Shown in pieces: positions 1 to 64,000 of a DNA stretch of 64,000 bases. Source of the stretch: Filimonas lacunae. GTDB taxonomy: Bacteria > Bacteroidota > Bacteroidia > Chitinophagales > Chitinophagaceae. Position 1 is the stretch's first letter. Each line of letters opens with the position of its first letter. The notes beneath the pieces are model-generated. The model was not told where the DNA came from. It saw nothing but the letters and a program-made list of their open reading frames with translations, and ran no database searches. The stretch covers positions 2,356,001 through 2,420,000 of the forward strand of contig NZ_AP017422.1 of assembly GCF_002355595.1 (NCBI RefSeq). The letters run 5' to 3'. The position numbers and the translations under genes were made by a program.

Positions 1-629
1 AAAGGAACAGCAGCTGCCAGGCCGGGTACACGCACAGCCATCATGTTCGATATCCAGCCGCCAAAACAAAAGCCTACCACTCCAACATAACCATTGCAGT
101 TTTTGTGATTTTTCAGGTATTCATAGGCGGCTATAAAATCTTCCAGCATTTCATTCTTATCTCTTTTGCTTTGCAGCTCACGGCCCTTTTCGTCATCACC
201 CGGGTATCCCCCTAAAGGGGTTAAGGCATCAGGAGCAATGCTGATAAAGCCTGCCAGCGCCGCACGACGGCCTACATCGGCTATATAAGGGTTTAAGCCA
301 CGATTTTCATGCACCACAATAATGCCACCCAGTTTTTTAGTGTTGTTAACGGGCTGCGATAGTTGTGCTTTTATAGTGCCGCCCCCTTTTTCAGAGGAGT
401 ATTGTATGGTTTCGGTAGTTAGGCGGGAGTCGTTGGCAGGCACCTGCCATGTGTTTTTATAATCAGGCATCAAAAAGCCCATCAGGGAAGTAAGGGTAAG
501 GCTACCCACTGCATAAATAGATAACTTCTCCATAAAATCGCGCCGGTTAAGGCGGTTATGGGCATAGTCATCATACAGGTCAAACACCTCCTGTTTGATA
601 TCTTCCTTTTTGATTTCGTTGTTGCTCAT
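1..629 (-). CDS. Dienelactone hydrolase family protein (partial, C-terminus beyond the left edge)
   Basis: Reading from the ATG at 627-629 on the minus strand gives about 209 residues before the window ends. The N-terminus has a twin-arginine-like stretch (NRRDFM) followed by a hydrophobic segment, suggesting Tat export. Further on lie the family's HENRG segment, whose Glu belongs to the catalytic triad, and GFCFGG, which carries the nucleophilic Cys. These support an alpha/beta hydrolase of the dienelactone hydrolase (carboxymethylenebutenolidase) family. The Asp and His of the triad would lie outside the window. The gene is divergent from the M1 peptidase at 749. The natural substrate cannot be told from sequence; many bacterial members act on lactones or esters. 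Confidence 0.85.
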   Translation of the reverse strand, partial: MSNNEIKKEDIKQEVFDLYDDYAHNRLNRRDFMEKLSIYAVGSLTLTSLMGFLMPDYKNTWQVPANDSRLTTETIQYSSEKGGGTIKAQLSQPVNNTKKLGGIIVVHENRGLNPYIADVGRRAALAGFISIAPDALTPLGGYPGDDEKGRELQSKRDKNEMLEDFIAAYEYLKNHKNCNGYVGVVGFCFGGWISNMMAVRVPGLAAAVP

Positions 630-748
630 ATGTATAGTGGTTTGTATTAAAATTAGCAAATACCTTTTTTTGCCAGTTAATATTCGGCAAAAGCCAGATA
701 ATAACGGTATAGCGTTAGTCGTTGGTGATAAGTATGTTTGATTTTTGA

Positions 749-2440
749 ATGATTATGTATAGTATACGTTTATTTATCAGTGCCTGCATAAGCCTGCTGG
801 CGGGTGTTTTATTAACCGGTAGTGCGCTGGCGCAGAAGCCTGCCTATACGCATGCCGACACGTTGCGGGGCAGCATTACACCGGAGAGAAGCTGGTGGAA
901 TGTGCTATATTATGCCATTACGGTAAAGCCAGATGAGGGTAGTAAAACCATTACCGGTAAAAACAGTCTTCGCTACCAGGTAACCCAGGCTAATAAGGGG
1001 CGCAAAATGCAGCTGGATTTGCAGAAACCTTTGGTTATTGACAGTGTGCTGTGGGATGGAATACAACGGGTGCCGTTTGAAAAAGAAGGCAATGCCTGGC
1101 ATGTGTGGATGCCGGAGCAACAGAAGGGTAGCATACACCGGGTGGATATTTATTATGGCGGCAAGGTGCATGAAGCCATCAGGCCGCCGTGGGATGGTGG
1201 CTGGGTATGGGGTAAAGACTCGCTGGGTCGCCCTTACATGACGGTGGCCTGCCAGGGACTGGGTGCTTCTATCTGGTATCCCTGTAAAGATCATCAGAGC
1301 GATGAGCCGGACAGCGGCGCTTCGTTAACGATGATCGTGCCCGATTCGCTGGTAGCGGTAGGTAACGGAAGGTTGCAGCACAAGCAAAGCAATGGCGATG
1401 GTACCACTACCTACACCTGGGCGGTGGTAAACCCTATCAGCAACTACTGCATTATTCCTTACATCGGAAAATATGTAAACTTTTCAGAAGTATATAATGG
1501 CGAGAAGGGGCCATTAAGTGTTAATTACTGGGTGCTGGATTATAACCAGGCCCGTGCTAAGGAATATATGCCCACACAGGTGCATAATATGCTGAAAAGC
1601 TTTGAATACTGGATGGGACCCTATCCGTTTTATGAAGATGGTTACCAGCTGATAGACGCTTCCCATACCGGTATGGAGCACCAGAGCGCCGTTTCGTATG
1701 GCAACCGCTATGCTTTCGGGTACCGCGGACGCGATCAGAGTAATTCGGGGCTGGGGTTGAAATTTGATTTCATTATTATTCATGAAAGTGGTCATGAATG
1801 GTTTGGTAATAACATCACCACCAACGATCTGGCAGATATGTGGGTGCATGAAAGCTTTACCAATTACAGCGAAACCCTTTTTGCAGATTATATATTCGGT
1901 GAGGAAGCGGGTAATGCTTACAACTATGGTATTCGCGCCGGTATACGTAACGATGCGCCTATTATTCCTGTTTATGGTGTAAACGCGCAGGGTAGTGGGG
2001 ATATGTATCCTAAAGGAGGTAATATGTTGCATACCATACGGCACGGTATGGGTAACGACAGTTTGTTCAGAAGTATTATCCGTGGTTTAAACAGTACTTT
2101 TTATCATACTACCGTGAATGCGGCTGATATAGAAAACTATATCTCCAAAAGGGCGGGCTTTGATTACAGCAAGGTGTTTTCGCAGTATTTACTTACCACG
2201 CAAATACCCCGGTTTGAGTATTATTTCAGCGCCGATAAAAAACAGGTAAGTTACCGTTACGCCAATTGTATAAAAGGGTTTACCATGCCTTTGTTGTTGC
2301 AGCAGGCGGGTGTGAAAATAAAGCTGATACCTGCGGATAGCTGGAAAAGCCAGCCGGTAAATAGCGAACAGGCGGCCTTGTTTACGCCGGATGCTATACA
2401 GAAAATGTATTATTTGAAGGTAGTAGAGGGCGCTCAATAG
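749..2440 (+). CDS. Secreted M1-family zinc metallopeptidase
   Basis: This 563-residue protein begins with a signal peptide (hydrophobic core at about residues 5-25, ending near ALAQ). The gluzincin signature is complete: HESGH at H345-H349 and the third zinc ligand E368 in WVHESF, with the 18-residue spacing of M1 peptidases. The substrate-binding GxMEN-like loop appears as GMEHQ upstream. Length and layout match the short Bacteroidota M1 proteins that lack the large C-terminal ERAP domain. It probably removes N-terminal residues from peptides in the periplasm or outside the cell. An exact TAnnTTTG element lies at 733-740 but is too close to the ATG to be assigned with confidence. The in-frame ATG at 755 is an alternative start. 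Confidence 0.9.
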   Translation: MIMYSIRLFISACISLLAGVLLTGSALAQKPAYTHADTLRGSITPERSWWNVLYYAITVKPDEGSKTITGKNSLRYQVTQANKGRKMQLDLQKPLVIDSVLWDGIQRVPFEKEGNAWHVWMPEQQKGSIHRVDIYYGGKVHEAIRPPWDGGWVWGKDSLGRPYMTVACQGLGASIWYPCKDHQSDEPDSGASLTMIVPDSLVAVGNGRLQHKQSNGDGTTTYTWAVVNPISNYCIIPYIGKYVNFSEVYNGEKGPLSVNYWVLDYNQARAKEYMPTQVHNMLKSFEYWMGPYPFYEDGYQLIDASHTGMEHQSAVSYGNRYAFGYRGRDQSNSGLGLKFDFIIIHESGHEWFGNNITTNDLADMWVHESFTNYSETLFADYIFGEEAGNAYNYGIRAGIRNDAPIIPVYGVNAQGSGDMYPKGGNMLHTIRHGMGNDSLFRSIIRGLNSTFYHTTVNAADIENYISKRAGFDYSKVFSQYLLTTQIPRFEYYFSADKKQVSYRYANCIKGFTMPLLLQQAGVKIKLIPADSWKSQPVNSEQAALFTPDAIQKMYYLKVVEGAQ

Positions 2441-2517
2441 CCTGATTATGAATAAACAGTAACATAGTATTGTTAAATTGTAGCAGAATGGTTATATTGG
2501 ATAACAAAATTCTAACG

Positions 2518-2901
2518 ATGAAACAGCGTGAGCAAATGATTTGCCATTATATCAAGGCATACAATCATTTTGACATCTCAGCTATGCTTGCCGATCTTGA
2601 TCCATCTATTTCTTTTCAAAACATATCAGACGGCAAAGTTGACATGTCTTTGGAAGGTGTAACGGCCTTTAAGGAACAGGCCGAGAAAGCTGCCACTTTT
2701 TTTAAAAGCAGGCAGCAGAAAATCACCTCCTTTATGCATTTTGAATCGTACACCGATGTAGAAGTTGCCTACAGTGCGGTATTAGCGGTTGATTTGCCTA
2801 ATGGATTACGAAAAGGGGATGCCCTGCACTGTGCCGGTAAATCGGTATTCCATTTCGGAAAAGATAAAATTGTTGCTATTGAAGATATCAGCTATTGTTG
2901 A
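2518..2901 (+). CDS. SnoaL/NTF2-like domain protein
   Basis: This is a small cytosolic protein of 127 residues when started at the ATG at 2518 (MKQREQM). The frame stays open to 2470, but the extra 16 residues look non-conserved. It shows the NTF2-like pattern: an N-terminal helix with YIKAYNHFD, a segment describing polar substitutions around a central cavity, and a C-terminal sheet ending in KIVAIEDISYC. Such proteins in Bacteroidota are usually annotated as nuclear transport factor 2 family; the ligand or reaction is unknown. It follows the M1 peptidase by 77 bp and converges on the LprI-like gene. Confidence 0.7.
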   Translation: MKQREQMICHYIKAYNHFDISAMLADLDPSISFQNISDGKVDMSLEGVTAFKEQAEKAATFFKSRQQKITSFMHFESYTDVEVAYSAVLAVDLPNGLRKGDALHCAGKSVFHFGKDKIVAIEDISYC

Positions 2902-2915
2902 TGGAAAGATGGGAG

Positions 2916-2945
2916 GGCTATGATGGTGAATGTATCATCATAGCC
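2916..2945. terminator. Perfect 10-bp hairpin between convergent genes
   Basis: GGCTATGATG (2916-2925) and CATCATAGCC (2936-2945) form a perfect inverted repeat with a 10-nt loop between the SnoaL-like gene and the convergent LprI-like gene, covering the latter's stop codon. No long T tract follows on either strand, so termination is plausible but not certain. Confidence 0.45.
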
Positions 2946-3786
2946 TGTCTTTCAGCATTTCGCGGTTGGTAGGTGTGCGGGAAGATGTTTTGCGGTAAAA
3001 GCCAAACAGCGGCAATGCCTGTCCAAAAGCACAATCCAGGTTTTTATTTTCCGTTTCTTCCTTTACATAAACACCCTGGCGGCTAAAAGAGAATCCTATT
3101 TTACAAACGCCTCCATTTACGTAATACTGGTAAGTGGCTTTGTTGTTTCTGATAGTAAGCGTATCTATCAGCATGCCATCATATTCTTCCGAAACATTCA
3201 TACGGGCAAACAGGCGAAACCAGCCTTTTTCAGCATCCGCCATCTTTACCTTCATATCTGCCTTCAACAAATAAACCTGGTCGTCATCGGTTACCTGGTC
3301 ATCAAAACTGTATGCGCCGTTAAAAGATACCTGGTAACGTTCGGGCGAATAGTCTGTGCTTTGTGCCGTTGCCAGTTTTCGTATGCGCTGGTTTACAAAG
3401 TCAATGTTATCTGCAAAGATCCTGGCTGCTTCATCTGGCCGGTTCTTATTATAACTACTATACGATTTTTTGAAAAAACTATTGCGTTGCACCAGCCAGT
3501 CTTGCCTTTCATCTTCCAGGTTTACTTTTTGTGTGCTGTCACTGGTGGTAAGCAGGCTTTTGTAATAAGTTTCTAACAGGCTGTCTGTTTGCTGGTACCA
3601 TTGTTTGTAGCAAGCCGTTTTGTTGGCAGCCTTGGCTATGCAGGCCTTGCATTGCGCGCGAAAGACATCGGTTAGAGATGCCTGCTTCTGGTTGTTTGGG
3701 GATGTTTGAGATTTTACACTGATGCAGACCGTAGTAAAGAAAAGTAATAGAAATGTACGAAGCCGGGTAAGCACAGTTGTATTCAT
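2938..3786 (-). CDS. Secreted LprI-like (DUF1311) protein
   Basis: The 282-residue product has an N-terminal signal peptide (LLLFFTTVCISVKSQ). A Cys-containing helical segment follows (CKACIAK ... ACYKQWYQQTDSLLETYYKSL) and then a WLVQRNSFFKK helix, as in LprI/DUF1311 domains, some members of which inhibit lysozyme. The C-terminal half is predicted beta-rich (YQVSFNGAYSF ... YQYYVNGGVCKIGFSF) and I do not recognise it. It would act in the periplasm or at the cell surface. It lies 28 bp downstream of the beta-lactamase-family gene on the same strand, so the two may be co-transcribed. Lysozyme inhibition is inferred from the family only. Confidence 0.65.
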   Translation of the reverse strand: MNTTVLTRLRTFLLLFFTTVCISVKSQTSPNNQKQASLTDVFRAQCKACIAKAANKTACYKQWYQQTDSLLETYYKSLLTTSDSTQKVNLEDERQDWLVQRNSFFKKSYSSYNKNRPDEAARIFADNIDFVNQRIRKLATAQSTDYSPERYQVSFNGAYSFDDQVTDDDQVYLLKADMKVKMADAEKGWFRLFARMNVSEEYDGMLIDTLTIRNNKATYQYYVNGGVCKIGFSFSRQGVYVKEETENKNLDCAFGQALPLFGFYRKTSSRTPTNREMLKDRL

Positions 3787-3814
3787 GTTTATTATTTAGA
3801 GTAAAGCTTATGCG

Positions 3815-5086
3815 TTAATAGGTGACTGACGTATTAACATGTGTCTTCTGACTTACATGTAACCTTTCGCCAAACTGCCCCAAAGTACGCCATATTTTTT
3901 CAAAATCTTTCAACACCTGCTCATTATAACCAGATACACTCTGGACTTCTGTGTTGGTAATAAACAGCATACCAAAGCCTTTATTAGGATTGAAGAAGAA
4001 AAAAGATGTTACGCCGCCATCGCTACCGGTATGCCCAAGGATACCGTTTTTCTTAAAGATATAAAATACGCCAATATTGGGTTCGTCCGGTGCTATGTAT
4101 TTAGGTGTGTTCTTTTCTGTAAATGCCGGTTGCATTAATGTAGTAAAAGAGGTGGGTGTTAAAATGTTTGAGTTGCCATAATAGCCGGCAATATTTTCTT
4201 TCATAAACAAAGACAGCTCATGGCCGGATGTAATAAGACCTCCTGCGGGGTAACATATGGAGCCGTATTTTGGATAATTCATTTTGTCGATCGTGTATAA
4301 AGTGGCTAACTGGTTAGAGTCGGCTTCTGCTGCTGACCAGCATGACTGTGTCATGTTCAGTGGTGTAAGAATATATTTTTTTGTATATGCTGCAAAACTA
4401 TTCCCCGACTTATATTCCACGATATAGGCAGCCAGGTCGGAGGCTATATTGGAATAGTCAAACACTTTTCCGGGAGTAGCTTTCAGAAAATTGTCCTTTT
4501 GGTAATAAGTACCGTTGTTATTAAGGTAATTTTTAAGAAATATGCCCAGCGCAGAGTCTCCTGAAGGAGGCGTGCTGCCATAGCCATTGGCCTTCATAAA
4601 TGCATACAGTGGATTGTTTACAGGTTCTGGAGGAAAAACATAATAGGTTTTCTTAAATATTTCTTTATTGTCTGCAATACCGGATGTATGCGTTAGCAGA
4701 TGGTGTAAGCGGATAGGATATTTGGGTGAATAGGGATTGGTTATTCTAAAAGGAAGCAGGCTATTGATGTCGCTGTCTAAAGAAAGCAGGTGTTGGTCTA
4801 CTGCTTTCATAACAGACATACCTATAAATAGTTTGCTTACCGAGGCTATAGGCTGTAAGGTGTGCGTGGTGTAAGGCTTTTGGCTTGCTATATCTGCATA
4901 ACCAAATGCATGCTCATATAATATAGAGTCTTTGTTTACGATCGCCACTGTAAAGCCTGCGAATACCGATTGCTTGTATTCTTGTTCCAGCTGAGTGGTA
5001 AGAGAGTCCTGTGGTGATTGGCCGTAGTTGAGGTTATGAATAAGAAGAAGCACAATGGTGGTAAAAAGGTATATATGTTTTCTCAT
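3815..5086 (-). CDS. Class C beta-lactamase-family serine hydrolase
   Basis: The start at 5086 gives MRKHIYLF and a standard signal peptide; the frame also opens seven codons earlier (ATG at 5107). Active-site motifs of the beta-lactamase/D-Ala-D-Ala carboxypeptidase fold are present: SVSK as the SxxK nucleophile motif (S89 counted from the longer start), YSN as the YxN motif, and HTG as the KTG-equivalent. The sequence reads as a stand-alone family hydrolase of about 423 residues without extra domains. Possible roles are peptidoglycan peptide, esterase or D-amino-acid amidase activity; beta-lactam resistance cannot be inferred. It is divergent from the NRPS operon and is probably not part of it. 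Confidence 0.85.
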   Translation of the reverse strand: MRKHIYLFTTIVLLLIHNLNYGQSPQDSLTTQLEQEYKQSVFAGFTVAIVNKDSILYEHAFGYADIASQKPYTTHTLQPIASVSKLFIGMSVMKAVDQHLLSLDSDINSLLPFRITNPYSPKYPIRLHHLLTHTSGIADNKEIFKKTYYVFPPEPVNNPLYAFMKANGYGSTPPSGDSALGIFLKNYLNNNGTYYQKDNFLKATPGKVFDYSNIASDLAAYIVEYKSGNSFAAYTKKYILTPLNMTQSCWSAAEADSNQLATLYTIDKMNYPKYGSICYPAGGLITSGHELSLFMKENIAGYYGNSNILTPTSFTTLMQPAFTEKNTPKYIAPDEPNIGVFYIFKKNGILGHTGSDGGVTSFFFFNPNKGFGMLFITNTEVQSVSGYNEQVLKDFEKIWRTLGQFGERLHVSQKTHVNTSVTY

Positions 5087-5107
5087 GCCTGAATCTGTTC
5101 TAATCAT

Positions 5108-5503
5108 AGATTGCGTTATATTGCCATATAAAGTAATGGTATTTTATCTGGAAAAAAACTTTTTTAAAATAAAGAAAATAGTTTGTAGTTAATTAATAAT
5201 TTATATCTTTAGAACCGTAATTGAAAAACCTAGACTGAATTAATAAGAAACGCCAGAAAGGAAAAACATCTTTTTAGCTATACCTGATTCCTATTATTAG
5301 CCATGATCTCTACTGCTGATTAATTTACACGATTAATAACCTATAACTCTAAACCATGTTCTATGTGTAACATTGATAGATATTGTTGTTAAAGACAAAG
5401 CTCCTCGCCATTCCAGGTTAGTTGTACCTGTTTTTTAAAGAAAAACTTTCTTTTAGTTCGTTGTTAGCGCTTAGCATAAGCACTACCGCACAATTATGTA
5501 TAT
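5108..5503. other. Intergenic region with the NRPS operon leader
   Basis: This 396-bp AT-rich gap separates the divergent hydrolase and NRPS1. Besides the promoter described at 5182-5211, it holds a short hairpin, AAAGAAA-AAC-TTTCTTT, near 5438-5455 and a weaker one (GCTTA-GCA-TAAGC) near 5469-5481. I found no convincing leader-peptide ORF and no recognisable riboswitch. The distance from promoter to ATG implies a leader of about 285 nt. Confidence 0.5.
5182..5211 (+). promoter_or_regulatory. Putative Bacteroidota promoter of the NRPS operon
   Basis: TTTG at 5182-5185 and TATCTTTA at 5204-5211 are separated by 18 bp. They closely match the -33 TTTG / -7 TAnnTTTG consensus of the Bacteroidota primary sigma factor. 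Transcription would start near 5218. No regulator gene is adjacent. Confidence 0.55.
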
Positions 5504-8500
5504 ATGATATTGCACACGTCCGGTTTACACGGGGCTAAGGATATGCTTTGCCTGCCCGATATACTCCTGTACCCTAAACAAAAAGATAACGGAATATATT
5601 TTATAGTTAATGGAAACGAATATTCTTTCGTGTCCTATGCTCATCTGCTTCATAAAGCATTGGTGTTGTTGAACGGTTTTTACCATGCCGGTGTTGTGGC
5701 CGGTGATGAAATGATATTAGTGGAAGAGGATAGCGAAGGATTGCTTGTTGCTTTCTGGGCCTGTATCCTGGGAAAAATAGTGCCTGTGCCGGTGTCTGCC
5801 GGTGTTAAAGATGGACATAAGCTGAAACTGTATAGTATATGGAATGAATTGCGCAGGCCTTATATATATACCCGGCAGGCATACCTGGATAAATGGGTGC
5901 TGTATGCTGCGGAAAATGGTTTGGAATTCAGGCATTATAAACCAGAACACCGTTTTTATCATTCACAGGATGAGTGTGTGTTAGCACCTGTTAACATAGC
6001 AGATCTGCCAGAGGTATCGCCTTCCGACCTGGCGTTTATACAATATTCATCGGGTTCTACAGGTACGCCTAAAGGAGTAATGTTATCCCATGCTAACCTC
6101 ATCTGTAACCTCAGCGATATTACAGAACGTACACAGATTAAGCAACAGGATGAAGTGCTTAGCTGGATTCCTTTAACGCACGATCTGGGCATGATCGCTT
6201 TTCATCTCAGTTCTTCTTATGCAGGTTGTAATCAATATATTATGCCTACAGCCTTGTTTATCAGAAGGCCTTTGCTTTGGATGGAACTGGCTGATAAGTT
6301 TAAAGCCACTATTTCTTACTCTCCTAATTTCGGATACCAGTACTTCCTGGATGCATTGAGCCGGAGTGATCAGTTTAACTGGAACCTGGCTTCGCTTCGC
6401 ACTATTGTAAACGGGGCCGAGCCTATTCTGGCCGACGTGTGCCGGAGGTTTACGTACACGCTGGCTGTATATGGTTTGCCTGAACATGTAATAAGTCCTT
6501 CGTATGGCCTGGCAGAGGCATCTGTAGGCGTTTCAGGATACCTGCCTGGTGTGCCGCTAAAAGAATACTTTATACCGCGTCCTGCTTTGCAACGGTACCG
6601 TTCGCTGGGTGAGTTAAGAACCACTGCGCAGCCGGGCGATGTAAGCTTTATATGTGTGGGCACAGGCTCGGAACAATGTCATTTCCGTATTTGCGGCGAG
6701 CAGGATGAAGTGTTGCCACCGGCTACTATAGGGCATGTTCAGATAAAAGGAGGGAATGTAACCTCGGGCTATTACAATAGCAGTTTGAATGCAGACCTTT
6801 TTACGGAGGATGGCTGGTTAAGAACGGGGGATCTGGGTTTTGTAAATGAGTGGTATGAGCTGGTAATTACCGGCAGGGAAAAGAATATGATCATTTTACA
6901 GGGACAGAATTATTATAGCCATGATATTGAAAAGCTGTTGTTTGGTATTGATGATATTTCTCTGGGTAAAGTGGTAGCCTGTGCTGATGCGGGAAAGGGA
7001 AATGAAAAAGAACTTTTTATTGTATTTGTATTGTATAAAAAACCTCTCAGCAAATTTGTAGAGGTGATAAAGGCTATCAATGCCCGCCTGACCGAACAGC
7101 TGGGGCTGGCACCGGACATGATTATCCCGGTAAAGGAAATTCCTAAAACTACCAGTGGGAAGGTGCAGCATCATGAGCTGATAGATGGGTACAGGCGAGG
7201 TTACTTTGCGGACGAGCTGGCCGAATTGGGCACGCTGTACGATACGCGCAGCCGTTTAACAGAATTGTGGAAATCCGTTTTCAGGAATGAAGAGGTAGCG
7301 CCGTCTGTTGATTTTTTTGCGGCTGGCGGTAATAGTATGCTGGCTATACAACTGCTTTCGCAGATAGCGATACATTTTAACAGGCATATTACTGTGAAGC
7401 AGTTATTCGAAAATGCGTCTGTAGACAAACTGGAAAAATTACTGCTGCAGCCTGATGAGGGTGGATGGATGTCTAAAATTCCGGCAGCAACAGTGCGGCC
7501 ATATTATCCTTTGTCGCATCAGCAGCTGAGGGTATGGACAATGGAGCAGGTAGCGGGCACAGGAACCATGCATCATATTTATAAAGCGTTCCGTTTTAAT
7601 ACTGTTTTGTTGAATACGCACTGGCTACAGGAGGCTGTACACAGGCTTGTTAAGCGGCATGAAGTGTTGCGAACCCTTATCGGGGAATGGGATGGCGAAC
7701 CCGGGCAAACAGTATTGCCGGCAGAGAAGCTGCGTTTCTTTTTCCGGCATGCTGTGGAGGAGGGTAGAATGGAAGCGGAGGTATTATCCACTATTCGGGC
7801 TCCTTTTAACCTGGAAGAGGAGTCTGCATTTGCTGTTCATCTGTTTGTGGATAACAACGGAAATGGGGTATTGCTGTTTCTGATGCATCACATTATTGGT
7901 GATGGATGGTCGGCACAGGTGATACTAAGTGATTTGCAGCATATTTATAACGCCCTGGCCTCTGATAGTGAAGATCAGTTGCCTTTATTGAAGCTTCACT
8001 ATAAAGATTATGCCAGCTGGCAACGTAATGCGGTACAGGAACAAATGTATGCGCAGCAACAGCAGTTATTCTGGCAGCAACAGTTACAGCAGCTGCCCCC
8101 ACGGCTTCAGCTGCCTTCTTTACCTGTGGGGAAAGAGCAGGTGGGGTATGCTGGCAGGTCGGTGAAGCATGTTTTACCGGCATCACTGGCGCATCAAATT
8201 ATACAAGTGGCGGGGCAGCAGCAGGTAAGCGTGTTTACAGTATTGCTGGCTATTACAAAAGTGCTTTTTTATAAATATTCCGGGCTGGATGATATTCTTG
8301 TAGGAACAACTGTGTCCGGGCGCAATAATGCCGAACTGCAGCACCAGGTAGGTTTGTATATTAATACTGTGCCTTTGCGCACCAGGCTGCAGGTGATGGA
8401 GGGCTTTCTGCCATTGCTTCACAGCTTGAGAGACACATTAACCGGTATTCTTGACCACCAGGAATATCCGTTTGATATGATTCTGGAAGCATTACAGGAA

Positions 8501-11500
8501 CAAGCGGGCGCGAATGTGCAACAACCCTTGTTTGACGTATTGGTAGAGTTTCAGGCTTTTGATCACGAAGCAGCCGAAGTAGTGTTGCACAACGCTACGT
8601 TAAGTCCCTGGGAAATTCATAACGGCACGGCTTTAGCACATCTGGATATGGAGTTTGTACAGTCTGGTGATGTTTTGTTCATACGCTGCGGGTATAATAC
8701 TGCCGTTTATAGCGAGGAGCATATTGCCAGGATGCTGGCTGCATTTGAGCAGTTAGCCGGTGGTTTACTAAATGCTCCTGCTAATTCCTTGTCCTCTTTC
8801 TCTGTTATGACTAAAGCTGACCATTTGTGGCTGGAAGAGATGAACAACAGTGCTAAGTCTTTTCCATTGCACCAACCGGCAGATTTGCTGCTGGAAGCGG
8901 TGGTTCGGCAATATGCAGATAAAACGGCTCTTGTATCAGGCGGCCGTACTGTATCTTACCGTCAGCTGGACAATACAGCTACCATACTTTGTGATCTTTT
9001 AACCACTATAGGGCAGGTGGCAGGCTACCAGGTAACGGGTATATTGATGGACAGATCTGTGGAGTTGGTAGCGGCTATTTATGGCGGCTGGAAGGCAGGA
9101 TGGGCCTATGTGCCCCTGCATCCGGATTTACCTGGAGAAAGGATGGATTTTATGGTGCAGGATGCTGCTGTTAGCGTGCTGGTTACAGAAGGAAAGTATC
9201 TGTACCTGGCAGAGGAAATGGTGAAGCGTGGAGTGGTAAAGCATGTGATTGTTTCCTATACGCCCGGTGTTTTTAGCTGGCATACAACAGTGCCTGCTAC
9301 TGTAATGGTAACCCGTGCTGCATTACCGGCAAACAGGAGAGAAGAGCTTGCTTACATTATTTATACTTCCGGCTCTACAGGAAAGCCTAAGGGCGCTATG
9401 GTAGAGCAGCAGGGAATGGTGAATCACCTGTTTGCCAAAATAGATTTACTGGGGCTGAATGACAACAGTGTTGTTGCGCAGAATGCTTCGCAAAGCTTTG
9501 ATATTTCGGTATGGCAGTTTTTTGCTGCCCTGCTGGTGGGCGGTACGGTGGTTGTTTACGATCAGGAAGTAATACTGGATGTGCCTGCTTTCATTAGCCG
9601 GCTTGAGCAAGACAAGGTGACGGTGCTGGAAGTGGTGCCGAGTTATTTGTCTGTGATGCTGGATGAAATGGAGTTACAGCCTGGTCAGTCTTACTTGTGC
9701 CGGTTATTATGGTTGGTGGTAACGGGTGAAACCGTTAAACAGCGATTGCTTGCCAGATGGTTTTTGCTATTCCGGGTGCCTGTGGTAAATGCATACGGGC
9801 CAACGGAGGTTTCTGATGATATTACGCATTTTGTGATGCACCAGGCCCCTGAACAATTAATTGTACCTATAGGTCGTGTGGTGCCTAACCTGAAAATATA
9901 TATAGTAGATGCCGGAGGTGGGTTATGTCCCCGGGGCGTTAGTGGTGAAATATGGGTTTCCGGCGTAGGTGTGGGGAAAGGGTATATAAACAATCCAGTC
10001 AAAACACAGGATGTATTTATTGTTGATCCTTTTTGCGGTCAGCCGGATGTTCGGCTGTATAAAACAGGAGATATCGGAAGGTACTTACCGGATGGAAATA
10101 TTGAGTTTTTAGGCAGAATAGATCAGCAGGTAAAAATACGGGGTAATAGAATTGAACTGGAAGAAATTGAAGCTCACCTGGTGCAGTTTCCGGATGTAAA
10201 AGAAGCGGCAGTACTGGTGAAGGAGAATGGAGGAGAGCAGGCGCTTGCTGCATTTATTACATGGGCTGGCGCAACTGCAGCCGATATTCCTGCTATCAGG
10301 GGATGGCTTAGCCGTATACTTCCGGAGTATATGATTCCGGAACAATGGCTGGTGCTGGAACATCTTCCGCTGAATGCGAATGGTAAAACCGACAGGCAGC
10401 AACTGGCTGCGCTTACTCCTGCCGGCATTACTAACGGGCAGGTAATTGCTCCGCAAACTGCTACTGAAAAAGTTTTGGCAGATATATGGAAGCAGTTACT
10501 GCAAAAAGAGACGGTTGGGGTAAATAGTCATTTCTTTTTAACAGGCGGTCAGTCGCTGAAAGCCACGCAGCTGGTTTCACAGGTTTACAGATTGCTAAAA
10601 ACGAAAATATCCGTAAAAAATGTATTTGAATATCCTGAACTGGGTAGTCTTGCTGCTTATATTGATAGAACAGAGCATCAGCAATTTGTTCCCATTCATC
10701 CGGTAGTTAAAAATGAAGCGGGTTATTATCCGGCTTCCAATGCACAAAGAAGATTGTGGCTGATAGACCAGATGGAAGACGAACTGGTAGCTTATAATTC
10801 TTATGCTGCTTTTGAATTAAACGGCAACCTGAATATACCCGCATTGCGTAATGCGATAGAACAGGTGGTGGATAAATATGAAATACTACGAACCACTTTT
10901 GAAGTGGCAGATGGTGTGCTGATGCAGCGGGTGCATGGTTCCGGTGATTTGCCTGTACAACTGGAAGTAGTGGATGGCACAAATGGAACTTATAACCGGG
11001 AAACCATCACGGCATTGTTGCAAAAGCGTGCATATGCTGCTATGGATTTGCAGAATGGCCCGCTATTTCAGGCAACGGTGTATTTGCTGCCTGACGATAC
11101 CAGCTATTTCTTTTGTGTGATGCATCATATCATTTGCGATGGCTGGTCTAATAACCTGCTTATCCGGGAAGTGTTCCGGAATTACCACGCCTTTGGCCAG
11201 CAGCCGGAGAAGCAGCATAACAGCACCGTATTACCTGTTCAATACAAAGATTTCGCTTTCTGGCAGCAACAGCAGTTGGTTTCAGATGAGTATGCGGCAC
11301 ATAAACAATACTGGCAGCAGGTATTTGAAGAAGAAGTTCCTGTGCTGGCAATGCCTTACAGCAAAGAGAGGCCTGCTGTTAAAACGTATAAGGGGCAAAC
11401 GATACGACATTGCTTTTCTGCGCAAAAACTGGCCTTGTTAAACAGGCTGGCTCAAAAAGCAGACGCCAGCTTGTTTATGGTGTTGAATGCATTGGTAAAT

Positions 11501-14500
11501 GTGTTGCTGTATAAGTATACAGGGCAGCGGGATATTGTGATAGGCACTGTTACTTCCGGTAGAAATCATCCGGACCTGGATGAGCAGATTGGCTATTTTC
11601 TGGACACGGTTTGTTTGAGAAATACCATTGAGCCTGAAAAGAACCTGGTGCAATGGCTGCAGGTAGTGAAGCAACGTACGCTGGAGGCATTTGACCACCA
11701 GGCATACCCATTTGATTTGCTGGTGAACGATTTGCATGTACAACGTGAAATGAGCCGGAACCCGCTGTTTGATATCGCTATTGTACTGCAGAATTTTGAT
11801 GAAGATGAAAGTTCGCTTTTTAAAGGGCAGCTGAGCGAGTTACAGGTAAATACACTGCCGCTGGTAGTAGAGCATAGCCTTTTTGATATAGAACTGGAAT
11901 TTGCCGAACAGGAGGGGGCTTTATGGCTTTATCTGAACTATAACACAAACCTGTTTGAAGAACGCCGGATGCAAAACCTGGCCGGGCATATAGACCTGTT
12001 GCTGGAGCAACTGGAGCGCGATCCGGAAATGCCTGTAGGGAAGTTATCGTTGCTGACCGAGGCAGAACAGCAGGCTTATCATCAGCGGTTTACAGTAGAA
12101 GCGTATCCGCTGGAGCAAACTTATTTCCATTGTATGGAAAGGTTTGCGGTAGAAACGCCGGATAAAACCGCTGTTGTATACAACGACCGGAAGCTTAGTT
12201 ACGGCTCGCTGAATGCTTTGGTGAACCAGCTGGCCAGGGTACTGAACAGGCGTGCTGCCTTACGTTCTGAAGAGCTGGTAGGTGTTTTTATGCGTCGCAG
12301 TGAAATAATGGCCGCTGCTATTCTGGCCATATGGAAGTCGGGTGCAGCATATGTACCGCTGGAAAGAAAACTTCCCGATAACCGCATCATCAGCATATTA
12401 GAAGAGGCGGGTGTAAAGCATGTGGTAGCGGAAAGGGAATGTGTTACGGAGACTATTGCAGAAGCCATGAAAGATATATGTGTGTTTCACTACATAGATG
12501 AATTGTTAGAAGAAGCCAAGGTTGAACCAACGGATAATTACGTCGTGCCTATGGAGGTGGATGCGCTGGCCTTTGTACTGTTTACTTCGGGTTCTACCGG
12601 TAAGCCTAAGGGGGCCATGCTGGAGCACGCCGGTAAAATGAACCATGCTTACAATAGTGTGGAGGTTTTTAATATGAATGCGGATATGAAATTGATACAG
12701 AGTGCTTCGCATGGATTTGACATATCTGTATGGCAGTTTTTTAATGCATTCACTGCCGGAGGAACTACCGTCATTTATGAAGATGCACTGGTGAATGATC
12801 CAGAAGCCTTCCTTACAAGGTTGTTGCACGATAAGGCCACTCATTTGCTGCTGGTGCCTTCTTACCTGGCTTTATTGCTGGATATAATAGAAGCCGATCC
12901 TGCCCGGTATCCGCTTTCCTTGCAGTTTTTGGATAGTTGTGGAGAGATACTAAAGCCTTCGCTGGTGAAAAGATGGTTTGCATTATTTCCTCATATTCCT
13001 ATTGTAAATGATTACGGGCCTACGGAGGTATCGGATACTGTTACTTTTTACACTTTATATTCTGCTGAAGGTTTGAAGGAGAAAGTTCCTGTGGGTTACA
13101 CGTTGCACAACATGTGCAGCTATGTTACCGATGAAAACATGAACCTGGTTCCGGATGGTATTGCAGGTGAGTTGTGCCTGGCAGGAGTAGGTGTGGGGCG
13201 TGGGTATTTGAAAGATACTGAAAAAACTGCCGTGTCTTTTATGACAGATCCTTTTACAAACAGGCCGCAACGTTTATATAAATCGGGCGACCGTGCCATT
13301 TTTAACGAAAAAGGAATATTGGAATTAGGTGGCAGGAAAGATCACCAGGTAAAAGTAAATGGGCACCGCATTGAATTGGGCGAGATAGAAGCACGTATTA
13401 CCCAGCTATCTTCTGTGAAAGGAGCTGTGGTGCTGGATAAAGAAGACGAAGCTGGTAAAAAATACCTGGCTGCTTATGTGGTGCCGCAGGAAATGTCTGA
13501 AGTTTCTTACAGTGAAATTAAAGAAGCTATTGCACGTGAGCTGCCTGGCTATATGGTGCCACACCGGTATCATTTTATGGAAGCGATCCCTGTTACGGTG
13601 AACGGGAAAGCCGATAGGCGTGCGTTGGGGGCTATTGCGCTGCAGCAGCAAGAAGCAGGAGAGGCAGAAGCGCCTGCTACACGCGAGCAGGAAGTGCTGG
13701 CTACTGCCTGGCAACAGGTTTTTCAAAAGCCGGTAGTGCATTTGAATGAAAATTTTTACCAGGCTGGTGGTGATTCTATTACTGCCATACAACTGGCTTC
13801 TCATATTTCCCGACAAGGATACAAGGCAGAAATAAGAGATATTATGCGCTATCCTTCTATTAAAGAACTGGCTCCTTACCTGCGGCCTGTAACACAGTTG
13901 GCCTGGCAGGAACCGGTTATTGGGCAGGTTCCGCTAACCTCTGTTCAGAAAGATTTTTTTGCTTCGGATAAGGCTAATAAAAATCATTATCATCAGTCTG
14001 CATTGTTATACGCTGCTGCCGGGCTAAAACCCGCTGCTATTGCTGCGGTGTGGCATAAGTTGCAGGAGTGGCATGATGCGCTTCGTATCACCTTTACTTT
14101 GAAAGACGGGGAGGTAACTCAATATAACCGCCCTGAAACGGAGTGGGCATCTGTAGAATGGTTTGAGGTGTCTGCAGAAACAGAAGTAATGGCTTTTATG
14201 GAAGAGAAAGCGTTGGAACTGGCTGCTGCTATCCGGTTAACAGAAGGCTCTTTGGCCAGGGTGGCTGTTTTTAATACTGCCCAAGGTGCCTATTTGCTGT
14301 TGATTATCCATCACCTGGTAATTGATGGTGTTTCGTGGAGGATACTGCTGGAAGATGTAACTGTTTTATACGAACAGGCGTTGAAAGAAGAGCCTCTGGT
14401 GCTTCCTGCTAAAACAGATGGGTTTAAACGATGGAGCGAGCAGCTACAGGTATACGCTTCGGGAGAAGTGCTGGCTGCGGAAACGGAGTACTGGAAAAAG

Positions 14501-15301
14501 GTGTATGCAGGTATCTGCGAACTTACTTTGGATTATGAGAACGCGCAGCCTGGCAGCATTAACAGCCTGCGGCATTACAGGGTGGCGTTAACGGAAGAAG
14601 ATACACGCTTGTTGTTAACAGTGGCTCCCCAGGCTTTTAATACAGATATGAACGATTTGTTGTTAGCTGCATTAACGCTTGCTACGCAACAACAGTTTGC
14701 TGTTGGCGCCGTAAGTGTAATGCTGGAGAGCCATGGCAGGGCAGAGTTAGAGCCAGGTTTGTCTGTAGACAGAACCCTGGGATGGTTTACCAGTGTTTAC
14801 CCCGTAGTGTTATCGGTAGATGTGAATCAGGATACGGGCAGACAGATACGTATTGTGAAAGAACTGTTGCACCAGGTGCCCCATAAAGGAATTGGATATG
14901 GGCTGTTAAAGCATTTGCCTGATGGTGAACTGAAAGAGCGGGTACGTCCTTCTATTCTGTTCAACTACCTGGGACAAACAGACGAAGCTACTGCCGGCAA
15001 TGCTTTTGAGTGGCTGGGGCATATGCCGGGCTGCGAAGAGGATGTCGATAATCAGGGCGAATACCCTGTAGAAATAACCGGTATCGTAAACAAGGGACGA
15101 TTATCGCTAACTGCATTTTACTACCCGTCTATGTTTACCGATGCTACTCTCCAACAATGGATGAATGCTTATGTGTTGTATCTGCAACAACTCATCCATT
15201 ACTGTGCTGCACAATCGGGCACCCGGCTTACGCCCAGTGATTTTGCCTACACCAGCCTTTCGCTGGAAGAATTAGAAGATTTGAATAACCTCTTAAGCTG
15301 A
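5504..15301 (+). CDS. NRPS1: FAAL-loaded lipopeptide synthetase, FAAL-T-C-A-T-C-A-T-E
   Basis: 3265 residues. Residues about 10-570 are a fatty-acyl-AMP-ligase-type domain: SSGSTGTPKG, IPLTHDLGMI, YGLAEASVGVSG and the FAAL-like GREKNMIILQGQNYYSHDIE. It should activate a fatty acid and load the first carrier (GGNS, S611). Module 1 is C (from 665; HHIIGDG at H795-G801), A (about 1125-1640) and T (S1684). Module 2 is C (1741-2170), A (2205-2710), T with the GGDS motif typical before epimerases (S2758), and E (2800-3240; HHLVIDG, FNYLGQ). Hand-read A codes are DIWEVTADDK (A1, cationic, Dab-like) and DIWLDCDDTK (A2, unrecognised, Asp-rich; Dap is my guess). The C-terminus (TPSDFAYTSLSLEELEDL) resembles a COM donor for NRPS2. 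Product: acyl-Dab-D-X on the last carrier. First gene of the operon. Confidence 0.95.
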   Translation: MILHTSGLHGAKDMLCLPDILLYPKQKDNGIYFIVNGNEYSFVSYAHLLHKALVLLNGFYHAGVVAGDEMILVEEDSEGLLVAFWACILGKIVPVPVSAGVKDGHKLKLYSIWNELRRPYIYTRQAYLDKWVLYAAENGLEFRHYKPEHRFYHSQDECVLAPVNIADLPEVSPSDLAFIQYSSGSTGTPKGVMLSHANLICNLSDITERTQIKQQDEVLSWIPLTHDLGMIAFHLSSSYAGCNQYIMPTALFIRRPLLWMELADKFKATISYSPNFGYQYFLDALSRSDQFNWNLASLRTIVNGAEPILADVCRRFTYTLAVYGLPEHVISPSYGLAEASVGVSGYLPGVPLKEYFIPRPALQRYRSLGELRTTAQPGDVSFICVGTGSEQCHFRICGEQDEVLPPATIGHVQIKGGNVTSGYYNSSLNADLFTEDGWLRTGDLGFVNEWYELVITGREKNMIILQGQNYYSHDIEKLLFGIDDISLGKVVACADAGKGNEKELFIVFVLYKKPLSKFVEVIKAINARLTEQLGLAPDMIIPVKEIPKTTSGKVQHHELIDGYRRGYFADELAELGTLYDTRSRLTELWKSVFRNEEVAPSVDFFAAGGNSMLAIQLLSQIAIHFNRHITVKQLFENASVDKLEKLLLQPDEGGWMSKIPAATVRPYYPLSHQQLRVWTMEQVAGTGTMHHIYKAFRFNTVLLNTHWLQEAVHRLVKRHEVLRTLIGEWDGEPGQTVLPAEKLRFFFRHAVEEGRMEAEVLSTIRAPFNLEEESAFAVHLFVDNNGNGVLLFLMHHIIGDGWSAQVILSDLQHIYNALASDSEDQLPLLKLHYKDYASWQRNAVQEQMYAQQQQLFWQQQLQQLPPRLQLPSLPVGKEQVGYAGRSVKHVLPASLAHQIIQVAGQQQVSVFTVLLAITKVLFYKYSGLDDILVGTTVSGRNNAELQHQVGLYINTVPLRTRLQVMEGFLPLLHSLRDTLTGILDHQEYPFDMILEALQEQAGANVQQPLFDVLVEFQAFDHEAAEVVLHNATLSPWEIHNGTALAHLDMEFVQSGDVLFIRCGYNTAVYSEEHIARMLAAFEQLAGGLLNAPANSLSSFSVMTKADHLWLEEMNNSAKSFPLHQPADLLLEAVVRQYADKTALVSGGRTVSYRQLDNTATILCDLLTTIGQVAGYQVTGILMDRSVELVAAIYGGWKAGWAYVPLHPDLPGERMDFMVQDAAVSVLVTEGKYLYLAEEMVKRGVVKHVIVSYTPGVFSWHTTVPATVMVTRAALPANRREELAYIIYTSGSTGKPKGAMVEQQGMVNHLFAKIDLLGLNDNSVVAQNASQSFDISVWQFFAALLVGGTVVVYDQEVILDVPAFISRLEQDKVTVLEVVPSYLSVMLDEMELQPGQSYLCRLLWLVVTGETVKQRLLARWFLLFRVPVVNAYGPTEVSDDITHFVMHQAPEQLIVPIGRVVPNLKIYIVDAGGGLCPRGVSGEIWVSGVGVGKGYINNPVKTQDVFIVDPFCGQPDVRLYKTGDIGRYLPDGNIEFLGRIDQQVKIRGNRIELEEIEAHLVQFPDVKEAAVLVKENGGEQALAAFITWAGATAADIPAIRGWLSRILPEYMIPEQWLVLEHLPLNANGKTDRQQLAALTPAGITNGQVIAPQTATEKVLADIWKQLLQKETVGVNSHFFLTGGQSLKATQLVSQVYRLLKTKISVKNVFEYPELGSLAAYIDRTEHQQFVPIHPVVKNEAGYYPASNAQRRLWLIDQMEDELVAYNSYAAFELNGNLNIPALRNAIEQVVDKYEILRTTFEVADGVLMQRVHGSGDLPVQLEVVDGTNGTYNRETITALLQKRAYAAMDLQNGPLFQATVYLLPDDTSYFFCVMHHIICDGWSNNLLIREVFRNYHAFGQQPEKQHNSTVLPVQYKDFAFWQQQQLVSDEYAAHKQYWQQVFEEEVPVLAMPYSKERPAVKTYKGQTIRHCFSAQKLALLNRLAQKADASLFMVLNALVNVLLYKYTGQRDIVIGTVTSGRNHPDLDEQIGYFLDTVCLRNTIEPEKNLVQWLQVVKQRTLEAFDHQAYPFDLLVNDLHVQREMSRNPLFDIAIVLQNFDEDESSLFKGQLSELQVNTLPLVVEHSLFDIELEFAEQEGALWLYLNYNTNLFEERRMQNLAGHIDLLLEQLERDPEMPVGKLSLLTEAEQQAYHQRFTVEAYPLEQTYFHCMERFAVETPDKTAVVYNDRKLSYGSLNALVNQLARVLNRRAALRSEELVGVFMRRSEIMAAAILAIWKSGAAYVPLERKLPDNRIISILEEAGVKHVVAERECVTETIAEAMKDICVFHYIDELLEEAKVEPTDNYVVPMEVDALAFVLFTSGSTGKPKGAMLEHAGKMNHAYNSVEVFNMNADMKLIQSASHGFDISVWQFFNAFTAGGTTVIYEDALVNDPEAFLTRLLHDKATHLLLVPSYLALLLDIIEADPARYPLSLQFLDSCGEILKPSLVKRWFALFPHIPIVNDYGPTEVSDTVTFYTLYSAEGLKEKVPVGYTLHNMCSYVTDENMNLVPDGIAGELCLAGVGVGRGYLKDTEKTAVSFMTDPFTNRPQRLYKSGDRAIFNEKGILELGGRKDHQVKVNGHRIELGEIEARITQLSSVKGAVVLDKEDEAGKKYLAAYVVPQEMSEVSYSEIKEAIARELPGYMVPHRYHFMEAIPVTVNGKADRRALGAIALQQQEAGEAEAPATREQEVLATAWQQVFQKPVVHLNENFYQAGGDSITAIQLASHISRQGYKAEIRDIMRYPSIKELAPYLRPVTQLAWQEPVIGQVPLTSVQKDFFASDKANKNHYHQSALLYAAAGLKPAAIAAVWHKLQEWHDALRITFTLKDGEVTQYNRPETEWASVEWFEVSAETEVMAFMEEKALELAAAIRLTEGSLARVAVFNTAQGAYLLLIIHHLVIDGVSWRILLEDVTVLYEQALKEEPLVLPAKTDGFKRWSEQLQVYASGEVLAAETEYWKKVYAGICELTLDYENAQPGSINSLRHYRVALTEEDTRLLLTVAPQAFNTDMNDLLLAALTLATQQQFAVGAVSVMLESHGRAELEPGLSVDRTLGWFTSVYPVVLSVDVNQDTGRQIRIVKELLHQVPHKGIGYGLLKHLPDGELKERVRPSILFNYLGQTDEATAGNAFEWLGHMPGCEEDVDNQGEYPVEITGIVNKGRLSLTAFYYPSMFTDATLQQWMNAYVLYLQQLIHYCAAQSGTRLTPSDFAYTSLSLEELEDLNNLLS

Positions 15302-15331
15302 TACTGAAAAAAATACCAAAGCTCAAAACAT

Positions 15332-16735
15332 ATGCATAAATTTTCGCATTTTCACTTATGTGAACACCCTCTGATTGTCAGTGATGAAATCCCGGGTGTC
15401 CAATCCCGCCGTTTGCTGGACCTGCAAACGAAGCTGGAAGGCAGTATCGTTTCTTATCCACGAAATATTCCTATAGCTATTAAAAGGGCTAAAGGTGCCA
15501 TTATAGAAGATGTAGATGGCAACTATTATCTTGATTTTTTTGCTGGTGCCGGTGTAGTTAACCTCGGACATTGTAATGAAGAAGTATTGGCCTATGCTGA
15601 AAAGCAACAGAAAGAGCTGATTCATGCACTGGATTTTCCTACTGAAAATAAACTGAATGCTATTCAGAAGATACTGGCGCATTTGCCGGTGACGTTGCGC
15701 GATGAGTATAAAGTTAGTTTTGTAGGGCCCACCGGATCGGATGCTATTGAAGCGGCTATTAAGCTGGCTAAAATTAAAACACGCCGCGATACAGTTATTG
15801 CTTTTTCAGGCGGCTATCATGGCATGAGCGCTACTGCACTGGCATTAACCTCCGATACGGGATTCAGGCAGGGAATATCTTCCCTGGTGCCCAATATTCA
15901 TTTTGTTCCTTATCCCTACTGTTACCGCTGTGTGTTTAAGAAAAATCCGGATAACTGTGCTTTGGATTGCCTGGGCTATTTGAAAATGGTGCTGGAAGAC
16001 GGGCATTCAGGTATTCCTAAACCAGCTGCTATTATCCTGGAGCCTGTACAGGGCGAAGGGGGTAACATAAAACCGAAAGCGGGTTACCTGGAAGCTTTAG
16101 TGGAACTGGCGCATAAGCATGATGTGCTGGTGATTTTTGACGAAGTACAGTCGGGCTTTTTCCGTTCCGGAGAGTTTTTATCTTTTATGCATGGTAAGGC
16201 CATCCCGGATATCATTACCGTATCCAAAGGCCTGGGGGGCGTGGGGTTTCCGGTAGCCGGCATTATTTATAAACGTGACATCGAAGCCTGGGGGCCTGCT
16301 GCGCATATTGGCACTTTCCGGGGCAACCAGGTAAGCCTGGCAGCAGCGAACGGCGCTTTTGACTTTGTAGATAAATACGATTTGAACGAGCATACACAGG
16401 CGATGAGCAAACTGTTATTTGCAGGGCTTGATAAACTCAAAGCTGTTTCCCCGCTTATTGGGGAGGTGCGTGGAGAGGGACTTATGATAGGAATTGAATT
16501 TGTGAAGAGCAGGGAGAGCCGTGAGCCGGATGCCAGATCGGTAAAAGAGTTTAGAAAGAACTGTTTACATAGAGGGTTAATATTTGAAGTGGGAGGCCAT
16601 TTCAATAATGTGGTAAGATTGGTGCCTCCTTTAATTATCACGCCTGCTATCATTGCTGCTGCTTTAGAAATTATGGAAGATTCGCTGGCGGCTATGAAAA
16701 ACAACTTAACCGAAATTTTACTTCATCATCAATAA
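15332..16735 (+). CDS. Class III aminotransferase, diaminobutyrate--2-oxoglutarate type
   Basis: The 467-residue PLP enzyme has the fold-type I aminotransferase layout: GPTGSDAIEAAIKLA, GGYHGMSATALALT, IFDEVQSGFFRSGEF and the PLP lysine K299 in VSKGLGG. Length and the N-terminal segment (YPRNIPIAIKRAKGA, DFFAGAGVVNLGH) fit the 2,4-diaminobutyrate aminotransferase group (Dat/EctB type). This group makes L-Dab from aspartate semialdehyde and glutamate. It starts 30 bp after NRPS1 and 11 bp before the SbnA-like gene, so it most likely supplies Dab for the NRPS A domains with code DIWExTADD. Ornithine-type specificity cannot be excluded from sequence alone. Confidence 0.85.
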   Translation: MHKFSHFHLCEHPLIVSDEIPGVQSRRLLDLQTKLEGSIVSYPRNIPIAIKRAKGAIIEDVDGNYYLDFFAGAGVVNLGHCNEEVLAYAEKQQKELIHALDFPTENKLNAIQKILAHLPVTLRDEYKVSFVGPTGSDAIEAAIKLAKIKTRRDTVIAFSGGYHGMSATALALTSDTGFRQGISSLVPNIHFVPYPYCYRCVFKKNPDNCALDCLGYLKMVLEDGHSGIPKPAAIILEPVQGEGGNIKPKAGYLEALVELAHKHDVLVIFDEVQSGFFRSGEFLSFMHGKAIPDIITVSKGLGGVGFPVAGIIYKRDIEAWGPAAHIGTFRGNQVSLAAANGAFDFVDKYDLNEHTQAMSKLLFAGLDKLKAVSPLIGEVRGEGLMIGIEFVKSRESREPDARSVKEFRKNCLHRGLIFEVGGHFNNVVRLVPPLIITPAIIAAALEIMEDSLAAMKNNLTEILLHHQ

Positions 16736-16746
16736 TATAGATTCCT

Positions 16747-17757
16747 ATGTTAGACGCGTTATTACACCTGGAGCCTTTGATTGGGAATACTCCCGTTAAA
16801 TCTCTCCGCTTCGATTGCCGCCTTTCTATTAAACTGGAGCATGTTAACTATAGCGGAAGTATTAAAGACAGGGCTGCTTACAGCATTCTGCTGAATGCTA
16901 TCAAAAGAAATGAAATTAATAAAGATACCTTGATTGTAGAGTCCAGTTCCGGCAATTTTGCCATTGCGCTGGCCATGATTTGCAAGCAGATAGGGCTGAA
17001 ATTTATCCCGGTTATTGATCCGAATATTAATCAGGAAAATGAAACAGTGCTTCGCATGCTGGTAGAGGAAGTGATAAAGGTGGATAAGCCGGATCATACC
17101 AATGGTTACCTGCTTACCCGTATTGAAGCGGTGCAGGAATTGCGCAGGAAGCATCCTAACAGTTTCTGGACTAATCAGTATGAAAATCCCGATAACTACC
17201 TGGGTTATTATAATACCATGGGCCTTGAAATATGTAATCAATTTTCGCAGCTGGATTATGTGTTTATAGCAGTAAGCTCCTGTGGCACCATCACGGGTAT
17301 TTCTAAAAGACTGAAAGAGCATTTCCCCCATATTAAAGTGGTAGCGGTAGATGTGGAAGGGTCGTTACTGTTTTCTGAAAAACCACGTAAACGATTTGTA
17401 TCGGGCATTGGAGCCAGTAAAAAATCGGCATTGGTATCTATTGCCAGTATTGATGATGTGGTGCATGTAACGCATGGGGAAATTATTATAGGATGCCGGG
17501 CTTTGTTGTCTGAACAAGGCATATTAAGTGGTGCGTCTACCGGCGCAGTATACCAGGCTATAAAAAAATATGCTTTACTGCATGGGATAGAGCCGGAAGC
17601 GCAGGTATTATTTTTCTCTACCGATAAAGGTAATTCGTATCTGAGCAATGTATATAACGAAGCCTGGGTGCAAAATGTACTTTATCATACCACAGAACAA
17701 GTGCCGGTAGTGCTTTCCGAAACACCACTGGTACTAAACGGAACCTCTTTATCCTAA
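16747..17757 (+). CDS. sbnA: SbnA-like PLP enzyme for L-2,3-diaminopropionate synthesis
   Basis: 336-residue fold-type II PLP protein of the cysteine-synthase family. The N-terminal LIGNTPV motif, the PLP lysine K40 in SGSIKDRAAY, the phosphate/PLP loop ESSSGNFAIALA and SCGTITGISKRL all agree with SbnA. In staphyloferrin B synthesis that enzyme joins O-phospho-L-serine and L-glutamate to give N-(1-amino-1-carboxy-2-ethyl)-glutamate. The next gene encodes the SbnB partner, as in other Dap-forming operons. This pairing separates it from housekeeping cysteine synthase. It should feed free L-Dap to the NRPS. Confidence 0.88.
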   Translation: MLDALLHLEPLIGNTPVKSLRFDCRLSIKLEHVNYSGSIKDRAAYSILLNAIKRNEINKDTLIVESSSGNFAIALAMICKQIGLKFIPVIDPNINQENETVLRMLVEEVIKVDKPDHTNGYLLTRIEAVQELRRKHPNSFWTNQYENPDNYLGYYNTMGLEICNQFSQLDYVFIAVSSCGTITGISKRLKEHFPHIKVVAVDVEGSLLFSEKPRKRFVSGIGASKKSALVSIASIDDVVHVTHGEIIIGCRALLSEQGILSGASTGAVYQAIKKYALLHGIEPEAQVLFFSTDKGNSYLSNVYNEAWVQNVLYHTTEQVPVVLSETPLVLNGTSLS

Positions 17758-17769
17758 TTATGTATTTAT

Positions 17770-18738
17770 ATGCTTTATCTGAACACAAGTGATATTCAAC
17801 AATTGCCGTTGCAGTGGTCTGAAGTGGTAAGCTGTATTGAAAGTGCGGTGCAAACGATGCCTGCTACTGATTACGCCCAGCCTGTGAAGCCTTATCTGCG
17901 GTATAATAATTTAACCAACCGCATTATTGCCATGCCTGCTTATGTAGGTGGAAATATCGGCTTTTCTGGAATTAAATGGATAGCCAGTTTTCCGGATAAT
18001 ACCAGGCAGGGTATTCCCAGGGCGCATTCGGTAACTGTATTGAATGAAGCGGATACAGGTATTCCCTGTTGCATTATCAATAGTGCGGTTACCAGTGGCA
18101 TACGCACTGCAGGTGTATCTGCTTTTGTATTGTCTAAATTTCTGACATACAGACAGCGCAGCGGTTTAATTGCAGGTATTACGGGTTTTGGACCTATTGG
18201 GCAATTGCATTTGAAAATGCTGCTTTCGTTATTTGGTAACAACATCAGTGCGGTGCGCATTTTTGATCTGAAGCCTATAGAGGAAGCATTGCTGAAAGAG
18301 TGGCCTGATGGCAAGGTTACCCAGGTATCTTCCTGGGAAGAAGCATATATGGATGCCGATGTTTTTATTACCTGTACGGTTTCCAGCAACCGGTATATTA
18401 ATAAGCCGCCTAAAAAAGGATCGGTTCATCTGAACGTGTCATTGCGCGATTATGAGCCGGATTTTGTGCACCACGCAGATATGATTATTGTAGATGACTG
18501 GGAGGAAGTGTGCCGGGAAAACACGGATATAGAAAAAATGCACCAGGATAAACAATTGCAGAAACAGGATACGGTAAACCTGGGTGCATTGCTCAATAAT
18601 TCAGTATGGAGTAGGCTTTCCGATGATGCAGTGGTGATGTTTAACCCTATGGGTATGGCCATATTTGATGTGGCTGTGGCTTCTTATTATTATCGCCGGT
18701 CTATAGCAGAAAGTGCGGGAACTCTGCTTAATTATTAG
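17770..18738 (+). CDS. sbnB: SbnB-like dehydrogenase completing L-Dap synthesis
   Basis: 322-residue protein of the ornithine cyclodeaminase/mu-crystallin family. It carries the substrate-binding region (KWIASFPDNTRQGIPRAHS), TSGIRTAGVSAFVL, and a Rossmann segment GITGFGPIGQLHLKML for NAD. SbnB oxidatively hydrolyses the SbnA product into L-2,3-diaminopropionate, 2-oxoglutarate and NADH. It lies 12 bp after the SbnA-like gene and 26 bp before NRPS2. Together with SbnA it argues that at least one NRPS module uses Dap. Confidence 0.88.
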   Translation: MLYLNTSDIQQLPLQWSEVVSCIESAVQTMPATDYAQPVKPYLRYNNLTNRIIAMPAYVGGNIGFSGIKWIASFPDNTRQGIPRAHSVTVLNEADTGIPCCIINSAVTSGIRTAGVSAFVLSKFLTYRQRSGLIAGITGFGPIGQLHLKMLLSLFGNNISAVRIFDLKPIEEALLKEWPDGKVTQVSSWEEAYMDADVFITCTVSSNRYINKPPKKGSVHLNVSLRDYEPDFVHHADMIIVDDWEEVCRENTDIEKMHQDKQLQKQDTVNLGALLNNSVWSRLSDDAVVMFNPMGMAIFDVAVASYYYRRSIAESAGTLLNY

Positions 18739-18764
18739 TTATTGTTAAATCAGCGGCCTGAGTC

Positions 18765-21700
18765 ATGAATACGAAAGAAAACATCCAACAGATCTATCCT
18801 CTTACTCCTATGCAGGAGGCTATGTTGTTTCATACTATATTCGAATTATCCAGCGATTACTTCTGCCAGACAGCTTATAGAAGTAGAGCGCCATTGAATG
18901 TGAAAGTGCTGGAAAGAAGCCTTGATTTTCTTGCCGGAAGGCATGAAATACTGCGTACTGCTTTTGTATATCAGCAGGCAGACAGGCCTTTGCAGATAGT
19001 ATTAAAGCAGCGTAAGCTGGGTTTTGATATTATTGATTACACACATTTGCCGGCCGATGCAAGGGAGCAGGCGGTTGCCGATTTTAAGCTGGCGGATGTG
19101 GAAAAAGGTTTTGACCTGGTAAAACAACCGTTGTTTCGCCTATCGCTGATTCAGCTGGCCGATGATGAGTATGAATTTGTATGGAGCTTTCATCATATTA
19201 TTATGGATGGCTGGTGTTTGTCTATGCTTATCCAGGAATGGAAGCAGGCATATTATGGATATCTGCGCCATGAAGAAGTGGCGCTGCCAGCGCCGGTGCC
19301 CTATAGCCGTTACCTTCAGTGGCTGGGTAGCCAGGATCAGCGTGCTTCGCTGGATTACTGGCAGCAATACCTGGAAGGGTATGACACAGTAGCCCTTGTG
19401 CCCCCTGTACCGGTGAGTGATAAGCAACAGTTGCGAACCGTTACCAGGAGTGTGCGTGCCACTTTTGATGAAGAAACAGTACAGCGGATAAACCAGCTGG
19501 TGCAACGGGAGCATATTACTATGAACGCTTTTTTTCAAAGCGTATGGGGTATTTTGCTGGCACGCTATAACCAGGTTAGGGATGTGGTGTTTGGGAATGT
19601 GGTGGCCGGAAGGCCTGTAGAAGTGCCTGGTGTTGAAACCATATTGGGGCTGTTTATTAATACCATACCTCAGCGTATCCGCTTTGATGATACTACTACT
19701 TTCCGGGAACTGGTAAAACAGCTGCATGAGCATTTTACCCATCATCTTTCGCATCAATATTGCTCGTTGCCCGAAATACAATCGAGATCGGCATTGGGAA
19801 AAGAGTTGCTGCATCATGTTTTTGTATTTGAAAATTATCCGCAACGAAACTCTATACACGATACTTCAGAGCAAGACTACCTGCATGCAGATAATGCTAC
19901 TACTATAGATATTACCAGCTATGAACTGGATGTAGAGGTGGAAGTGGGAGAGCAGGTGGTCATGCAGATTAACTATCGCACGCGCTCTTATACAGATGCG
20001 TATATGCAAAGTCTTTTAAACCGGTTCTGTTACCTGGTAAAGCAGGTGTTGCAGAATGCTGATGTATTGGTAGAAGCACTGGATATTATGGATGGTAAGG
20101 AATTGGAGATGCTTACCACTGTGTTTAACCAGGGGCGTGTGCCTATGGAGAATCACTGGCCTGTGGCTGCTTACTTTGAAAAGCAGGTGCCTTTATATGA
20201 AGCTGCTACAGCGATTATGTATCAGGACAAGAACATCTCTTACGGCTACCTCAACAAGGCTGCTAATTATATCGCCTCTGTATTGCAATCTTTACCAGTT
20301 ATAAAAGGAGAACTGGTAGGCGTATATATGCCTCGTACGCCTGAACTGGTATATTGCCTGATGGCGATATTGAAAGCAGGTGGTGTGTATGTACCGCTTG
20401 ATAACCAGCATCTGCCTGTTCGTGTAGCCAGGTTGATCCATAATAATAAAATAAGAGTATTGATCACCACAGAGGCATTGCTGGAAACCCTTTCGGCCAA
20501 TGCTGGTGAATACACATTGCCAGAGGCAGTGGTTTGTACTGAAAAATGGCAGCTGGCAGAAGATGCTGTAGAGGCAGCTATCTATGAGCCGCCGGTAATA
20601 GGCATGGATGATCCTGCCTATGTGCTGTTTACTTCCGGCTCTACCGGTGAGCCTAAAGGTGCTATTACCTTGCATAAAGGTGCCATGAACCATATACTGG
20701 CCGAACTGGACGCTATGGATCTGCCGGCAGGGTTCCGGTTTTTGCAGAGTGCAGGAGTGGCATCAGACATTTCTGTGTGGCAAATGCTGGCCCCTTTAAT
20801 GAAAGGCGGTGTGGTGGTAATGATAGATAAAGAAGATTTACTTGATTATGAAACTACCTTGTTGCTGCTGGAAAAACAGCAGGTGCACCTGGTTGAATGG
20901 GTTCCTTCTTACACAGCCGGCCTGCTGGAATATATAGAGTTGCATCCACATTGGAAAAACCGTTTAGCCCATTTAAAATGGGTAATGATGACAGGAGAAG
21001 AATTACCTGTAGTACTGGTAAACCGTTGGATGGCTGCATTTCCTGCCTGTAAAATGCTCAATGCTTACGGGCCGTGTGAAGCTTCTGACGATATAGCGCA
21101 ATATGTGATCAGTGAGCCTTTACATCACACCACCCGCGTGCCTGTGGGCAAGCCGGTGGCCAATATGAATATTTTCATCCTTGATAAAAAAGAAAGGCTG
21201 CTGCCTATGGGAGTACCGGGCGAGTTATGTGTGAGTGGTGATGGCGTAGGTGGTGGTTACTGGAATGATGTTGTAAAAACGGCTGCCAGTTTTAAGCCGA
21301 ATCGTTTTCCTGGTTTATTAGGAGATGTGTATTATAAAACCGGTGACCTTGCCCGTTTCCTGCCGGATGGAAACCTGGAATTTTTAGGACGTATTGACCT
21401 GCAGGTGAAAATAAGAGGGCAACGTGTAGAACTGGAAGAAATAGAAAACTGTTTTCGCAATCATTCCGATATCGCGGATGCTGTGGTAGTGCTGCAGCCG
21501 GTGCAGCAGGAAAAACTACCTGTGGTTTACCTGATTGCAAGGCAAGGGGTAGCAACCGATACCGCACTGCTCGAAGAGAGCCTGCGTACATATGCCAGAG
21601 CCCACCTCGAAGCTTTTATGCGCCCGGTGGCGTATGTGTTCATGAAGGCTTACCCGGTTAACCTGAGTGATAAAGTGGATAGAAAGGCATTGCCTGTGCC

Positions 21701-24700
21701 GGATTTGGATAAAAGCAGCAAAGGGTTGATAGCCCCTGCTAATGAAACGGAATGTCAACTGCTGGAGATATGGCAAAAAGTATTGGGTAAAACAACTATC
21801 AGCACTAAGGATAGTTTCTTTGATATAGGAGGGCACTCGCTGAGTGCTACCCGGCTGGTGATACAGGTGAACAAACGGTTGCAGGCTGGTATTACGCTGA
21901 AAGCTGTGTTTACTTATCCTACTATACAGGAACAGGCTGTTCTGATTCAGAAAGGTACTGTAAAGGAAGAGGAGATTCCTGTGCTGGCTGTGGCGCCGCA
22001 TTATCCATTGTCTCATGCGCAACGCAGCATGTGGCTGGCTTGTCAGTTGGCAGAGGAAGGTACTCATTATAACATGCCTGCTGCCTTCCGTTTCAAAGGG
22101 GTGATACAGGCGGCTCTATTCATAAAGGCAATGGAAGCGCTGCTGCAAAGGCATGAAGTATTACGAACTGCTTTTGGAGTAGTGGATGGCGAAATAGTAC
22201 AATATATTCAGGAGGTAGCTGCAGCGCAGGTGATTAGCTATGTGGATTTACAACAGCAGGCAAGCGCAGAAGAACGTGCAGACGAATTGATACAGAAACT
22301 GGTTCTGACTGTTTTTGACCTGGAAAAGCCGCCTTTATTAAAAGCGTTGCTGATACAAACTGCTCCACAACGCTGGGTGTTTGGTTTTGTTATTCATCAT
22401 ATTATTTCAGATGGATGGTCGTGCGACATCCTGATGGGCGATCTGCTGATGTTGTACCGGCATCTTTCGGGCAAACCCATATCTGTACTTCCGGAGCTGG
22501 CCATCCAGTATAAAGATTATGCTTCCTGGCATCGTATAAAAATGCAGGAAAAGGCAATGGATGCACACCGCGCCTATTGGATGCGAACGTTTGAAAAAGG
22601 CGTTCCCGTGCTGGAGTTGCCGCTTGACTTTCCCAGGAAAGCAGATAGGACACAAGAAGGAGCTTCGTTTTCCTTTGTGATAGAAGATGGGTTATTGCAA
22701 AAGGCTAAAGTCCTATGCAGGCAGGAGGGAACAAGTATGTTCATGCTGGTTATAGCAGTGATCAAAACCCTGCTTCATAAATATACCCACCAGGAACAAG
22801 TGGTAGTAGGTACACCGGCTTCGGGCAGAGAGCATGCAGCATTGGAAAACCAGGTGGGGTTTTATGTAAACATGCTGGCCTTGTCTTCTGTAGTAAAAGC
22901 AGAGGGTAGTTTTCGGGAGTTTTTACAACAGGTGAAATCTACCGCGCTTCAGGCATATGAACATCAGTCGTATCCTTTTGACCTGCTGGTGGATGATCTG
23001 GCCGTTAAAAGGGAAGCAGGCCGTATGCCGCTGTTTGATGTGGCAGTGGTGATGCAGGATACAGAGCAGAATGCACCGCAGGCGTTGGATGAGTGGCAGG
23101 CTGAGGCTATTACATTCGCCAGCCTGGGCAGTAAGTTTGACTTATTATTTGATTTTGAAGAAAAGGGGGGGGCACTGCACCTGAATATAGAATACTGTAC
23201 AGGCTTGTTTGCAGCCAGCCGTATTCAGCGGATGGGAGCGCATTTGATTTACCTGTTGGAAGAGGTAGTTACCACACCCGGTAAGCTGGTTAAACAGCTG
23301 AATTATTTTTCAGAAGCAGAACGTGCTGCGTTATTGCAATATGCAGGTGATGATAGCCGGGTAGCTGAGAAGACTTCTATTCCCTTTTTATTAAAGGAAA
23401 TGGTAACGGCCCATTACGATGCAACGGCGCTGAGCGATGGGGATAACTGGTATACCTATGGCGAGCTGTGGAAGTACACAGGCATTATTTCGGGTTATCT
23501 CAAAAATGTGTGCCATGTGGGTAGTGAGCAGCTGGTAGGCATAGTGATGAAGCGGGGAACCGGTTTTGTATTGTCTATGGTGGCTGCATTACGTGCAGGA
23601 GCGGCATACTTGCCGGTGGAAACGGACATGCCTGCCGAACGTATGCGCAACTTGTTGAAGGCAGGAAATGTGTCGGTGGTAATAATAGATGATAAAGCTA
23701 CGGCAGAGACATTGGGCCATTCGTTTTATTGTGTGGATATCAAAGATGCGCTGGCAGGAGGATGGACGGCTGAAGTGATGGAGCTGAACAGCGCTGCATT
23801 AGCTTATGTGATGTTTACATCAGGCTCTACCGGCGAACCTAAGGGAGTAATGGTAGAACAGCGTAGCATTATTCGCCTGGTAAAAGAAACCAATTATATT
23901 TCGCTGGATCACCGTGACCGCATTTTACAAACGGGGGCGCTGTCTTTTGACGCGGCCACTTTTGAAATATGGGGCGCTTTGTTAAACGGGGGAAGCGTTT
24001 ATATCACTGCGCTGGAAAACCTGCTGGATGCAGAAGCGCTGCAGGAAAGGATTGTACGCTATGGTATTACCTGTATGTGGTTTACCAGTAGCTGGTTTAA
24101 TCAACTGGCCGACGAGCAGCCTGCTTTATTTGGCAGCTTACAACAAATTCTGGTAGGTGGTGAGCAGTTATCGATAGCGCACCTTAATAAGGTAAAAGTT
24201 CATTGCCCTGCATTACGTATCATTAATGGGTATGGTCCTACAGAGAATACTACTTTCTCTGTTTGCGGAGAGGTGTTGGCTACAGATATTGCATCGGCAA
24301 CCATTCGCCTTGGCTATCCTGTAAGCAGAAGTCGTGTATATATAACAGATGCCTATGGGCAGCTGGTGGGTAAAGGTATTTATGGTGAATTGTGGCTGGG
24401 GGGTGAGGGCGTTAGCCGTGGTTATCTGAATGATGAGGCACGTAATGCTATTGCCTTTATTGCCGATCCGTTTGTGGCAGGTGGGCGTATATACCGTTCG
24501 GGTGATATTGGTTGCTGGGATGAAGATGGCCGTATCCTTTTCCGTGGCCGTAATGATAACCAGGTAAAGATTCGTGGTTACCGGGTGGAGCCTTCAGAAA
24601 TTGCACGGGTGCTGGAACAGCAGGAGGGCGTGGCTGAGGCGGCTGTAGCGGTGCGTGTGAATGCGAAAGGGGATAAACAGCTGATTGCCTGGTATACCGG

Positions 24701-27700
24701 AAAGGAAAAAGATGCCACAGCGGTAAAAGCGCAGTTGCGTAACCTCCTGCCTGGTTATATGGTACCTTCTTTTGTTGGACATATAGCGCAGATGCCGCTT
24801 AACAGGAATGGGAAGCTGGATTTGGCTGCTTTAGCATCTATCCGGATAGAACCGGGCGAACAGGAGGTAACTGTTGCGCGTAGTGCGGAAGAAAGCCTGT
24901 TGAGTCATATCTGGAAAGAAGTGCTGGATAGGCAAGACGTGAGTGTAAGCGATCATTTTTTTGAGATAGGAGGTAATTCATTAACGGCGGTGAAGGTGGG
25001 CTATAAAATAAAAGAGCTTACCGGACGCAAAATAGAATTGAGCACCCTGTTCAGGTATCCTGAATTGCAGGCGCTGGCTGCTGTGCTGGCTGAAAGTATT
25101 GCCGGTAATGAATTGGATACGATTCCTGTGCGTAAAGAAGGGGTGGTGATTCCTTTGTCTTTTGCCCAGGAGCGTTTGTGGTTTATTGACAAGCTTCAGG
25201 GAAGCGTACAGTATCATATCCCTGCGGTATTTCGTTTGAAGGGTAACCTGGATATGGCGGCACTGGAACATGCTTTCCGGGAAATTACCCGCCGCCATGA
25301 AGTATTGAGAACAGTGATAACAGAAGAAGGAGGTGGAGGTGCACAGACTATACGTTCTGCTGATGACTGGCAAATAGAATCATTATTGACCCTGAAAGAT
25401 GGGGAAGACCTGAATGCTGCTATTGAAGAGGTGATCAGCCGGCCATTTGTGCTGGCAGCGCACAGCCCTTTACGGGTGCAGCTTATCCGGTTGTCTGCTA
25501 CGGAATACCTGCTGATAGTGGTAATGCACCACATTGCTGCCGATGGTTCTTCTGTGCCATTGCTGATTCGTGAATTGTATGAATTGTATATGGCGCGGTT
25601 GGAAGAGCGTGCGCCTGTATTGCCTGCACTACAAATTCAATATGCTGATTATGCCTGCTGGCAAAGAGCGGCTGAAAATACAAAGCAGCAAGCTGAAATA
25701 GCTTACTGGAGAAAACAACTGAAAGGCGTAGCTAACCTTGAAATGCCTACTGACTTTTTACGGCCAGCCCTGATGGGGGTGAATGGAGGGCGTGTGATCC
25801 TGGCGTTGCCGGCACAGGTAAATGAAAGGTTGCAACAGCTGGCTTTGCAACAAGGTGTTACTGTATATATGGTGCTGTTATCGGCATTTAACGTACTGCT
25901 GCACCGTTATAGTGGTCAGGAAGATATTTGCATAGGCACGCCCGTGGCGGGTCGCCATCATTCCGTGTTGGAACCGCTTGTAGGCTTCTTTGTGAATATG
26001 CTTGCTATACGAACTCCTGTTACCGGCAATGACTCCTTTGTGCAGCTATTGCAGCAGGTAAAGAGCACTACGCTGGAGGCTTTTGCACATCAATCGGTAC
26101 CTTTTGAGCAGATTGTAGATGTACTGGACTTACCACGCGATATCAGCCGTCACACGGTATTCCAGGTCATGTTTGCTTTTATTGCTTCCGGTTCTGATCA
26201 TTTGCAACAGTTGGGTGAAGTGACTATTACGGAAGAGACGATACCGCATAACACGGCTAAATTCGATATTAACTTTGAAATAGAACAAACCGATGGATTA
26301 CAGGTAAGTGTTGAATATAATACAGATTTATATACAGCTGCCACTATGCAAAGAATGGCAGGTCATTACTGTAGTTTGCTGGAGGCTATCATTGCTACTC
26401 CGGAAAAAGCTGTGGCAGCCTTACCTTTTATGAGTGAGCAGGAAGTGAAAGAGGTAGTAGTGGAGTTTAACAACACGGATAAGAGGTATCCTGCGTATAC
26501 TACCATTGTGGACCTGTTGAAAGAGCAGGTAATGAAAACACCGGAAGCTATTGCGGTAGAAGCAGATGCCGATACGTTAACCTATGCTGCACTGGATGCG
26601 CAATCGAACCAACTGGCTGCTTATATAGCGGGAAGGTTTTCTGGTAAGGCGCCTGTTATTGCCGTGTGCCTTGACCGGTCTGTTACATTAAGTATTGCCT
26701 TATGGGGCATATTGAAAGCAGGAGGGGCTTATGTGCCTATTGATCCGGAGTATCCTGCTGAAAGAATTTCCTATATACTGGAAGATACAGGAGCAGTGCT
26801 GCTGGTTACCACTACTGAATTGTGGAATACGGCAGGAGTGCCTGCTGTTTGCGATGTGCTGGATATGAGCAGTTTTGCGGGAGAGGCTGCGGGTGCTGTT
26901 GCTGTAAACGTTGCAGCTGATGCGCTGGCCTATATTATTTATACTTCCGGTTCTACCGGGAAGCCCAAAGGGGTGATGATTGAACATGGAAGCCTGTTGA
27001 ACCGCCTGCTTTGGGCACAGGATTACTTTCAGTTATCCGTGCAGGACAGTGTGCTGCAAAAAACGACCTATTGCTTTGATGTATCAGTATGGGAATTATT
27101 CTGGCCTATGTTAACCGGCGCAAAGCTGGTGATGGCAAAGCCACAAGGACATAAAGATCCTTTTTATATCAGAGACCTGGTTACCACAGCTGGAATTACT
27201 ACGTTACATTTTGTGCCGTCTATGCTTGAATTGTTCCTTGCTGTAGTAACAGCAGGCGATTGCCTGCCGCTGAAGCAGGTGTTATGCAGTGGCGAAGCCT
27301 TAAATGCTGAGCTGGTGGCATTGTGTAAAGAAAAACTGCCACATGTGGTGATACATAACTTATATGGGCCTACAGAAGCCGCTATTGACGTTAGTTGCTG
27401 GACGGTGCCTGCAGAAGGAGTGTCCGGTGCTGCTGTACCTATTGGTAAACCAGTAAGTAATACGCAGTTGTATATACTGGATAAGCAACTGCAGCCGGTG
27501 CCACCGGGGGTGCCGGGCGATTTGTGGATAGGAGGTGTGCAGCTGGCCAGGGGGTATTTAAACCTGCCGGAGTTAACGAAGGAAAGGTTTATTAACTGGT
27601 TATATGATGGCACTGCTATACGGTTATATCGCACCGGTGATATTGCCAAATGGTTGCCTGATGGTAATATCCTGTACCTGGGACGTTCAGACGACCAGAT

Positions 27701-28298
27701 AAAAATAAGAGGCTTCCGGATAGAGCCAGGCGAGATAGAGAATGTGCTGCTGCAATTACCTGGTATTACACAGGCGAAAGTAACTGTGCTTTCTGCAAAT
27801 GAAGGCGGGAAGCGACTGGCGGCATATGTTGCCGGAAGTGAGCCGGTACAGGCGAAGGAAATGAAGGCATTTCTGCAGTCCAGGCTACCTTATTATATGA
27901 TTCCGGATTACTATGTTCAGTTAGATTCTATTCCGCTTACTGCCAGTGGAAAGGCGGATAAAAAAGCCTTGCCATTACCGGATGGAATGGAAATAACCAG
28001 GCAGCCTTATGTGGCTCCAGGAAATGAAACAGAAACAAAGCTGGCTGAAATATGGAGCGTGCTTTTAGGGAATGATAAGCCCGGGGTTCATGATAACTTT
28101 TTTGAGTTGGGCGGGCATTCGCTGCTGGTGATGCGGTTGGTAGCGCTGATACGGGAACAACTGGGATTGGAAGTTGCCATCAGGGCTGTATTTGAATATC
28201 CGGATATAGAAAGCCTGGCAAAGCTGATTGACTGGGAGAAAGAGCAACGGAACCTGGATACAGAAAGTACATTGTACGAAGAGATTGAAATACTTTAA
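18765..28298 (+). CDS. NRPS2: three modules, C-A-T-C-A-T-C-A-T
   Basis: 3177 residues, no release domain. It opens with a COM-acceptor-like N-terminus (IYPLTPMQEAMLFH) fused to a C domain (HHIIMDGWC near 142), of the type expected after an epimerase (DCL). Module 3: A about 470-965, T S1025; code DIWEMTADDK, nearly that of NRPS1 A1, so Dab predicted; its A5 motif reads YGPCE instead of YGPTE. Module 4: C 1077-1515, A 1535-2035, T S2072; code DAFWLGGTFK, the classical Val code. Module 5: C 2127-2565, A 2585-3080, T S3119; code DVWHLSLIDK, the classical Ser code. The C-terminal tail (TESTLYEEIEIL) is acidic and suits the TubC-type docking domain of NRPS3. It extends the chain by Dab-Val-Ser. 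Confidence 0.95.
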   Translation: MNTKENIQQIYPLTPMQEAMLFHTIFELSSDYFCQTAYRSRAPLNVKVLERSLDFLAGRHEILRTAFVYQQADRPLQIVLKQRKLGFDIIDYTHLPADAREQAVADFKLADVEKGFDLVKQPLFRLSLIQLADDEYEFVWSFHHIIMDGWCLSMLIQEWKQAYYGYLRHEEVALPAPVPYSRYLQWLGSQDQRASLDYWQQYLEGYDTVALVPPVPVSDKQQLRTVTRSVRATFDEETVQRINQLVQREHITMNAFFQSVWGILLARYNQVRDVVFGNVVAGRPVEVPGVETILGLFINTIPQRIRFDDTTTFRELVKQLHEHFTHHLSHQYCSLPEIQSRSALGKELLHHVFVFENYPQRNSIHDTSEQDYLHADNATTIDITSYELDVEVEVGEQVVMQINYRTRSYTDAYMQSLLNRFCYLVKQVLQNADVLVEALDIMDGKELEMLTTVFNQGRVPMENHWPVAAYFEKQVPLYEAATAIMYQDKNISYGYLNKAANYIASVLQSLPVIKGELVGVYMPRTPELVYCLMAILKAGGVYVPLDNQHLPVRVARLIHNNKIRVLITTEALLETLSANAGEYTLPEAVVCTEKWQLAEDAVEAAIYEPPVIGMDDPAYVLFTSGSTGEPKGAITLHKGAMNHILAELDAMDLPAGFRFLQSAGVASDISVWQMLAPLMKGGVVVMIDKEDLLDYETTLLLLEKQQVHLVEWVPSYTAGLLEYIELHPHWKNRLAHLKWVMMTGEELPVVLVNRWMAAFPACKMLNAYGPCEASDDIAQYVISEPLHHTTRVPVGKPVANMNIFILDKKERLLPMGVPGELCVSGDGVGGGYWNDVVKTAASFKPNRFPGLLGDVYYKTGDLARFLPDGNLEFLGRIDLQVKIRGQRVELEEIENCFRNHSDIADAVVVLQPVQQEKLPVVYLIARQGVATDTALLEESLRTYARAHLEAFMRPVAYVFMKAYPVNLSDKVDRKALPVPDLDKSSKGLIAPANETECQLLEIWQKVLGKTTISTKDSFFDIGGHSLSATRLVIQVNKRLQAGITLKAVFTYPTIQEQAVLIQKGTVKEEEIPVLAVAPHYPLSHAQRSMWLACQLAEEGTHYNMPAAFRFKGVIQAALFIKAMEALLQRHEVLRTAFGVVDGEIVQYIQEVAAAQVISYVDLQQQASAEERADELIQKLVLTVFDLEKPPLLKALLIQTAPQRWVFGFVIHHIISDGWSCDILMGDLLMLYRHLSGKPISVLPELAIQYKDYASWHRIKMQEKAMDAHRAYWMRTFEKGVPVLELPLDFPRKADRTQEGASFSFVIEDGLLQKAKVLCRQEGTSMFMLVIAVIKTLLHKYTHQEQVVVGTPASGREHAALENQVGFYVNMLALSSVVKAEGSFREFLQQVKSTALQAYEHQSYPFDLLVDDLAVKREAGRMPLFDVAVVMQDTEQNAPQALDEWQAEAITFASLGSKFDLLFDFEEKGGALHLNIEYCTGLFAASRIQRMGAHLIYLLEEVVTTPGKLVKQLNYFSEAERAALLQYAGDDSRVAEKTSIPFLLKEMVTAHYDATALSDGDNWYTYGELWKYTGIISGYLKNVCHVGSEQLVGIVMKRGTGFVLSMVAALRAGAAYLPVETDMPAERMRNLLKAGNVSVVIIDDKATAETLGHSFYCVDIKDALAGGWTAEVMELNSAALAYVMFTSGSTGEPKGVMVEQRSIIRLVKETNYISLDHRDRILQTGALSFDAATFEIWGALLNGGSVYITALENLLDAEALQERIVRYGITCMWFTSSWFNQLADEQPALFGSLQQILVGGEQLSIAHLNKVKVHCPALRIINGYGPTENTTFSVCGEVLATDIASATIRLGYPVSRSRVYITDAYGQLVGKGIYGELWLGGEGVSRGYLNDEARNAIAFIADPFVAGGRIYRSGDIGCWDEDGRILFRGRNDNQVKIRGYRVEPSEIARVLEQQEGVAEAAVAVRVNAKGDKQLIAWYTGKEKDATAVKAQLRNLLPGYMVPSFVGHIAQMPLNRNGKLDLAALASIRIEPGEQEVTVARSAEESLLSHIWKEVLDRQDVSVSDHFFEIGGNSLTAVKVGYKIKELTGRKIELSTLFRYPELQALAAVLAESIAGNELDTIPVRKEGVVIPLSFAQERLWFIDKLQGSVQYHIPAVFRLKGNLDMAALEHAFREITRRHEVLRTVITEEGGGGAQTIRSADDWQIESLLTLKDGEDLNAAIEEVISRPFVLAAHSPLRVQLIRLSATEYLLIVVMHHIAADGSSVPLLIRELYELYMARLEERAPVLPALQIQYADYACWQRAAENTKQQAEIAYWRKQLKGVANLEMPTDFLRPALMGVNGGRVILALPAQVNERLQQLALQQGVTVYMVLLSAFNVLLHRYSGQEDICIGTPVAGRHHSVLEPLVGFFVNMLAIRTPVTGNDSFVQLLQQVKSTTLEAFAHQSVPFEQIVDVLDLPRDISRHTVFQVMFAFIASGSDHLQQLGEVTITEETIPHNTAKFDINFEIEQTDGLQVSVEYNTDLYTAATMQRMAGHYCSLLEAIIATPEKAVAALPFMSEQEVKEVVVEFNNTDKRYPAYTTIVDLLKEQVMKTPEAIAVEADADTLTYAALDAQSNQLAAYIAGRFSGKAPVIAVCLDRSVTLSIALWGILKAGGAYVPIDPEYPAERISYILEDTGAVLLVTTTELWNTAGVPAVCDVLDMSSFAGEAAGAVAVNVAADALAYIIYTSGSTGKPKGVMIEHGSLLNRLLWAQDYFQLSVQDSVLQKTTYCFDVSVWELFWPMLTGAKLVMAKPQGHKDPFYIRDLVTTAGITTLHFVPSMLELFLAVVTAGDCLPLKQVLCSGEALNAELVALCKEKLPHVVIHNLYGPTEAAIDVSCWTVPAEGVSGAAVPIGKPVSNTQLYILDKQLQPVPPGVPGDLWIGGVQLARGYLNLPELTKERFINWLYDGTAIRLYRTGDIAKWLPDGNILYLGRSDDQIKIRGFRIEPGEIENVLLQLPGITQAKVTVLSANEGGKRLAAYVAGSEPVQAKEMKAFLQSRLPYYMIPDYYVQLDSIPLTASGKADKKALPLPDGMEITRQPYVAPGNETETKLAEIWSVLLGNDKPGVHDNFFELGGHSLLVMRLVALIREQLGLEVAIRAVFEYPDIESLAKLIDWEKEQRNLDTESTLYEEIEIL

Positions 28299-28330
28299 TT
28301 ATTTGTTTGTAAGCGTAACCTAATTGCGGT

Positions 28331-31300
28331 ATGAAAAATACGTTAGACTTCTTGATTAAGCTGAAGACGGAAGGTATTATGGTTTCCCTGTCGGATGGCA
28401 ATATAAAAGTGATGGCGAAAAAGGGAGCCAGCCTTAGTGAAGCTATTAAAGCTGAATTGAGCGAAAGAAAAACTGAACTGATTGCTTATTTAAAAAATAA
28501 ACCTGTTGCAGATGTTTCACTCATACCTGCACGAGAAGCGGGTTCTGTGGTGCCTTTGTCTTTTTCGCAGGAGCGTTTGTGGGTGATAGATCAGCTACAA
28601 GGGAGTGCACAATATCATATACCGGCAGTGTTGCGTTTAAAAGGCAGGCTGGATATTGCCCTGCTGGAAATGGCTTTGGGGGAAATGGTGAACCGTCATC
28701 ATATATTACGCACGCTGATACATGAAAAGGACGGGGTGGGGTACCAGGAAATTGGCCGTGAACATTCCTGGAGCATGGAGCCTTTGTTGCTGATGAATCA
28801 ACAGGATGTAGCTTTGCTGACGTCTGTAATTGCCGGGTTTATAGAGCGCCCTTTTCTGTTGTCTTTGAATTATCCGTTCCGTGTGCAGTTAATACAGATT
28901 TCTGATGTGGAGCATATACTGGTGTTAGTGATGCATCATATTGCTTCGGACGGGGCATCTGTTGCCGTATTTATTCGTGAGTTATCTGAGTTATACCAGG
29001 CTAAGCTGGAACAGCGTGTGCCGGTATTGCCTTTGTTGGGCATTCAATATGCCGATTATGCATGCTGGCAACGGGCGCAACGTAAGGATGTGCAGGTGGC
29101 CGGGCTTGCTTACTGGAAGCAGCAATTAACAGGAGTGCCGGTGCTGGAGTTGCCGGCAGATTATCTGCGCCCGGTGGTTTTAGGTACAGACGGTGCGCAG
29201 CTGGTTTTTCAGTTGCCTGATAGCCTGGGGAGTAAGCTGGAAGAACTGGCCTTACGGGAAGGGGTTACGCTGTATATGTTATTGCTGGCTTCTTTTAAGG
29301 TATTACTGCATCGATATAGTGGGCAGGATGATATATGTGTGGGTACGCCCGTAGCAGGCCGTAGCGAGACAGCGTTGGAATTGCTGATCGGTTTTTTTGT
29401 GAATACACTTGCTATACGTACCCGTGTACCGGGCAATGCATCGTTTGCAGAAATGCTTCAGCGGGTGAAAGAAGAGATGCTTGCTGCTTATACGCATCAG
29501 GCTGTTCCATTTGAACAGGTGGTGGAAGCAGTGGAAACATCCCGTGATATAAGCCGTCATCCATTGTTCCAGGTGATGTTTTCGTTTATACCAGGTGAGC
29601 AGTCCGCTTTGCCGCAATTAGGAGATGTAGTTGTAAGTTATGAAGCACAGGAGCATAAGACAGCTAAGTTTGATCTGAATATTGAATTTGAAAAAACAGG
29701 TAAAGCTGTTTCGTTTAGTATTGAATACAATACTTCTTTATATAAAGCTTCGCGTATAGAACGGATGGGAGCGCACCTGGTGAACATTTTACAAGCAGTG
29801 GTGTGTGATCCTCAGCAGCGTATTCGCGATATAGTGTACCTGTCGGCTTCAGAAGAACAGGAGGTTCTTCAGTTTTCCGGTGAAGTGCACGCAGTACCTG
29901 ATGATTTGTCTGTACCTGTTATACTACATGAAGTAGTACAGCTGCATGGTGATGCTATTGCTTTAAGCGATGGGGCCGTCAGCTATACCTATACAGAGTT
30001 GTGGCATCGTTCCGGCTTGTTATCCGGTTTTTTGCAACAGGAGTGTCATGTGTGGCCCGAATCACTGGTAGGTATTGTAATGGGGCGTGGTACTGGTTTT
30101 GTGCTGGCGATGACGGGTATCTTACGCAGCGGTGCTGGTTATCTTCCTATAGAATCGCATCTGCCGCAGGACCGTATACGCCGTTTGCTGAAAGCGGGTG
30201 GTGTGTCTGTGGTGGTAACGGATAATGCTGATGTTGCTTCCTGGCTGGGTGAAGAATTTACCTGTGTGCTACTGAGTGATGCTTTGAGTAAAGGCATTGC
30301 TACGCCTGATGACGCCTTTCGTTCTTCTGCCGCTTCGCTTGCTTATATCATGTTTACTTCCGGTTCTACCGGTGAGCCTAAAGGCGTGATGGTTGAGCAT
30401 CGCAGCATTGTTCGTTTGGTAAAAGATACGAACTATGTATCGTTGAATAGCAGCGATCGTATTCTGCAAACGGGTTCATTGTCGTTTGATGCAGCCACTT
30501 TCGAAATATGGGGTGCATTGTTAAACGGTGGTGCCGTGTATGTAACTGCATTGGAGAATTTGCTGGATGCTACTGAGCTGGCCGGTTATATTAGTGGTTA
30601 TGGTATCAGCTGCATGTGGTTTACCAGTTCGTGGTTTAACCAGCTGGCAGATGAGTCTCCTGCTTTGTTTGCTGGTTTGAAGCAAGTGCTGGTAGGTGGA
30701 GAGCAATTGTCGGTATCGCATGTAGGCAAGGTGATGCATCACTGCCCTGCTGTACGTATCGTGAATGGTTATGGTCCTACAGAGAACACTACGTTTTCGG
30801 TATGTGGGGAAGTATTACCTTCTGATATAGCGGAAGGTGTGATCCGTTTAGGATATCCTGTTTCTAAAAGTCGTGTATATATAACTGATGTATATGGGAA
30901 GTTGGTGGGTAAAGGTGTGTATGGGGAATTATTGCTTGGTGGTGAAGGCGTTAGTCGCGGCTACCTGAATGATGCTTTGCGTACAGAAACCTCTTTTATA
31001 GCCAATCCTTTTGTGCCGGGTGAGCGGGTATATCGTTCCGGAGATATAGGTTGCTGGGATGAGGATGGTCGTATTTTATTCCGTGGCCGCCGCGATAATC
31101 AGGTGAAGATTCGTGGTTACCGTGTAGAGCCCCAGGAGATAGCGCGTGTGCTGGAAGAGCATGAAAGTGTTCGGGAAGCCGCAGTAAAAGTGGTGGTAAG
31201 TGCCGTTGGCGATAAACAGCTGGCTGCTTATTACACGGGCGAAGAAGGCGCTGTGGCTGCTATCCGGTTGCACCTGGAAAAGCATTTACCTTCTTACATG

Positions 31301-34300
31301 CGTCCTGCTTACCTGCAATGGTTACCTGTATTTGTGTTGAATGCGAATGGTAAAACCGATATGGGTGCATTACCTGCTCCTGTAATGGAGGAGGTGGCTT
31401 ATATCGCTGCTTCCAGCGAGCTGGAAAGTTACCTGGTGGAAGTGTGGAGCGAAGTATTACATATTGCTACTACTGATTTATCAGTGGAAGCTAACTTTTT
31501 TGAATTGGGTGGCCAGAGCCTTAAGGCTATCGCATTGATAGGTCGTATTCATCGTGACCGTGGTATAAAAATACCATTGGTAGAATTGTTTACGCATGCG
31601 ACCATCCGTGGCTTGGCGGGCTATCTGTCTGTTCAGTCGCATGTGGTTTATGCGGGTTTGGTGGCAGCGCCTGTGAGTGATTATTATCCTGTGTCTTATG
31701 CGCAACGTCGTATGTATTTGTTGCAACAGTTTGATACATTCAGTACTGCTTATAATATTCCGCTTCAGTTGCCATTACCTGGCGGGTATGGTATAGAAGA
31801 GGTTGGTGCTGCTTTGCAGGCGTTGGTAAATCGCCATGAGATACTTCGAACCAGCTTTGAGGAAAGGGAGGGTGTGCCTGTTCAGGTAGTGCAGGCTTCT
31901 GTGAAACTGGAAGTGAAAGCGTGTGAAAAGGTTAATTTGGATGCTATAGTGGCTCCTTTCGATTTGTCTGTGGCTCCGCTGCTTCGTGCAGGTTATTGTA
32001 AGGGAGCGCTTGGCGGTGTGTTATTGCTGGATATTCATCATATTATTACGGATGGATTATCTCAGGCGATATTGCAGGATGAGTTGATGCGTATACTATC
32101 AGGAGAAGTGCTTGCTCCGGTTGTGTTTCAATATAAAGATTATGCTGTTTACGAACAAGGGGCTGCTGGTCAGTTGCAGCTTTCCGGGCATGGCGATTAT
32201 TGGGCCGATCGCTTCAGCGGCGATTTGCCCGTGTTGGAGCTTCCTGTGGATTTTGCCCGCCCTGAAGTGCGTTCCTTACAGGGTACTTCTCTGGGTATTA
32301 AATTGAGTGCTGAAGAAGTGTTATTTCTGCGCCGTTTGTGTAACGAAGAGGAGGTGACACTTTATATGGCCGGATTGTCGTTGTGGTTATTGCTACTGTG
32401 GCGTGTAAGTGGTCAGGATGATGTTATCACGGGTACACCTGTATCTGGTCGGCAACATGCTGATTTATCCGGTATTGTAGGGTTGTTTGTGAATACGCTT
32501 GCGATCCGTAATAAGATTACCGGCAGTCAACGATATGACGAGTTTTTGAAAACAGTAAAGAATAATGTGCTTTCAGATTTTGAGCATGAAGATTATCCTT
32601 TCGAATTATTGCTGGAAGCAGTTTGGCCGCATCGCGACAGAAGCCGTCACCCGCTGTTTGATACTATGTTCAGTGTGCAGAATAAAAATGCGTTCTGGAA
32701 GGAAGTCTGGCTTACTGGTGAACAGGAGGAGGATGGTTTTGATCAGGGCGAAAAGTTTGATCTGAACCTTCGCCTGGTGGAGTATGGCGAAGATGTTTAT
32801 CTGCACCTGGGATATAATACCACACTGTTTACAGTTGAAACAGCACATGCTTTATTGGACGGTTACCGGGAGTTATTGGCCAGCTTACAGGCGGATAAAC
32901 TTCAGTATTTGTTTGATCTGCAATTATTAAGCCCTGCATCGCGGCTGTTATTGTCTACTGCGGCACTGTTAGACAGTGTTGTTCCTGCTAACACATATAG
33001 TAATGTATTTGAAGCGCGTGCTGCTAAAAGTGGTGATACCATTGCGGTTAAGGACGAGAATGGCTTCCTGAGCTATGCTGATCTGAACTATAAAGCCAAC
33101 CAACTGGCGCACTATCTGCATAATAACGGTATAGCAACAGGTAGTGTAGTGGGAGTGTTACTTCCTCCTTGTAAAGAGATGATGGTGGGTATTATTGGCA
33201 TTTTTAAAGCCGGCTGTGCTTATTTGCCTATAGATACCAGCCAGCCTGCTTCCCGTATCGAACATATTTTATCGGATAGTGATGTTGATTGTGTGGTAAC
33301 TGTTGGTGAACTGCCTGAAGGTTTGCAATATTCCGGTATGATAGTGGATCTGTTATCCCCTTTTTTACAGGAACAACCAGTTAATAATCTATTGCTGCCG
33401 CAGGATGTAGATCAGTTAGCTTATGTGATTTATACGTCTGGTTCCACTGGTCGTCCTAAAGGTGTACCTATTGCACAGAAAAGCCTGATGAACTATGTGA
33501 ACTGGTTTATAGAGGAGGTGCAATATGATGAAAGCGATTCCACTATTCTGACATCTTCCTTTTCTTTTGACCTTGGTCATACGGTATTATTCCCTGTATT
33601 GCTGTGTGGCGGTTGTTTGCATATAGTGAGTAAAGATTTGTATCTGTCTCCTTCCGATCTGAGCCGTTATGTACAGTCTGCTGGTATCAGCTTTCTGAAG
33701 TTTACACCTACGCTGTTCTCGATGTTACTGAACAGTGCTGACTTTGAACCCTCGTGGCTGAGTGGAATACGTATCCTGATGTTGGGAGGTGAGATGATTC
33801 ATGTAAAGGATGTAGGTCGTTTCCTGTCTTTATATCCTGATAAATATGTATTGAACTCTTATGGCCCTGCGGAAGCTACTGCTGGCTCTGTTTACAAGCG
33901 TATAGATCGTCATAACTACGATTCTTTTGCAAGCCGTGTAGTGATAGGTAGTCCTATTCCCAATATGCGTGCTTATATACTGGATAAGCATCATCATGTG
34001 CAGCCTGCTGGTTTGCCGGGTGAGATTTATTTATCGGGTATCGGGTTAAGTGCCGGCTATTATCACCGGGATGATTTAACAGTTGCGCGCTTTATTGAAC
34101 ATCCTTTTTATCCCGGGGAGCGATTGTATGCTACGGGAGATTTAGGGAAGTATACTGCTTCCGGTGAGTTGGTGTGTTTTGGTCGCAGCGATCACCAGGT
34201 AAAGATTCGTGGTTATCGTGTGGAGTTGTCAGAGATAGAGCAATGTATTATCTCCAGCGGTATAGTGCAGGAGTGTTGTGTGGTATATCGTACGGATAGT

Positions 34301-37300
34301 GCTGGTGATGGTTTCCTGGCTGCATTTGTTACGGATGAGAACGTAGATATTATTCAATTACGCGGATTTCTGGAATTGAACCTTCCTGATTATATGGTTC
34401 CCCGTAGTGTGGTTCGTTTAGTGCAGTTGCCTTTGACGGCGAACGGTAAAACGGATCGTCAGCAATTAGGAGTGTATGAATTGGGATTAGAAGAGGGAGG
34501 TAGCGGAGCCGAGTATGTAGCTGCATCGGGTGGCTTAGAGTTGGAGTTACAGCGTATATGGGAAGAGGTGCTGGATGTGCATCCTGTGAGTGTGGCAGAA
34601 AATTTCTTCCGTTTAGGTGGTCATTCGTTAAAGGCTTTAAGGGTGTTGAACGCTGTGTCCCGTGACCTGGAAATGAAACTTACGTTGAATGAGTTTTTCC
34701 GTTATCCTGTGATCCGTGATCTGTCTGCTTATTTATCCGGTAAGGATAAGGTGGGTTATGAGGCCATTGCTGCTGCACCTGTGTTGGATTATTATCCTTT
34801 GTCTCATGCGCAGAAGCGTTTGTGGATATTGCAGCAATTGACTACTGTCCAGCAGGCTTATAATATACCTTACTATATACATGTGAAAGGGATTTTAGAC
34901 CCCGCGCTGCTGCAGGATGCTTTGCAGCAGTTGGTAAATCGTCATGAAGTGTTGCGTACGGTGTTTGATGTGGTAAACGATGAGCCTGTGCAAAAGATTA
35001 TTCCTGCATCATTGTTTAGTGTAAACCTGTTGTATGATGATGTAAGTGGTAGTGCTGATGCCTTGTTCTTATGTGATGAGATAGCGGCATCTGAATCCGG
35101 TTATGCTTTTGATCTGTTGAATGGTCCATTGTTGCGTGTGCGGCTTGTGAAAACCGGTAATGCGTCTTCTGCGTTGTGCTTCACCTTGCATCATATTGTT
35201 TTTGATGGTTGGTCTGTTCAGGTATTGCTGGGTGAGCTATTGCGTGTATATCATGGACTTGCTACGGGTAATACTTACAGGTTGCCTGAACTGGATATTC
35301 AGTATAAAGACTATGCGGTGTGGCAGGAAGAACAGCTTTTATCTGGTAAATTTTCTGCTGCACGCTCTTACTGGCATCAATTGTTTTCGGGAGAGTTGCC
35401 TGTGTTAGAACTGCCTGCAGATTATCCCCGCGCTGCTGTAAAAAACTATGAAGGTAAAAGTTACCGGGTATCACTGCCTGCAAGTGTAAATGCCGGGCTT
35501 ACTGCATACAGTGCTGAAGCGGGCGTTAGCTTGTTTATGTTGTTGCTGTCTGGTGTGCAGATATTGTTGTCGAAATATTCTGGTCAGGAAGATATTATTG
35601 TAGGAACTCCTGTTTCGGGGCGTGATCATGCGGGATTGGCTGACCAGATTGGTTTTTATGTAAATACACTTGCTATCAGGGGGTATATCGATGGCAATCA
35701 ATCCTTCGAAGAATATATCCAGGTGTTGAAAGACCGGTTGCTTGCTGCTTATGATCACCAGGGCTATCCATTTGATAAACTGGTAGAGGAACTAGGTGTA
35801 TCCGGAGATGGTTCGCGTTCTCCATTATTTGATGTGATGGTGGTGATGGAGCATGCTGCTTCTACAGAGTCGCTTTTTGAGAAGAACAAGCTGGAAGTAT
35901 TTCCTGGTGAAAGCGTTACTACAACGAGTAAGTTTGATTTGACCTTTCACTTTACAGAATCTTCTGCGGAAATAAGCCTGGGTATTGAATATAACACCTC
36001 TTTATACAAGTGTTCCCGCATAGAGCGTATGGTGGGGCATCTGGTTAACATATTAAATGCTATAGCAAACAATGCAAAACAGCGTATTGGTGATATGGTG
36101 TACCTGTCTGCTGCTGAGGAGCAGGAGTTACGAAGTTTTTCGGGAGAAGTGAGTGTAGTGTCTGAAGCATTGTCTGTTCCTGCTTTGTTATACGAAATGG
36201 TACAGCAGCATGGTGATGCTATTGCCTTGAGTGATGGCATCACTAACTATACCTATGATGAGTTTTGGAATAAGTCTGGCCGCATAGCTGGTTATCTTCA
36301 GCAACAATGTAAGGTGAAGCCTGAAGCGTTGGTGGGGATTGTGATGGATAAGGGACCTGATTTCATTTTGGCTATGGCAGGTATCCTGCGTAGTGGTGCC
36401 GCTTATTTACCTATAGAGTCTCATTTACCGGAAGATCGTATTCGCCTCTTATTAAAGGTGGGTGGCGTAGCGGCAGTGCTTACAAACAATACTGCTATAG
36501 CCGAAATGGTAAGTGATGGGTATATGCCATGCGTAGATATACAGGTGGCGATGAGGGAGGGTGCACAGGTGAGCCAGGTGGCTATCAGTAAATCGTCGCT
36601 GGCTTATGTCATGTTTACTTCCGGATCAACCGGAGAGCCAAAAGGGGTGATGATTGAGCATAGGGGGATTGTACGCCTGGTAAGAGATACCAATTATGTG
36701 CGGTTGAACAACAAGGATAAGATTTTACAGGGTGGCTCCCTGACTTTTGATGTGGCCACTTTTGAAATATGGGGTGCGTTGTTAAACGGTGGAACCTTGT
36801 ATATTACTGCGCTTGAGCATTTACTGGATACTACCCGGTTACGATTGTTTATTCAGCAGTATGGCATTACACGGATGTGGTTTACCAGTTCGTGGTTTAA
36901 TCAACTGGCTGATGAAGATCCTTCTTTGTTCAGCAGCCTGCAGCAGATATTAGTGGGTGGGGAGCAATTGTCGGTTGTGCATGTAGGAAAGGTGATGGCC
37001 AGTTGTCCGCATCTGGTAGTTACGAATGGCTATGGACCTACAGAAGATACCACATTTGCCGTTTGTGGTGATGTAAGGAAAGAAGATATCCTGTCGGGTA
37101 TTATTCGTCTTGGAAAGCCTATTTCTAAAAGCCGCACCTATATTGTAGATAAGCATGGAAACCTGGCAGGAAAAGGCGTTTATGGTGAATTGCTGTTAGG
37201 GGGGGAGGGTATAAGCCGTGGCTACCTGAATGATGCTTTACGCACAGCGGCAGCTTTTGTTGCCAATCCTTTTGTGCCGGGTGAGCGGGTATACCGTTCT

Positions 37301-40300
37301 GGTGACATTGGTTGCTGGGATGAGGATGGACGTATCATATTCCGCGGCCGTCGCGATAACCAGGTGAAGATACGTGGCTACAGGGTAGAACCTCTGGAAA
37401 TTGCCCGTGTACTGGAGAAGCACGAAGCTGTGCGCGAGGCAGCTGTAAAAGTGGTGGTGGGTGCTGGTGGCGATAAACAACTGGCCGCTTATTATACAGG
37501 CGAAGCAAACGCTGTGGCTACTATCAGATTGTACCTGGAAAAGCATTTACCTTCTTATATGCGTCCTACCTATCTGCAATGGTTGCCTGTATTTGCACTG
37601 AATGCCAGTGGTAAAACAGATATGAAGGCGTTGCCTGCCCCGGTAATGGAAGAAACTTCCTATACGGCTGCAGCTACTGAGTGGGAAGTATACCTGGTAA
37701 ATGTGTGGAGTGAGGTACTGCATATTTCTGCCGCTGGTTTGTCTGTGGAAGCTAACTTTTTTGAATTGGGTGGCCAGAGCCTTAAGGCTATCGCATTGAT
37801 TGGTCGTATTCATCGTGACCGTGGCGTAAAGATTCCTTTGGTGGAATTGTTTACGCATGCCACCATCCGTGGTTTGGCCGGCTATCTGTCTGTTCAGTCG
37901 CAGGTAGTTTATACAGGTTTAGTGGTAGCGCCTGTGAATGCGTATTATCCTGTGTCTTACGCACAGCGCCGTATGTACCTGTTGCAGCAGTTTGATACAT
38001 TCAGTACTGCTTATAATATTCCGCTTCAGTTACCGTTGCCGGATGGATATAGCATAGAGGAGGTGTCTGTGGCTTTGCAGAAGTTAGTGAATCGCCATGA
38101 AGTGCTTAGAACCAGTTTTGAAGAGAGAGAGGGTGTGCCCGTTCAGGTGGTACATGCATCTGTAACGCTTGAATTGAACGCTTACGATGGTGTAGAGGCG
38201 GATGGTTTTGTGATGCCTTTTGATTTATCTGTAGCTCCGTTACTTCGGGCAGGTTATTATAACAGTGGAAACAGAATAGTGCTATTGCTGGATATTCATC
38301 ATATTATCACGGATGGATTATCGCAGGCGATATTGCAGGATGAGTTCATCCGGTTATTGTCAGGCGAAGTGCTGGCACCCGTGCCGTTCCAGTATAAAGA
38401 TTATGCAGTTTATGAGCAGAGTGCTGCGGGGCAGTTGCAGCTTGCGGGGCATAGTGAGTATTGGGCAAGCCGTTTGAGCGGAGAGTTGCCTGTGTTGGAG
38501 CTTCCTGTAGATTTTGCCCGATCTGAAGTGCGTTCCTTGCAGGGGGCTTCTACGGAAGTTCGTTTAAATACAGATGAAGTGCTTTTTCTGCGTGGTTTGT
38601 GTAGTGAAGAAGGTGTTACGCTTTATATGGCCGGGTTGTCGTTGTGGTCACTTCTGCTGTGGCGCGTGAGTGGCCAGGAGGACATTATTACGGGCACGCC
38701 TGTATCTGGACGCCAACATGCTGATTTAGCCGGTATAGCCGGGTTGTTTGTGAATACGCTTGCGATCCGTAATAAGATTACGGAGAGTCAACGATATAAG
38801 GAGTTTCTGAAAACAGTAAAGAACAATGTGCTTTCTGATTTTGAACATGAGGGATATCCTTTCGAACTACTGCTGGAAGCGGTGTGGCCTTATCGTGACA
38901 GAAGTCGTCATCCATTATTTGATACCATGTTCAGTGTGCAGAATAAAAATGCTTTCTGGCAGGAAATGGGCGAAGATGATGAGGTGTCGGCTGAGATATC
39001 AGAAGCCTTCTTTACAGATCGCGGTGGTAAGTTTGATCTGAACCTTCGGCTGGTAGAGTATGGAGAAGATGTTTATCTGCACCTGGGATATAATACCACA
39101 CTGTTTACAGCAGAAACAGCACATGCTTTATTGGACGGTTACCGGGAGTTAATGGCCAGCTTACAGGCGGATAAACTTCAGTATTTGTTTGATCTGCAAT
39201 TATTAAGCACTGCATCGCGGCTGTTATTGTCTACTGCGGCACTGTTAGACAGTGTTGTTCCTGCTAACACATATAGTAATGTATTTGAAGCGCGTGCTGC
39301 TAAAAGTGGTGATGCCATTGCGGTTAAGGATGAGAATGGCTTCCTGAGCTATGCTGATCTGAACTATAAAGCCAACCAACTGGCGCACTATCTGCATAAT
39401 AACGGTATAGCAACAGGTAGTGTAGTGGGAGTGTTACTTCCTCCTTGTAAAGAGATGATGGTGGGTATTATTGGCATTTTTAAAGCTGGCTGTGCTTATT
39501 TGCCTATAGATATCAGCCAGCCTGCTGCCCGTATCGAACATATTTTATCGGATAGTGATGTTGATTGTGTGGTAACTGTTGGTGAACTGCCTGAAGGTTT
39601 GGAATATTCCGGTATGATAGTGGATCTGTTATCCCCTGTTTTACAGGAACAACCAGTTAATAATCTATTGCTGCCGCAGGATGCAGATCAGTTAGCTTAT
39701 GTGATTTATACGTCTGGTTCCACTGGTCGTCCTAAAGGTGTACCTATTGCACAGAAAAGCCTGATGAACTATGTAAACTGGTTTATAGAGGAGGTGCAAT
39801 ATGATGAAAGCGATTCCACTATTCTGACATCTTCCTTTTCTTTTGACCTGGGGCATACGGTATTGTTTCCTGTATTGCTGTGTGGCGGTTGTTTGCATAT
39901 AGTGAGTAAAGATTTGTATCTGTCTCCTGCTGATCTGTGCCGTTATGTACAGTCTGCTGGTATCAGCTTTCTGAAGTTTACACCTACGCTGTTCTCGATG
40001 TTACTGAACAGTGCTGACTTTGAACCCTCGTGGCTGAGTGGAATACGTATCCTGATGTTGGGAGGTGAGATGATTCATGTAAAGGATGTAGGTCGTTTCC
40101 TGTCTTTATATCCTGATAAATATGTATTGAACTCTTATGGCCCTGCGGAAGCTACTGCTGGTTCAGTTTACAAGCGTATAGATTGTCATAACTACGATTC
40201 TTTTGCAAGCCGTGTAGTGATAGGTAGTCCTATTCCCAATATGCGTGCTTATATACTGGATAAGCATCATCATGTGCAGCCAGCTGGTTTACCGGGTGAG

Positions 40301-43300
40301 ATTTATTTATCGGGTATCGGGTTAAGTGCTGGTTATTATCACCGGGATGATTTAACAGTTGCGCGCTTTATTGAACATCCTTTTTACCCCGGGGAGCGAT
40401 TGTATGCTACGGGAGATTTAGGGAAGTATACTGCTTCCGGTGAGTTGGTGTGTTTTGGTCGCAGCGATCACCAGGTAAAGATTCGTGGTTATCGTGTGGA
40501 GTTGTCAGAGATAGAGCAATGTATTATCTCCAGCGGTATAGTGCAGGAGTGTTGTGTGGTATATCGTACGGATAGTGCTGGTGATGGTTTCCTGGCTGCA
40601 TTTGTTACGGATGAGAACGTCGATATTATTCAGTTACGCGGATTTCTGGAATTGAACCTTCCTGATTATATGGTTCCCCGTAGTGTGGTTCGTTTAGTGC
40701 AGTTGCCTTTGACGGCGAACGGTAAAACGGATCGTCAGCAATTAGGAGTGTATGAATTGGGATTAGAAGAGGGAGGTAGCGTAGCCGAGTATGTGGCTGC
40801 ATCGGGTGGCTTAGAGTTGGAGTTACAGCGTATATGGGAAGAGGTGCTGGATGTGCATCCTGTGAGTGTGACGGAGAACTTCTTTCGTTTAGGTGGTCAT
40901 TCGTTAAAGGCTTTAAGGGTGTTGAACGCCGTGTCCCGTGATCTGGAAATGAAACTAACGTTGAATGAGTTTTTCCGTTATCCTGTGATCCGTGATCTGT
41001 CTGCTTATTTATCCGGTAAGGATAAGGTGGGTTATGAAGCGATTGCTGCTGCACCTGTGTTGGATTATTATCCTTTGTCTCATGCGCAGAAGCGTTTGTG
41101 GATATTGCAGCAATTGACTGCTACCCAGCAGGCTTATAATATACCTTACTATATACATGTGAAAGGGATATTAGACCCCGCGCTGCTGCAGGATGCTTTA
41201 CAGCAGTTGGTAAATCGTCATGAAGTGCTGCGTACGGTATTTGATGTGGTAAACGATGAGCCTGTACAAAAGATTATTCCTGCATCATTGTTTAGTGTAA
41301 ACCTGTTGTATGATGATGTAAGTGGTAGTGCTGATGCCTTGTTCTTATGTGATGAGATAGCGGCATCTGAATCCGGTTATGCTTTTGATCTGCTGAATGG
41401 TCCATTGTTGCGTGTGCGGCTTGTGAAAACCGGTAATGCGTCTTCTGCGTTGTGCTTCACCTTGCATCATATTGTTTTTGATGGTTGGTCTGTTCAGGTA
41501 TTGCTGGGTGAGCTATTGCGTGTATATCATGGACTTGCTACGGGTAATACTTACAGGTTGCCTGAACTGGATATTCAGTATAAAGACTATGCGGTGTGGC
41601 AGGAAGAACAGCTTTTATCTGGTAAATTTTCTGCTGCACGCTCTTACTGGCATCAATTGTTTTCGGGAGAGTTGCCTGTGTTAGAACTGCCTGCAGATTA
41701 TCCCCGCGCTGCTGTAAAAAACTATGAAGGTAAAAGTTACCGGGTATCACTGCCTGCAAGTGTAAATGCCGGGCTTACTGCATACAGTGCTGAAGCGGGC
41801 GTTAGCTTGTTTATGTTGTTGCTGTCTGGTGTGCAGATATTGTTGTCGAAATATTCTGGTCAGGAAGATATTATTGTAGGAACTCCTGTTTCGGGGCGTG
41901 ATCATGCCGGATTATCTGACCAGATCGGTTTTTATGTGAACACGCTTGCTGTGAGAGATTTTGTGGATGGCAAACAGTCCTTCCACGAATATCTACGTGT
42001 GGCAAAAGACCGGTTGCTTGCTGCTTATGATCACCAGGGCTATCCTTTTGATAAACTGGTAGAAGAGCTAGGTTTATCCGGGGATGGTTCACGTTCTCCA
42101 TTGTTTGATGTGATGGTGGTAATGGAGCATGCTGCTTCTACAGAGTCTCTTTTTGAGTTAAATAATCTGGAAGTTCTTTTCGGAGAGAGGGTTACTACGA
42201 CGAGTAAATTTGATATGACTTTTCATTTTACAGCGTCTTCTTCAGATATAGGGCTGGCTATTGAATACAATACTTCTTTATATAAAGCTTCGCGTATAGA
42301 ACGGATGGGAGCACACCTGGTGAACATTTTACAAGCAGTGGTGTGTGATCCTCAGCAGCGTATTCGCGATATAGTGTACCTGTCGGCTTCAGAAGAACAG
42401 GAGGTGCTTCAGTTTTCCGGTGAGGTGCACGCAGTACCTGATGATTTGTCTGTACCTGTTATACTACATGAAGTAGTACAGCTGCATGGTGATGCTATTG
42501 CTTTAAGCGATGGTGCTGTCAGCTATACCTATACAGAGTTGTGGCATCGTTCCGGCTTGTTATCCGGTTTTTTGCAACAGGAGTGTCATGTGTGGCCCGA
42601 ATCACTGGTGGGTATTGTAATGGGGCGTGGTACTGGTTTTGTGCTGGCGATGACGGGTATCTTACGCAGCGGTGCTGGTTATCTTCCTATAGAATCGCAT
42701 CTGCCGCAGGACCGTATACGCCGTTTGCTGAAAGCGGGTGGTGTGTCTGTGGTGGTAACGGATGCTGCTGATGTTGCTTCCTGGCTGGGTGAAGAATTTA
42801 CCTGTGTGCTGCTGAGTGATGCTTTGAGTAAAGGCATTGCTACGCCTGATGACGACTTTCGTTCTTCTGCCGCTTCGCTTGCTTATATCATGTTTACTTC
42901 CGGTTCTACCGGTGAGCCTAAAGGTGTGATGGTTGAGCATCGCAGCATTGTTCGTTTGGTAAAAGATACGAACTATGTATCGTTGAATAGCAGCGATCGT
43001 ATTCTGCAAACGGGTTCATTGTCGTTTGATGCAGCCACTTTCGAAATATGGGGTGCATTGTTAAACGGTGGTGCCGTGTATGTAACTGCATTGGAGAATT
43101 TGCTGGATGCTACTGAGCTGGCCGGTTATATTAGTGGTTATGGTATCAGCTGCATGTGGTTTACCAGTTCGTGGTTTAACCAGCTGGCAGATGAGTCTCC
43201 TGCTTTGTTTGCTGGTTTGAAGCAAGTGCTGGTAGGTGGAGAGCAATTGTCGGTATCGCATGTAGGCAAGGTGATGCATCACTGCCCTGCTGTACGTATC

Positions 43301-46300
43301 GTGAATGGTTATGGTCCTACGGAGAACACTACGTTTTCGGTATGTGGGGAAGTATTACCTTCTGATATAGCGGAAGGTGTGATCCGTTTAGGATATCCTG
43401 TTTCTAAAAGTCGTGTATATATAACTGATGTATATAGGAAGTTGGTGGGTAAAGGTGTGTATGGGGAATTATTGCTTGGTGGTGAAGGCGTTAGTCGCGG
43501 CTACCTGAATGATGCTTTGCGTACAGAAACCTCTTTTATAGCCAATCCTTTTGTGCCGGGTGAGCGTGTGTATCGTTCTGGTGACATAGGTTGCTGGGAT
43601 GAGGATGGTCGTATTTTATTCCGTGGCCGCCGCGATAATCAGGTGAAGATTCGTGGTTACCGTGTAGAGCCCCAGGAGATAGCGCGTGTGCTGGAAGAGC
43701 ATGAAAGTGTTCGGGAAGCCGCAGTAAAAGTGGTGGTAAGTGCCGTTGGCGATAAGCAGCTGGCTGCTTATTACACGGGCGAAGAAGGCGCTGTGGCTGC
43801 TATCCGGTTGCACCTGGAAAAGCATTTACCTTCTTACATGCGTCCTGCTTACCTGCAATGGTTACCTGTATTTGTGTTGAATGCGAATGGTAAAACCGAT
43901 ATGGGTGCATTACCTGCTCCTGTAATGGAGGAGGTGGCTTATATCGCTGCTTCCAGCGAGCTGGAAAGTTACCTGGTGGAAGTGTGGAGCGAAGTATTAC
44001 ATATTGCTACTACTGATTTATCAGTGGAAGCTAACTTTTTTGAATTGGGTGGTCAGAGCCTTAAGGCCATCGCATTGATAGGTCGTATTCATCGTGACCG
44101 TGGTATAAAAATACCATTGGTAGAATTGTTTACGCATGCGACCATCCGTAGTTTGGCGAGCTATCTGTCTGTTCAGTCGCAGGTGGTTTATGCGGGTTTG
44201 GTGGCAGCGCCTGTGAGTGATTATTATCCTGTGTCTTATGCGCAACGTCGTATGTATTTGTTGCAACAGTTTGATACATTCAGTACTGCTTATAATATTC
44301 CGCTTCAGTTGCCATTACCTGGCGGGTATGGTATAGAAGAGGTTGGTGCTGCTTTGCAGGCGTTGGTAAATCGCCATGAGATACTTCGAACCAGCTTTGA
44401 GGAAAGGGAGGGTGTACCTGTTCAGATAGTACAGGCTTCTGTAGTATTGAGTGTGACTGCTTATGGTGATACAATGCCAGTGGATTTTGTAAAGCCTTTT
44501 GATTTGTCGGTAGCCCCGTTGCTTCGTGCGGGTTATTATAATGGAGAGTTGGGCGGTGTGTTATTGCTGGATATTCATCATATTATCACGGATGGATTAT
44601 CGCAGGCAATATTGCAGGACGAGTTTATACGTATCCTGTCAGGTGAGACGCTTGCTCCTGTGGTGTTTCAGTATAAAGATTTTGCTGTTCATGAGCAAAG
44701 TGCTGCGGGGCAATTGCCGCTTGCGAATGATGGTGCTTACTGGACTGATCGTTTAAGCGGTGAGTTGCCAATGCTGGAACTTCCTATAGATTTTGCGCGT
44801 CCTGAAGTGCGTTCCTTGCAGGGAGCTTCTGCAGGAGTTCGTTTAAGTGCAGATGAAGTGTTATTGCTGCGTCGCTTGTGTAGTGAAGAAGAAGTTACGC
44901 TTTATATGGCCGGATTGTCGTTGTGGTTATTACTGTTGTGGCGCGTGAGTGGCCAGGAGGATATTATTACGGGAACGCCTGTATCCGGCCGTCAGCATGC
45001 TGATTTATCTGGTATTGTTGGGTTGTTTGTGAATACACTTGCTATCCGGAGCCGTATTCAGGCTGGGAAGCGTTATGTGGAATATTTATCAGATCTAAAA
45101 CAGGAAGTGCTTTCAGACTTTGAACATGAGGGATATCCTTTTGAACTATTGCTGGAAGCGGTGTGGCCTCATCGTGACAGAAGCCGTCATCCACTATTTG
45201 ATACCATGTTCAGTGTGCAGAATAAAAATGCTTTCTGGCAGGAAATGGGCGAAGATGGTGAGGTGTCGGCTGAGATATCAGAAGCCTTCTTTACAGATCG
45301 CGGTGGTAAGTTTGATCTGAACCTTCGCCTGGTGGAGTATGGCGAAGATATTTATCTGCACCTGGGATATAATACCACACTGTTTACAGTTGAAACAGCA
45401 CATGCTTTATTGGACGGTTACCGGGAGCTAATGGCCAGCTTACAGGCGGATAAACTTCAGTATTTGTTTGATCTGCAATTATTAAGCCCTGCATCGCGGC
45501 TGTTATTGTCTACTGCGCCTTTATTAGATAGTCCGGCTCCTGTTAACACGTATAGTAGTGTGTTTGAAGGGCGTGCTGCTAAAAGTGGTGATACCATTGC
45601 GGTTAAGGATGAGAATGGCTTCCTGAGCTATGCTGATCTGAACTGTAAAGCCAACCAACTGGCGCATTACCTGTATAGCAATGGTATTGTTGCGGGTAGT
45701 GTAGTAGGAGTGTTGCTGCCTCCTTGTAAAGAAATGATGGTGGGTATTATTGGCATTTTTAAAGCTGGCTGTGCTTATTTGCCTATAGATACCAGCCAGC
45801 CTGCTGCCCGTATCGAACATATTTTATCGGATAGTGATGTTGATTGTGTGGTAACTGTTGGTGAACTGCCTGAAGGTTTGGAATATTCCGGTATGATAGT
45901 GGATCTGTTATCCCCTTCTTTACAGGAACAACCAGTTAATAATCTATTGCTGCCGCAGGATGTAGATCAGTTAGCTTATGTGATTTATACGTCTGGTTCC
46001 ACTGGTCGTCCTAAAGGTGTACCTATTGCACAGAAAAGCCTGATGAACTATGTGAACTGGTTTATAGAGGAGGTGCAATATGATGAAAGCGATTCCACTA
46101 TTCTGACATCTTCCTTTTCTTTTGACCTTGGTCATACGGTATTATTCCCTGTATTGCTGTGTGGCGGTTGTTTGCATATAGTGAGTAAAGATTTGTATCT
46201 GTCTCCTGCTGATCTGTGCCGTTATGTACAGTCTGCTGGTATCAGCTTTCTGAAGTTTACACCTACGCTGTTCTCGATGTTACTGAACAGTGCTGACTTT

Positions 46301-49300
46301 GAACCCTCGTGGCTGAGTGGAATACGTATCCTGATGTTGGGAGGTGAGATGATTCATGTAAAGGATGTAGGTCGTTTCCTGTCTTTATATCCTGATAAAT
46401 ATGTATTGAACTCTTATGGCCCTGCGGAAGCTACTGCTGGCTCTGTTTACAAGCGTATAGATCGTCATAACTACGATTCTTTTGCAAGCCGTGTAGTGAT
46501 AGGTAGTCCTATTCCCAATATGCGTGCTTATATACTGGATAAGCATCATCATGTGCAGCCTGCTGGTTTACCGGGTGAGATTTATTTATCGGGTATCGGG
46601 TTAAGTGCCGGCTATTATCACCGGGATGATTTAACAGTTGCGCGCTTTATTGAACATCCTTTTTATCCCGGGGAGCGATTGTATGCTACGGGAGATTTAG
46701 GGAAGTATACTGCTTCCGGTGAGTTGGTGTGTTTTGGTCGCAGCGATCACCAGGTAAAGATTCGTGGTTATCGTGTGGAGTTGTCAGAGATAGAGCAATG
46801 TATTATCTCCAGCGGTATAGTGCAGGAGTGTTGTGTGGTATATCGTACGGATAGTGCTGGTGATGGTTTTCTGGCTGCATTTGTTACGGATGAGAACGTA
46901 GATATTATTCAATTACGCGGATTTCTGGAATTGAACCTTCCTGATTATATGGTTCCCCGTAGTGTGGTTCGTTTAGGGCAGTTGCCTTTGACGGCGAACG
47001 GTAAAACGGATCGTCAGCAATTAGGAGTGTATGAATTGGGATTAGAAGAGGGAGGTAGCGGAGCCGAGTATGTGGCTGCATCGGGTGGCTTAGAGTTGGA
47101 GTTACAGCGTATATGGGAAGAGGTGCTGGATGTGCATCCTGTGAGTGTGGCAGAAAATTTCTTCCGTTTAGGTGGTCATTCGTTAAAGGCTTTAAGGGTG
47201 TTGAACGCTGTGTCCCGTGATCTGGAAATGAAACTTACGTTGAATGAGTTTTTCCGTTATCCTGTGATCCGTGAACTGTCTGCTTATTTATCCGGTAAGG
47301 ATAAGGTGGGTTATGAAGCGATTGCTGCTGCACCTGTGTTGGATTATTATCCTTTGTCTCATGCGCAGAAGCGTTTGTGGATATTGCAGCAATTAGCAGA
47401 AGAGCGTCAGGCTTATAATGTTCCTAAAGTATTTTACCTGCAAGGTGTGCCGGATGTAGACCGTTTACGACACAGCTTTGAACTATTGGTGCAGCGTCAT
47501 GATATACTGCGTACGGTGTTCCGGGTGGTGAATGGTGAGGTAAAGCAGCATATTGTGAGAAAGGACTTATTGCCGGATTGTTTCCAGGTGGTTACTATGC
47601 TGCAACTGCGTGATGCAGGCGTAACGTCGGATGAATTTATCCATAAACGTATTAATAAGGCTTTTGATCTTGAAAACGGGCCTTTGTTGCAGGTATATCT
47701 TGTACAGCAGCAGAAGCAGGCGTATACACTGCTTATTAATATGCATCATATTATTGCGGATGCATGGTCTATGAAAATTTTGTTGTCTGAGTTAGTTGCA
47801 TTTTATAATACTCCGGAGGTGTTACTTCCATTGTTGTCTATTCAATATAAAGATTATGCCTGGTGGGAGGCGGAATACCTGGAAAGTGATCATGGCCAAA
47901 GACACCGTAAGTTCTGGATGGAAACATTGCATGGCGATATTGCCCGTATCCATCTTCCTGAAAAGGCAAACAGGCCAGCCAGGAAAACCTTTAATGGCAG
48001 TTCGTGTGGTTACCAGTTTTCAAATACGTTAACCCAGCGTTTAAAGGGTATGGCTGCTGATGAAGGCACCAGTATGTTTGTGTTGCTGATGGCTGCTTTT
48101 AATGCTTTGTTTTACCGTTACCTGGGTATTGACGATATGGTAATAGGCACCGTAGTTGCAGGCAGAGAGAGGGAAGAGTTATTGCAGCAGGTAGGTTTTT
48201 ATGTAAACACGCTTGCTGTCAGAAACCGTTTTTCGGGCCAGGATAGTTTTATAAAATTGCTGGGGAAAGTAAAGGAAAATGTATTGCTGGCATTAGAGCA
48301 TCAGTATTATCCTTTTGACAGAATTGTGTCTGATCTGGGAGGGGCAGCAGATGCTGACAGACAGTCTTTATTTGATATTATGCTGGTATATCAAAACCAG
48401 GAAGAGTGGACAGAGGGTGCTTTGGAGATAGAAGGTATGACCTTGCAGCCAGGAAAGGGAGAGCTGGAAGGTAGCAAGTTTGATATCTCTTTTGTAGTAA
48501 GTGAGCGTGAAACCGGGTTACATTTTTATATAGAATATAACACGGATATTTATGAAGGTGCTTTTATGCTGCAACTGATGGGGCATCTGAAGTTGTTGCT
48601 GGAAAGTGTTCTGCAACTGCCTGAAAAGCCTATTGCCTACCTGGATTATTTACCTGGTGAGGAGCACCAATTGCTGCTGCAGTTTAATAGTACTGCTTTT
48701 GCAGAGGCGCTCCATTTTCCTGCTATTCAATGTTATTTTGAAAATCAGGCTGTTCATTTTCCGGATAATGCTGCTATCATTTCTGGTGACCGTGTGTGGA
48801 GTTATCGGCAGGTGAACGAAATAACTAACAGGCTGGCACATTGGATAAGAAGTGAATATTCTGATAGGGTAGACCGTGTTATTGCTTTTGTCGCAGACAG
48901 GTCTGAATGGCAGGTAATGCTGATGCTGGGCATATTAAAATCGGGAGCTGCCTTTTTGCCGATAGACCCGACTAACCCGAGTGAGCGTATAGTTTTTATG
49001 TTGAATGATGCAATGCCTTTACTGGTAATTACAGATACAGAAGAAGTAACCTGGCTGGCTGCGGTAACAAGCAAGGTGATTGGATTGGAAGTGATAATTG
49101 ATCAGTTGCCGGGTTATGCTGCTACTAATCCTGTTTTGCTGAACACGCCTGAAGATATGGCCTATGTTATTTATACATCGGGTTCTACGGGAAGGCCGAA
49201 AGGGGTGGTTATTGAGCATCGTGGTACTATTAACCTGGCACATGACCAGGTACGGCGCTTTGCTATAACGCCTGCAGACAGAAGCCTGCAGTTTGCGACT

Positions 49301-51157
49301 GTATCATTTGATGCAGCTATTTATGAAATATTTATGGCGCTGTTTTCGGCAGCGGGTGTAGTAGTGGTTGCACAGGAGGTTATTAATCAGCCGGTTGCTT
49401 TTGTACAATACTTACAGCAATGCGGTGTTACCATTGCTACATTACCGCCGGTGTACCTGGCCAGCCTGGGTAAACAGGTTTTGCAGCCGCTTCGTATACT
49501 GGTTACAGCGGGAGAAGCACCTGGTAAGGAGTATGCAGCCTATCACAGCACCTATCTTGACTATTATAACGCTTATGGCCCTACGGAGTATAGTGTTTGT
49601 ACTTCTATTTACCAGGTTGCAGGTAATGAAGTCATCATCCCTATTGGGAAGCCGCTGATAAATACACAGGTTTATATTCTTGACCAGCATCAGCAATTGC
49701 TGCCACAGGGGTTCTGGGGAGAGATAACGGTTTCGGGTAAGGGGATTGCCCGTGGATATTTAAACAGGCCTGATCTGACTAAAGAGAAGTTTATTGACCA
49801 TCCTTTTATACCAGGTGAAAAATTGTACAGAACAGGGGATATAGGCAGGTGGACTCCGGAGGGTGATATTGTTTTTGCAGGCAGAAGGGATAACCTGGTG
49901 AAAATAAGAGGTTACCGGGTAGAGCTGGCAGAGATAGAGCAGGTGTTGTTATTGCATCCGGATGTGTCTACTGTGGCTGTAACCTATAGAAAAGAAGCCG
50001 GTAGCAGGGATGTGTTGAGTGCTTATATTGAGTCTGATGCTTCTAATGATATTGCTGCATTGAAATGGTGGCTGGCGCAAAAGCTTCCTTACTATATGAT
50101 TCCCGGTTATTTCTTTTTTATGAAGGCTATTCCTTTAACAGCGAGTGGGAAAATTAACTATGGCGCATTACCGGTGGAACTGACGGGCGATGCTGTTGAA
50201 CAGGTGTCTCCGGTTAATGCTATCGAAGTATTACTACTGGAAATATGGCAGGAGGTGTTGCAATTGAAAAATATTAGCACGGAAGATGACTTCTTTGCAA
50301 TAGGGGGGCATTCGATACTGGCCATGCGCTTTATGTCGCTGTTATGGGAAAGGATGAATAAAACTGTGAGTATCAGGGATCTGGTGAAGTATCCTACTAT
50401 TCGCTCCCTTGCGGAATTTATCAACAGGGATAGCAGTGATAAAGGATTATTGTTACCACTTAATCGTGTCAGTGGTAATGACTTGCCATTATTTATGATT
50501 CCGCCGGTGGTGGGCTCTTCCACAGTGTTCACAGCATTGGCGGCTGCATTGGAGGAAAAGGAAATTCGTTGTTACGGATTACAGTACCGCGGTTTTGACT
50601 ATGATGTACCTTTTGATGAGAGTATGCAGGTAATGGCAGAGTCATTTGCTGCGGAAATTATATCGGCTGGTACCGGGCAAAAAATATACGTGCTGGGGTA
50701 TTCTATGGGCGCGCTGCTGGCTGTAGAAACGGTGCGTTCGCTGGAACGAAAGGGGTATACTGCAGGATTGATATTGCTGGATAAAGATCCTTCGGCAGGA
50801 TGGAGTGATTTTGATGTCAGAAATGCGAAAGAGGAAGATGCTTTGCTGGAAATATTTCAATTGCATTTCAGTCATCAGCAGCAGGTGGAATTTAAGGATA
50901 TGGACAGGTTGCAACGGCTGCTGGCTCATAATATTTCGCTTTTACAATCTTATAGAACCGTTGGTAAAATAAAGGCTGATATTCTTGCTTTAGAAGCCTT
51001 AGATTCATCTAAGCAAAATAAAATGCGAAAATGGAAAACACGCACTTCAGGAAGCTTTGAACACCAGCTTTGTGAGGGCAATCACTTTAGTCTCATACAG
51101 GATAGTAATATCCCAACGTTAACCGATTTTATTTCTCAATTTGTCATTAACCATTAA
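28331..51157 (+). CDS. NRPS3: giant seven-module synthetase with docking domain and thioesterase
   Basis: 7608 residues. Residues 1-57 resemble a TubC N-terminal docking domain. Seven C-A-T modules follow, with carrier serines S1063, S2099, S3150, S4191, S5243, S6284 and S7328. A TE (about 7375-7608; GYSMG with S7458, GNHFSLI near the end) releases the product. Hand-read codes: modules 6, 8, 10 (first, third, fifth here) DAFWLGGTFK, DVFWLGGTFK, DAFWLGGTFK (Val, or Ile for the middle one); modules 7, 9, 11 DLTKMGSAGK (Asn/Asp type, A5 motif YGPAE); module 12 DAYTVAAVCK (Phe/Tyr type). All C domains look LCL; no E domain is present. The last C domain has HHIIADA instead of HHxxxDG. Large parts of the six first modules are near-identical DNA (see repeats). 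Predicted addition: Val-Asx-Val-Asx-Val-Asx-Phe/Tyr. Confidence 0.95.
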   Translation: MKNTLDFLIKLKTEGIMVSLSDGNIKVMAKKGASLSEAIKAELSERKTELIAYLKNKPVADVSLIPAREAGSVVPLSFSQERLWVIDQLQGSAQYHIPAVLRLKGRLDIALLEMALGEMVNRHHILRTLIHEKDGVGYQEIGREHSWSMEPLLLMNQQDVALLTSVIAGFIERPFLLSLNYPFRVQLIQISDVEHILVLVMHHIASDGASVAVFIRELSELYQAKLEQRVPVLPLLGIQYADYACWQRAQRKDVQVAGLAYWKQQLTGVPVLELPADYLRPVVLGTDGAQLVFQLPDSLGSKLEELALREGVTLYMLLLASFKVLLHRYSGQDDICVGTPVAGRSETALELLIGFFVNTLAIRTRVPGNASFAEMLQRVKEEMLAAYTHQAVPFEQVVEAVETSRDISRHPLFQVMFSFIPGEQSALPQLGDVVVSYEAQEHKTAKFDLNIEFEKTGKAVSFSIEYNTSLYKASRIERMGAHLVNILQAVVCDPQQRIRDIVYLSASEEQEVLQFSGEVHAVPDDLSVPVILHEVVQLHGDAIALSDGAVSYTYTELWHRSGLLSGFLQQECHVWPESLVGIVMGRGTGFVLAMTGILRSGAGYLPIESHLPQDRIRRLLKAGGVSVVVTDNADVASWLGEEFTCVLLSDALSKGIATPDDAFRSSAASLAYIMFTSGSTGEPKGVMVEHRSIVRLVKDTNYVSLNSSDRILQTGSLSFDAATFEIWGALLNGGAVYVTALENLLDATELAGYISGYGISCMWFTSSWFNQLADESPALFAGLKQVLVGGEQLSVSHVGKVMHHCPAVRIVNGYGPTENTTFSVCGEVLPSDIAEGVIRLGYPVSKSRVYITDVYGKLVGKGVYGELLLGGEGVSRGYLNDALRTETSFIANPFVPGERVYRSGDIGCWDEDGRILFRGRRDNQVKIRGYRVEPQEIARVLEEHESVREAAVKVVVSAVGDKQLAAYYTGEEGAVAAIRLHLEKHLPSYMRPAYLQWLPVFVLNANGKTDMGALPAPVMEEVAYIAASSELESYLVEVWSEVLHIATTDLSVEANFFELGGQSLKAIALIGRIHRDRGIKIPLVELFTHATIRGLAGYLSVQSHVVYAGLVAAPVSDYYPVSYAQRRMYLLQQFDTFSTAYNIPLQLPLPGGYGIEEVGAALQALVNRHEILRTSFEEREGVPVQVVQASVKLEVKACEKVNLDAIVAPFDLSVAPLLRAGYCKGALGGVLLLDIHHIITDGLSQAILQDELMRILSGEVLAPVVFQYKDYAVYEQGAAGQLQLSGHGDYWADRFSGDLPVLELPVDFARPEVRSLQGTSLGIKLSAEEVLFLRRLCNEEEVTLYMAGLSLWLLLLWRVSGQDDVITGTPVSGRQHADLSGIVGLFVNTLAIRNKITGSQRYDEFLKTVKNNVLSDFEHEDYPFELLLEAVWPHRDRSRHPLFDTMFSVQNKNAFWKEVWLTGEQEEDGFDQGEKFDLNLRLVEYGEDVYLHLGYNTTLFTVETAHALLDGYRELLASLQADKLQYLFDLQLLSPASRLLLSTAALLDSVVPANTYSNVFEARAAKSGDTIAVKDENGFLSYADLNYKANQLAHYLHNNGIATGSVVGVLLPPCKEMMVGIIGIFKAGCAYLPIDTSQPASRIEHILSDSDVDCVVTVGELPEGLQYSGMIVDLLSPFLQEQPVNNLLLPQDVDQLAYVIYTSGSTGRPKGVPIAQKSLMNYVNWFIEEVQYDESDSTILTSSFSFDLGHTVLFPVLLCGGCLHIVSKDLYLSPSDLSRYVQSAGISFLKFTPTLFSMLLNSADFEPSWLSGIRILMLGGEMIHVKDVGRFLSLYPDKYVLNSYGPAEATAGSVYKRIDRHNYDSFASRVVIGSPIPNMRAYILDKHHHVQPAGLPGEIYLSGIGLSAGYYHRDDLTVARFIEHPFYPGERLYATGDLGKYTASGELVCFGRSDHQVKIRGYRVELSEIEQCIISSGIVQECCVVYRTDSAGDGFLAAFVTDENVDIIQLRGFLELNLPDYMVPRSVVRLVQLPLTANGKTDRQQLGVYELGLEEGGSGAEYVAASGGLELELQRIWEEVLDVHPVSVAENFFRLGGHSLKALRVLNAVSRDLEMKLTLNEFFRYPVIRDLSAYLSGKDKVGYEAIAAAPVLDYYPLSHAQKRLWILQQLTTVQQAYNIPYYIHVKGILDPALLQDALQQLVNRHEVLRTVFDVVNDEPVQKIIPASLFSVNLLYDDVSGSADALFLCDEIAASESGYAFDLLNGPLLRVRLVKTGNASSALCFTLHHIVFDGWSVQVLLGELLRVYHGLATGNTYRLPELDIQYKDYAVWQEEQLLSGKFSAARSYWHQLFSGELPVLELPADYPRAAVKNYEGKSYRVSLPASVNAGLTAYSAEAGVSLFMLLLSGVQILLSKYSGQEDIIVGTPVSGRDHAGLADQIGFYVNTLAIRGYIDGNQSFEEYIQVLKDRLLAAYDHQGYPFDKLVEELGVSGDGSRSPLFDVMVVMEHAASTESLFEKNKLEVFPGESVTTTSKFDLTFHFTESSAEISLGIEYNTSLYKCSRIERMVGHLVNILNAIANNAKQRIGDMVYLSAAEEQELRSFSGEVSVVSEALSVPALLYEMVQQHGDAIALSDGITNYTYDEFWNKSGRIAGYLQQQCKVKPEALVGIVMDKGPDFILAMAGILRSGAAYLPIESHLPEDRIRLLLKVGGVAAVLTNNTAIAEMVSDGYMPCVDIQVAMREGAQVSQVAISKSSLAYVMFTSGSTGEPKGVMIEHRGIVRLVRDTNYVRLNNKDKILQGGSLTFDVATFEIWGALLNGGTLYITALEHLLDTTRLRLFIQQYGITRMWFTSSWFNQLADEDPSLFSSLQQILVGGEQLSVVHVGKVMASCPHLVVTNGYGPTEDTTFAVCGDVRKEDILSGIIRLGKPISKSRTYIVDKHGNLAGKGVYGELLLGGEGISRGYLNDALRTAAAFVANPFVPGERVYRSGDIGCWDEDGRIIFRGRRDNQVKIRGYRVEPLEIARVLEKHEAVREAAVKVVVGAGGDKQLAAYYTGEANAVATIRLYLEKHLPSYMRPTYLQWLPVFALNASGKTDMKALPAPVMEETSYTAAATEWEVYLVNVWSEVLHISAAGLSVEANFFELGGQSLKAIALIGRIHRDRGVKIPLVELFTHATIRGLAGYLSVQSQVVYTGLVVAPVNAYYPVSYAQRRMYLLQQFDTFSTAYNIPLQLPLPDGYSIEEVSVALQKLVNRHEVLRTSFEEREGVPVQVVHASVTLELNAYDGVEADGFVMPFDLSVAPLLRAGYYNSGNRIVLLLDIHHIITDGLSQAILQDEFIRLLSGEVLAPVPFQYKDYAVYEQSAAGQLQLAGHSEYWASRLSGELPVLELPVDFARSEVRSLQGASTEVRLNTDEVLFLRGLCSEEGVTLYMAGLSLWSLLLWRVSGQEDIITGTPVSGRQHADLAGIAGLFVNTLAIRNKITESQRYKEFLKTVKNNVLSDFEHEGYPFELLLEAVWPYRDRSRHPLFDTMFSVQNKNAFWQEMGEDDEVSAEISEAFFTDRGGKFDLNLRLVEYGEDVYLHLGYNTTLFTAETAHALLDGYRELMASLQADKLQYLFDLQLLSTASRLLLSTAALLDSVVPANTYSNVFEARAAKSGDAIAVKDENGFLSYADLNYKANQLAHYLHNNGIATGSVVGVLLPPCKEMMVGIIGIFKAGCAYLPIDISQPAARIEHILSDSDVDCVVTVGELPEGLEYSGMIVDLLSPVLQEQPVNNLLLPQDADQLAYVIYTSGSTGRPKGVPIAQKSLMNYVNWFIEEVQYDESDSTILTSSFSFDLGHTVLFPVLLCGGCLHIVSKDLYLSPADLCRYVQSAGISFLKFTPTLFSMLLNSADFEPSWLSGIRILMLGGEMIHVKDVGRFLSLYPDKYVLNSYGPAEATAGSVYKRIDCHNYDSFASRVVIGSPIPNMRAYILDKHHHVQPAGLPGEIYLSGIGLSAGYYHRDDLTVARFIEHPFYPGERLYATGDLGKYTASGELVCFGRSDHQVKIRGYRVELSEIEQCIISSGIVQECCVVYRTDSAGDGFLAAFVTDENVDIIQLRGFLELNLPDYMVPRSVVRLVQLPLTANGKTDRQQLGVYELGLEEGGSVAEYVAASGGLELELQRIWEEVLDVHPVSVTENFFRLGGHSLKALRVLNAVSRDLEMKLTLNEFFRYPVIRDLSAYLSGKDKVGYEAIAAAPVLDYYPLSHAQKRLWILQQLTATQQAYNIPYYIHVKGILDPALLQDALQQLVNRHEVLRTVFDVVNDEPVQKIIPASLFSVNLLYDDVSGSADALFLCDEIAASESGYAFDLLNGPLLRVRLVKTGNASSALCFTLHHIVFDGWSVQVLLGELLRVYHGLATGNTYRLPELDIQYKDYAVWQEEQLLSGKFSAARSYWHQLFSGELPVLELPADYPRAAVKNYEGKSYRVSLPASVNAGLTAYSAEAGVSLFMLLLSGVQILLSKYSGQEDIIVGTPVSGRDHAGLSDQIGFYVNTLAVRDFVDGKQSFHEYLRVAKDRLLAAYDHQGYPFDKLVEELGLSGDGSRSPLFDVMVVMEHAASTESLFELNNLEVLFGERVTTTSKFDMTFHFTASSSDIGLAIEYNTSLYKASRIERMGAHLVNILQAVVCDPQQRIRDIVYLSASEEQEVLQFSGEVHAVPDDLSVPVILHEVVQLHGDAIALSDGAVSYTYTELWHRSGLLSGFLQQECHVWPESLVGIVMGRGTGFVLAMTGILRSGAGYLPIESHLPQDRIRRLLKAGGVSVVVTDAADVASWLGEEFTCVLLSDALSKGIATPDDDFRSSAASLAYIMFTSGSTGEPKGVMVEHRSIVRLVKDTNYVSLNSSDRILQTGSLSFDAATFEIWGALLNGGAVYVTALENLLDATELAGYISGYGISCMWFTSSWFNQLADESPALFAGLKQVLVGGEQLSVSHVGKVMHHCPAVRIVNGYGPTENTTFSVCGEVLPSDIAEGVIRLGYPVSKSRVYITDVYRKLVGKGVYGELLLGGEGVSRGYLNDALRTETSFIANPFVPGERVYRSGDIGCWDEDGRILFRGRRDNQVKIRGYRVEPQEIARVLEEHESVREAAVKVVVSAVGDKQLAAYYTGEEGAVAAIRLHLEKHLPSYMRPAYLQWLPVFVLNANGKTDMGALPAPVMEEVAYIAASSELESYLVEVWSEVLHIATTDLSVEANFFELGGQSLKAIALIGRIHRDRGIKIPLVELFTHATIRSLASYLSVQSQVVYAGLVAAPVSDYYPVSYAQRRMYLLQQFDTFSTAYNIPLQLPLPGGYGIEEVGAALQALVNRHEILRTSFEEREGVPVQIVQASVVLSVTAYGDTMPVDFVKPFDLSVAPLLRAGYYNGELGGVLLLDIHHIITDGLSQAILQDEFIRILSGETLAPVVFQYKDFAVHEQSAAGQLPLANDGAYWTDRLSGELPMLELPIDFARPEVRSLQGASAGVRLSADEVLLLRRLCSEEEVTLYMAGLSLWLLLLWRVSGQEDIITGTPVSGRQHADLSGIVGLFVNTLAIRSRIQAGKRYVEYLSDLKQEVLSDFEHEGYPFELLLEAVWPHRDRSRHPLFDTMFSVQNKNAFWQEMGEDGEVSAEISEAFFTDRGGKFDLNLRLVEYGEDIYLHLGYNTTLFTVETAHALLDGYRELMASLQADKLQYLFDLQLLSPASRLLLSTAPLLDSPAPVNTYSSVFEGRAAKSGDTIAVKDENGFLSYADLNCKANQLAHYLYSNGIVAGSVVGVLLPPCKEMMVGIIGIFKAGCAYLPIDTSQPAARIEHILSDSDVDCVVTVGELPEGLEYSGMIVDLLSPSLQEQPVNNLLLPQDVDQLAYVIYTSGSTGRPKGVPIAQKSLMNYVNWFIEEVQYDESDSTILTSSFSFDLGHTVLFPVLLCGGCLHIVSKDLYLSPADLCRYVQSAGISFLKFTPTLFSMLLNSADFEPSWLSGIRILMLGGEMIHVKDVGRFLSLYPDKYVLNSYGPAEATAGSVYKRIDRHNYDSFASRVVIGSPIPNMRAYILDKHHHVQPAGLPGEIYLSGIGLSAGYYHRDDLTVARFIEHPFYPGERLYATGDLGKYTASGELVCFGRSDHQVKIRGYRVELSEIEQCIISSGIVQECCVVYRTDSAGDGFLAAFVTDENVDIIQLRGFLELNLPDYMVPRSVVRLGQLPLTANGKTDRQQLGVYELGLEEGGSGAEYVAASGGLELELQRIWEEVLDVHPVSVAENFFRLGGHSLKALRVLNAVSRDLEMKLTLNEFFRYPVIRELSAYLSGKDKVGYEAIAAAPVLDYYPLSHAQKRLWILQQLAEERQAYNVPKVFYLQGVPDVDRLRHSFELLVQRHDILRTVFRVVNGEVKQHIVRKDLLPDCFQVVTMLQLRDAGVTSDEFIHKRINKAFDLENGPLLQVYLVQQQKQAYTLLINMHHIIADAWSMKILLSELVAFYNTPEVLLPLLSIQYKDYAWWEAEYLESDHGQRHRKFWMETLHGDIARIHLPEKANRPARKTFNGSSCGYQFSNTLTQRLKGMAADEGTSMFVLLMAAFNALFYRYLGIDDMVIGTVVAGREREELLQQVGFYVNTLAVRNRFSGQDSFIKLLGKVKENVLLALEHQYYPFDRIVSDLGGAADADRQSLFDIMLVYQNQEEWTEGALEIEGMTLQPGKGELEGSKFDISFVVSERETGLHFYIEYNTDIYEGAFMLQLMGHLKLLLESVLQLPEKPIAYLDYLPGEEHQLLLQFNSTAFAEALHFPAIQCYFENQAVHFPDNAAIISGDRVWSYRQVNEITNRLAHWIRSEYSDRVDRVIAFVADRSEWQVMLMLGILKSGAAFLPIDPTNPSERIVFMLNDAMPLLVITDTEEVTWLAAVTSKVIGLEVIIDQLPGYAATNPVLLNTPEDMAYVIYTSGSTGRPKGVVIEHRGTINLAHDQVRRFAITPADRSLQFATVSFDAAIYEIFMALFSAAGVVVVAQEVINQPVAFVQYLQQCGVTIATLPPVYLASLGKQVLQPLRILVTAGEAPGKEYAAYHSTYLDYYNAYGPTEYSVCTSIYQVAGNEVIIPIGKPLINTQVYILDQHQQLLPQGFWGEITVSGKGIARGYLNRPDLTKEKFIDHPFIPGEKLYRTGDIGRWTPEGDIVFAGRRDNLVKIRGYRVELAEIEQVLLLHPDVSTVAVTYRKEAGSRDVLSAYIESDASNDIAALKWWLAQKLPYYMIPGYFFFMKAIPLTASGKINYGALPVELTGDAVEQVSPVNAIEVLLLEIWQEVLQLKNISTEDDFFAIGGHSILAMRFMSLLWERMNKTVSIRDLVKYPTIRSLAEFINRDSSDKGLLLPLNRVSGNDLPLFMIPPVVGSSTVFTALAAALEEKEIRCYGLQYRGFDYDVPFDESMQVMAESFAAEIISAGTGQKIYVLGYSMGALLAVETVRSLERKGYTAGLILLDKDPSAGWSDFDVRNAKEEDALLEIFQLHFSHQQQVEFKDMDRLQRLLAHNISLLQSYRTVGKIKADILALEALDSSKQNKMRKWKTRTSGSFEHQLCEGNHFSLIQDSNIPTLTDFISQFVINH
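29719..31902 (+). repeat. Long direct repeat, copy 1 (end of C, A(Val), T, start of next C)
   Basis: This stretch of NRPS3 is nearly identical by eye to 42259-44442, at a constant offset of 12,540 bp. It covers the last part of one C domain, the whole Val A domain, the carrier and about the first 75 residues of the next C domain. Differences are scattered single bases. Confidence 0.9.
32753..35630 (+). repeat. Long direct repeat, copy A (end of C, A(Asx), T, most of next C)
   Basis: This block of about 2.88 kb is nearly identical to 39029-41906 (offset 6,276 bp). Its first 2.09 kb also matches 45308-47395 (offset 12,555 bp). It begins at the shared AAGTTTGATCTGAACC near the end of a C domain and ends after the VGTPVSGRDHAG segment of the following C domain. 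Confidence 0.9.
39029..41906 (+). repeat. Long direct repeat, copy B (of 32753-35630)
   Basis: Second copy of the Asx-module block, 6,276 bp downstream of copy A. Within the A domain only scattered substitutions are visible, for example R-to-C in KRIDCHNYD. The module feeding into it differs from copy A by a four-residue longer loop (EISEAFFTDRGGKF versus GFDQGEKF). Confidence 0.9.
42259..44442 (+). repeat. Long direct repeat, copy 2 (of 29719-31902)
   Basis: Second copy of the Val-module block. One replacement stands out: the A domain reads VYRKLVGKG where copy 1 has VYGKLVGKG, a G-to-A transition near 43437. Both edges lie inside C domains. Confidence 0.9.
45308..47395 (+). repeat. Long direct repeat, copy C (of 32753-34840)
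   Basis: Third copy of the Asx-module block, 6,279 bp after copy B. It diverges at the start of the last C domain, just after LWILQQL, where the unrelated aromatic module begins. Its first 250 bp after the C/A junction carry more changes (APLLDSPAPVNTYSSVFEG) than copies A and B. Confidence 0.9.
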
Positions 51158-51168
51158 AATATAGTCTC

Positions 51169-52842
51169 GTGGATTTATTAAAAATTCTGCAAAAAAGATC
51201 CAGGTTGTTTTATTTGTCCCTTTTGTTTCTGGGGATGATCAATGCGTTATGGTCTGCAGCACTGTTGTTGTTTATTAATGGAAAAATTGCTGGTGAGCAT
51301 GCTTCTTTTCTGAATAATGACGACTGGCGTATTTATGTGGTACTGATAGTGATATCTTTTTTTACAGCCCGGTATTTTCAGAAATATATGATCAGTCTTA
51401 CTTATGACCTTGGAAATGAATTGAATTTATCTGTGTTTCAAAGGTTACGTTTTTCTAATTATGAGGCCTATCTGAAACTGGGAGAGGAAAGAGTAAGGAC
51501 TGTGATGTCTGATGTAGTTATTCTTCAACGGTTTCCGCAGGTGTTTATAGAATCGTTTAATGCAGGGGTAATGGTGCTGATTGGCCTGGGGTATCTTTTT
51601 TGGATAAATATGCTGAATGCATTTATAGTATCGGTGGTGTTGCTATTGCTGGGAGCTATTTATTACCTGCGTAATATGGCTATTCAAAAAGATCTTTCTG
51701 CTGCACGTGACCTGGCAAATGTGTATCAGCAAAATGTGAACGATTTTTTGCGCGGATTCAAGGAAGTGAAGATGAGCGCAGACAGGAGCGATACTATTTA
51801 TGATCAATTTCTGGTACCCAATCGCAGTAAAGTAAAGGCGCTTACAGTAAAGAGCATTACCCGCCTGATGGGTAATGAATTGATTGGAACTTACTGCTGG
51901 TATGTGATGATAGGTGTGGTGCTTTTTCTGATACCTGTTATGCAAAAGAATGCGAATGACCACGGCGGCAGTTTTATTGTAACGCTTCTGTTTTTAATGG
52001 GCCCTGTGGCTGTTGTTATTACTCAGATTAAGGAGTTTACTTTAATGAGGATAGCTATGAACCGGATACAAGAGTTTAACACGCTGTTACATTCTGCCAG
52101 TTCTGGGCAGCTGAATCATGGTAGCGAGATGCCTGTGGGCGAAGCATTTGAAAGCATTCGTTTTGAAAATGTGGAGTATGAATATTTTGATGCCAAAAGA
52201 AAAGAAACATTTCGCCTGCAGCCGCTGAATCTGGAAATCAGGAAAGGAGATAGTTTGTTTGTTACGGGGGGCAATGGTAGTGGTAAAAGTACTTTTATTC
52301 AGCTGTTGTCGGGTTTGTACACTCCTATGTCTGGTACTATATACTGGAATGATATACCTGTGACTCCGGAGCATTATGCCTGGTATCGAAACCAGTTGTC
52401 CTGCATTTTTACGGATTGCTATTTGCCTGGTGAAAATTACGATGGCTTTCAGCTTTCCAGGAATAATGAGCAGCTGATGTTGTTGATTGAAAAAATGCAA
52501 CTTTCAGACGTGATTGCTATTGATGAGCAGCATAACCGTATTTCCAACCAGCTATCGAAAGGGCAACAAAAGCGCCTGGCGCTTATTTATCTTCTGTTGG
52601 AGAATAAAGAAGTGATCGTACTGGACGAATGGGCGGCTGAGCAGGATCCTGTATTCAGAGGAGTTTTCTATAAAGAGATTATACCTGCCCTGAAGCGGGA
52701 TGGCAAAACCGTGATTGCGGTTACTCATGACGATCAGTATTTCCACTGTGCAGAAAAGGTAGTACGTTTTGATTTTGGGAAAATTTCGGATATCCATATC
52801 AATGAATCTTTACTAACCAAAGAGGCTTTTCATTCATTATAA
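51169..52842 (+). CDS. Cyclic-peptide-type ABC exporter (TMD-NBD half transporter)
   Basis: 557 residues from a GTG start 11 bp after NRPS3. The N-terminal half has about six hydrophobic segments (first near 15-33). The C-terminal half is an ATPase with Walker A GGNGSGKST (near 367-375), an ABC signature in the form LSKGQQKRLAL, Walker B VIVLDEW and the His switch in AVTHDD. The architecture and the LDEWAAEQDP segment match the SyrD/PvdE/YojI cyclic peptide export family, which works as a homodimer in the inner membrane. Its position directly after the terminating NRPS gene makes export of the lipopeptide the natural assignment. Confidence 0.9.
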   Translation: MDLLKILQKRSRLFYLSLLFLGMINALWSAALLLFINGKIAGEHASFLNNDDWRIYVVLIVISFFTARYFQKYMISLTYDLGNELNLSVFQRLRFSNYEAYLKLGEERVRTVMSDVVILQRFPQVFIESFNAGVMVLIGLGYLFWINMLNAFIVSVVLLLLGAIYYLRNMAIQKDLSAARDLANVYQQNVNDFLRGFKEVKMSADRSDTIYDQFLVPNRSKVKALTVKSITRLMGNELIGTYCWYVMIGVVLFLIPVMQKNANDHGGSFIVTLLFLMGPVAVVITQIKEFTLMRIAMNRIQEFNTLLHSASSGQLNHGSEMPVGEAFESIRFENVEYEYFDAKRKETFRLQPLNLEIRKGDSLFVTGGNGSGKSTFIQLLSGLYTPMSGTIYWNDIPVTPEHYAWYRNQLSCIFTDCYLPGENYDGFQLSRNNEQLMLLIEKMQLSDVIAIDEQHNRISNQLSKGQQKRLALIYLLLENKEVIVLDEWAAEQDPVFRGVFYKEIIPALKRDGKTVIAVTHDDQYFHCAEKVVRFDFGKISDIHINESLLTKEAFHSL

Positions 52843-52866
52843 CACCAAAATATCAAGCAAGCTGCT

Positions 52867-55290
52867 ATGAAGACTTTTGTATTATTGATTTTTGCTTTAC
52901 TGTCTGTGGCGCCAGGGAAGGGGCAGGCATTGCAAACGGGATCTATTACGGGAACAGTTGCCGGAAGTGGCAAAGGGGTGTTTGGCGCTACGGTTGCATT
53001 GCGAAGGAATGCGGATAAAACAACCGTGAAATTTGCAGTTACGGATAGTGTGGGTGCATTTGAATTTACAGGTATTGCGTATGGCTGGTATGTGGTATCT
53101 GTTACGGCTGTGGGATTTGAGAGGCGTGTGTCTGACTCTATAGGCTTACAGGCACCGGCCATTACCATAGCTGCTATTACACTTGAGGCAGAGGCTACGA
53201 ATCTGGAGCAGGTGACCGTGAGTACGGTGAAGCCGCTTATTGAACAGAAGATTGATCGCACAATTGTGAATGTGGCCAATTCTGTTACCATGTCGGGCAA
53301 TAATGGCGCGGAAGTGCTTGCTCAATTACCTGGGGTAGCTATCAGCGCCGGTGGTAAAATTACTGTAAAAGGTAAGGAGGGGGCTGTAGTGCTTATTAAT
53401 GGCAGGTTAACTTATTTAACGGGTGGCGATCTGTCTAATTACCTGAAGGGCATGCAGGCCAGCCAGATTGAAAAAATTGAGATTATCAGTAATCCTTCTG
53501 TAAAGTATGATGCAGCAGGAAGCGGGGTGATTAATATTATTACTAAAACGGAAACCAGGAGAGGCTGGAATGCATCGCTGTCAACTGCTTACAGGCAGGG
53601 CGTGTATGCCAGTACAACCAATAGTCTGGCGGTGAATTACCGGACAGAGAAAGTGAATGCGGGTTTAACAATGGGATATCAGTTGTTAAACGGATTCCAG
53701 GATTACTATGTATTACGCAATCAGCGGGACGGAGCAGATAATGCTATTCAAAGCATTTTTGATCAGCATAGTTACCAGAAAACTACGAATAAGAGTGCTA
53801 ATGCACGACTGAATATAGATTACTACATGAACGCCAAAACCGTATTAGGGTTAGGTGTTTCCTACTACGATAATCCTACTCATTCTACCGGTAATAATAA
53901 TACAGTATTGAAACTGCCTGATGGTACGGTGCAGCAGCGTGTACTTGCTTCCACTTCTGCCAATGGTAGCTGGCGTAATCCTGCTTACAATGTTAACCTG
54001 AAGCACGCATTAAATGCAAAAGGGCAGAATATTGAGTTTGATGGTAATTACATCAGATATACCACTAACGATCAACAGTCGTTTGATAATTATTTTTATC
54101 AGCAGTTAGAGGAAAAACCTGATACAGCTGAACTGTTCAGGGCAAGGTTGCCGCGTACTATTAAGATTGCAACAGGGAAAGTAGATTATGTGTTGCCATT
54201 GGGCGCGCACGACAAATTGGAAGCGGGTGTTAAGGGGAGTGATGTGCGTACAGATAATAATGCCATGTATTTTAATGAAGTGGCTTCGCATCTTGTGGCG
54301 GACAGTGCTGCCAGTAACCACTTTTTGTATAAAGAGCGCGTGTTGGCTTCTTACCTCAATTATAAAAAGCAATTGGGTAAAATGGGTGTGCAGGCCGGTG
54401 TGCGTGTGGAAAATACCGCTTCTAAAGGCTCCCTGCTAACTACAGGTGAAGTAAACAAGAGAAATTATACACAGTGGTTTCCTTCTGTAGGGCTGGAATA
54501 TAAGATGAATGAATCTCATACATTGGGTGTTAGTTACAGCAGACGTATTGAACGGCCGGAGTATCAAAGTTTAAATCCGTTCAGATATTATGTAGATAAA
54601 TACACTTTTGAAGAGGGGAATTCTTTTCTGCTGCCGCAAACTGCTGATAATATAGAGCTTAATTATCTGCTGATGGGCGGGCTTTTGTCTGCCACAGCTT
54701 CTTATAGTCGTACGAATAATCCTATTCAAAGCGTAGTGCTTCAAAATCCTGAGAAAAACGAAACTTATTTAAAGCCTCAAAACCTGGATAAAAGGGAGGT
54801 GATGGGGATTCAGCTGAGCTCCGTAGTTCCCTTATCGGAAAAGCTTACTTCTACCTGGAATATTTTACTGAATAATACCCGTATTACCGGTGTTATAAAC
54901 GAGCTGCCTTATACTCTGGAGCAGTTCCAGTTTTATGGCTCAGTGCTTAACCAATGGAAGTTTGCCGAAGGGTGGTCGGCTGAATTATATGGATTGTATA
55001 GTTCTTCCAGTATAGAAGACGCCTTTGTTCGCAGGCCATATGGTACTATCAGCGCGGGTGTTTCTAAAACGATTCTGAATAAAAAAGGGTCGGTTCGTTT
55101 AAGTGGGGCGGATGTTTTTTACTGGAACAAACTGGTGGCTTATAGCCGCTATCAGCACGTAGATGCTTTTCTGGACAATCGTTTTCAAACCAGGACTATT
55201 CGTCTGGCTTTTACTTACCGTATCAATAGTCCCGCCAAAGTCGCTGCTAAAACCTTGCCGGAAGAAACTGACCGGGTGCGGATGAAGTAA
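52867..55290 (+). CDS. TonB-dependent receptor family outer-membrane beta-barrel
   Basis: 807 residues. A signal peptide is followed by a CarboxypepD_reg-like beta-sandwich (GSITGTVAGSGKGVFGATVAL ... YVVSVTAVGFERR). Next comes a plug-like domain (GNNGAEVLAQLPGV, KEGAVVLINGR, QIEKIEIISNP, GSGVINIITK), and then a long barrel ending in FTYRINSP. This is the Bacteroidota outer-membrane beta-barrel group related to TonB-dependent receptors. It lies 24 bp after the exporter, so it may take part in crossing the outer membrane, in re-uptake, or in self-protection. These roles are inferred from position only. Confidence 0.85.
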   Translation: MKTFVLLIFALLSVAPGKGQALQTGSITGTVAGSGKGVFGATVALRRNADKTTVKFAVTDSVGAFEFTGIAYGWYVVSVTAVGFERRVSDSIGLQAPAITIAAITLEAEATNLEQVTVSTVKPLIEQKIDRTIVNVANSVTMSGNNGAEVLAQLPGVAISAGGKITVKGKEGAVVLINGRLTYLTGGDLSNYLKGMQASQIEKIEIISNPSVKYDAAGSGVINIITKTETRRGWNASLSTAYRQGVYASTTNSLAVNYRTEKVNAGLTMGYQLLNGFQDYYVLRNQRDGADNAIQSIFDQHSYQKTTNKSANARLNIDYYMNAKTVLGLGVSYYDNPTHSTGNNNTVLKLPDGTVQQRVLASTSANGSWRNPAYNVNLKHALNAKGQNIEFDGNYIRYTTNDQQSFDNYFYQQLEEKPDTAELFRARLPRTIKIATGKVDYVLPLGAHDKLEAGVKGSDVRTDNNAMYFNEVASHLVADSAASNHFLYKERVLASYLNYKKQLGKMGVQAGVRVENTASKGSLLTTGEVNKRNYTQWFPSVGLEYKMNESHTLGVSYSRRIERPEYQSLNPFRYYVDKYTFEEGNSFLLPQTADNIELNYLLMGGLLSATASYSRTNNPIQSVVLQNPEKNETYLKPQNLDKREVMGIQLSSVVPLSEKLTSTWNILLNNTRITGVINELPYTLEQFQFYGSVLNQWKFAEGWSAELYGLYSSSSIEDAFVRRPYGTISAGVSKTILNKKGSVRLSGADVFYWNKLVAYSRYQHVDAFLDNRFQTRTIRLAFTYRINSPAKVAAKTLPEETDRVRMK

Positions 55291-55324
55291 TAGTTCATTC
55301 TTTATTCATTTATAAATAAAATTT

Positions 55325-55819
55325 ATGCGTATTAAACAAATGATTTCTGCAGGTTTATTTTCTGTGTTTTTATTGAGCGCTCAATTTTCTTTTGCTCAGT
55401 TAAAGGGTGTAGTAACGGATGATGCGAATGTGCTTACTCCTGCTACTGAAACAACTTTGCTTCAGCAATTGCAGAAGGAAGAGAAGGAGTCGGGTAACAA
55501 GATTTATGTATATACTGTAAAGGTGTATAATCAGAAGGATATAGACAATCTGCTTGCAGGGGCTGCCAAAACGGTTGTGGCTTCTAAAAGTGGCAAGAAG
55601 AGCGGTGCTATACTGCTGGTAGTATCTCCTGAAAGCAGGAAGATTAAGATTATAGCCAGTGAAGGATTGGAAGACAGGCTGAATAATGAAATGTGTACGC
55701 AGCTGATTAAATCGGAGATAGTGCCTCCTGTTAAAAAAGGAGATTATGATACGGGTGTTAAGGCAGGTGTGGCAGCTTTGCAAAAAGCCCTGAAGGGTGC
55801 ATATGTAAGCAGGGATTAA
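55325..55819 (+). CDS. Small secreted TPM-domain protein
   Basis: 164 residues with a signal peptide (LFSVFLLSAQFSFAQ) followed by one TPM (TLP18.3/Psb32/MOLO-1) domain. Recognisable parts are VVTDDANVLTPATETTLLQQL, KIYVYTVKVYN, SGAILLVVSPESRKIKI and GLEDRLNN. Unlike many TPM proteins it has no C-terminal transmembrane anchor or Gly-rich tail. Family members bind or hydrolyse phosphate esters or assist membrane-protein repair. The gene is 34 bp after the barrel gene and 18 bp before the prenyl-synthase-like gene, inside the NRPS operon. Its role there is unknown. Confidence 0.75.
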   Translation: MRIKQMISAGLFSVFLLSAQFSFAQLKGVVTDDANVLTPATETTLLQQLQKEEKESGNKIYVYTVKVYNQKDIDNLLAGAAKTVVASKSGKKSGAILLVVSPESRKIKIIASEGLEDRLNNEMCTQLIKSEIVPPVKKGDYDTGVKAGVAALQKALKGAYVSRD

Positions 55820-55837
55820 CCTTTTAATAGCCTGTGA

Positions 55838-57778
55838 ATGATACAAACCTATAAAACATTAATAGAGTCGTTGTCGTTTGATGCGGCCACTGAACAGGAA
55901 CTGTTGAAAGAGCAGGTGTTGCAGGAGCATTATTTTTACCTGCACCTTGTGCTGTATTTGTCTCCGGCCTATCCTTCTGTGCCGGAGCCTGTTAAGAAAA
56001 AATTGGGAGCGGCGGTTTACTTGTATTTCAGGTTTGCACTTGCCTGTGATAAAATGATTGACCAGGAGAAAAGCACCAATTCTGGTATTCAGCAATTTTT
56101 TGTTCAGATTCGGTTGCTAGAGGCGGCTGTCAGAGAGTTGTCTGCATTGTTTCCATCAGGACATGTGTTCTGGCAATACTTTGAAAAAAGCAGGACAGAA
56201 TATATCCGGACCATGCTGGTTGAAAAGAAACTGGCTGGTGAAGGAGGATATATTACTGTGGAGCAATTTGAAAAGCTGGCGGCCGGAAAATCTGCTTTGT
56301 GTTATGCGGTTCCCATTGCTATCAGCCTGTTACAGGATACGGCAGAGATGGCTACCGATTCGCTGCAGCGATGCCTGGAATATTTGCACATAGGTTTTCA
56401 GTATATGGATGACATAGATGATTTTTTGAAAGACGTAAAAAGTGGTCAGCCTAACATTGCCGACAGTCTTCTGAGGAAGAAACTGGAAGAGGAGGGGGTA
56501 TCGGGAACGCTGGCAGAGGAAGAGCGTTATAAGTTGATGTTTCTTTCGGGAGTAGCTACCGCATGCCTGCAAAATGCCATTACGTGGTTTGAGAAAAGCA
56601 GAGCGGAAATAGCTTCTTTTTCATTGGCAAAACTGGATGGTTTTATTACAGGCTTTGTGAAAAAATGCCTGGACCAGCTAAGGGCTATTGAGTTGTTGAT
56701 TGAAAAAGCCAGGGTTAAGGCCAGCTGTAGCAAAGAGCAGGTAGCTGGTGGCGCCTATGCCGGCGCAGAGGCTATTAGAAGCGCTATTGAAAAGGGCAGG
56801 GCTTTCCTGGCTGCTGCTATGCAGGGAGATGGCAGTTGGACTGACTTTTTAACCAATGCGGGTCTGGGGCGCAACTGGATAACGGCATATGTGGCTATGA
56901 ACCTGGCTGAAGCAGGTGAGGTTGCTGTTATTCCTGATAAGGCGGCAGAACTATTAAACAGTTCGCATTTCAAAGGGGCTTTTAATGACCAGATTAAGGA
57001 AGATGGCGATTCTCTTAATTTTCTGGTTGGTTACCTGAATAGTAGTAAAGGAACTGTAAGCAATAATTTATGGCAGGACTGGCGTTCGTTTTGCAATGAT
57101 GCAGGTGGCTGGCGTACTTATCAGGATGCCGATGTATTGAAGCGGATATTGGGCCTGGAAGATGTGGCTGATGTCAGCGGATGGTTATCGGCTAAATCGT
57201 GTGTAAGTGCTGCAGCGTTATATGTATTAGCTAAGCAGGATGGCGACAGTGTTTTATATCATCGTACCGCAGGCTTTCTTATGAATGAACAAATGCCGGA
57301 AGGTTACTGGAAATCGTACTGGTGGTCGAGCCCGGTTTATGCTACCGCTTTTGCTTTACAGGCTTTGTCTGTTTCGCGGACTTATCAACAGGCTTGTGCC
57401 AAAGCTGCGGACTGGTTAAAGTCGCAACAGGCTGCCAATGGAGCATGGAGCAGTGATATAGTAGTGGAAGAAAGTCCATTGTATACTGCTATGGCTATGA
57501 AGGCCCTGCTTTGTTATAATACTTCCCTTTACGATAACTCTATCCGGCAGGCGTGTAAATGGTTGCTGGATAATCAAACTACTGATGGCAGTTGGCAGAG
57601 TTCTTTTGCCTTGTTGGTGCCTGCACCGGATTTTCATGAATCTGAAGCGGTGCAGCAATGGAGCCGGGGTTCGTTTGGTGTAAATATTATTGTAGAGGAT
57701 CATTATCGGGTGTTTTCCACTGCTACGATTGTGAATGCGCTGGAATGCTTACTGGAAAAGAAAATACAGTTAAACTGA
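55838..57778 (+). CDS. Fusion of isoprenyl-diphosphate-synthase-like domain and terpene-cyclase/prenyltransferase barrel
   Basis: 646 residues, no signal peptide. Residues about 20-295 look like an all-helical isoprenyl-diphosphate-synthase fold. FQYMDDIDDF (DDxxD at D191-D195), followed by SGQPNIADSLL, matches the second aspartate-rich motif; the first motif is reduced to DKMID (D71-D75). Residues about 310-640 contain squalene-cyclase-type QW repeats: QGDGSW (about 329), QMPEGYW (485), QQAANGAW (530) and NQTTDGSW (580). I see no DxDD class II catalytic motif in the barrel. The single retained DDxxD recalls ComQ-like peptide prenyltransferases; the barrel recalls terpene cyclases and protein prenyltransferase beta subunits. 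Possible roles: prenylation of the peptide encoded next, tailoring of the lipopeptide, or terpene formation. Last large gene of the operon. Confidence 0.75.
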   Translation: MIQTYKTLIESLSFDAATEQELLKEQVLQEHYFYLHLVLYLSPAYPSVPEPVKKKLGAAVYLYFRFALACDKMIDQEKSTNSGIQQFFVQIRLLEAAVRELSALFPSGHVFWQYFEKSRTEYIRTMLVEKKLAGEGGYITVEQFEKLAAGKSALCYAVPIAISLLQDTAEMATDSLQRCLEYLHIGFQYMDDIDDFLKDVKSGQPNIADSLLRKKLEEEGVSGTLAEEERYKLMFLSGVATACLQNAITWFEKSRAEIASFSLAKLDGFITGFVKKCLDQLRAIELLIEKARVKASCSKEQVAGGAYAGAEAIRSAIEKGRAFLAAAMQGDGSWTDFLTNAGLGRNWITAYVAMNLAEAGEVAVIPDKAAELLNSSHFKGAFNDQIKEDGDSLNFLVGYLNSSKGTVSNNLWQDWRSFCNDAGGWRTYQDADVLKRILGLEDVADVSGWLSAKSCVSAAALYVLAKQDGDSVLYHRTAGFLMNEQMPEGYWKSYWWSSPVYATAFALQALSVSRTYQQACAKAADWLKSQQAANGAWSSDIVVEESPLYTAMAMKALLCYNTSLYDNSIRQACKWLLDNQTTDGSWQSSFALLVPAPDFHESEAVQQWSRGSFGVNIIVEDHYRVFSTATIVNALECLLEKKIQLN

Positions 57779-57892
57779 TCATTACATCATAAAGAGGCTA
57801 GCAATTCTGGTTTGAGGCAATGGGCAGGTTCAGGCCGGAATTAAAATCAATTGCCCTTATTAATTTATTCTTTAACAAAAAAATGAAAACAC

Positions 57893-58015
57893 ATGATGAC
57901 AGCTTCAACCATTAAAGCAGAACAGACTTTAAGCCTGACTACACTGGCTGAATTTTTTGACATTTCTGACCTGCAAAAGAAAGCAGAGTTCTACACATGG
58001 GATTATGATTTTTAG
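57893..58015 (+). CDS. 40-residue mini-gene, candidate Trp-modified peptide precursor
   Basis: Starting at the ATG at 57893 (a second ATG follows at once), the frame encodes 40 residues and stops at TAG 58013-58015. The N-terminal part is leader-like (LSLTTLAEFFDISDL), then a charged KKAE, and the end is highly aromatic: FYTWDYDF. The only Trp is residue 36, five from the C-terminus. The gene lies 114 bp after the prenyl-synthase-like gene and is closed by a strong terminator 27 bp downstream, which argues that it is real. Another ATG at 57883 in a different frame has the better A-rich upstream context but gives only ten codons. I know no family for it. ComX-like precursor is a hypothesis; a regulatory leader peptide for the thioesterase is the main alternative. 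Confidence 0.6.
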   Translation: MMTASTIKAEQTLSLTTLAEFFDISDLQKKAEFYTWDYDF

Positions 58016-58042
58016 TTTCTGCTGTTTAATTCTCTGAATTGA

Positions 58043-58070
58043 GGGCTGGTTATTATGCCAGCCCTTTTTT
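58043..58070 (+). terminator. Rho-independent terminator of the NRPS operon / mini-gene
   Basis: GGGCTGG (58043-58049) and CCAGCCC (58058-58064) form a 7-bp GC-rich stem with an 8-nt loop, followed directly by six T. It lies between the mini-gene and the thioesterase gene. Some read-through, or a separate promoter, would be needed to express the thioesterase. Confidence 0.85.
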
Positions 58071-58081
58071 AAACAAAAGCT

Positions 58082-58792
58082 ATGATTAAACCACAATTAT
58101 TTTTATTGCATTTTGCCGGTGGCAACTGTTATTCTTACTTGCCTTTATCTGCGCTGCTGAAAGAGTTTGATGTAGTGTCTTTGGAATTGCCAGGCCGTGG
58201 GCAAAGACTGGATGAGCCTTTGCTAAAAGATTATGATCTGGCTGTACAGGATATATTCCATCAGATAACTTCAAAGCTTTCGGGTGCAAGGTTTATGCTG
58301 TATGGGCATAGTATGGGTGCCTACCTGGCTTTAAGTGTGTGTGCCATGCTCGAAGATGCAGGTAAATATCCTGCTTACCTGGTAGTGAGCGGTAATGCCG
58401 GGCCTGGACTGCGTGAAAAAAGAAATACTTATTTGCTGGAACATCGTTTGTTCTGGAAAGAAGTGCAGTCGTTAGGAGGCATAGCTGATGAATTGCTTGC
58501 GAGTATGGAATGGGTAGCATTATTTGAGCCTGTATTGAGGGCTGATTATGAAATTGTAGAAAGAGAGGATATGGATACTTCTACCCTGGTGCAAGCGCCT
58601 ATTTACGCACTGATGGGGGATAAGGAAGAGCAAGTTGAGGCTATTGGTAACTGGGGCAGGTATACTGCTTCGGCTTTTGAGTGGGTCATTCTGAAGGGAG
58701 ATCATTTTTTTATTTTTAGCCAGGCTGCTGCATTAACTAATGCTATTAAAAAATGTTATGCAACAGTAACCGTTACTGTAATTCCATCTTGA
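58082..58792 (+). CDS. Type II thioesterase of NRPS clusters
   Basis: 236-residue alpha/beta hydrolase of the GrsT/SrfA-D group. FAGGN near the N-terminus forms the oxyanion region, LELPGRGQR is typical, GHSMG holds the nucleophile S77, and GDHFF carries the catalytic His. Such enzymes remove wrongly primed or stalled acyl groups from carrier domains. It begins 12 bp after the operon terminator and its 3' end overlaps the convergent PPTase gene by 20 bp. Confidence 0.9.
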   Translation: MIKPQLFLLHFAGGNCYSYLPLSALLKEFDVVSLELPGRGQRLDEPLLKDYDLAVQDIFHQITSKLSGARFMLYGHSMGAYLALSVCAMLEDAGKYPAYLVVSGNAGPGLREKRNTYLLEHRLFWKEVQSLGGIADELLASMEWVALFEPVLRADYEIVEREDMDTSTLVQAPIYALMGDKEEQVEAIGNWGRYTASAFEWVILKGDHFFIFSQAAALTNAIKKCYATVTVTVIPS

Positions 58793-59414
58793 TAAACTCA
58801 ACGTGCGTGCATTCGAAGCTGTTGGCTATGTGTCCTATGTAGCCTGGGAAAAAGTGGATAGGCGCAAGATGCCAGTTGTTGTTATCAAAGCTAACTTTCG
58901 GATGGATGACTGATAGCTGGGATAAATGATCTGTTAAACCTCTGCCATCTGCTTTTAATACTGCTTCCTTTTTTGTCCAGTACTCATAGAATGTATGCAG
59001 GGGAGTGGCTGCCTGTTGAATTTGTTGCCATTCCTGTATGGTAAACTGATTTTTAAAGTCGTTAATATCCAAATCTTTGCATTGCTCTATGTCTACGCCA
59101 ACCGGACCTTGTTGGCCAACTGCACATATTACCAGGTTGCCGGAATGTGAGATGTTAAAAGGATAGAAGCCTTGAATGGTGGGTTTTTGGTATTTATTAT
59201 AGCTGATATTGTGTAAGGTGAAAGTGCCTGATGCAGCCTGTAGTGCCTGTAGCAACAGGTGTTTTCCTAATACATAAGCGTGTGCGCTTTCCCATTTTTT
59301 ATACCTGGTTGCCTGTTGCTGCATTTCTGGTGGAAGCGCCAGTTGCAAGGCTGTAAATTGATGGGAAGGTAAAGGTTGATAGAAGTAGCTATAATATATG
59401 GTGAAAGATGTCAT
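58773..59414 (-). CDS. Sfp-type 4'-phosphopantetheinyl transferase
   Basis: Starting at 59414 (MTSFTIYYS) gives 213 residues; the frame stays open to 59516, but the extra 34 residues look non-conserved. Sfp-type motifs are present: KYQKPTI with FNISHSGNLV, the Mg-binding GVDIEQ and WTKKEAVLKADGRGL. It transfers phosphopantetheine from CoA to the serine of carrier domains. The eleven elongating modules plus loading carrier here (13 carriers) need such an enzyme. Placement at the end of the cluster, convergent with the thioesterase, suggests it serves this pathway. Confidence 0.92.
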   Translation of the reverse strand: MTSFTIYYSYFYQPLPSHQFTALQLALPPEMQQQATRYKKWESAHAYVLGKHLLLQALQAASGTFTLHNISYNKYQKPTIQGFYPFNISHSGNLVICAVGQQGPVGVDIEQCKDLDINDFKNQFTIQEWQQIQQAATPLHTFYEYWTKKEAVLKADGRGLTDHLSQLSVIHPKVSFDNNNWHLAPIHFFPGYIGHIANSFECTHVEFIKMELQ

Positions 59415-59874
59415 CTTTTCAAAGGTTTGGAGTAAAGGTATTTTTGGTTTGAATATAAAAATTTTGTCTGTTGCAAGGTGTCTGAAGTTGTTGCTGAAAG
59501 CAGCAGGTGTTGCCATGTATTTTGGGGGGTATTGGTGACTGTTACCAGTGTGTCGGGATACTCATAAAAGTGCGGCCTTTTTCATCTTTAGCCCATATCC
59601 AGCCGTGTGTAAACAATAAGAGGAGGTTGGAGGAACAGAACCGGCGTTTGAGTGGTAAGATGAATGAATGTGAACAGGTTAGATGGAAAAGCAATAGTAT
59701 ATGTGGGGATTTGGGATGTTGCATGTTTTTTTTAGGCTGTTTTAGGTGTCTAATTTAAGTAATTACGGAGGTTTTTCTATTTTTACAGTAGCAAATGTAC
59801 CGGGTCAGAAAAAAAACTTAAACGATTCTTGGTTAATATGTTGGAGATCATTACTTTTGCCACCCTTACAACAA
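59415..59874. other. Intergenic region, nothing recognised
   Basis: 460 bp between the PPTase start and tRNA-Arg. It is AT-rich, with short open frames on both strands that show no family features. The PPTase promoter must lie in its left part, but I could not assign one. No repeat or RNA structure stood out. Confidence 0.5.
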
Positions 59875-59948
59875 GTCTTGGTAGCTCAGCTGGATAGAGC
59901 AACTGCCTTCTAAGCAGTAGGTCATTGGTTCGAATCCAATCCGGGACA
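59875..59948 (+). tRNA. tRNA-Arg (anticodon TCT)
   Basis: A 74-nt cloverleaf can be drawn: acceptor GTCTTGG with CCGGGAC, D arm GCTC/GAGC, anticodon stem ACTGC/GCAGT around loop CTTCTAA (anticodon TCT), and T arm ATTGG-TTCGAAT-CCAAT. The discriminator base is A and CCA is not encoded. Confidence 0.95.
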
Positions 59949-59955
59949 CTGAATT

Positions 59956-59991
59956 GGACAAGTCGCAAATTTCGCTGGCTTGTCCTTTTTT
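59956..59991 (+). terminator. Terminator after tRNA-Arg
   Basis: GGACAAG (59956-59962) pairs with CTTGTCC (59979-59985), followed by a run of six T. It starts 8 bp after the tRNA end and suits termination of the tRNA transcript. Confidence 0.8.
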
Positions 59992-60016
59992 ATTTTTGCT
60001 AAAACCCGCTCCCAGA

Positions 60017-60400
60017 CTATATATACTTGTGCAGCTTCATTGATTTTTGTGGTTCGAAATCTGCCGGATCGATTTGTTTAGAGGAAAGCCTCTCTCGGAT
60101 ATAAGAAATCTTTTCTTCTAATTCTTTTATTTGCTTAATAAGAGTTGTCTTTTCATCCTGTGAATTGCTTGTTTGCTCGTGCCAGTTTTCTAATAGCAAT
60201 ATTTATAAAATCTCACGAAATTCAGGACATGGAGTAAATTGTTTGAGTTCGTATAAAAACGCATAGTTTACTGTTTCGGCAGAAAAGCGTCAGGAGCAGC
60301 CATCAAAGCAGTGGTAGTAAGAATAATACTTGGATTTGCCTTTTGAAGCGGGCATCACCTGTATCCATTTGTCAGGGCTTTTTTCCAGGATAAATATTAA
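60017..60400 (-). pseudogene. Remnant of a large serine recombinase (zinc ribbon and coiled coil)
   Basis: In one minus-strand frame, read from about 60400 down, the translation shows a recombinase zinc-ribbon segment (ASKGKSKYYSYYHC), then RFSAETVNYAFLYELKQ, and a C-terminal coiled coil (KQIKELEEKISYIRERL). The frame is broken by TGA at 60290-60292 and TAA at 60203-60205, and the catalytic N-terminal domain is missing. Only the last 60 codons form an open frame. It sits about 70 bp from the tRNA-Arg 3' end, so it may be the scar of an element that once integrated here. Confidence 0.7.
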
Positions 60401-60437
60401 AACATTGGTAAGGATATTGTTGGCGTTGGGGCCGGCT

Positions 60438-60788
60438 TTAGATGTTGTATTTCGTGGCCCATTCTACCATGGCTATAAATACCGGACGAAGATCGTTTCC
60501 GCTTACGCTAAGGCTATATTCTACGTGCTGGGGTTTGTTTTCTATTACTGTACGTATGATTATGCCATCTGCCTCAAGCTCTTTCAGTGTCTGGAACAGC
60601 ATTTTTTCAGAGATGGCGGGTATTGCTCTTTTTAATTCTCCATATCGTTTAATGCCACCAGTGAGTTGATAAAAAACCAATGGTTTCCATCTGCCCCCCA
60701 TTTTGAAAAGGGTGAATGTTACGGGGCACTTAGTAACAATAATTCTTTGATTATGCTGATTGCTGGAGCTGTCTTTAATGGTCGTCAT
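60438..60788 (-). CDS. HxlR-family transcriptional regulator
   Basis: 116 residues when started at the ATG at 60788; the open frame extends further upstream, but that part overlaps the divergent oxidoreductase gene and is not HxlR-like. The winged-helix features are clear: CPVTFTLFKMGGRWKPLVFYQL, RYGELKRAIPAISEKMLFQTL and LEADGIIIRTV. The Cys preceding the first helix matches the redox or electrophile-sensing Cys of many HxlR/YodB proteins. It is divergent from the oxidoreductase at 60865, which it probably controls. Confidence 0.9.
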   Translation of the reverse strand: MTTIKDSSSNQHNQRIIVTKCPVTFTLFKMGGRWKPLVFYQLTGGIKRYGELKRAIPAISEKMLFQTLKELEADGIIIRTVIENKPQHVEYSLSVSGNDLRPVFIAMVEWATKYNI

Positions 60789-60811
60789 ACTACATACTTT
60801 AGGGTAGGTAC

Positions 60812-60842
60812 TTGTTACACAACAATTGCAAAAATAGCTTTG
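60812..60842 (+). promoter_or_regulatory. Putative promoter of the oxidoreductase gene
   Basis: An exact TAGCTTTG (-7 consensus TAnnTTTG) lies at 60835-60842, with a TTG core at 60812-60814, 20 bp upstream. It sits in the 76-bp gap shared with the HxlR gene, where the regulator's operator is also expected. Confidence 0.5.
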
Positions 60843-60864
60843 CCTATGAAATAAAGAAGATAAA

Positions 60865-61857
60865 ATGAAAGCGATAGTTATTAAAGGGCCGGGTATGTTG
60901 GATGTGAAAGATGTGCCGCAACCAGGTTCACCAGTTAAAGGGCATCTGGTTGTTAAAATGCAGGCAATGGGGGTAAACGGCGGAGATGTATTGGATATAT
61001 CCGGTGCTATGCCGCAAGGCTTTTTTCCTAAGAGCCGGCATAATATAGCTGGTGTGTCAGGAGTGGGTACTGTGGTGGAGACAGGTGAGGGGGTGCCAGA
61101 CGGATACAAAGGCAAAAATGTAACAGTGTATCGTTCTTTGTTATTTAGTGACGATATTATAGGAACATGGAGTGAGTATGTTCAGTTACATTACCTGCAC
61201 TGTGTAATATTACCTGATACAGTTAATCCGCGCGATTATGCTGGTTCACTGGTTAACAATATAACCGCCTTTGCTTTCTTACAGCAGGTGAAGGCAGAGG
61301 GACATAAGGGCATTATCGCTACGGCAGCAAATTCTGCGACAGGTTTGTCAATGCTTGGAGTGTGCCAGGCGTATGGGGTGCCATTAATAATGCTAGCAAG
61401 AAATGAGGTTGCCCGCGAGGAGCTGAAATCTTTGGGTGCTAAGCATGTGCTGGTACAGAATAGCCCCGGATATCAACAAAATTTACAGCAAGCTGCACAA
61501 GAATTGCAAACGACGGCTGTTTTTGACGGTGTTGGAGGAGCTGCATTAAATTCTGTGATGGAGGTGTTACCGGCAGGAACCAGTGTTTATAGTTATGGAT
61601 ATCTGGGAGGTGGAGAGCCGCTGAATTTTCATACACGGGTTTTGATGAAAGGAATTACACTTAAAGGATTCAGTAACTTCAGAACAGCTACGGTGAAGGA
61701 GCCGCTTTTGTTAGAACAGGCGCTGAGTGAGCTGGGCAAAATTATAGGTAACCCGCATTTTGCTACTAAAGCCGGTATGCAGTTTAGATTTTCACAAATA
61801 GAAGAAGCGTTTGCTTTTGCTACTTCAGGTAAAGGGAAGGCAATTCTAATTCCTTAA
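60865..61857 (+). CDS. Medium-chain dehydrogenase/reductase, quinone-oxidoreductase-like
   Basis: 330 residues of the zinc-type alcohol dehydrogenase superfamily. It has the GroES-like N-terminal domain (VKMQAMGVNGGDVLDISG, GVSGVGTVVETG) and a nucleotide-binding half with TAANSATGLSMLGVCQAYG, DGVGGAALNSVMEVL and LGGGEPLNF. Zn-ligand cysteines are not seen, so it is likely an NADPH-dependent quinone or enoyl reductase. The Rossmann loop differs from the usual GxGxxG. Regulation by the divergent HxlR protein is likely. Confidence 0.85.
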   Translation: MKAIVIKGPGMLDVKDVPQPGSPVKGHLVVKMQAMGVNGGDVLDISGAMPQGFFPKSRHNIAGVSGVGTVVETGEGVPDGYKGKNVTVYRSLLFSDDIIGTWSEYVQLHYLHCVILPDTVNPRDYAGSLVNNITAFAFLQQVKAEGHKGIIATAANSATGLSMLGVCQAYGVPLIMLARNEVAREELKSLGAKHVLVQNSPGYQQNLQQAAQELQTTAVFDGVGGAALNSVMEVLPAGTSVYSYGYLGGGEPLNFHTRVLMKGITLKGFSNFRTATVKEPLLLEQALSELGKIIGNPHFATKAGMQFRFSQIEEAFAFATSGKGKAILIP

Positions 61858-62150
61858 GGTAACAATACGGCGATAGTTATATGGACTATGTAAAACGTTT
61901 TACTCAAAGCAGGTATCGGGTCGGGAGAGCTATTTAAAAGGTGCACGTGTCGGGTATTTTGCCCCAATATAGGATAATGGTGTAAAACACAAAAGAGGAC
62001 ATGGGAATGCTCAATATATTTTAGAAGGAGTGGTGGGCTTATACTTCTTATCCTGCTCCGCAATGAACCCGAAGTACAAGGGAGTGACACGACGAAGCTG
62101 CCGTTAGAACAGCTGCCGGCTACAAAAAAACTATAAAAAAAACATACAAA
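61858..62150. other. Intergenic region, nothing recognised
   Basis: About 290 bp downstream of the oxidoreductase, up to the hairpin that ends the minus-strand CBM14-like gene. No coding features or repeats could be supported on either strand. Confidence 0.5.
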
Positions 62151-62180
62151 CCACTCCGGGCTTCACAAAGACCGGAGTGG
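62127..62180 (-). terminator. Terminator of the CBM14-like gene
   Basis: On the minus strand CCACTCCGG (62180-62172) and CCGGAGTGG (62159-62151) make a 9-bp stem with a 12-nt loop. It is followed by TTTGTATG and a run of eight T. It begins 13 bp after the stop codon at 62193. Confidence 0.8.
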
Positions 62181-62192
62181 CTTTGAAGGCGC

Positions 62193-62450
62193 TTAGTTGT
62201 AGAGACAAGGGCAGTCTGCCATGTCTTCTGGAAACACGCAAACATTTGAGGCGCAGTTAAAGAAAGTACCGCCCTGGCATTCAAAGGCTACAGGAACGCC
62301 GGAGTCGCAAACATAGAAGACTTCGCAATGAATATCGTCCGGTAAAAGAACGGGCAACTCGCCATCTTCTTCCGGACAGAAACCGACAGGGTTGGCGTTG
62401 AGTACGGTTGCTGTCAGCAGCAACAGGAGGATCAAGGTTAACTTTCTCAT
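62193..62450 (-). CDS. Small secreted peritrophin-A (CBM14)-like protein
   Basis: 85 residues: a signal peptide (KLTLILLLLLTATVLNA) and one Cys-rich domain of about 60 residues. The pattern is FCPEEDGELPVLLPDDIHC ... FYVCDSGVPVAFEC ... VCVFPEDMADC. It matches the peritrophin-A/CBM14 consensus, in which six Cys frame a chitin-binding fold (C, C-xx-FY-C, C, C, C). Two further Cys (FFNC and the final PC) could form an extra disulfide. CBM14 is mostly known from arthropods and their viruses, so a bacterial free-standing copy is unusual. Chitin binding is inference. It lies 30 bp downstream of the DUF1573 lipoprotein gene. Confidence 0.7.
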   Translation of the reverse strand: MRKLTLILLLLLTATVLNANPVGFCPEEDGELPVLLPDDIHCEVFYVCDSGVPVAFECQGGTFFNCASNVCVFPEDMADCPCLYN

Positions 62451-62480
62451 TGTTCGTGTATTTGATGGATAAAAAATGAC

Positions 62481-63578
62481 TTAAGGAGCAACCTCCCCGG
62501 TAAGGGTGGCCTGTAGCGGGTTGTTGGCTGCATTGGAGTAAATGCGGAGCGTCCGTCGTACGTTACCTTCCCCTTTAGCGGAAAAGGTAAGATGTACTAC
62601 ACTGCTGTCGCCAGGCAGGATGGCTGCTTTGTCAAACGTTGCTGCGGTACAGGCACAATCTGTATACACTGCCTGGATGACCAAAGGCTTTTTCCCGGTG
62701 TTGGTAATGGGGTAAGGAACAGAAGTTGTACTATGGTTCTTTACGATGCCCATATGTGCGGTATCGCTGATGGCATGTATAAAAGGCTCATTCTTTTCGT
62801 TATAGGCGGGGTCAATAATCAACCGCATTTCCTTCAACGCCTGCACATTCAGGAGGGCAGTGAGCGGTGTGATACCGGATAAGGCAACGGTAGCATACTG
62901 CCTGGCTCGCAGGGTATCGCCCGTAAACCGGAAAAAGCGAGCGGTCAACTGCTGGTTGTAAAAGGAGGGGCGCTGTTGTACATGTGTTTCTAAAAGTTTC
63001 GCATAGGCCTGCATGAACAGGGGTGCTGTAATGATTTTGGCAAAGATGCTGTCTGTTTTGGCTTTATCCTGAAAATTCGCATTTGTTGCGCGGATGTATT
63101 CTGCTTTACTGACCTGGGAAGAATCTTTAAACCGTGTCATTTCCACGTAGGAGTTACCGGCTGCAATACCGGCTACATATTTTCTCATATCTGCCAGAGA
63201 GATGTTGCCAGCTATGACGGCTTTTGTCTGTAACTGTTTATCGAGCACGGCAAAAGTGGGGAAGGTACCGCTGTGAAGCAGTGCTGCCAGCCATTGCTGC
63301 CCGGAGTCTGTAAAGTTAATCCTGGCCACCACAAAATTGCTGTCAATGATATTTTTAAATGCCTGGTTAGTAATGTAATCTGTTTCAAACAGCTTACACA
63401 CATGGCAGTCGGTTTGCCCGGATAAGAGCAACAGGCCTTTCTGATTGTCTTTGGCTGCCTGCAGCGCTTCATTCAGTGAGACATTCCGGAGTATTGCAGG
63501 CTCTTTTTTATTTTGACAGGCGTTCAGGAAGAGGGTACAGAAGAAGAGCAGCCAGGGAAAGGGTGTTTTTAAAAGCAT
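62481..63578 (-). CDS. Lipoprotein with thioredoxin-like fold and DUF1573 domain
   Basis: 365 residues. The N-terminus ends in LFLNAC, a lipobox. Residues about 35-145 are thioredoxin-like with CHVC as the CxxC site (LLLSGQTDCHVCKLF, GTFPTFAVLDKQ). A helical middle follows. Residues about 270-365 are a DUF1573 Ig-like domain (STTSVPYPITNTGKKPLVI, VYTDCACTAA, GEGNVRRTLRIYSNAANNP). Such proteins sit in the periplasm of Bacteroidota and are thought to handle envelope thiols or act in protein quality control. It is first in a two-gene unit with the CBM14-like gene; it may help form that protein's disulfides, which is inference. Confidence 0.8.
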   Translation of the reverse strand: MLLKTPFPWLLFFCTLFLNACQNKKEPAILRNVSLNEALQAAKDNQKGLLLLSGQTDCHVCKLFETDYITNQAFKNIIDSNFVVARINFTDSGQQWLAALLHSGTFPTFAVLDKQLQTKAVIAGNISLADMRKYVAGIAAGNSYVEMTRFKDSSQVSKAEYIRATNANFQDKAKTDSIFAKIITAPLFMQAYAKLLETHVQQRPSFYNQQLTARFFRFTGDTLRARQYATVALSGITPLTALLNVQALKEMRLIIDPAYNEKNEPFIHAISDTAHMGIVKNHSTTSVPYPITNTGKKPLVIQAVYTDCACTAATFDKAAILPGDSSVVHLTFSAKGEGNVRRTLRIYSNAANNPLQATLTGEVAP

Positions 63579-64000
63579 TCTATTTTGTTTGGTCTGTGAT
63601 AAATATAAATAAGTTATTTAATAAAATGTAATATGAGTAGAGAATGTTTTAATGTAAGGTTTTTGAAACAGCGAGGAGTATTGATGTGTTGTGTTGATGT
63701 TCCTCTTAAATAATTAATTGTTCCGGTGTATGTCAAATCCGGTATTCAGGCTGCCACGCTATCATGAACAGGGAGGAGTCGTAGAAACTATATTTAGTGG
63801 CTGTTTTCTTCTTTCTCCCTTTAAAAATCACTGTGGTTTGTTGTATCCTCCCTTTCCTGCCGTAAGTCGCGGGGCCATGCTTGTATGCGGCTTATTATTA
63901 TTGGAATGTTCCCGAACAATCCGGATTCCTTGGTGATGGTTGGGTAAGAAAAATAGTAACCGCCATTTATCATTTATGAAAAACGGGAGCGTAAACATCC
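63579..64000. other. Right-edge region without a supported gene
   Basis: About 420 bp upstream of the lipoprotein gene. A 72-codon frame on the plus strand (63718-63936) has no family features or good start context. An ATG at 63976 opens a frame that runs off the window (MKNGS...), which may be the start of a gene, but too little is visible. Confidence 0.4.

Follow-up and report, generated by a model that had tools for sequence, protein, structure and literature searches.

To our knowledge, few terpene-modified ribosomal peptides are known, and neither of the Trp prenyltransferases ComQ and PalQ has a cyclase domain. In the comQXPA layout, a ComP-type histidine kinase is encoded beside ComQ. 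MstE and other monodomain class II terpene cyclases are stand-alone proteins that act on small meroterpenoid precursors. According to a 2026 review (PMC13290415), ComQ, PalQ and the P domain of ChrPC are Trp prenyltransferases that resemble trans-isoprenyl diphosphate synthases (trans-IDS), and the C domain of ChrPC helps in the cyclisation of the prenyl group. The same text describes NctPC as a P domain of the ABBA fold fused to an MstE-like C domain and acting on Trp, names ChrPC and NctPC for cyclised terpene-modified ribosomal peptides, and credits both enzymes to Hubrich et al. 2024 (Chem 10:3224), a work also cited in PMC12715784. In canonical trans-IDS, as stated there in the review, the first Asp motif holds the allylic donor. 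ComQ, according to the PalQ paper (PMC10853753), has the first Asp-rich motif but not the second.

Here, a fused prenyltransferase-cyclase (P-C) enzyme at the end of a nonribosomal peptide synthetase (NRPS) operon is considered together with the 40-residue ORF that follows it. Both lie in a stretch of 64,000 nucleotides (the window), positions 2356001-2420000 of a host genome of 7.8 Mb in one contig, assigned to the Bacteroidota on the strength of its relatives. The features are collected in Table 1.

Table 1. Features of the P-C locus, in window coordinates
Feature	Coordinates	Strand	Basis
NRPS genes (3265, 3177 and 7608 aa; 3 + 3 + 7 AMP-binding stretches)	5504..51157	+	Pfam domain scan
Aminotransferase, PALP and ornithine-cyclodeaminase-like genes	interspersed among the NRPS genes, 5504..51157	+	
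Cyclic-peptide-export-type ABC transporter	51169..52842	+	TIGR01194 284.8 bits, NCBIfam cut-off 286.2
TonB-dependent receptor-like outer-membrane protein	52867..55290	+	
TPM-domain protein	55325..55819	+	Pfam; 18 nt 5' of the P-C enzyme
Fused P-C enzyme, 646 aa, ATG start	55838..57778	+	single contiguous frame, Pfam, homologues
P domain, residues 1-290, predicted trans-isoprenyl diphosphate synthase fold	55838..56707	+	AF2 model; Foldseek, VIA
Degraded first Asp motif, D71-K-M-I-D75	56048..56062	+	12-enzyme alignment
Intact second Asp motif, D191-D192-I-D-D195 (DDIDD)	56408..56422	+	12-enzyme alignment
C domain, residues 309-646, MstE-like monodomain class II terpene cyclase barrel	56762..57775	+	sequence
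Acid motif D389-G-D391-S392 (DGDS)	57002..57013	+	alignment with class II cyclases
Putative precursor peptide gene, 40 aa, ATG start	57893..58015	+	leader profile, match to L024 precursor
Leader motif FFDISDLQKKAEFY, residues 21-34, degenerate F-x-[VI]-E-E-L-E-x-R-x-E-[FML]	57953..57994	+	BLOSUM62-averaged profile
Trp36 codon, presumed prenylation site	57998..58000	+	Trp in 25/25 P-C-locus leader peptides
Intrinsic terminator-like hairpin and U-tract	58041..58071	+	folding energy against shuffles
Stand-alone thioesterase, presumably type II	58082..58792	+	Pfam; 3' of the hairpin
4'-Phosphopantetheinyl transferase	58773..59516	-	Pfam, NCBIfam

Gene order and domain structure of the fused enzyme

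All genes between positions 28331 and 57778 are co-directional and are separated by intergenic gaps of 11, 24, 34 and 18 nt, so that the P-C enzyme is very probably encoded on the NRPS transcript. The ABC transporter of this series scores just short of the TIGR01194 cut-off. The enzyme ORF and the 40-residue ORF, which starts 114 nt past it, are both present as described in the initial annotation, and each starts with ATG. The smaller one stops 25 nt ahead of a hairpin with a U-tract (-18.9 kcal/mol, z -4.75; 0/200 shuffles equally stable), and thus looks like the final gene ahead of a terminator; this hairpin is absent from the listing of a consensus terminator scan.

The N-terminal part had been described as isoprenyl-synthase-like, with an intact DDxxD and a degraded first motif, and this description holds. 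By sequence the likeness is weak, PF00348 reaching E 0.0039, which is under the family cut-off, and positions 45-210 of a 12-row profile (A3) matching 4lob at E 6.6e-5. The AF2 model, built from an alignment of two sequences (the window and L007 proteins), has a mean pLDDT of 47.7 overall, about 66 over residues 1-290 and below 50 from residue 292 on. When compared with VIA, the P model matches 4jyx with a Z of 21.0 over 250 residues at 2.8 A, spanning residues 1-280, and the best 50 rows are all isoprenoid-synthase-fold proteins, nearly all of them trans-IDS; in Foldseek, a hexaprenyl diphosphate synthase is the single match at E <= 0.001. The P domain, although weak by sequence, is therefore predicted clearly by fold to be a trans-IDS. 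Across 12 aligned homologues, D71, D75, W112, D191, D192, D195 and D199 are invariant (12/12); the second Asp motif is kept and the first is cut down to its two outer Asp. Canonical trans-IDS carry two DDxxD motifs, and DKMID lacks the second Asp of such a motif. Column 188 of the same alignment is Gln in 10/12 enzymes and Cys in L008 and L023, a residue whose role is described in PMC13290415.

The cyclase barrel proposed for the C-terminal part is also borne out. PF13243 matches residues 417-588 (E 1.3e-14), and phmmer aligns residues ~312-640 with 6ij1 (E 1e-29), 8pak (2.1e-28), 8paj (8.2e-28) and MstE (1.3e-19). The central acid is kept, since the DGDS of residues 389-392 aligns with the DADS of 6ij1, 8pak and 8paj and with the DADT of MstE, and both D389 and D391 are nearly invariant in the 12-enzyme alignment. 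Whole-length similarity to the barrel and a DxD[DST] acid motif, the features of monodomain class II cyclases, are thus both present. Because the AF2 model stays below a pLDDT of 50 in this region, the fold of the C domain is assigned from its sequence.

Leader peptides and proteases near related enzymes

With the window enzyme alone as query, relatives were found in 6/294 genomes of the family at E <= 1e-10. At E <= 1e-20 they were present in 11/395 genomes of the phylum, in 9/348 of the order and in 4/79, 13/299 and 1/3 of the families of G360, G347 and G305, and at E <= 1e-25 in 5/365 of the class, these groups overlapping and the window's own genome being counted in several. A scan of a contig collection gave no relative with the window enzyme as query and one locus, L007, with the L002 enzyme. 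In all, 40 loci (L007 included) were taken with their flanks, which P and C profiles sort into 20 with a fused P-C enzyme (the window included), 8 that have P alone and 12 that have C without P.

A leader of the form F-x-[VI]-E-E-L-E-x-R-x-E-[FML] is found on a small co-oriented ORF at 18/20 P-C loci, or 17/19 minus the window, at a cut-off of 21 that lies just under the window's own 21.2 (background maximum 19.0) and with a profile whose 24 leaders include most of the counted peptides, so that for those the count does not stand as an out-of-sample test. The out-of-sample test is provided by a position-specific scoring matrix (PSSM) trained on the first batch with the window left out, which exceeds 20 bits at 7/8 new P-C loci against a background maximum of 9.2 among 2373 ORFs. 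The two P-C loci at which a leader peptide is missing are L049, where the enzyme is truncated (510 aa) and there is no precursor, and L089, where the miss tells little because the contig is only 4.4 kb long. Leader peptides also occur at 6/8 P-only loci, with Trp in 3 of those 6, and at 0/12 loci with C without P. At one locus (L027), six of them stand in tandem ahead of the enzyme.

All 25 leader peptides of P-C loci, that of the window included, have a Trp in the core, which lies within 6 residues past the leader in 23/25; the exceptions, at 15 and 19 residues, belong to L008 and L023. A Trp at the corresponding place occurs in 342/3437 background ORFs. Since homologous enzymes recur with an adjacent Trp-containing peptide, as they do at 17/19 other P-C loci, the association between enzyme and peptide is more than chance, and a consistent absence of such ORFs from the surroundings of homologues, named at the outset as what would speak against the pair, is not observed. 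The initial annotation had stressed a Trp near the C-terminus. The Trp itself recurs, but its placement follows the leader rather than the C-terminus, the stretch past the leader ranging from 7 to 57 residues; in the window, the Trp is near the end because the core is short. The rule of a leader motif followed, mostly within six residues, by a Trp provides a simple way of finding enzyme and substrate jointly.

An M50-type protease is encoded within ~1.2 kb of 17/20 P-C enzymes, and also at 6/8 P-only and 0/12 C-without-P loci. Two of these proteases were scanned and gave NCBIfam matches, below the cut-off, to the RiPP proteases of daptides and epipeptides. Genes for radical SAM/SPASM proteins are found at 8/20 P-C loci and P450 genes of one kind at 2/20. 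The P-C loci are RiPP clusters. The M50 neighbour is absent at the window, at L049 and at L024, where the contig ends 1.2 kb past the enzyme. The only strong M50 homologue in the window's own genome (E 1.4e-55) is located ~103 kb upstream, adjoining a leader-like ORF of its own and a lipid-A-acyltransferase-like gene.

By identity, the nearest enzyme is that of L024 (33 to 34%), and the enzymes of the window, L024 and L049 form a clade with 100/100 support in a tree that flags L049 for its long branch and all three for their letter make-up. At L024, the peptide lies 37 nt 3' of the last piece of the enzyme, in the enzyme-then-peptide layout of the window, on a 12-kb contig without an NRPS-sized gene. 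Neither the neighbouring ABC transporter (at E <= 1e-60) nor the P-C enzyme (at E <= 1e-10) has a match in the two other genomes of the genus. A plasmid search returned no record covering 80% of either query at one place. It did return two Hymenobacter plasmids whose enzymes share 32 to 33% identity with the window P domain; at each of these P-only loci, an M50-type protein comes next after the enzyme, and behind it an annotated small CDS that contains RTEIW or RLETAW. The leader profile gives 34.7 for the DG01 peptide and 19.1 for the BRD128 peptide, the latter on a level with the best background ORF. Direct alignment with the window peptide scores poorly for both (22 and 31). The two Hymenobacter loci and one Deinococcus match from this search are left out of the locus counts.

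The 40-residue peptide and its interpretation

The leader of the window peptide was scored with a log-odds PSSM, then with a HMMER profile, and finally with a BLOSUM62-averaged profile, alongside pairwise alignment tested against shuffles. With the window left out of training, the PSSM gives the peptide 2.6 bits, a score equalled or bettered by 15/2373 background ORFs and ranking 6/603 among the small ORFs of the window. The HMMER leader profile does not return it among its matches at E <= 50 in 6123 ORFs. The BLOSUM62-averaged profile of 24 leaders, the third scoring approach tried and out of sample for this peptide, gives 21.2, which ranks 1/603 among the window small ORFs and is reached by 0/3437 background ORFs (maximum 19.0). 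Among 28 precursors, the best partner of the window peptide is that of L024: EQTLSLTTLAEFFDISDLQKKAEFYTWD of the window and QNTQHTNLLLEQFQLEELEERTEFSAWD of L024 align ungapped over 28 residues with a score of 52, which 0/2000 shuffles equal, and when the best score over all 28 precursors is considered, 1/2000 shuffles is as good. On these comparisons, the ORF is taken as a probably true, divergent precursor with a degenerate leader. Its sole Trp, as originally described, is the fifth residue from the C-terminus (residue 36/40), within the core YTWDYDF of 7 residues.

The proposal that enzyme and small ORF make up a peptide-modification pair with Trp as its likely target is well supported by the leader and the Trp that recur near homologues. 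From the domains, the conservation of the motifs and the chemistry reported for ChrPC, we infer how such a pair may work. The leader part of the peptide, around FFDISDLQKKAEF, would be bound by the P-C enzyme. The P domain, relying on its intact second Asp motif and on D71 and D75, which are what remains of the first, would transfer a prenyl chain from a (probably C15 or C20) allylic diphosphate to the Trp36 indole. In the C domain, D391, the middle Asp of DGDS, would then protonate the attached polyene to give a polycyclic terpene. The core YTWDYDF would be cut from the leader and exported, perhaps via the ABC transporter of the operon.

We put at about 0.7 the probability that one of the two genes encodes a bifunctional RiPP maturase and the other the precursor on which it acts. 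This reading is favoured because the leader occurs at 17/19 other P-C loci against 0/12 loci with C without P, because every leader peptide of the P-C loci has the Trp and the window peptide ranks first among the window small ORFs, and because L024 shares the clade, the layout and the closest peptide. The M50-type proteases near 17/20 P-C enzymes and the hairpin past the peptide ORF argue in the same direction, as does the report of such chemistry for ChrPC in PMC13290415. It is weakened by the degenerate leader, as seen with the PSSM and HMMER, by the lack of an M50 neighbour, by the truncated L049 enzyme without precursor and by the poor alignment of the Hymenobacter peptides.

The degenerate leader and the absence next door of the RiPP-typical protease would suit a P-C enzyme that was recruited to the NRPS pathway and carries out prenylation and cyclisation on a nonribosomal peptide or a carrier-bound residue, the small ORF being a leftover of an ancestral RiPP pair; the co-directional genes with gaps of 11-34 nt, which very probably place the enzyme on the NRPS transcript, point the same way. 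Such a recruitment is nevertheless unlikely, as the small ORF is intact and leader-like, has its Trp at the distance usual in the family and stands ahead of a hairpin, and L024 shows the same layout on a contig of 12 kb without an NRPS-sized gene. The same two features of the window, together with the truncation of the related L049 enzyme, could also mark a decaying relic, that is, a RiPP pair without its protease whose leader is being lost. This we consider improbable, given that the 646-residue frame is open and retains D71, D75, D191, D192, D195, D199 and DGDS, and that the frame of the peptide gene is intact with a terminator-like hairpin behind it. A synthase of free terpenes, which would carry out IDS-type condensation and then class II cyclisation beside a small ORF present by chance, would agree with the trans-IDS fold of the P domain and with the resemblance of the C domain to MstE and a prenylcyclase. 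However, the first Asp motif, by which the allylic donor is held, is broken (DKMID), with only D71 and D75 invariant in the family, and a peptide recurring at 17/19 other P-C loci would be unexpected; this activity is very improbable.

If the genes are a RiPP maturase and its precursor, the core YTWDYDF, with a cyclised terpene on its Trp, might also be joined to the nonribosomal peptide of ~13 modules or act with it in a two-component agent, as a ribosomal-terpenoid-nonribosomal hybrid made from one transcript, which we regard as doubtful. The NRPS setting does pose a directly testable question, namely whether the two products are linked. A precursor of 40 residues with a core of seven would, moreover, be a small and handy substrate for Trp prenylation and ring closure.

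Comparison with described systems

The chemistry of the locus was proposed by analogy with ComQ/ComX. ComQ/ComX of Bacillus and PalQ/PalX of Paenibacillus likewise comprise an enzyme of the isoprenoid synthase superfamily that prenylates a Trp of a small ribosomal peptide, and in this respect the analogy stands. It fails in the Asp motifs, which are reversed: the first is kept and the second missing in ComQ, according to PMC10853753, whereas the window enzyme has a degraded first and an intact second motif. Nor is there an adjacent ComP-type histidine kinase, or any histidine kinase, among the Pfam-scanned ORFs of the window, a scan that covered the 40-residue ORF and the ORFs of at least 160 aa other than three antisense ones of 183-239 aa. 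PalX differs from the window peptide in its leader of the nitrile-hydratase type and its C-terminal Trp.

The C domain is similar over its whole length to the cyclases of the MstE group (6sbb, 6ij1, 8pak and 8paj), with which it shares the DxD[ST] motif. NctPC, as described in PMC13290415, is also a fusion of prenyltransferase and cyclase that acts on Trp, with a C domain of the MstE kind, but its P domain has a different fold (ABBA) from that of the window enzyme. The closest likeness is to ChrPC, described in the same text as a single enzyme that combines a P domain of trans-IDS type with a cyclase C domain and targets an internal Trp of a ribosomal peptide; at the window, a P domain of predicted trans-IDS fold and a DxD-bearing C domain are encoded in one open frame, beside a peptide with a core Trp. 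Compared with ChrPC, known here by description only, the window differs in its place at the end of an NRPS operon, its core of seven residues, its degenerate leader and the lack of an M50 neighbour. For the NRPS-operon setting and the very short core, no precedent was found in the literature searched, which took in a minority of the subscription papers, and among the matches listed for RiPP-NRPS hybrids nothing is similar by title.

To the initial annotation, no earlier description of such a fusion was known; this is superseded by the report of ChrPC and NctPC acting on Trp in PMC13290415, which cites Hubrich et al. 2024. The P-C architecture had already been described in that 2024 work, and the window enzyme is a distant, oddly placed member of it; because the architecture of ChrPC is known, it is to be seen as a divergent member and not as a new invention. 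The surprise of the fusion thus belongs to the 2024 work, to which the window adds an unusual combination of an NRPS operon, a seven-residue core and an absent M50 neighbour.

Precursor families and further clusters

The precursor peptides of L027, a locus carrying a homologue of the window enzyme, have near-identical leaders and differing cores, with Trp two or three residues behind the leader in all six. L096, a locus in the window's own genome, lies about 103 kb upstream of the fused P-C enzyme of the window; its small ORF carries a leader-like LLEPRLEL (score 25.5 against the leader profile). L096 is probably a RiPP cluster separate from the window pair, and its product is perhaps lipidated. 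In L090, the MstE-like C domain belongs to a 675-aa protein whose N-terminal half is of a different kind, with no Pfam match, and which adjoins the P450. The B2 protein exceeds its NCBIfam cut-off and the lasso-cyclase-like protein falls under its own; the product is possibly a terpenylated lasso peptide. Within the window itself, the genes between the NRPS genes may supply a diamino acid, e.g. diaminopropionate.

Features in the window and in the other loci (locus-internal coordinates for the latter)
Locus	Position	Feature
Window	15332-18738	Aminotransferase III, PALP and ornithine-cyclodeaminase-like genes, flanked by NRPS genes
L027	8319-9364	Six tandem precursor peptides
L096	8780-11423	Small ORF, M50 partner homologue and lipid-A-acyltransferase-like protein in a row
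L090	5068-14236	Lasso-peptide cluster with MstE-like C-domain protein and P450
L098 (NZ_CP053909)	7004-9600	Hymenobacter plasmid: P-only enzyme, M50-type protein, small Trp peptide
L099 (NZ_CP040937)	8902-11229	Hymenobacter plasmid: P-only enzyme, M50-type protein, small Trp peptide
L080	7696-7872	P-only locus: leader-motif peptide without Trp behind leader
L082	7534-7701	P-only locus: leader-motif peptide without Trp behind leader
L031	627-830	P-only locus: leader-motif peptide without Trp behind leader

Enzymes without the C domain

All three components on both Hymenobacter plasmids are annotated as "hypothetical protein". The P-only enzymes of L080, L082 and L031 are trans-IDS-like and share their loci with M50 proteases, and the respective cores (TFYFNYAQC..., TFYYSSHDS... 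and SCYCAINLC...) have no Trp behind the leader. Since the characterised trans-IDS-like prenyltransferases all target Trp according to the review PMC13290415, these three enzymes may use a different acceptor.
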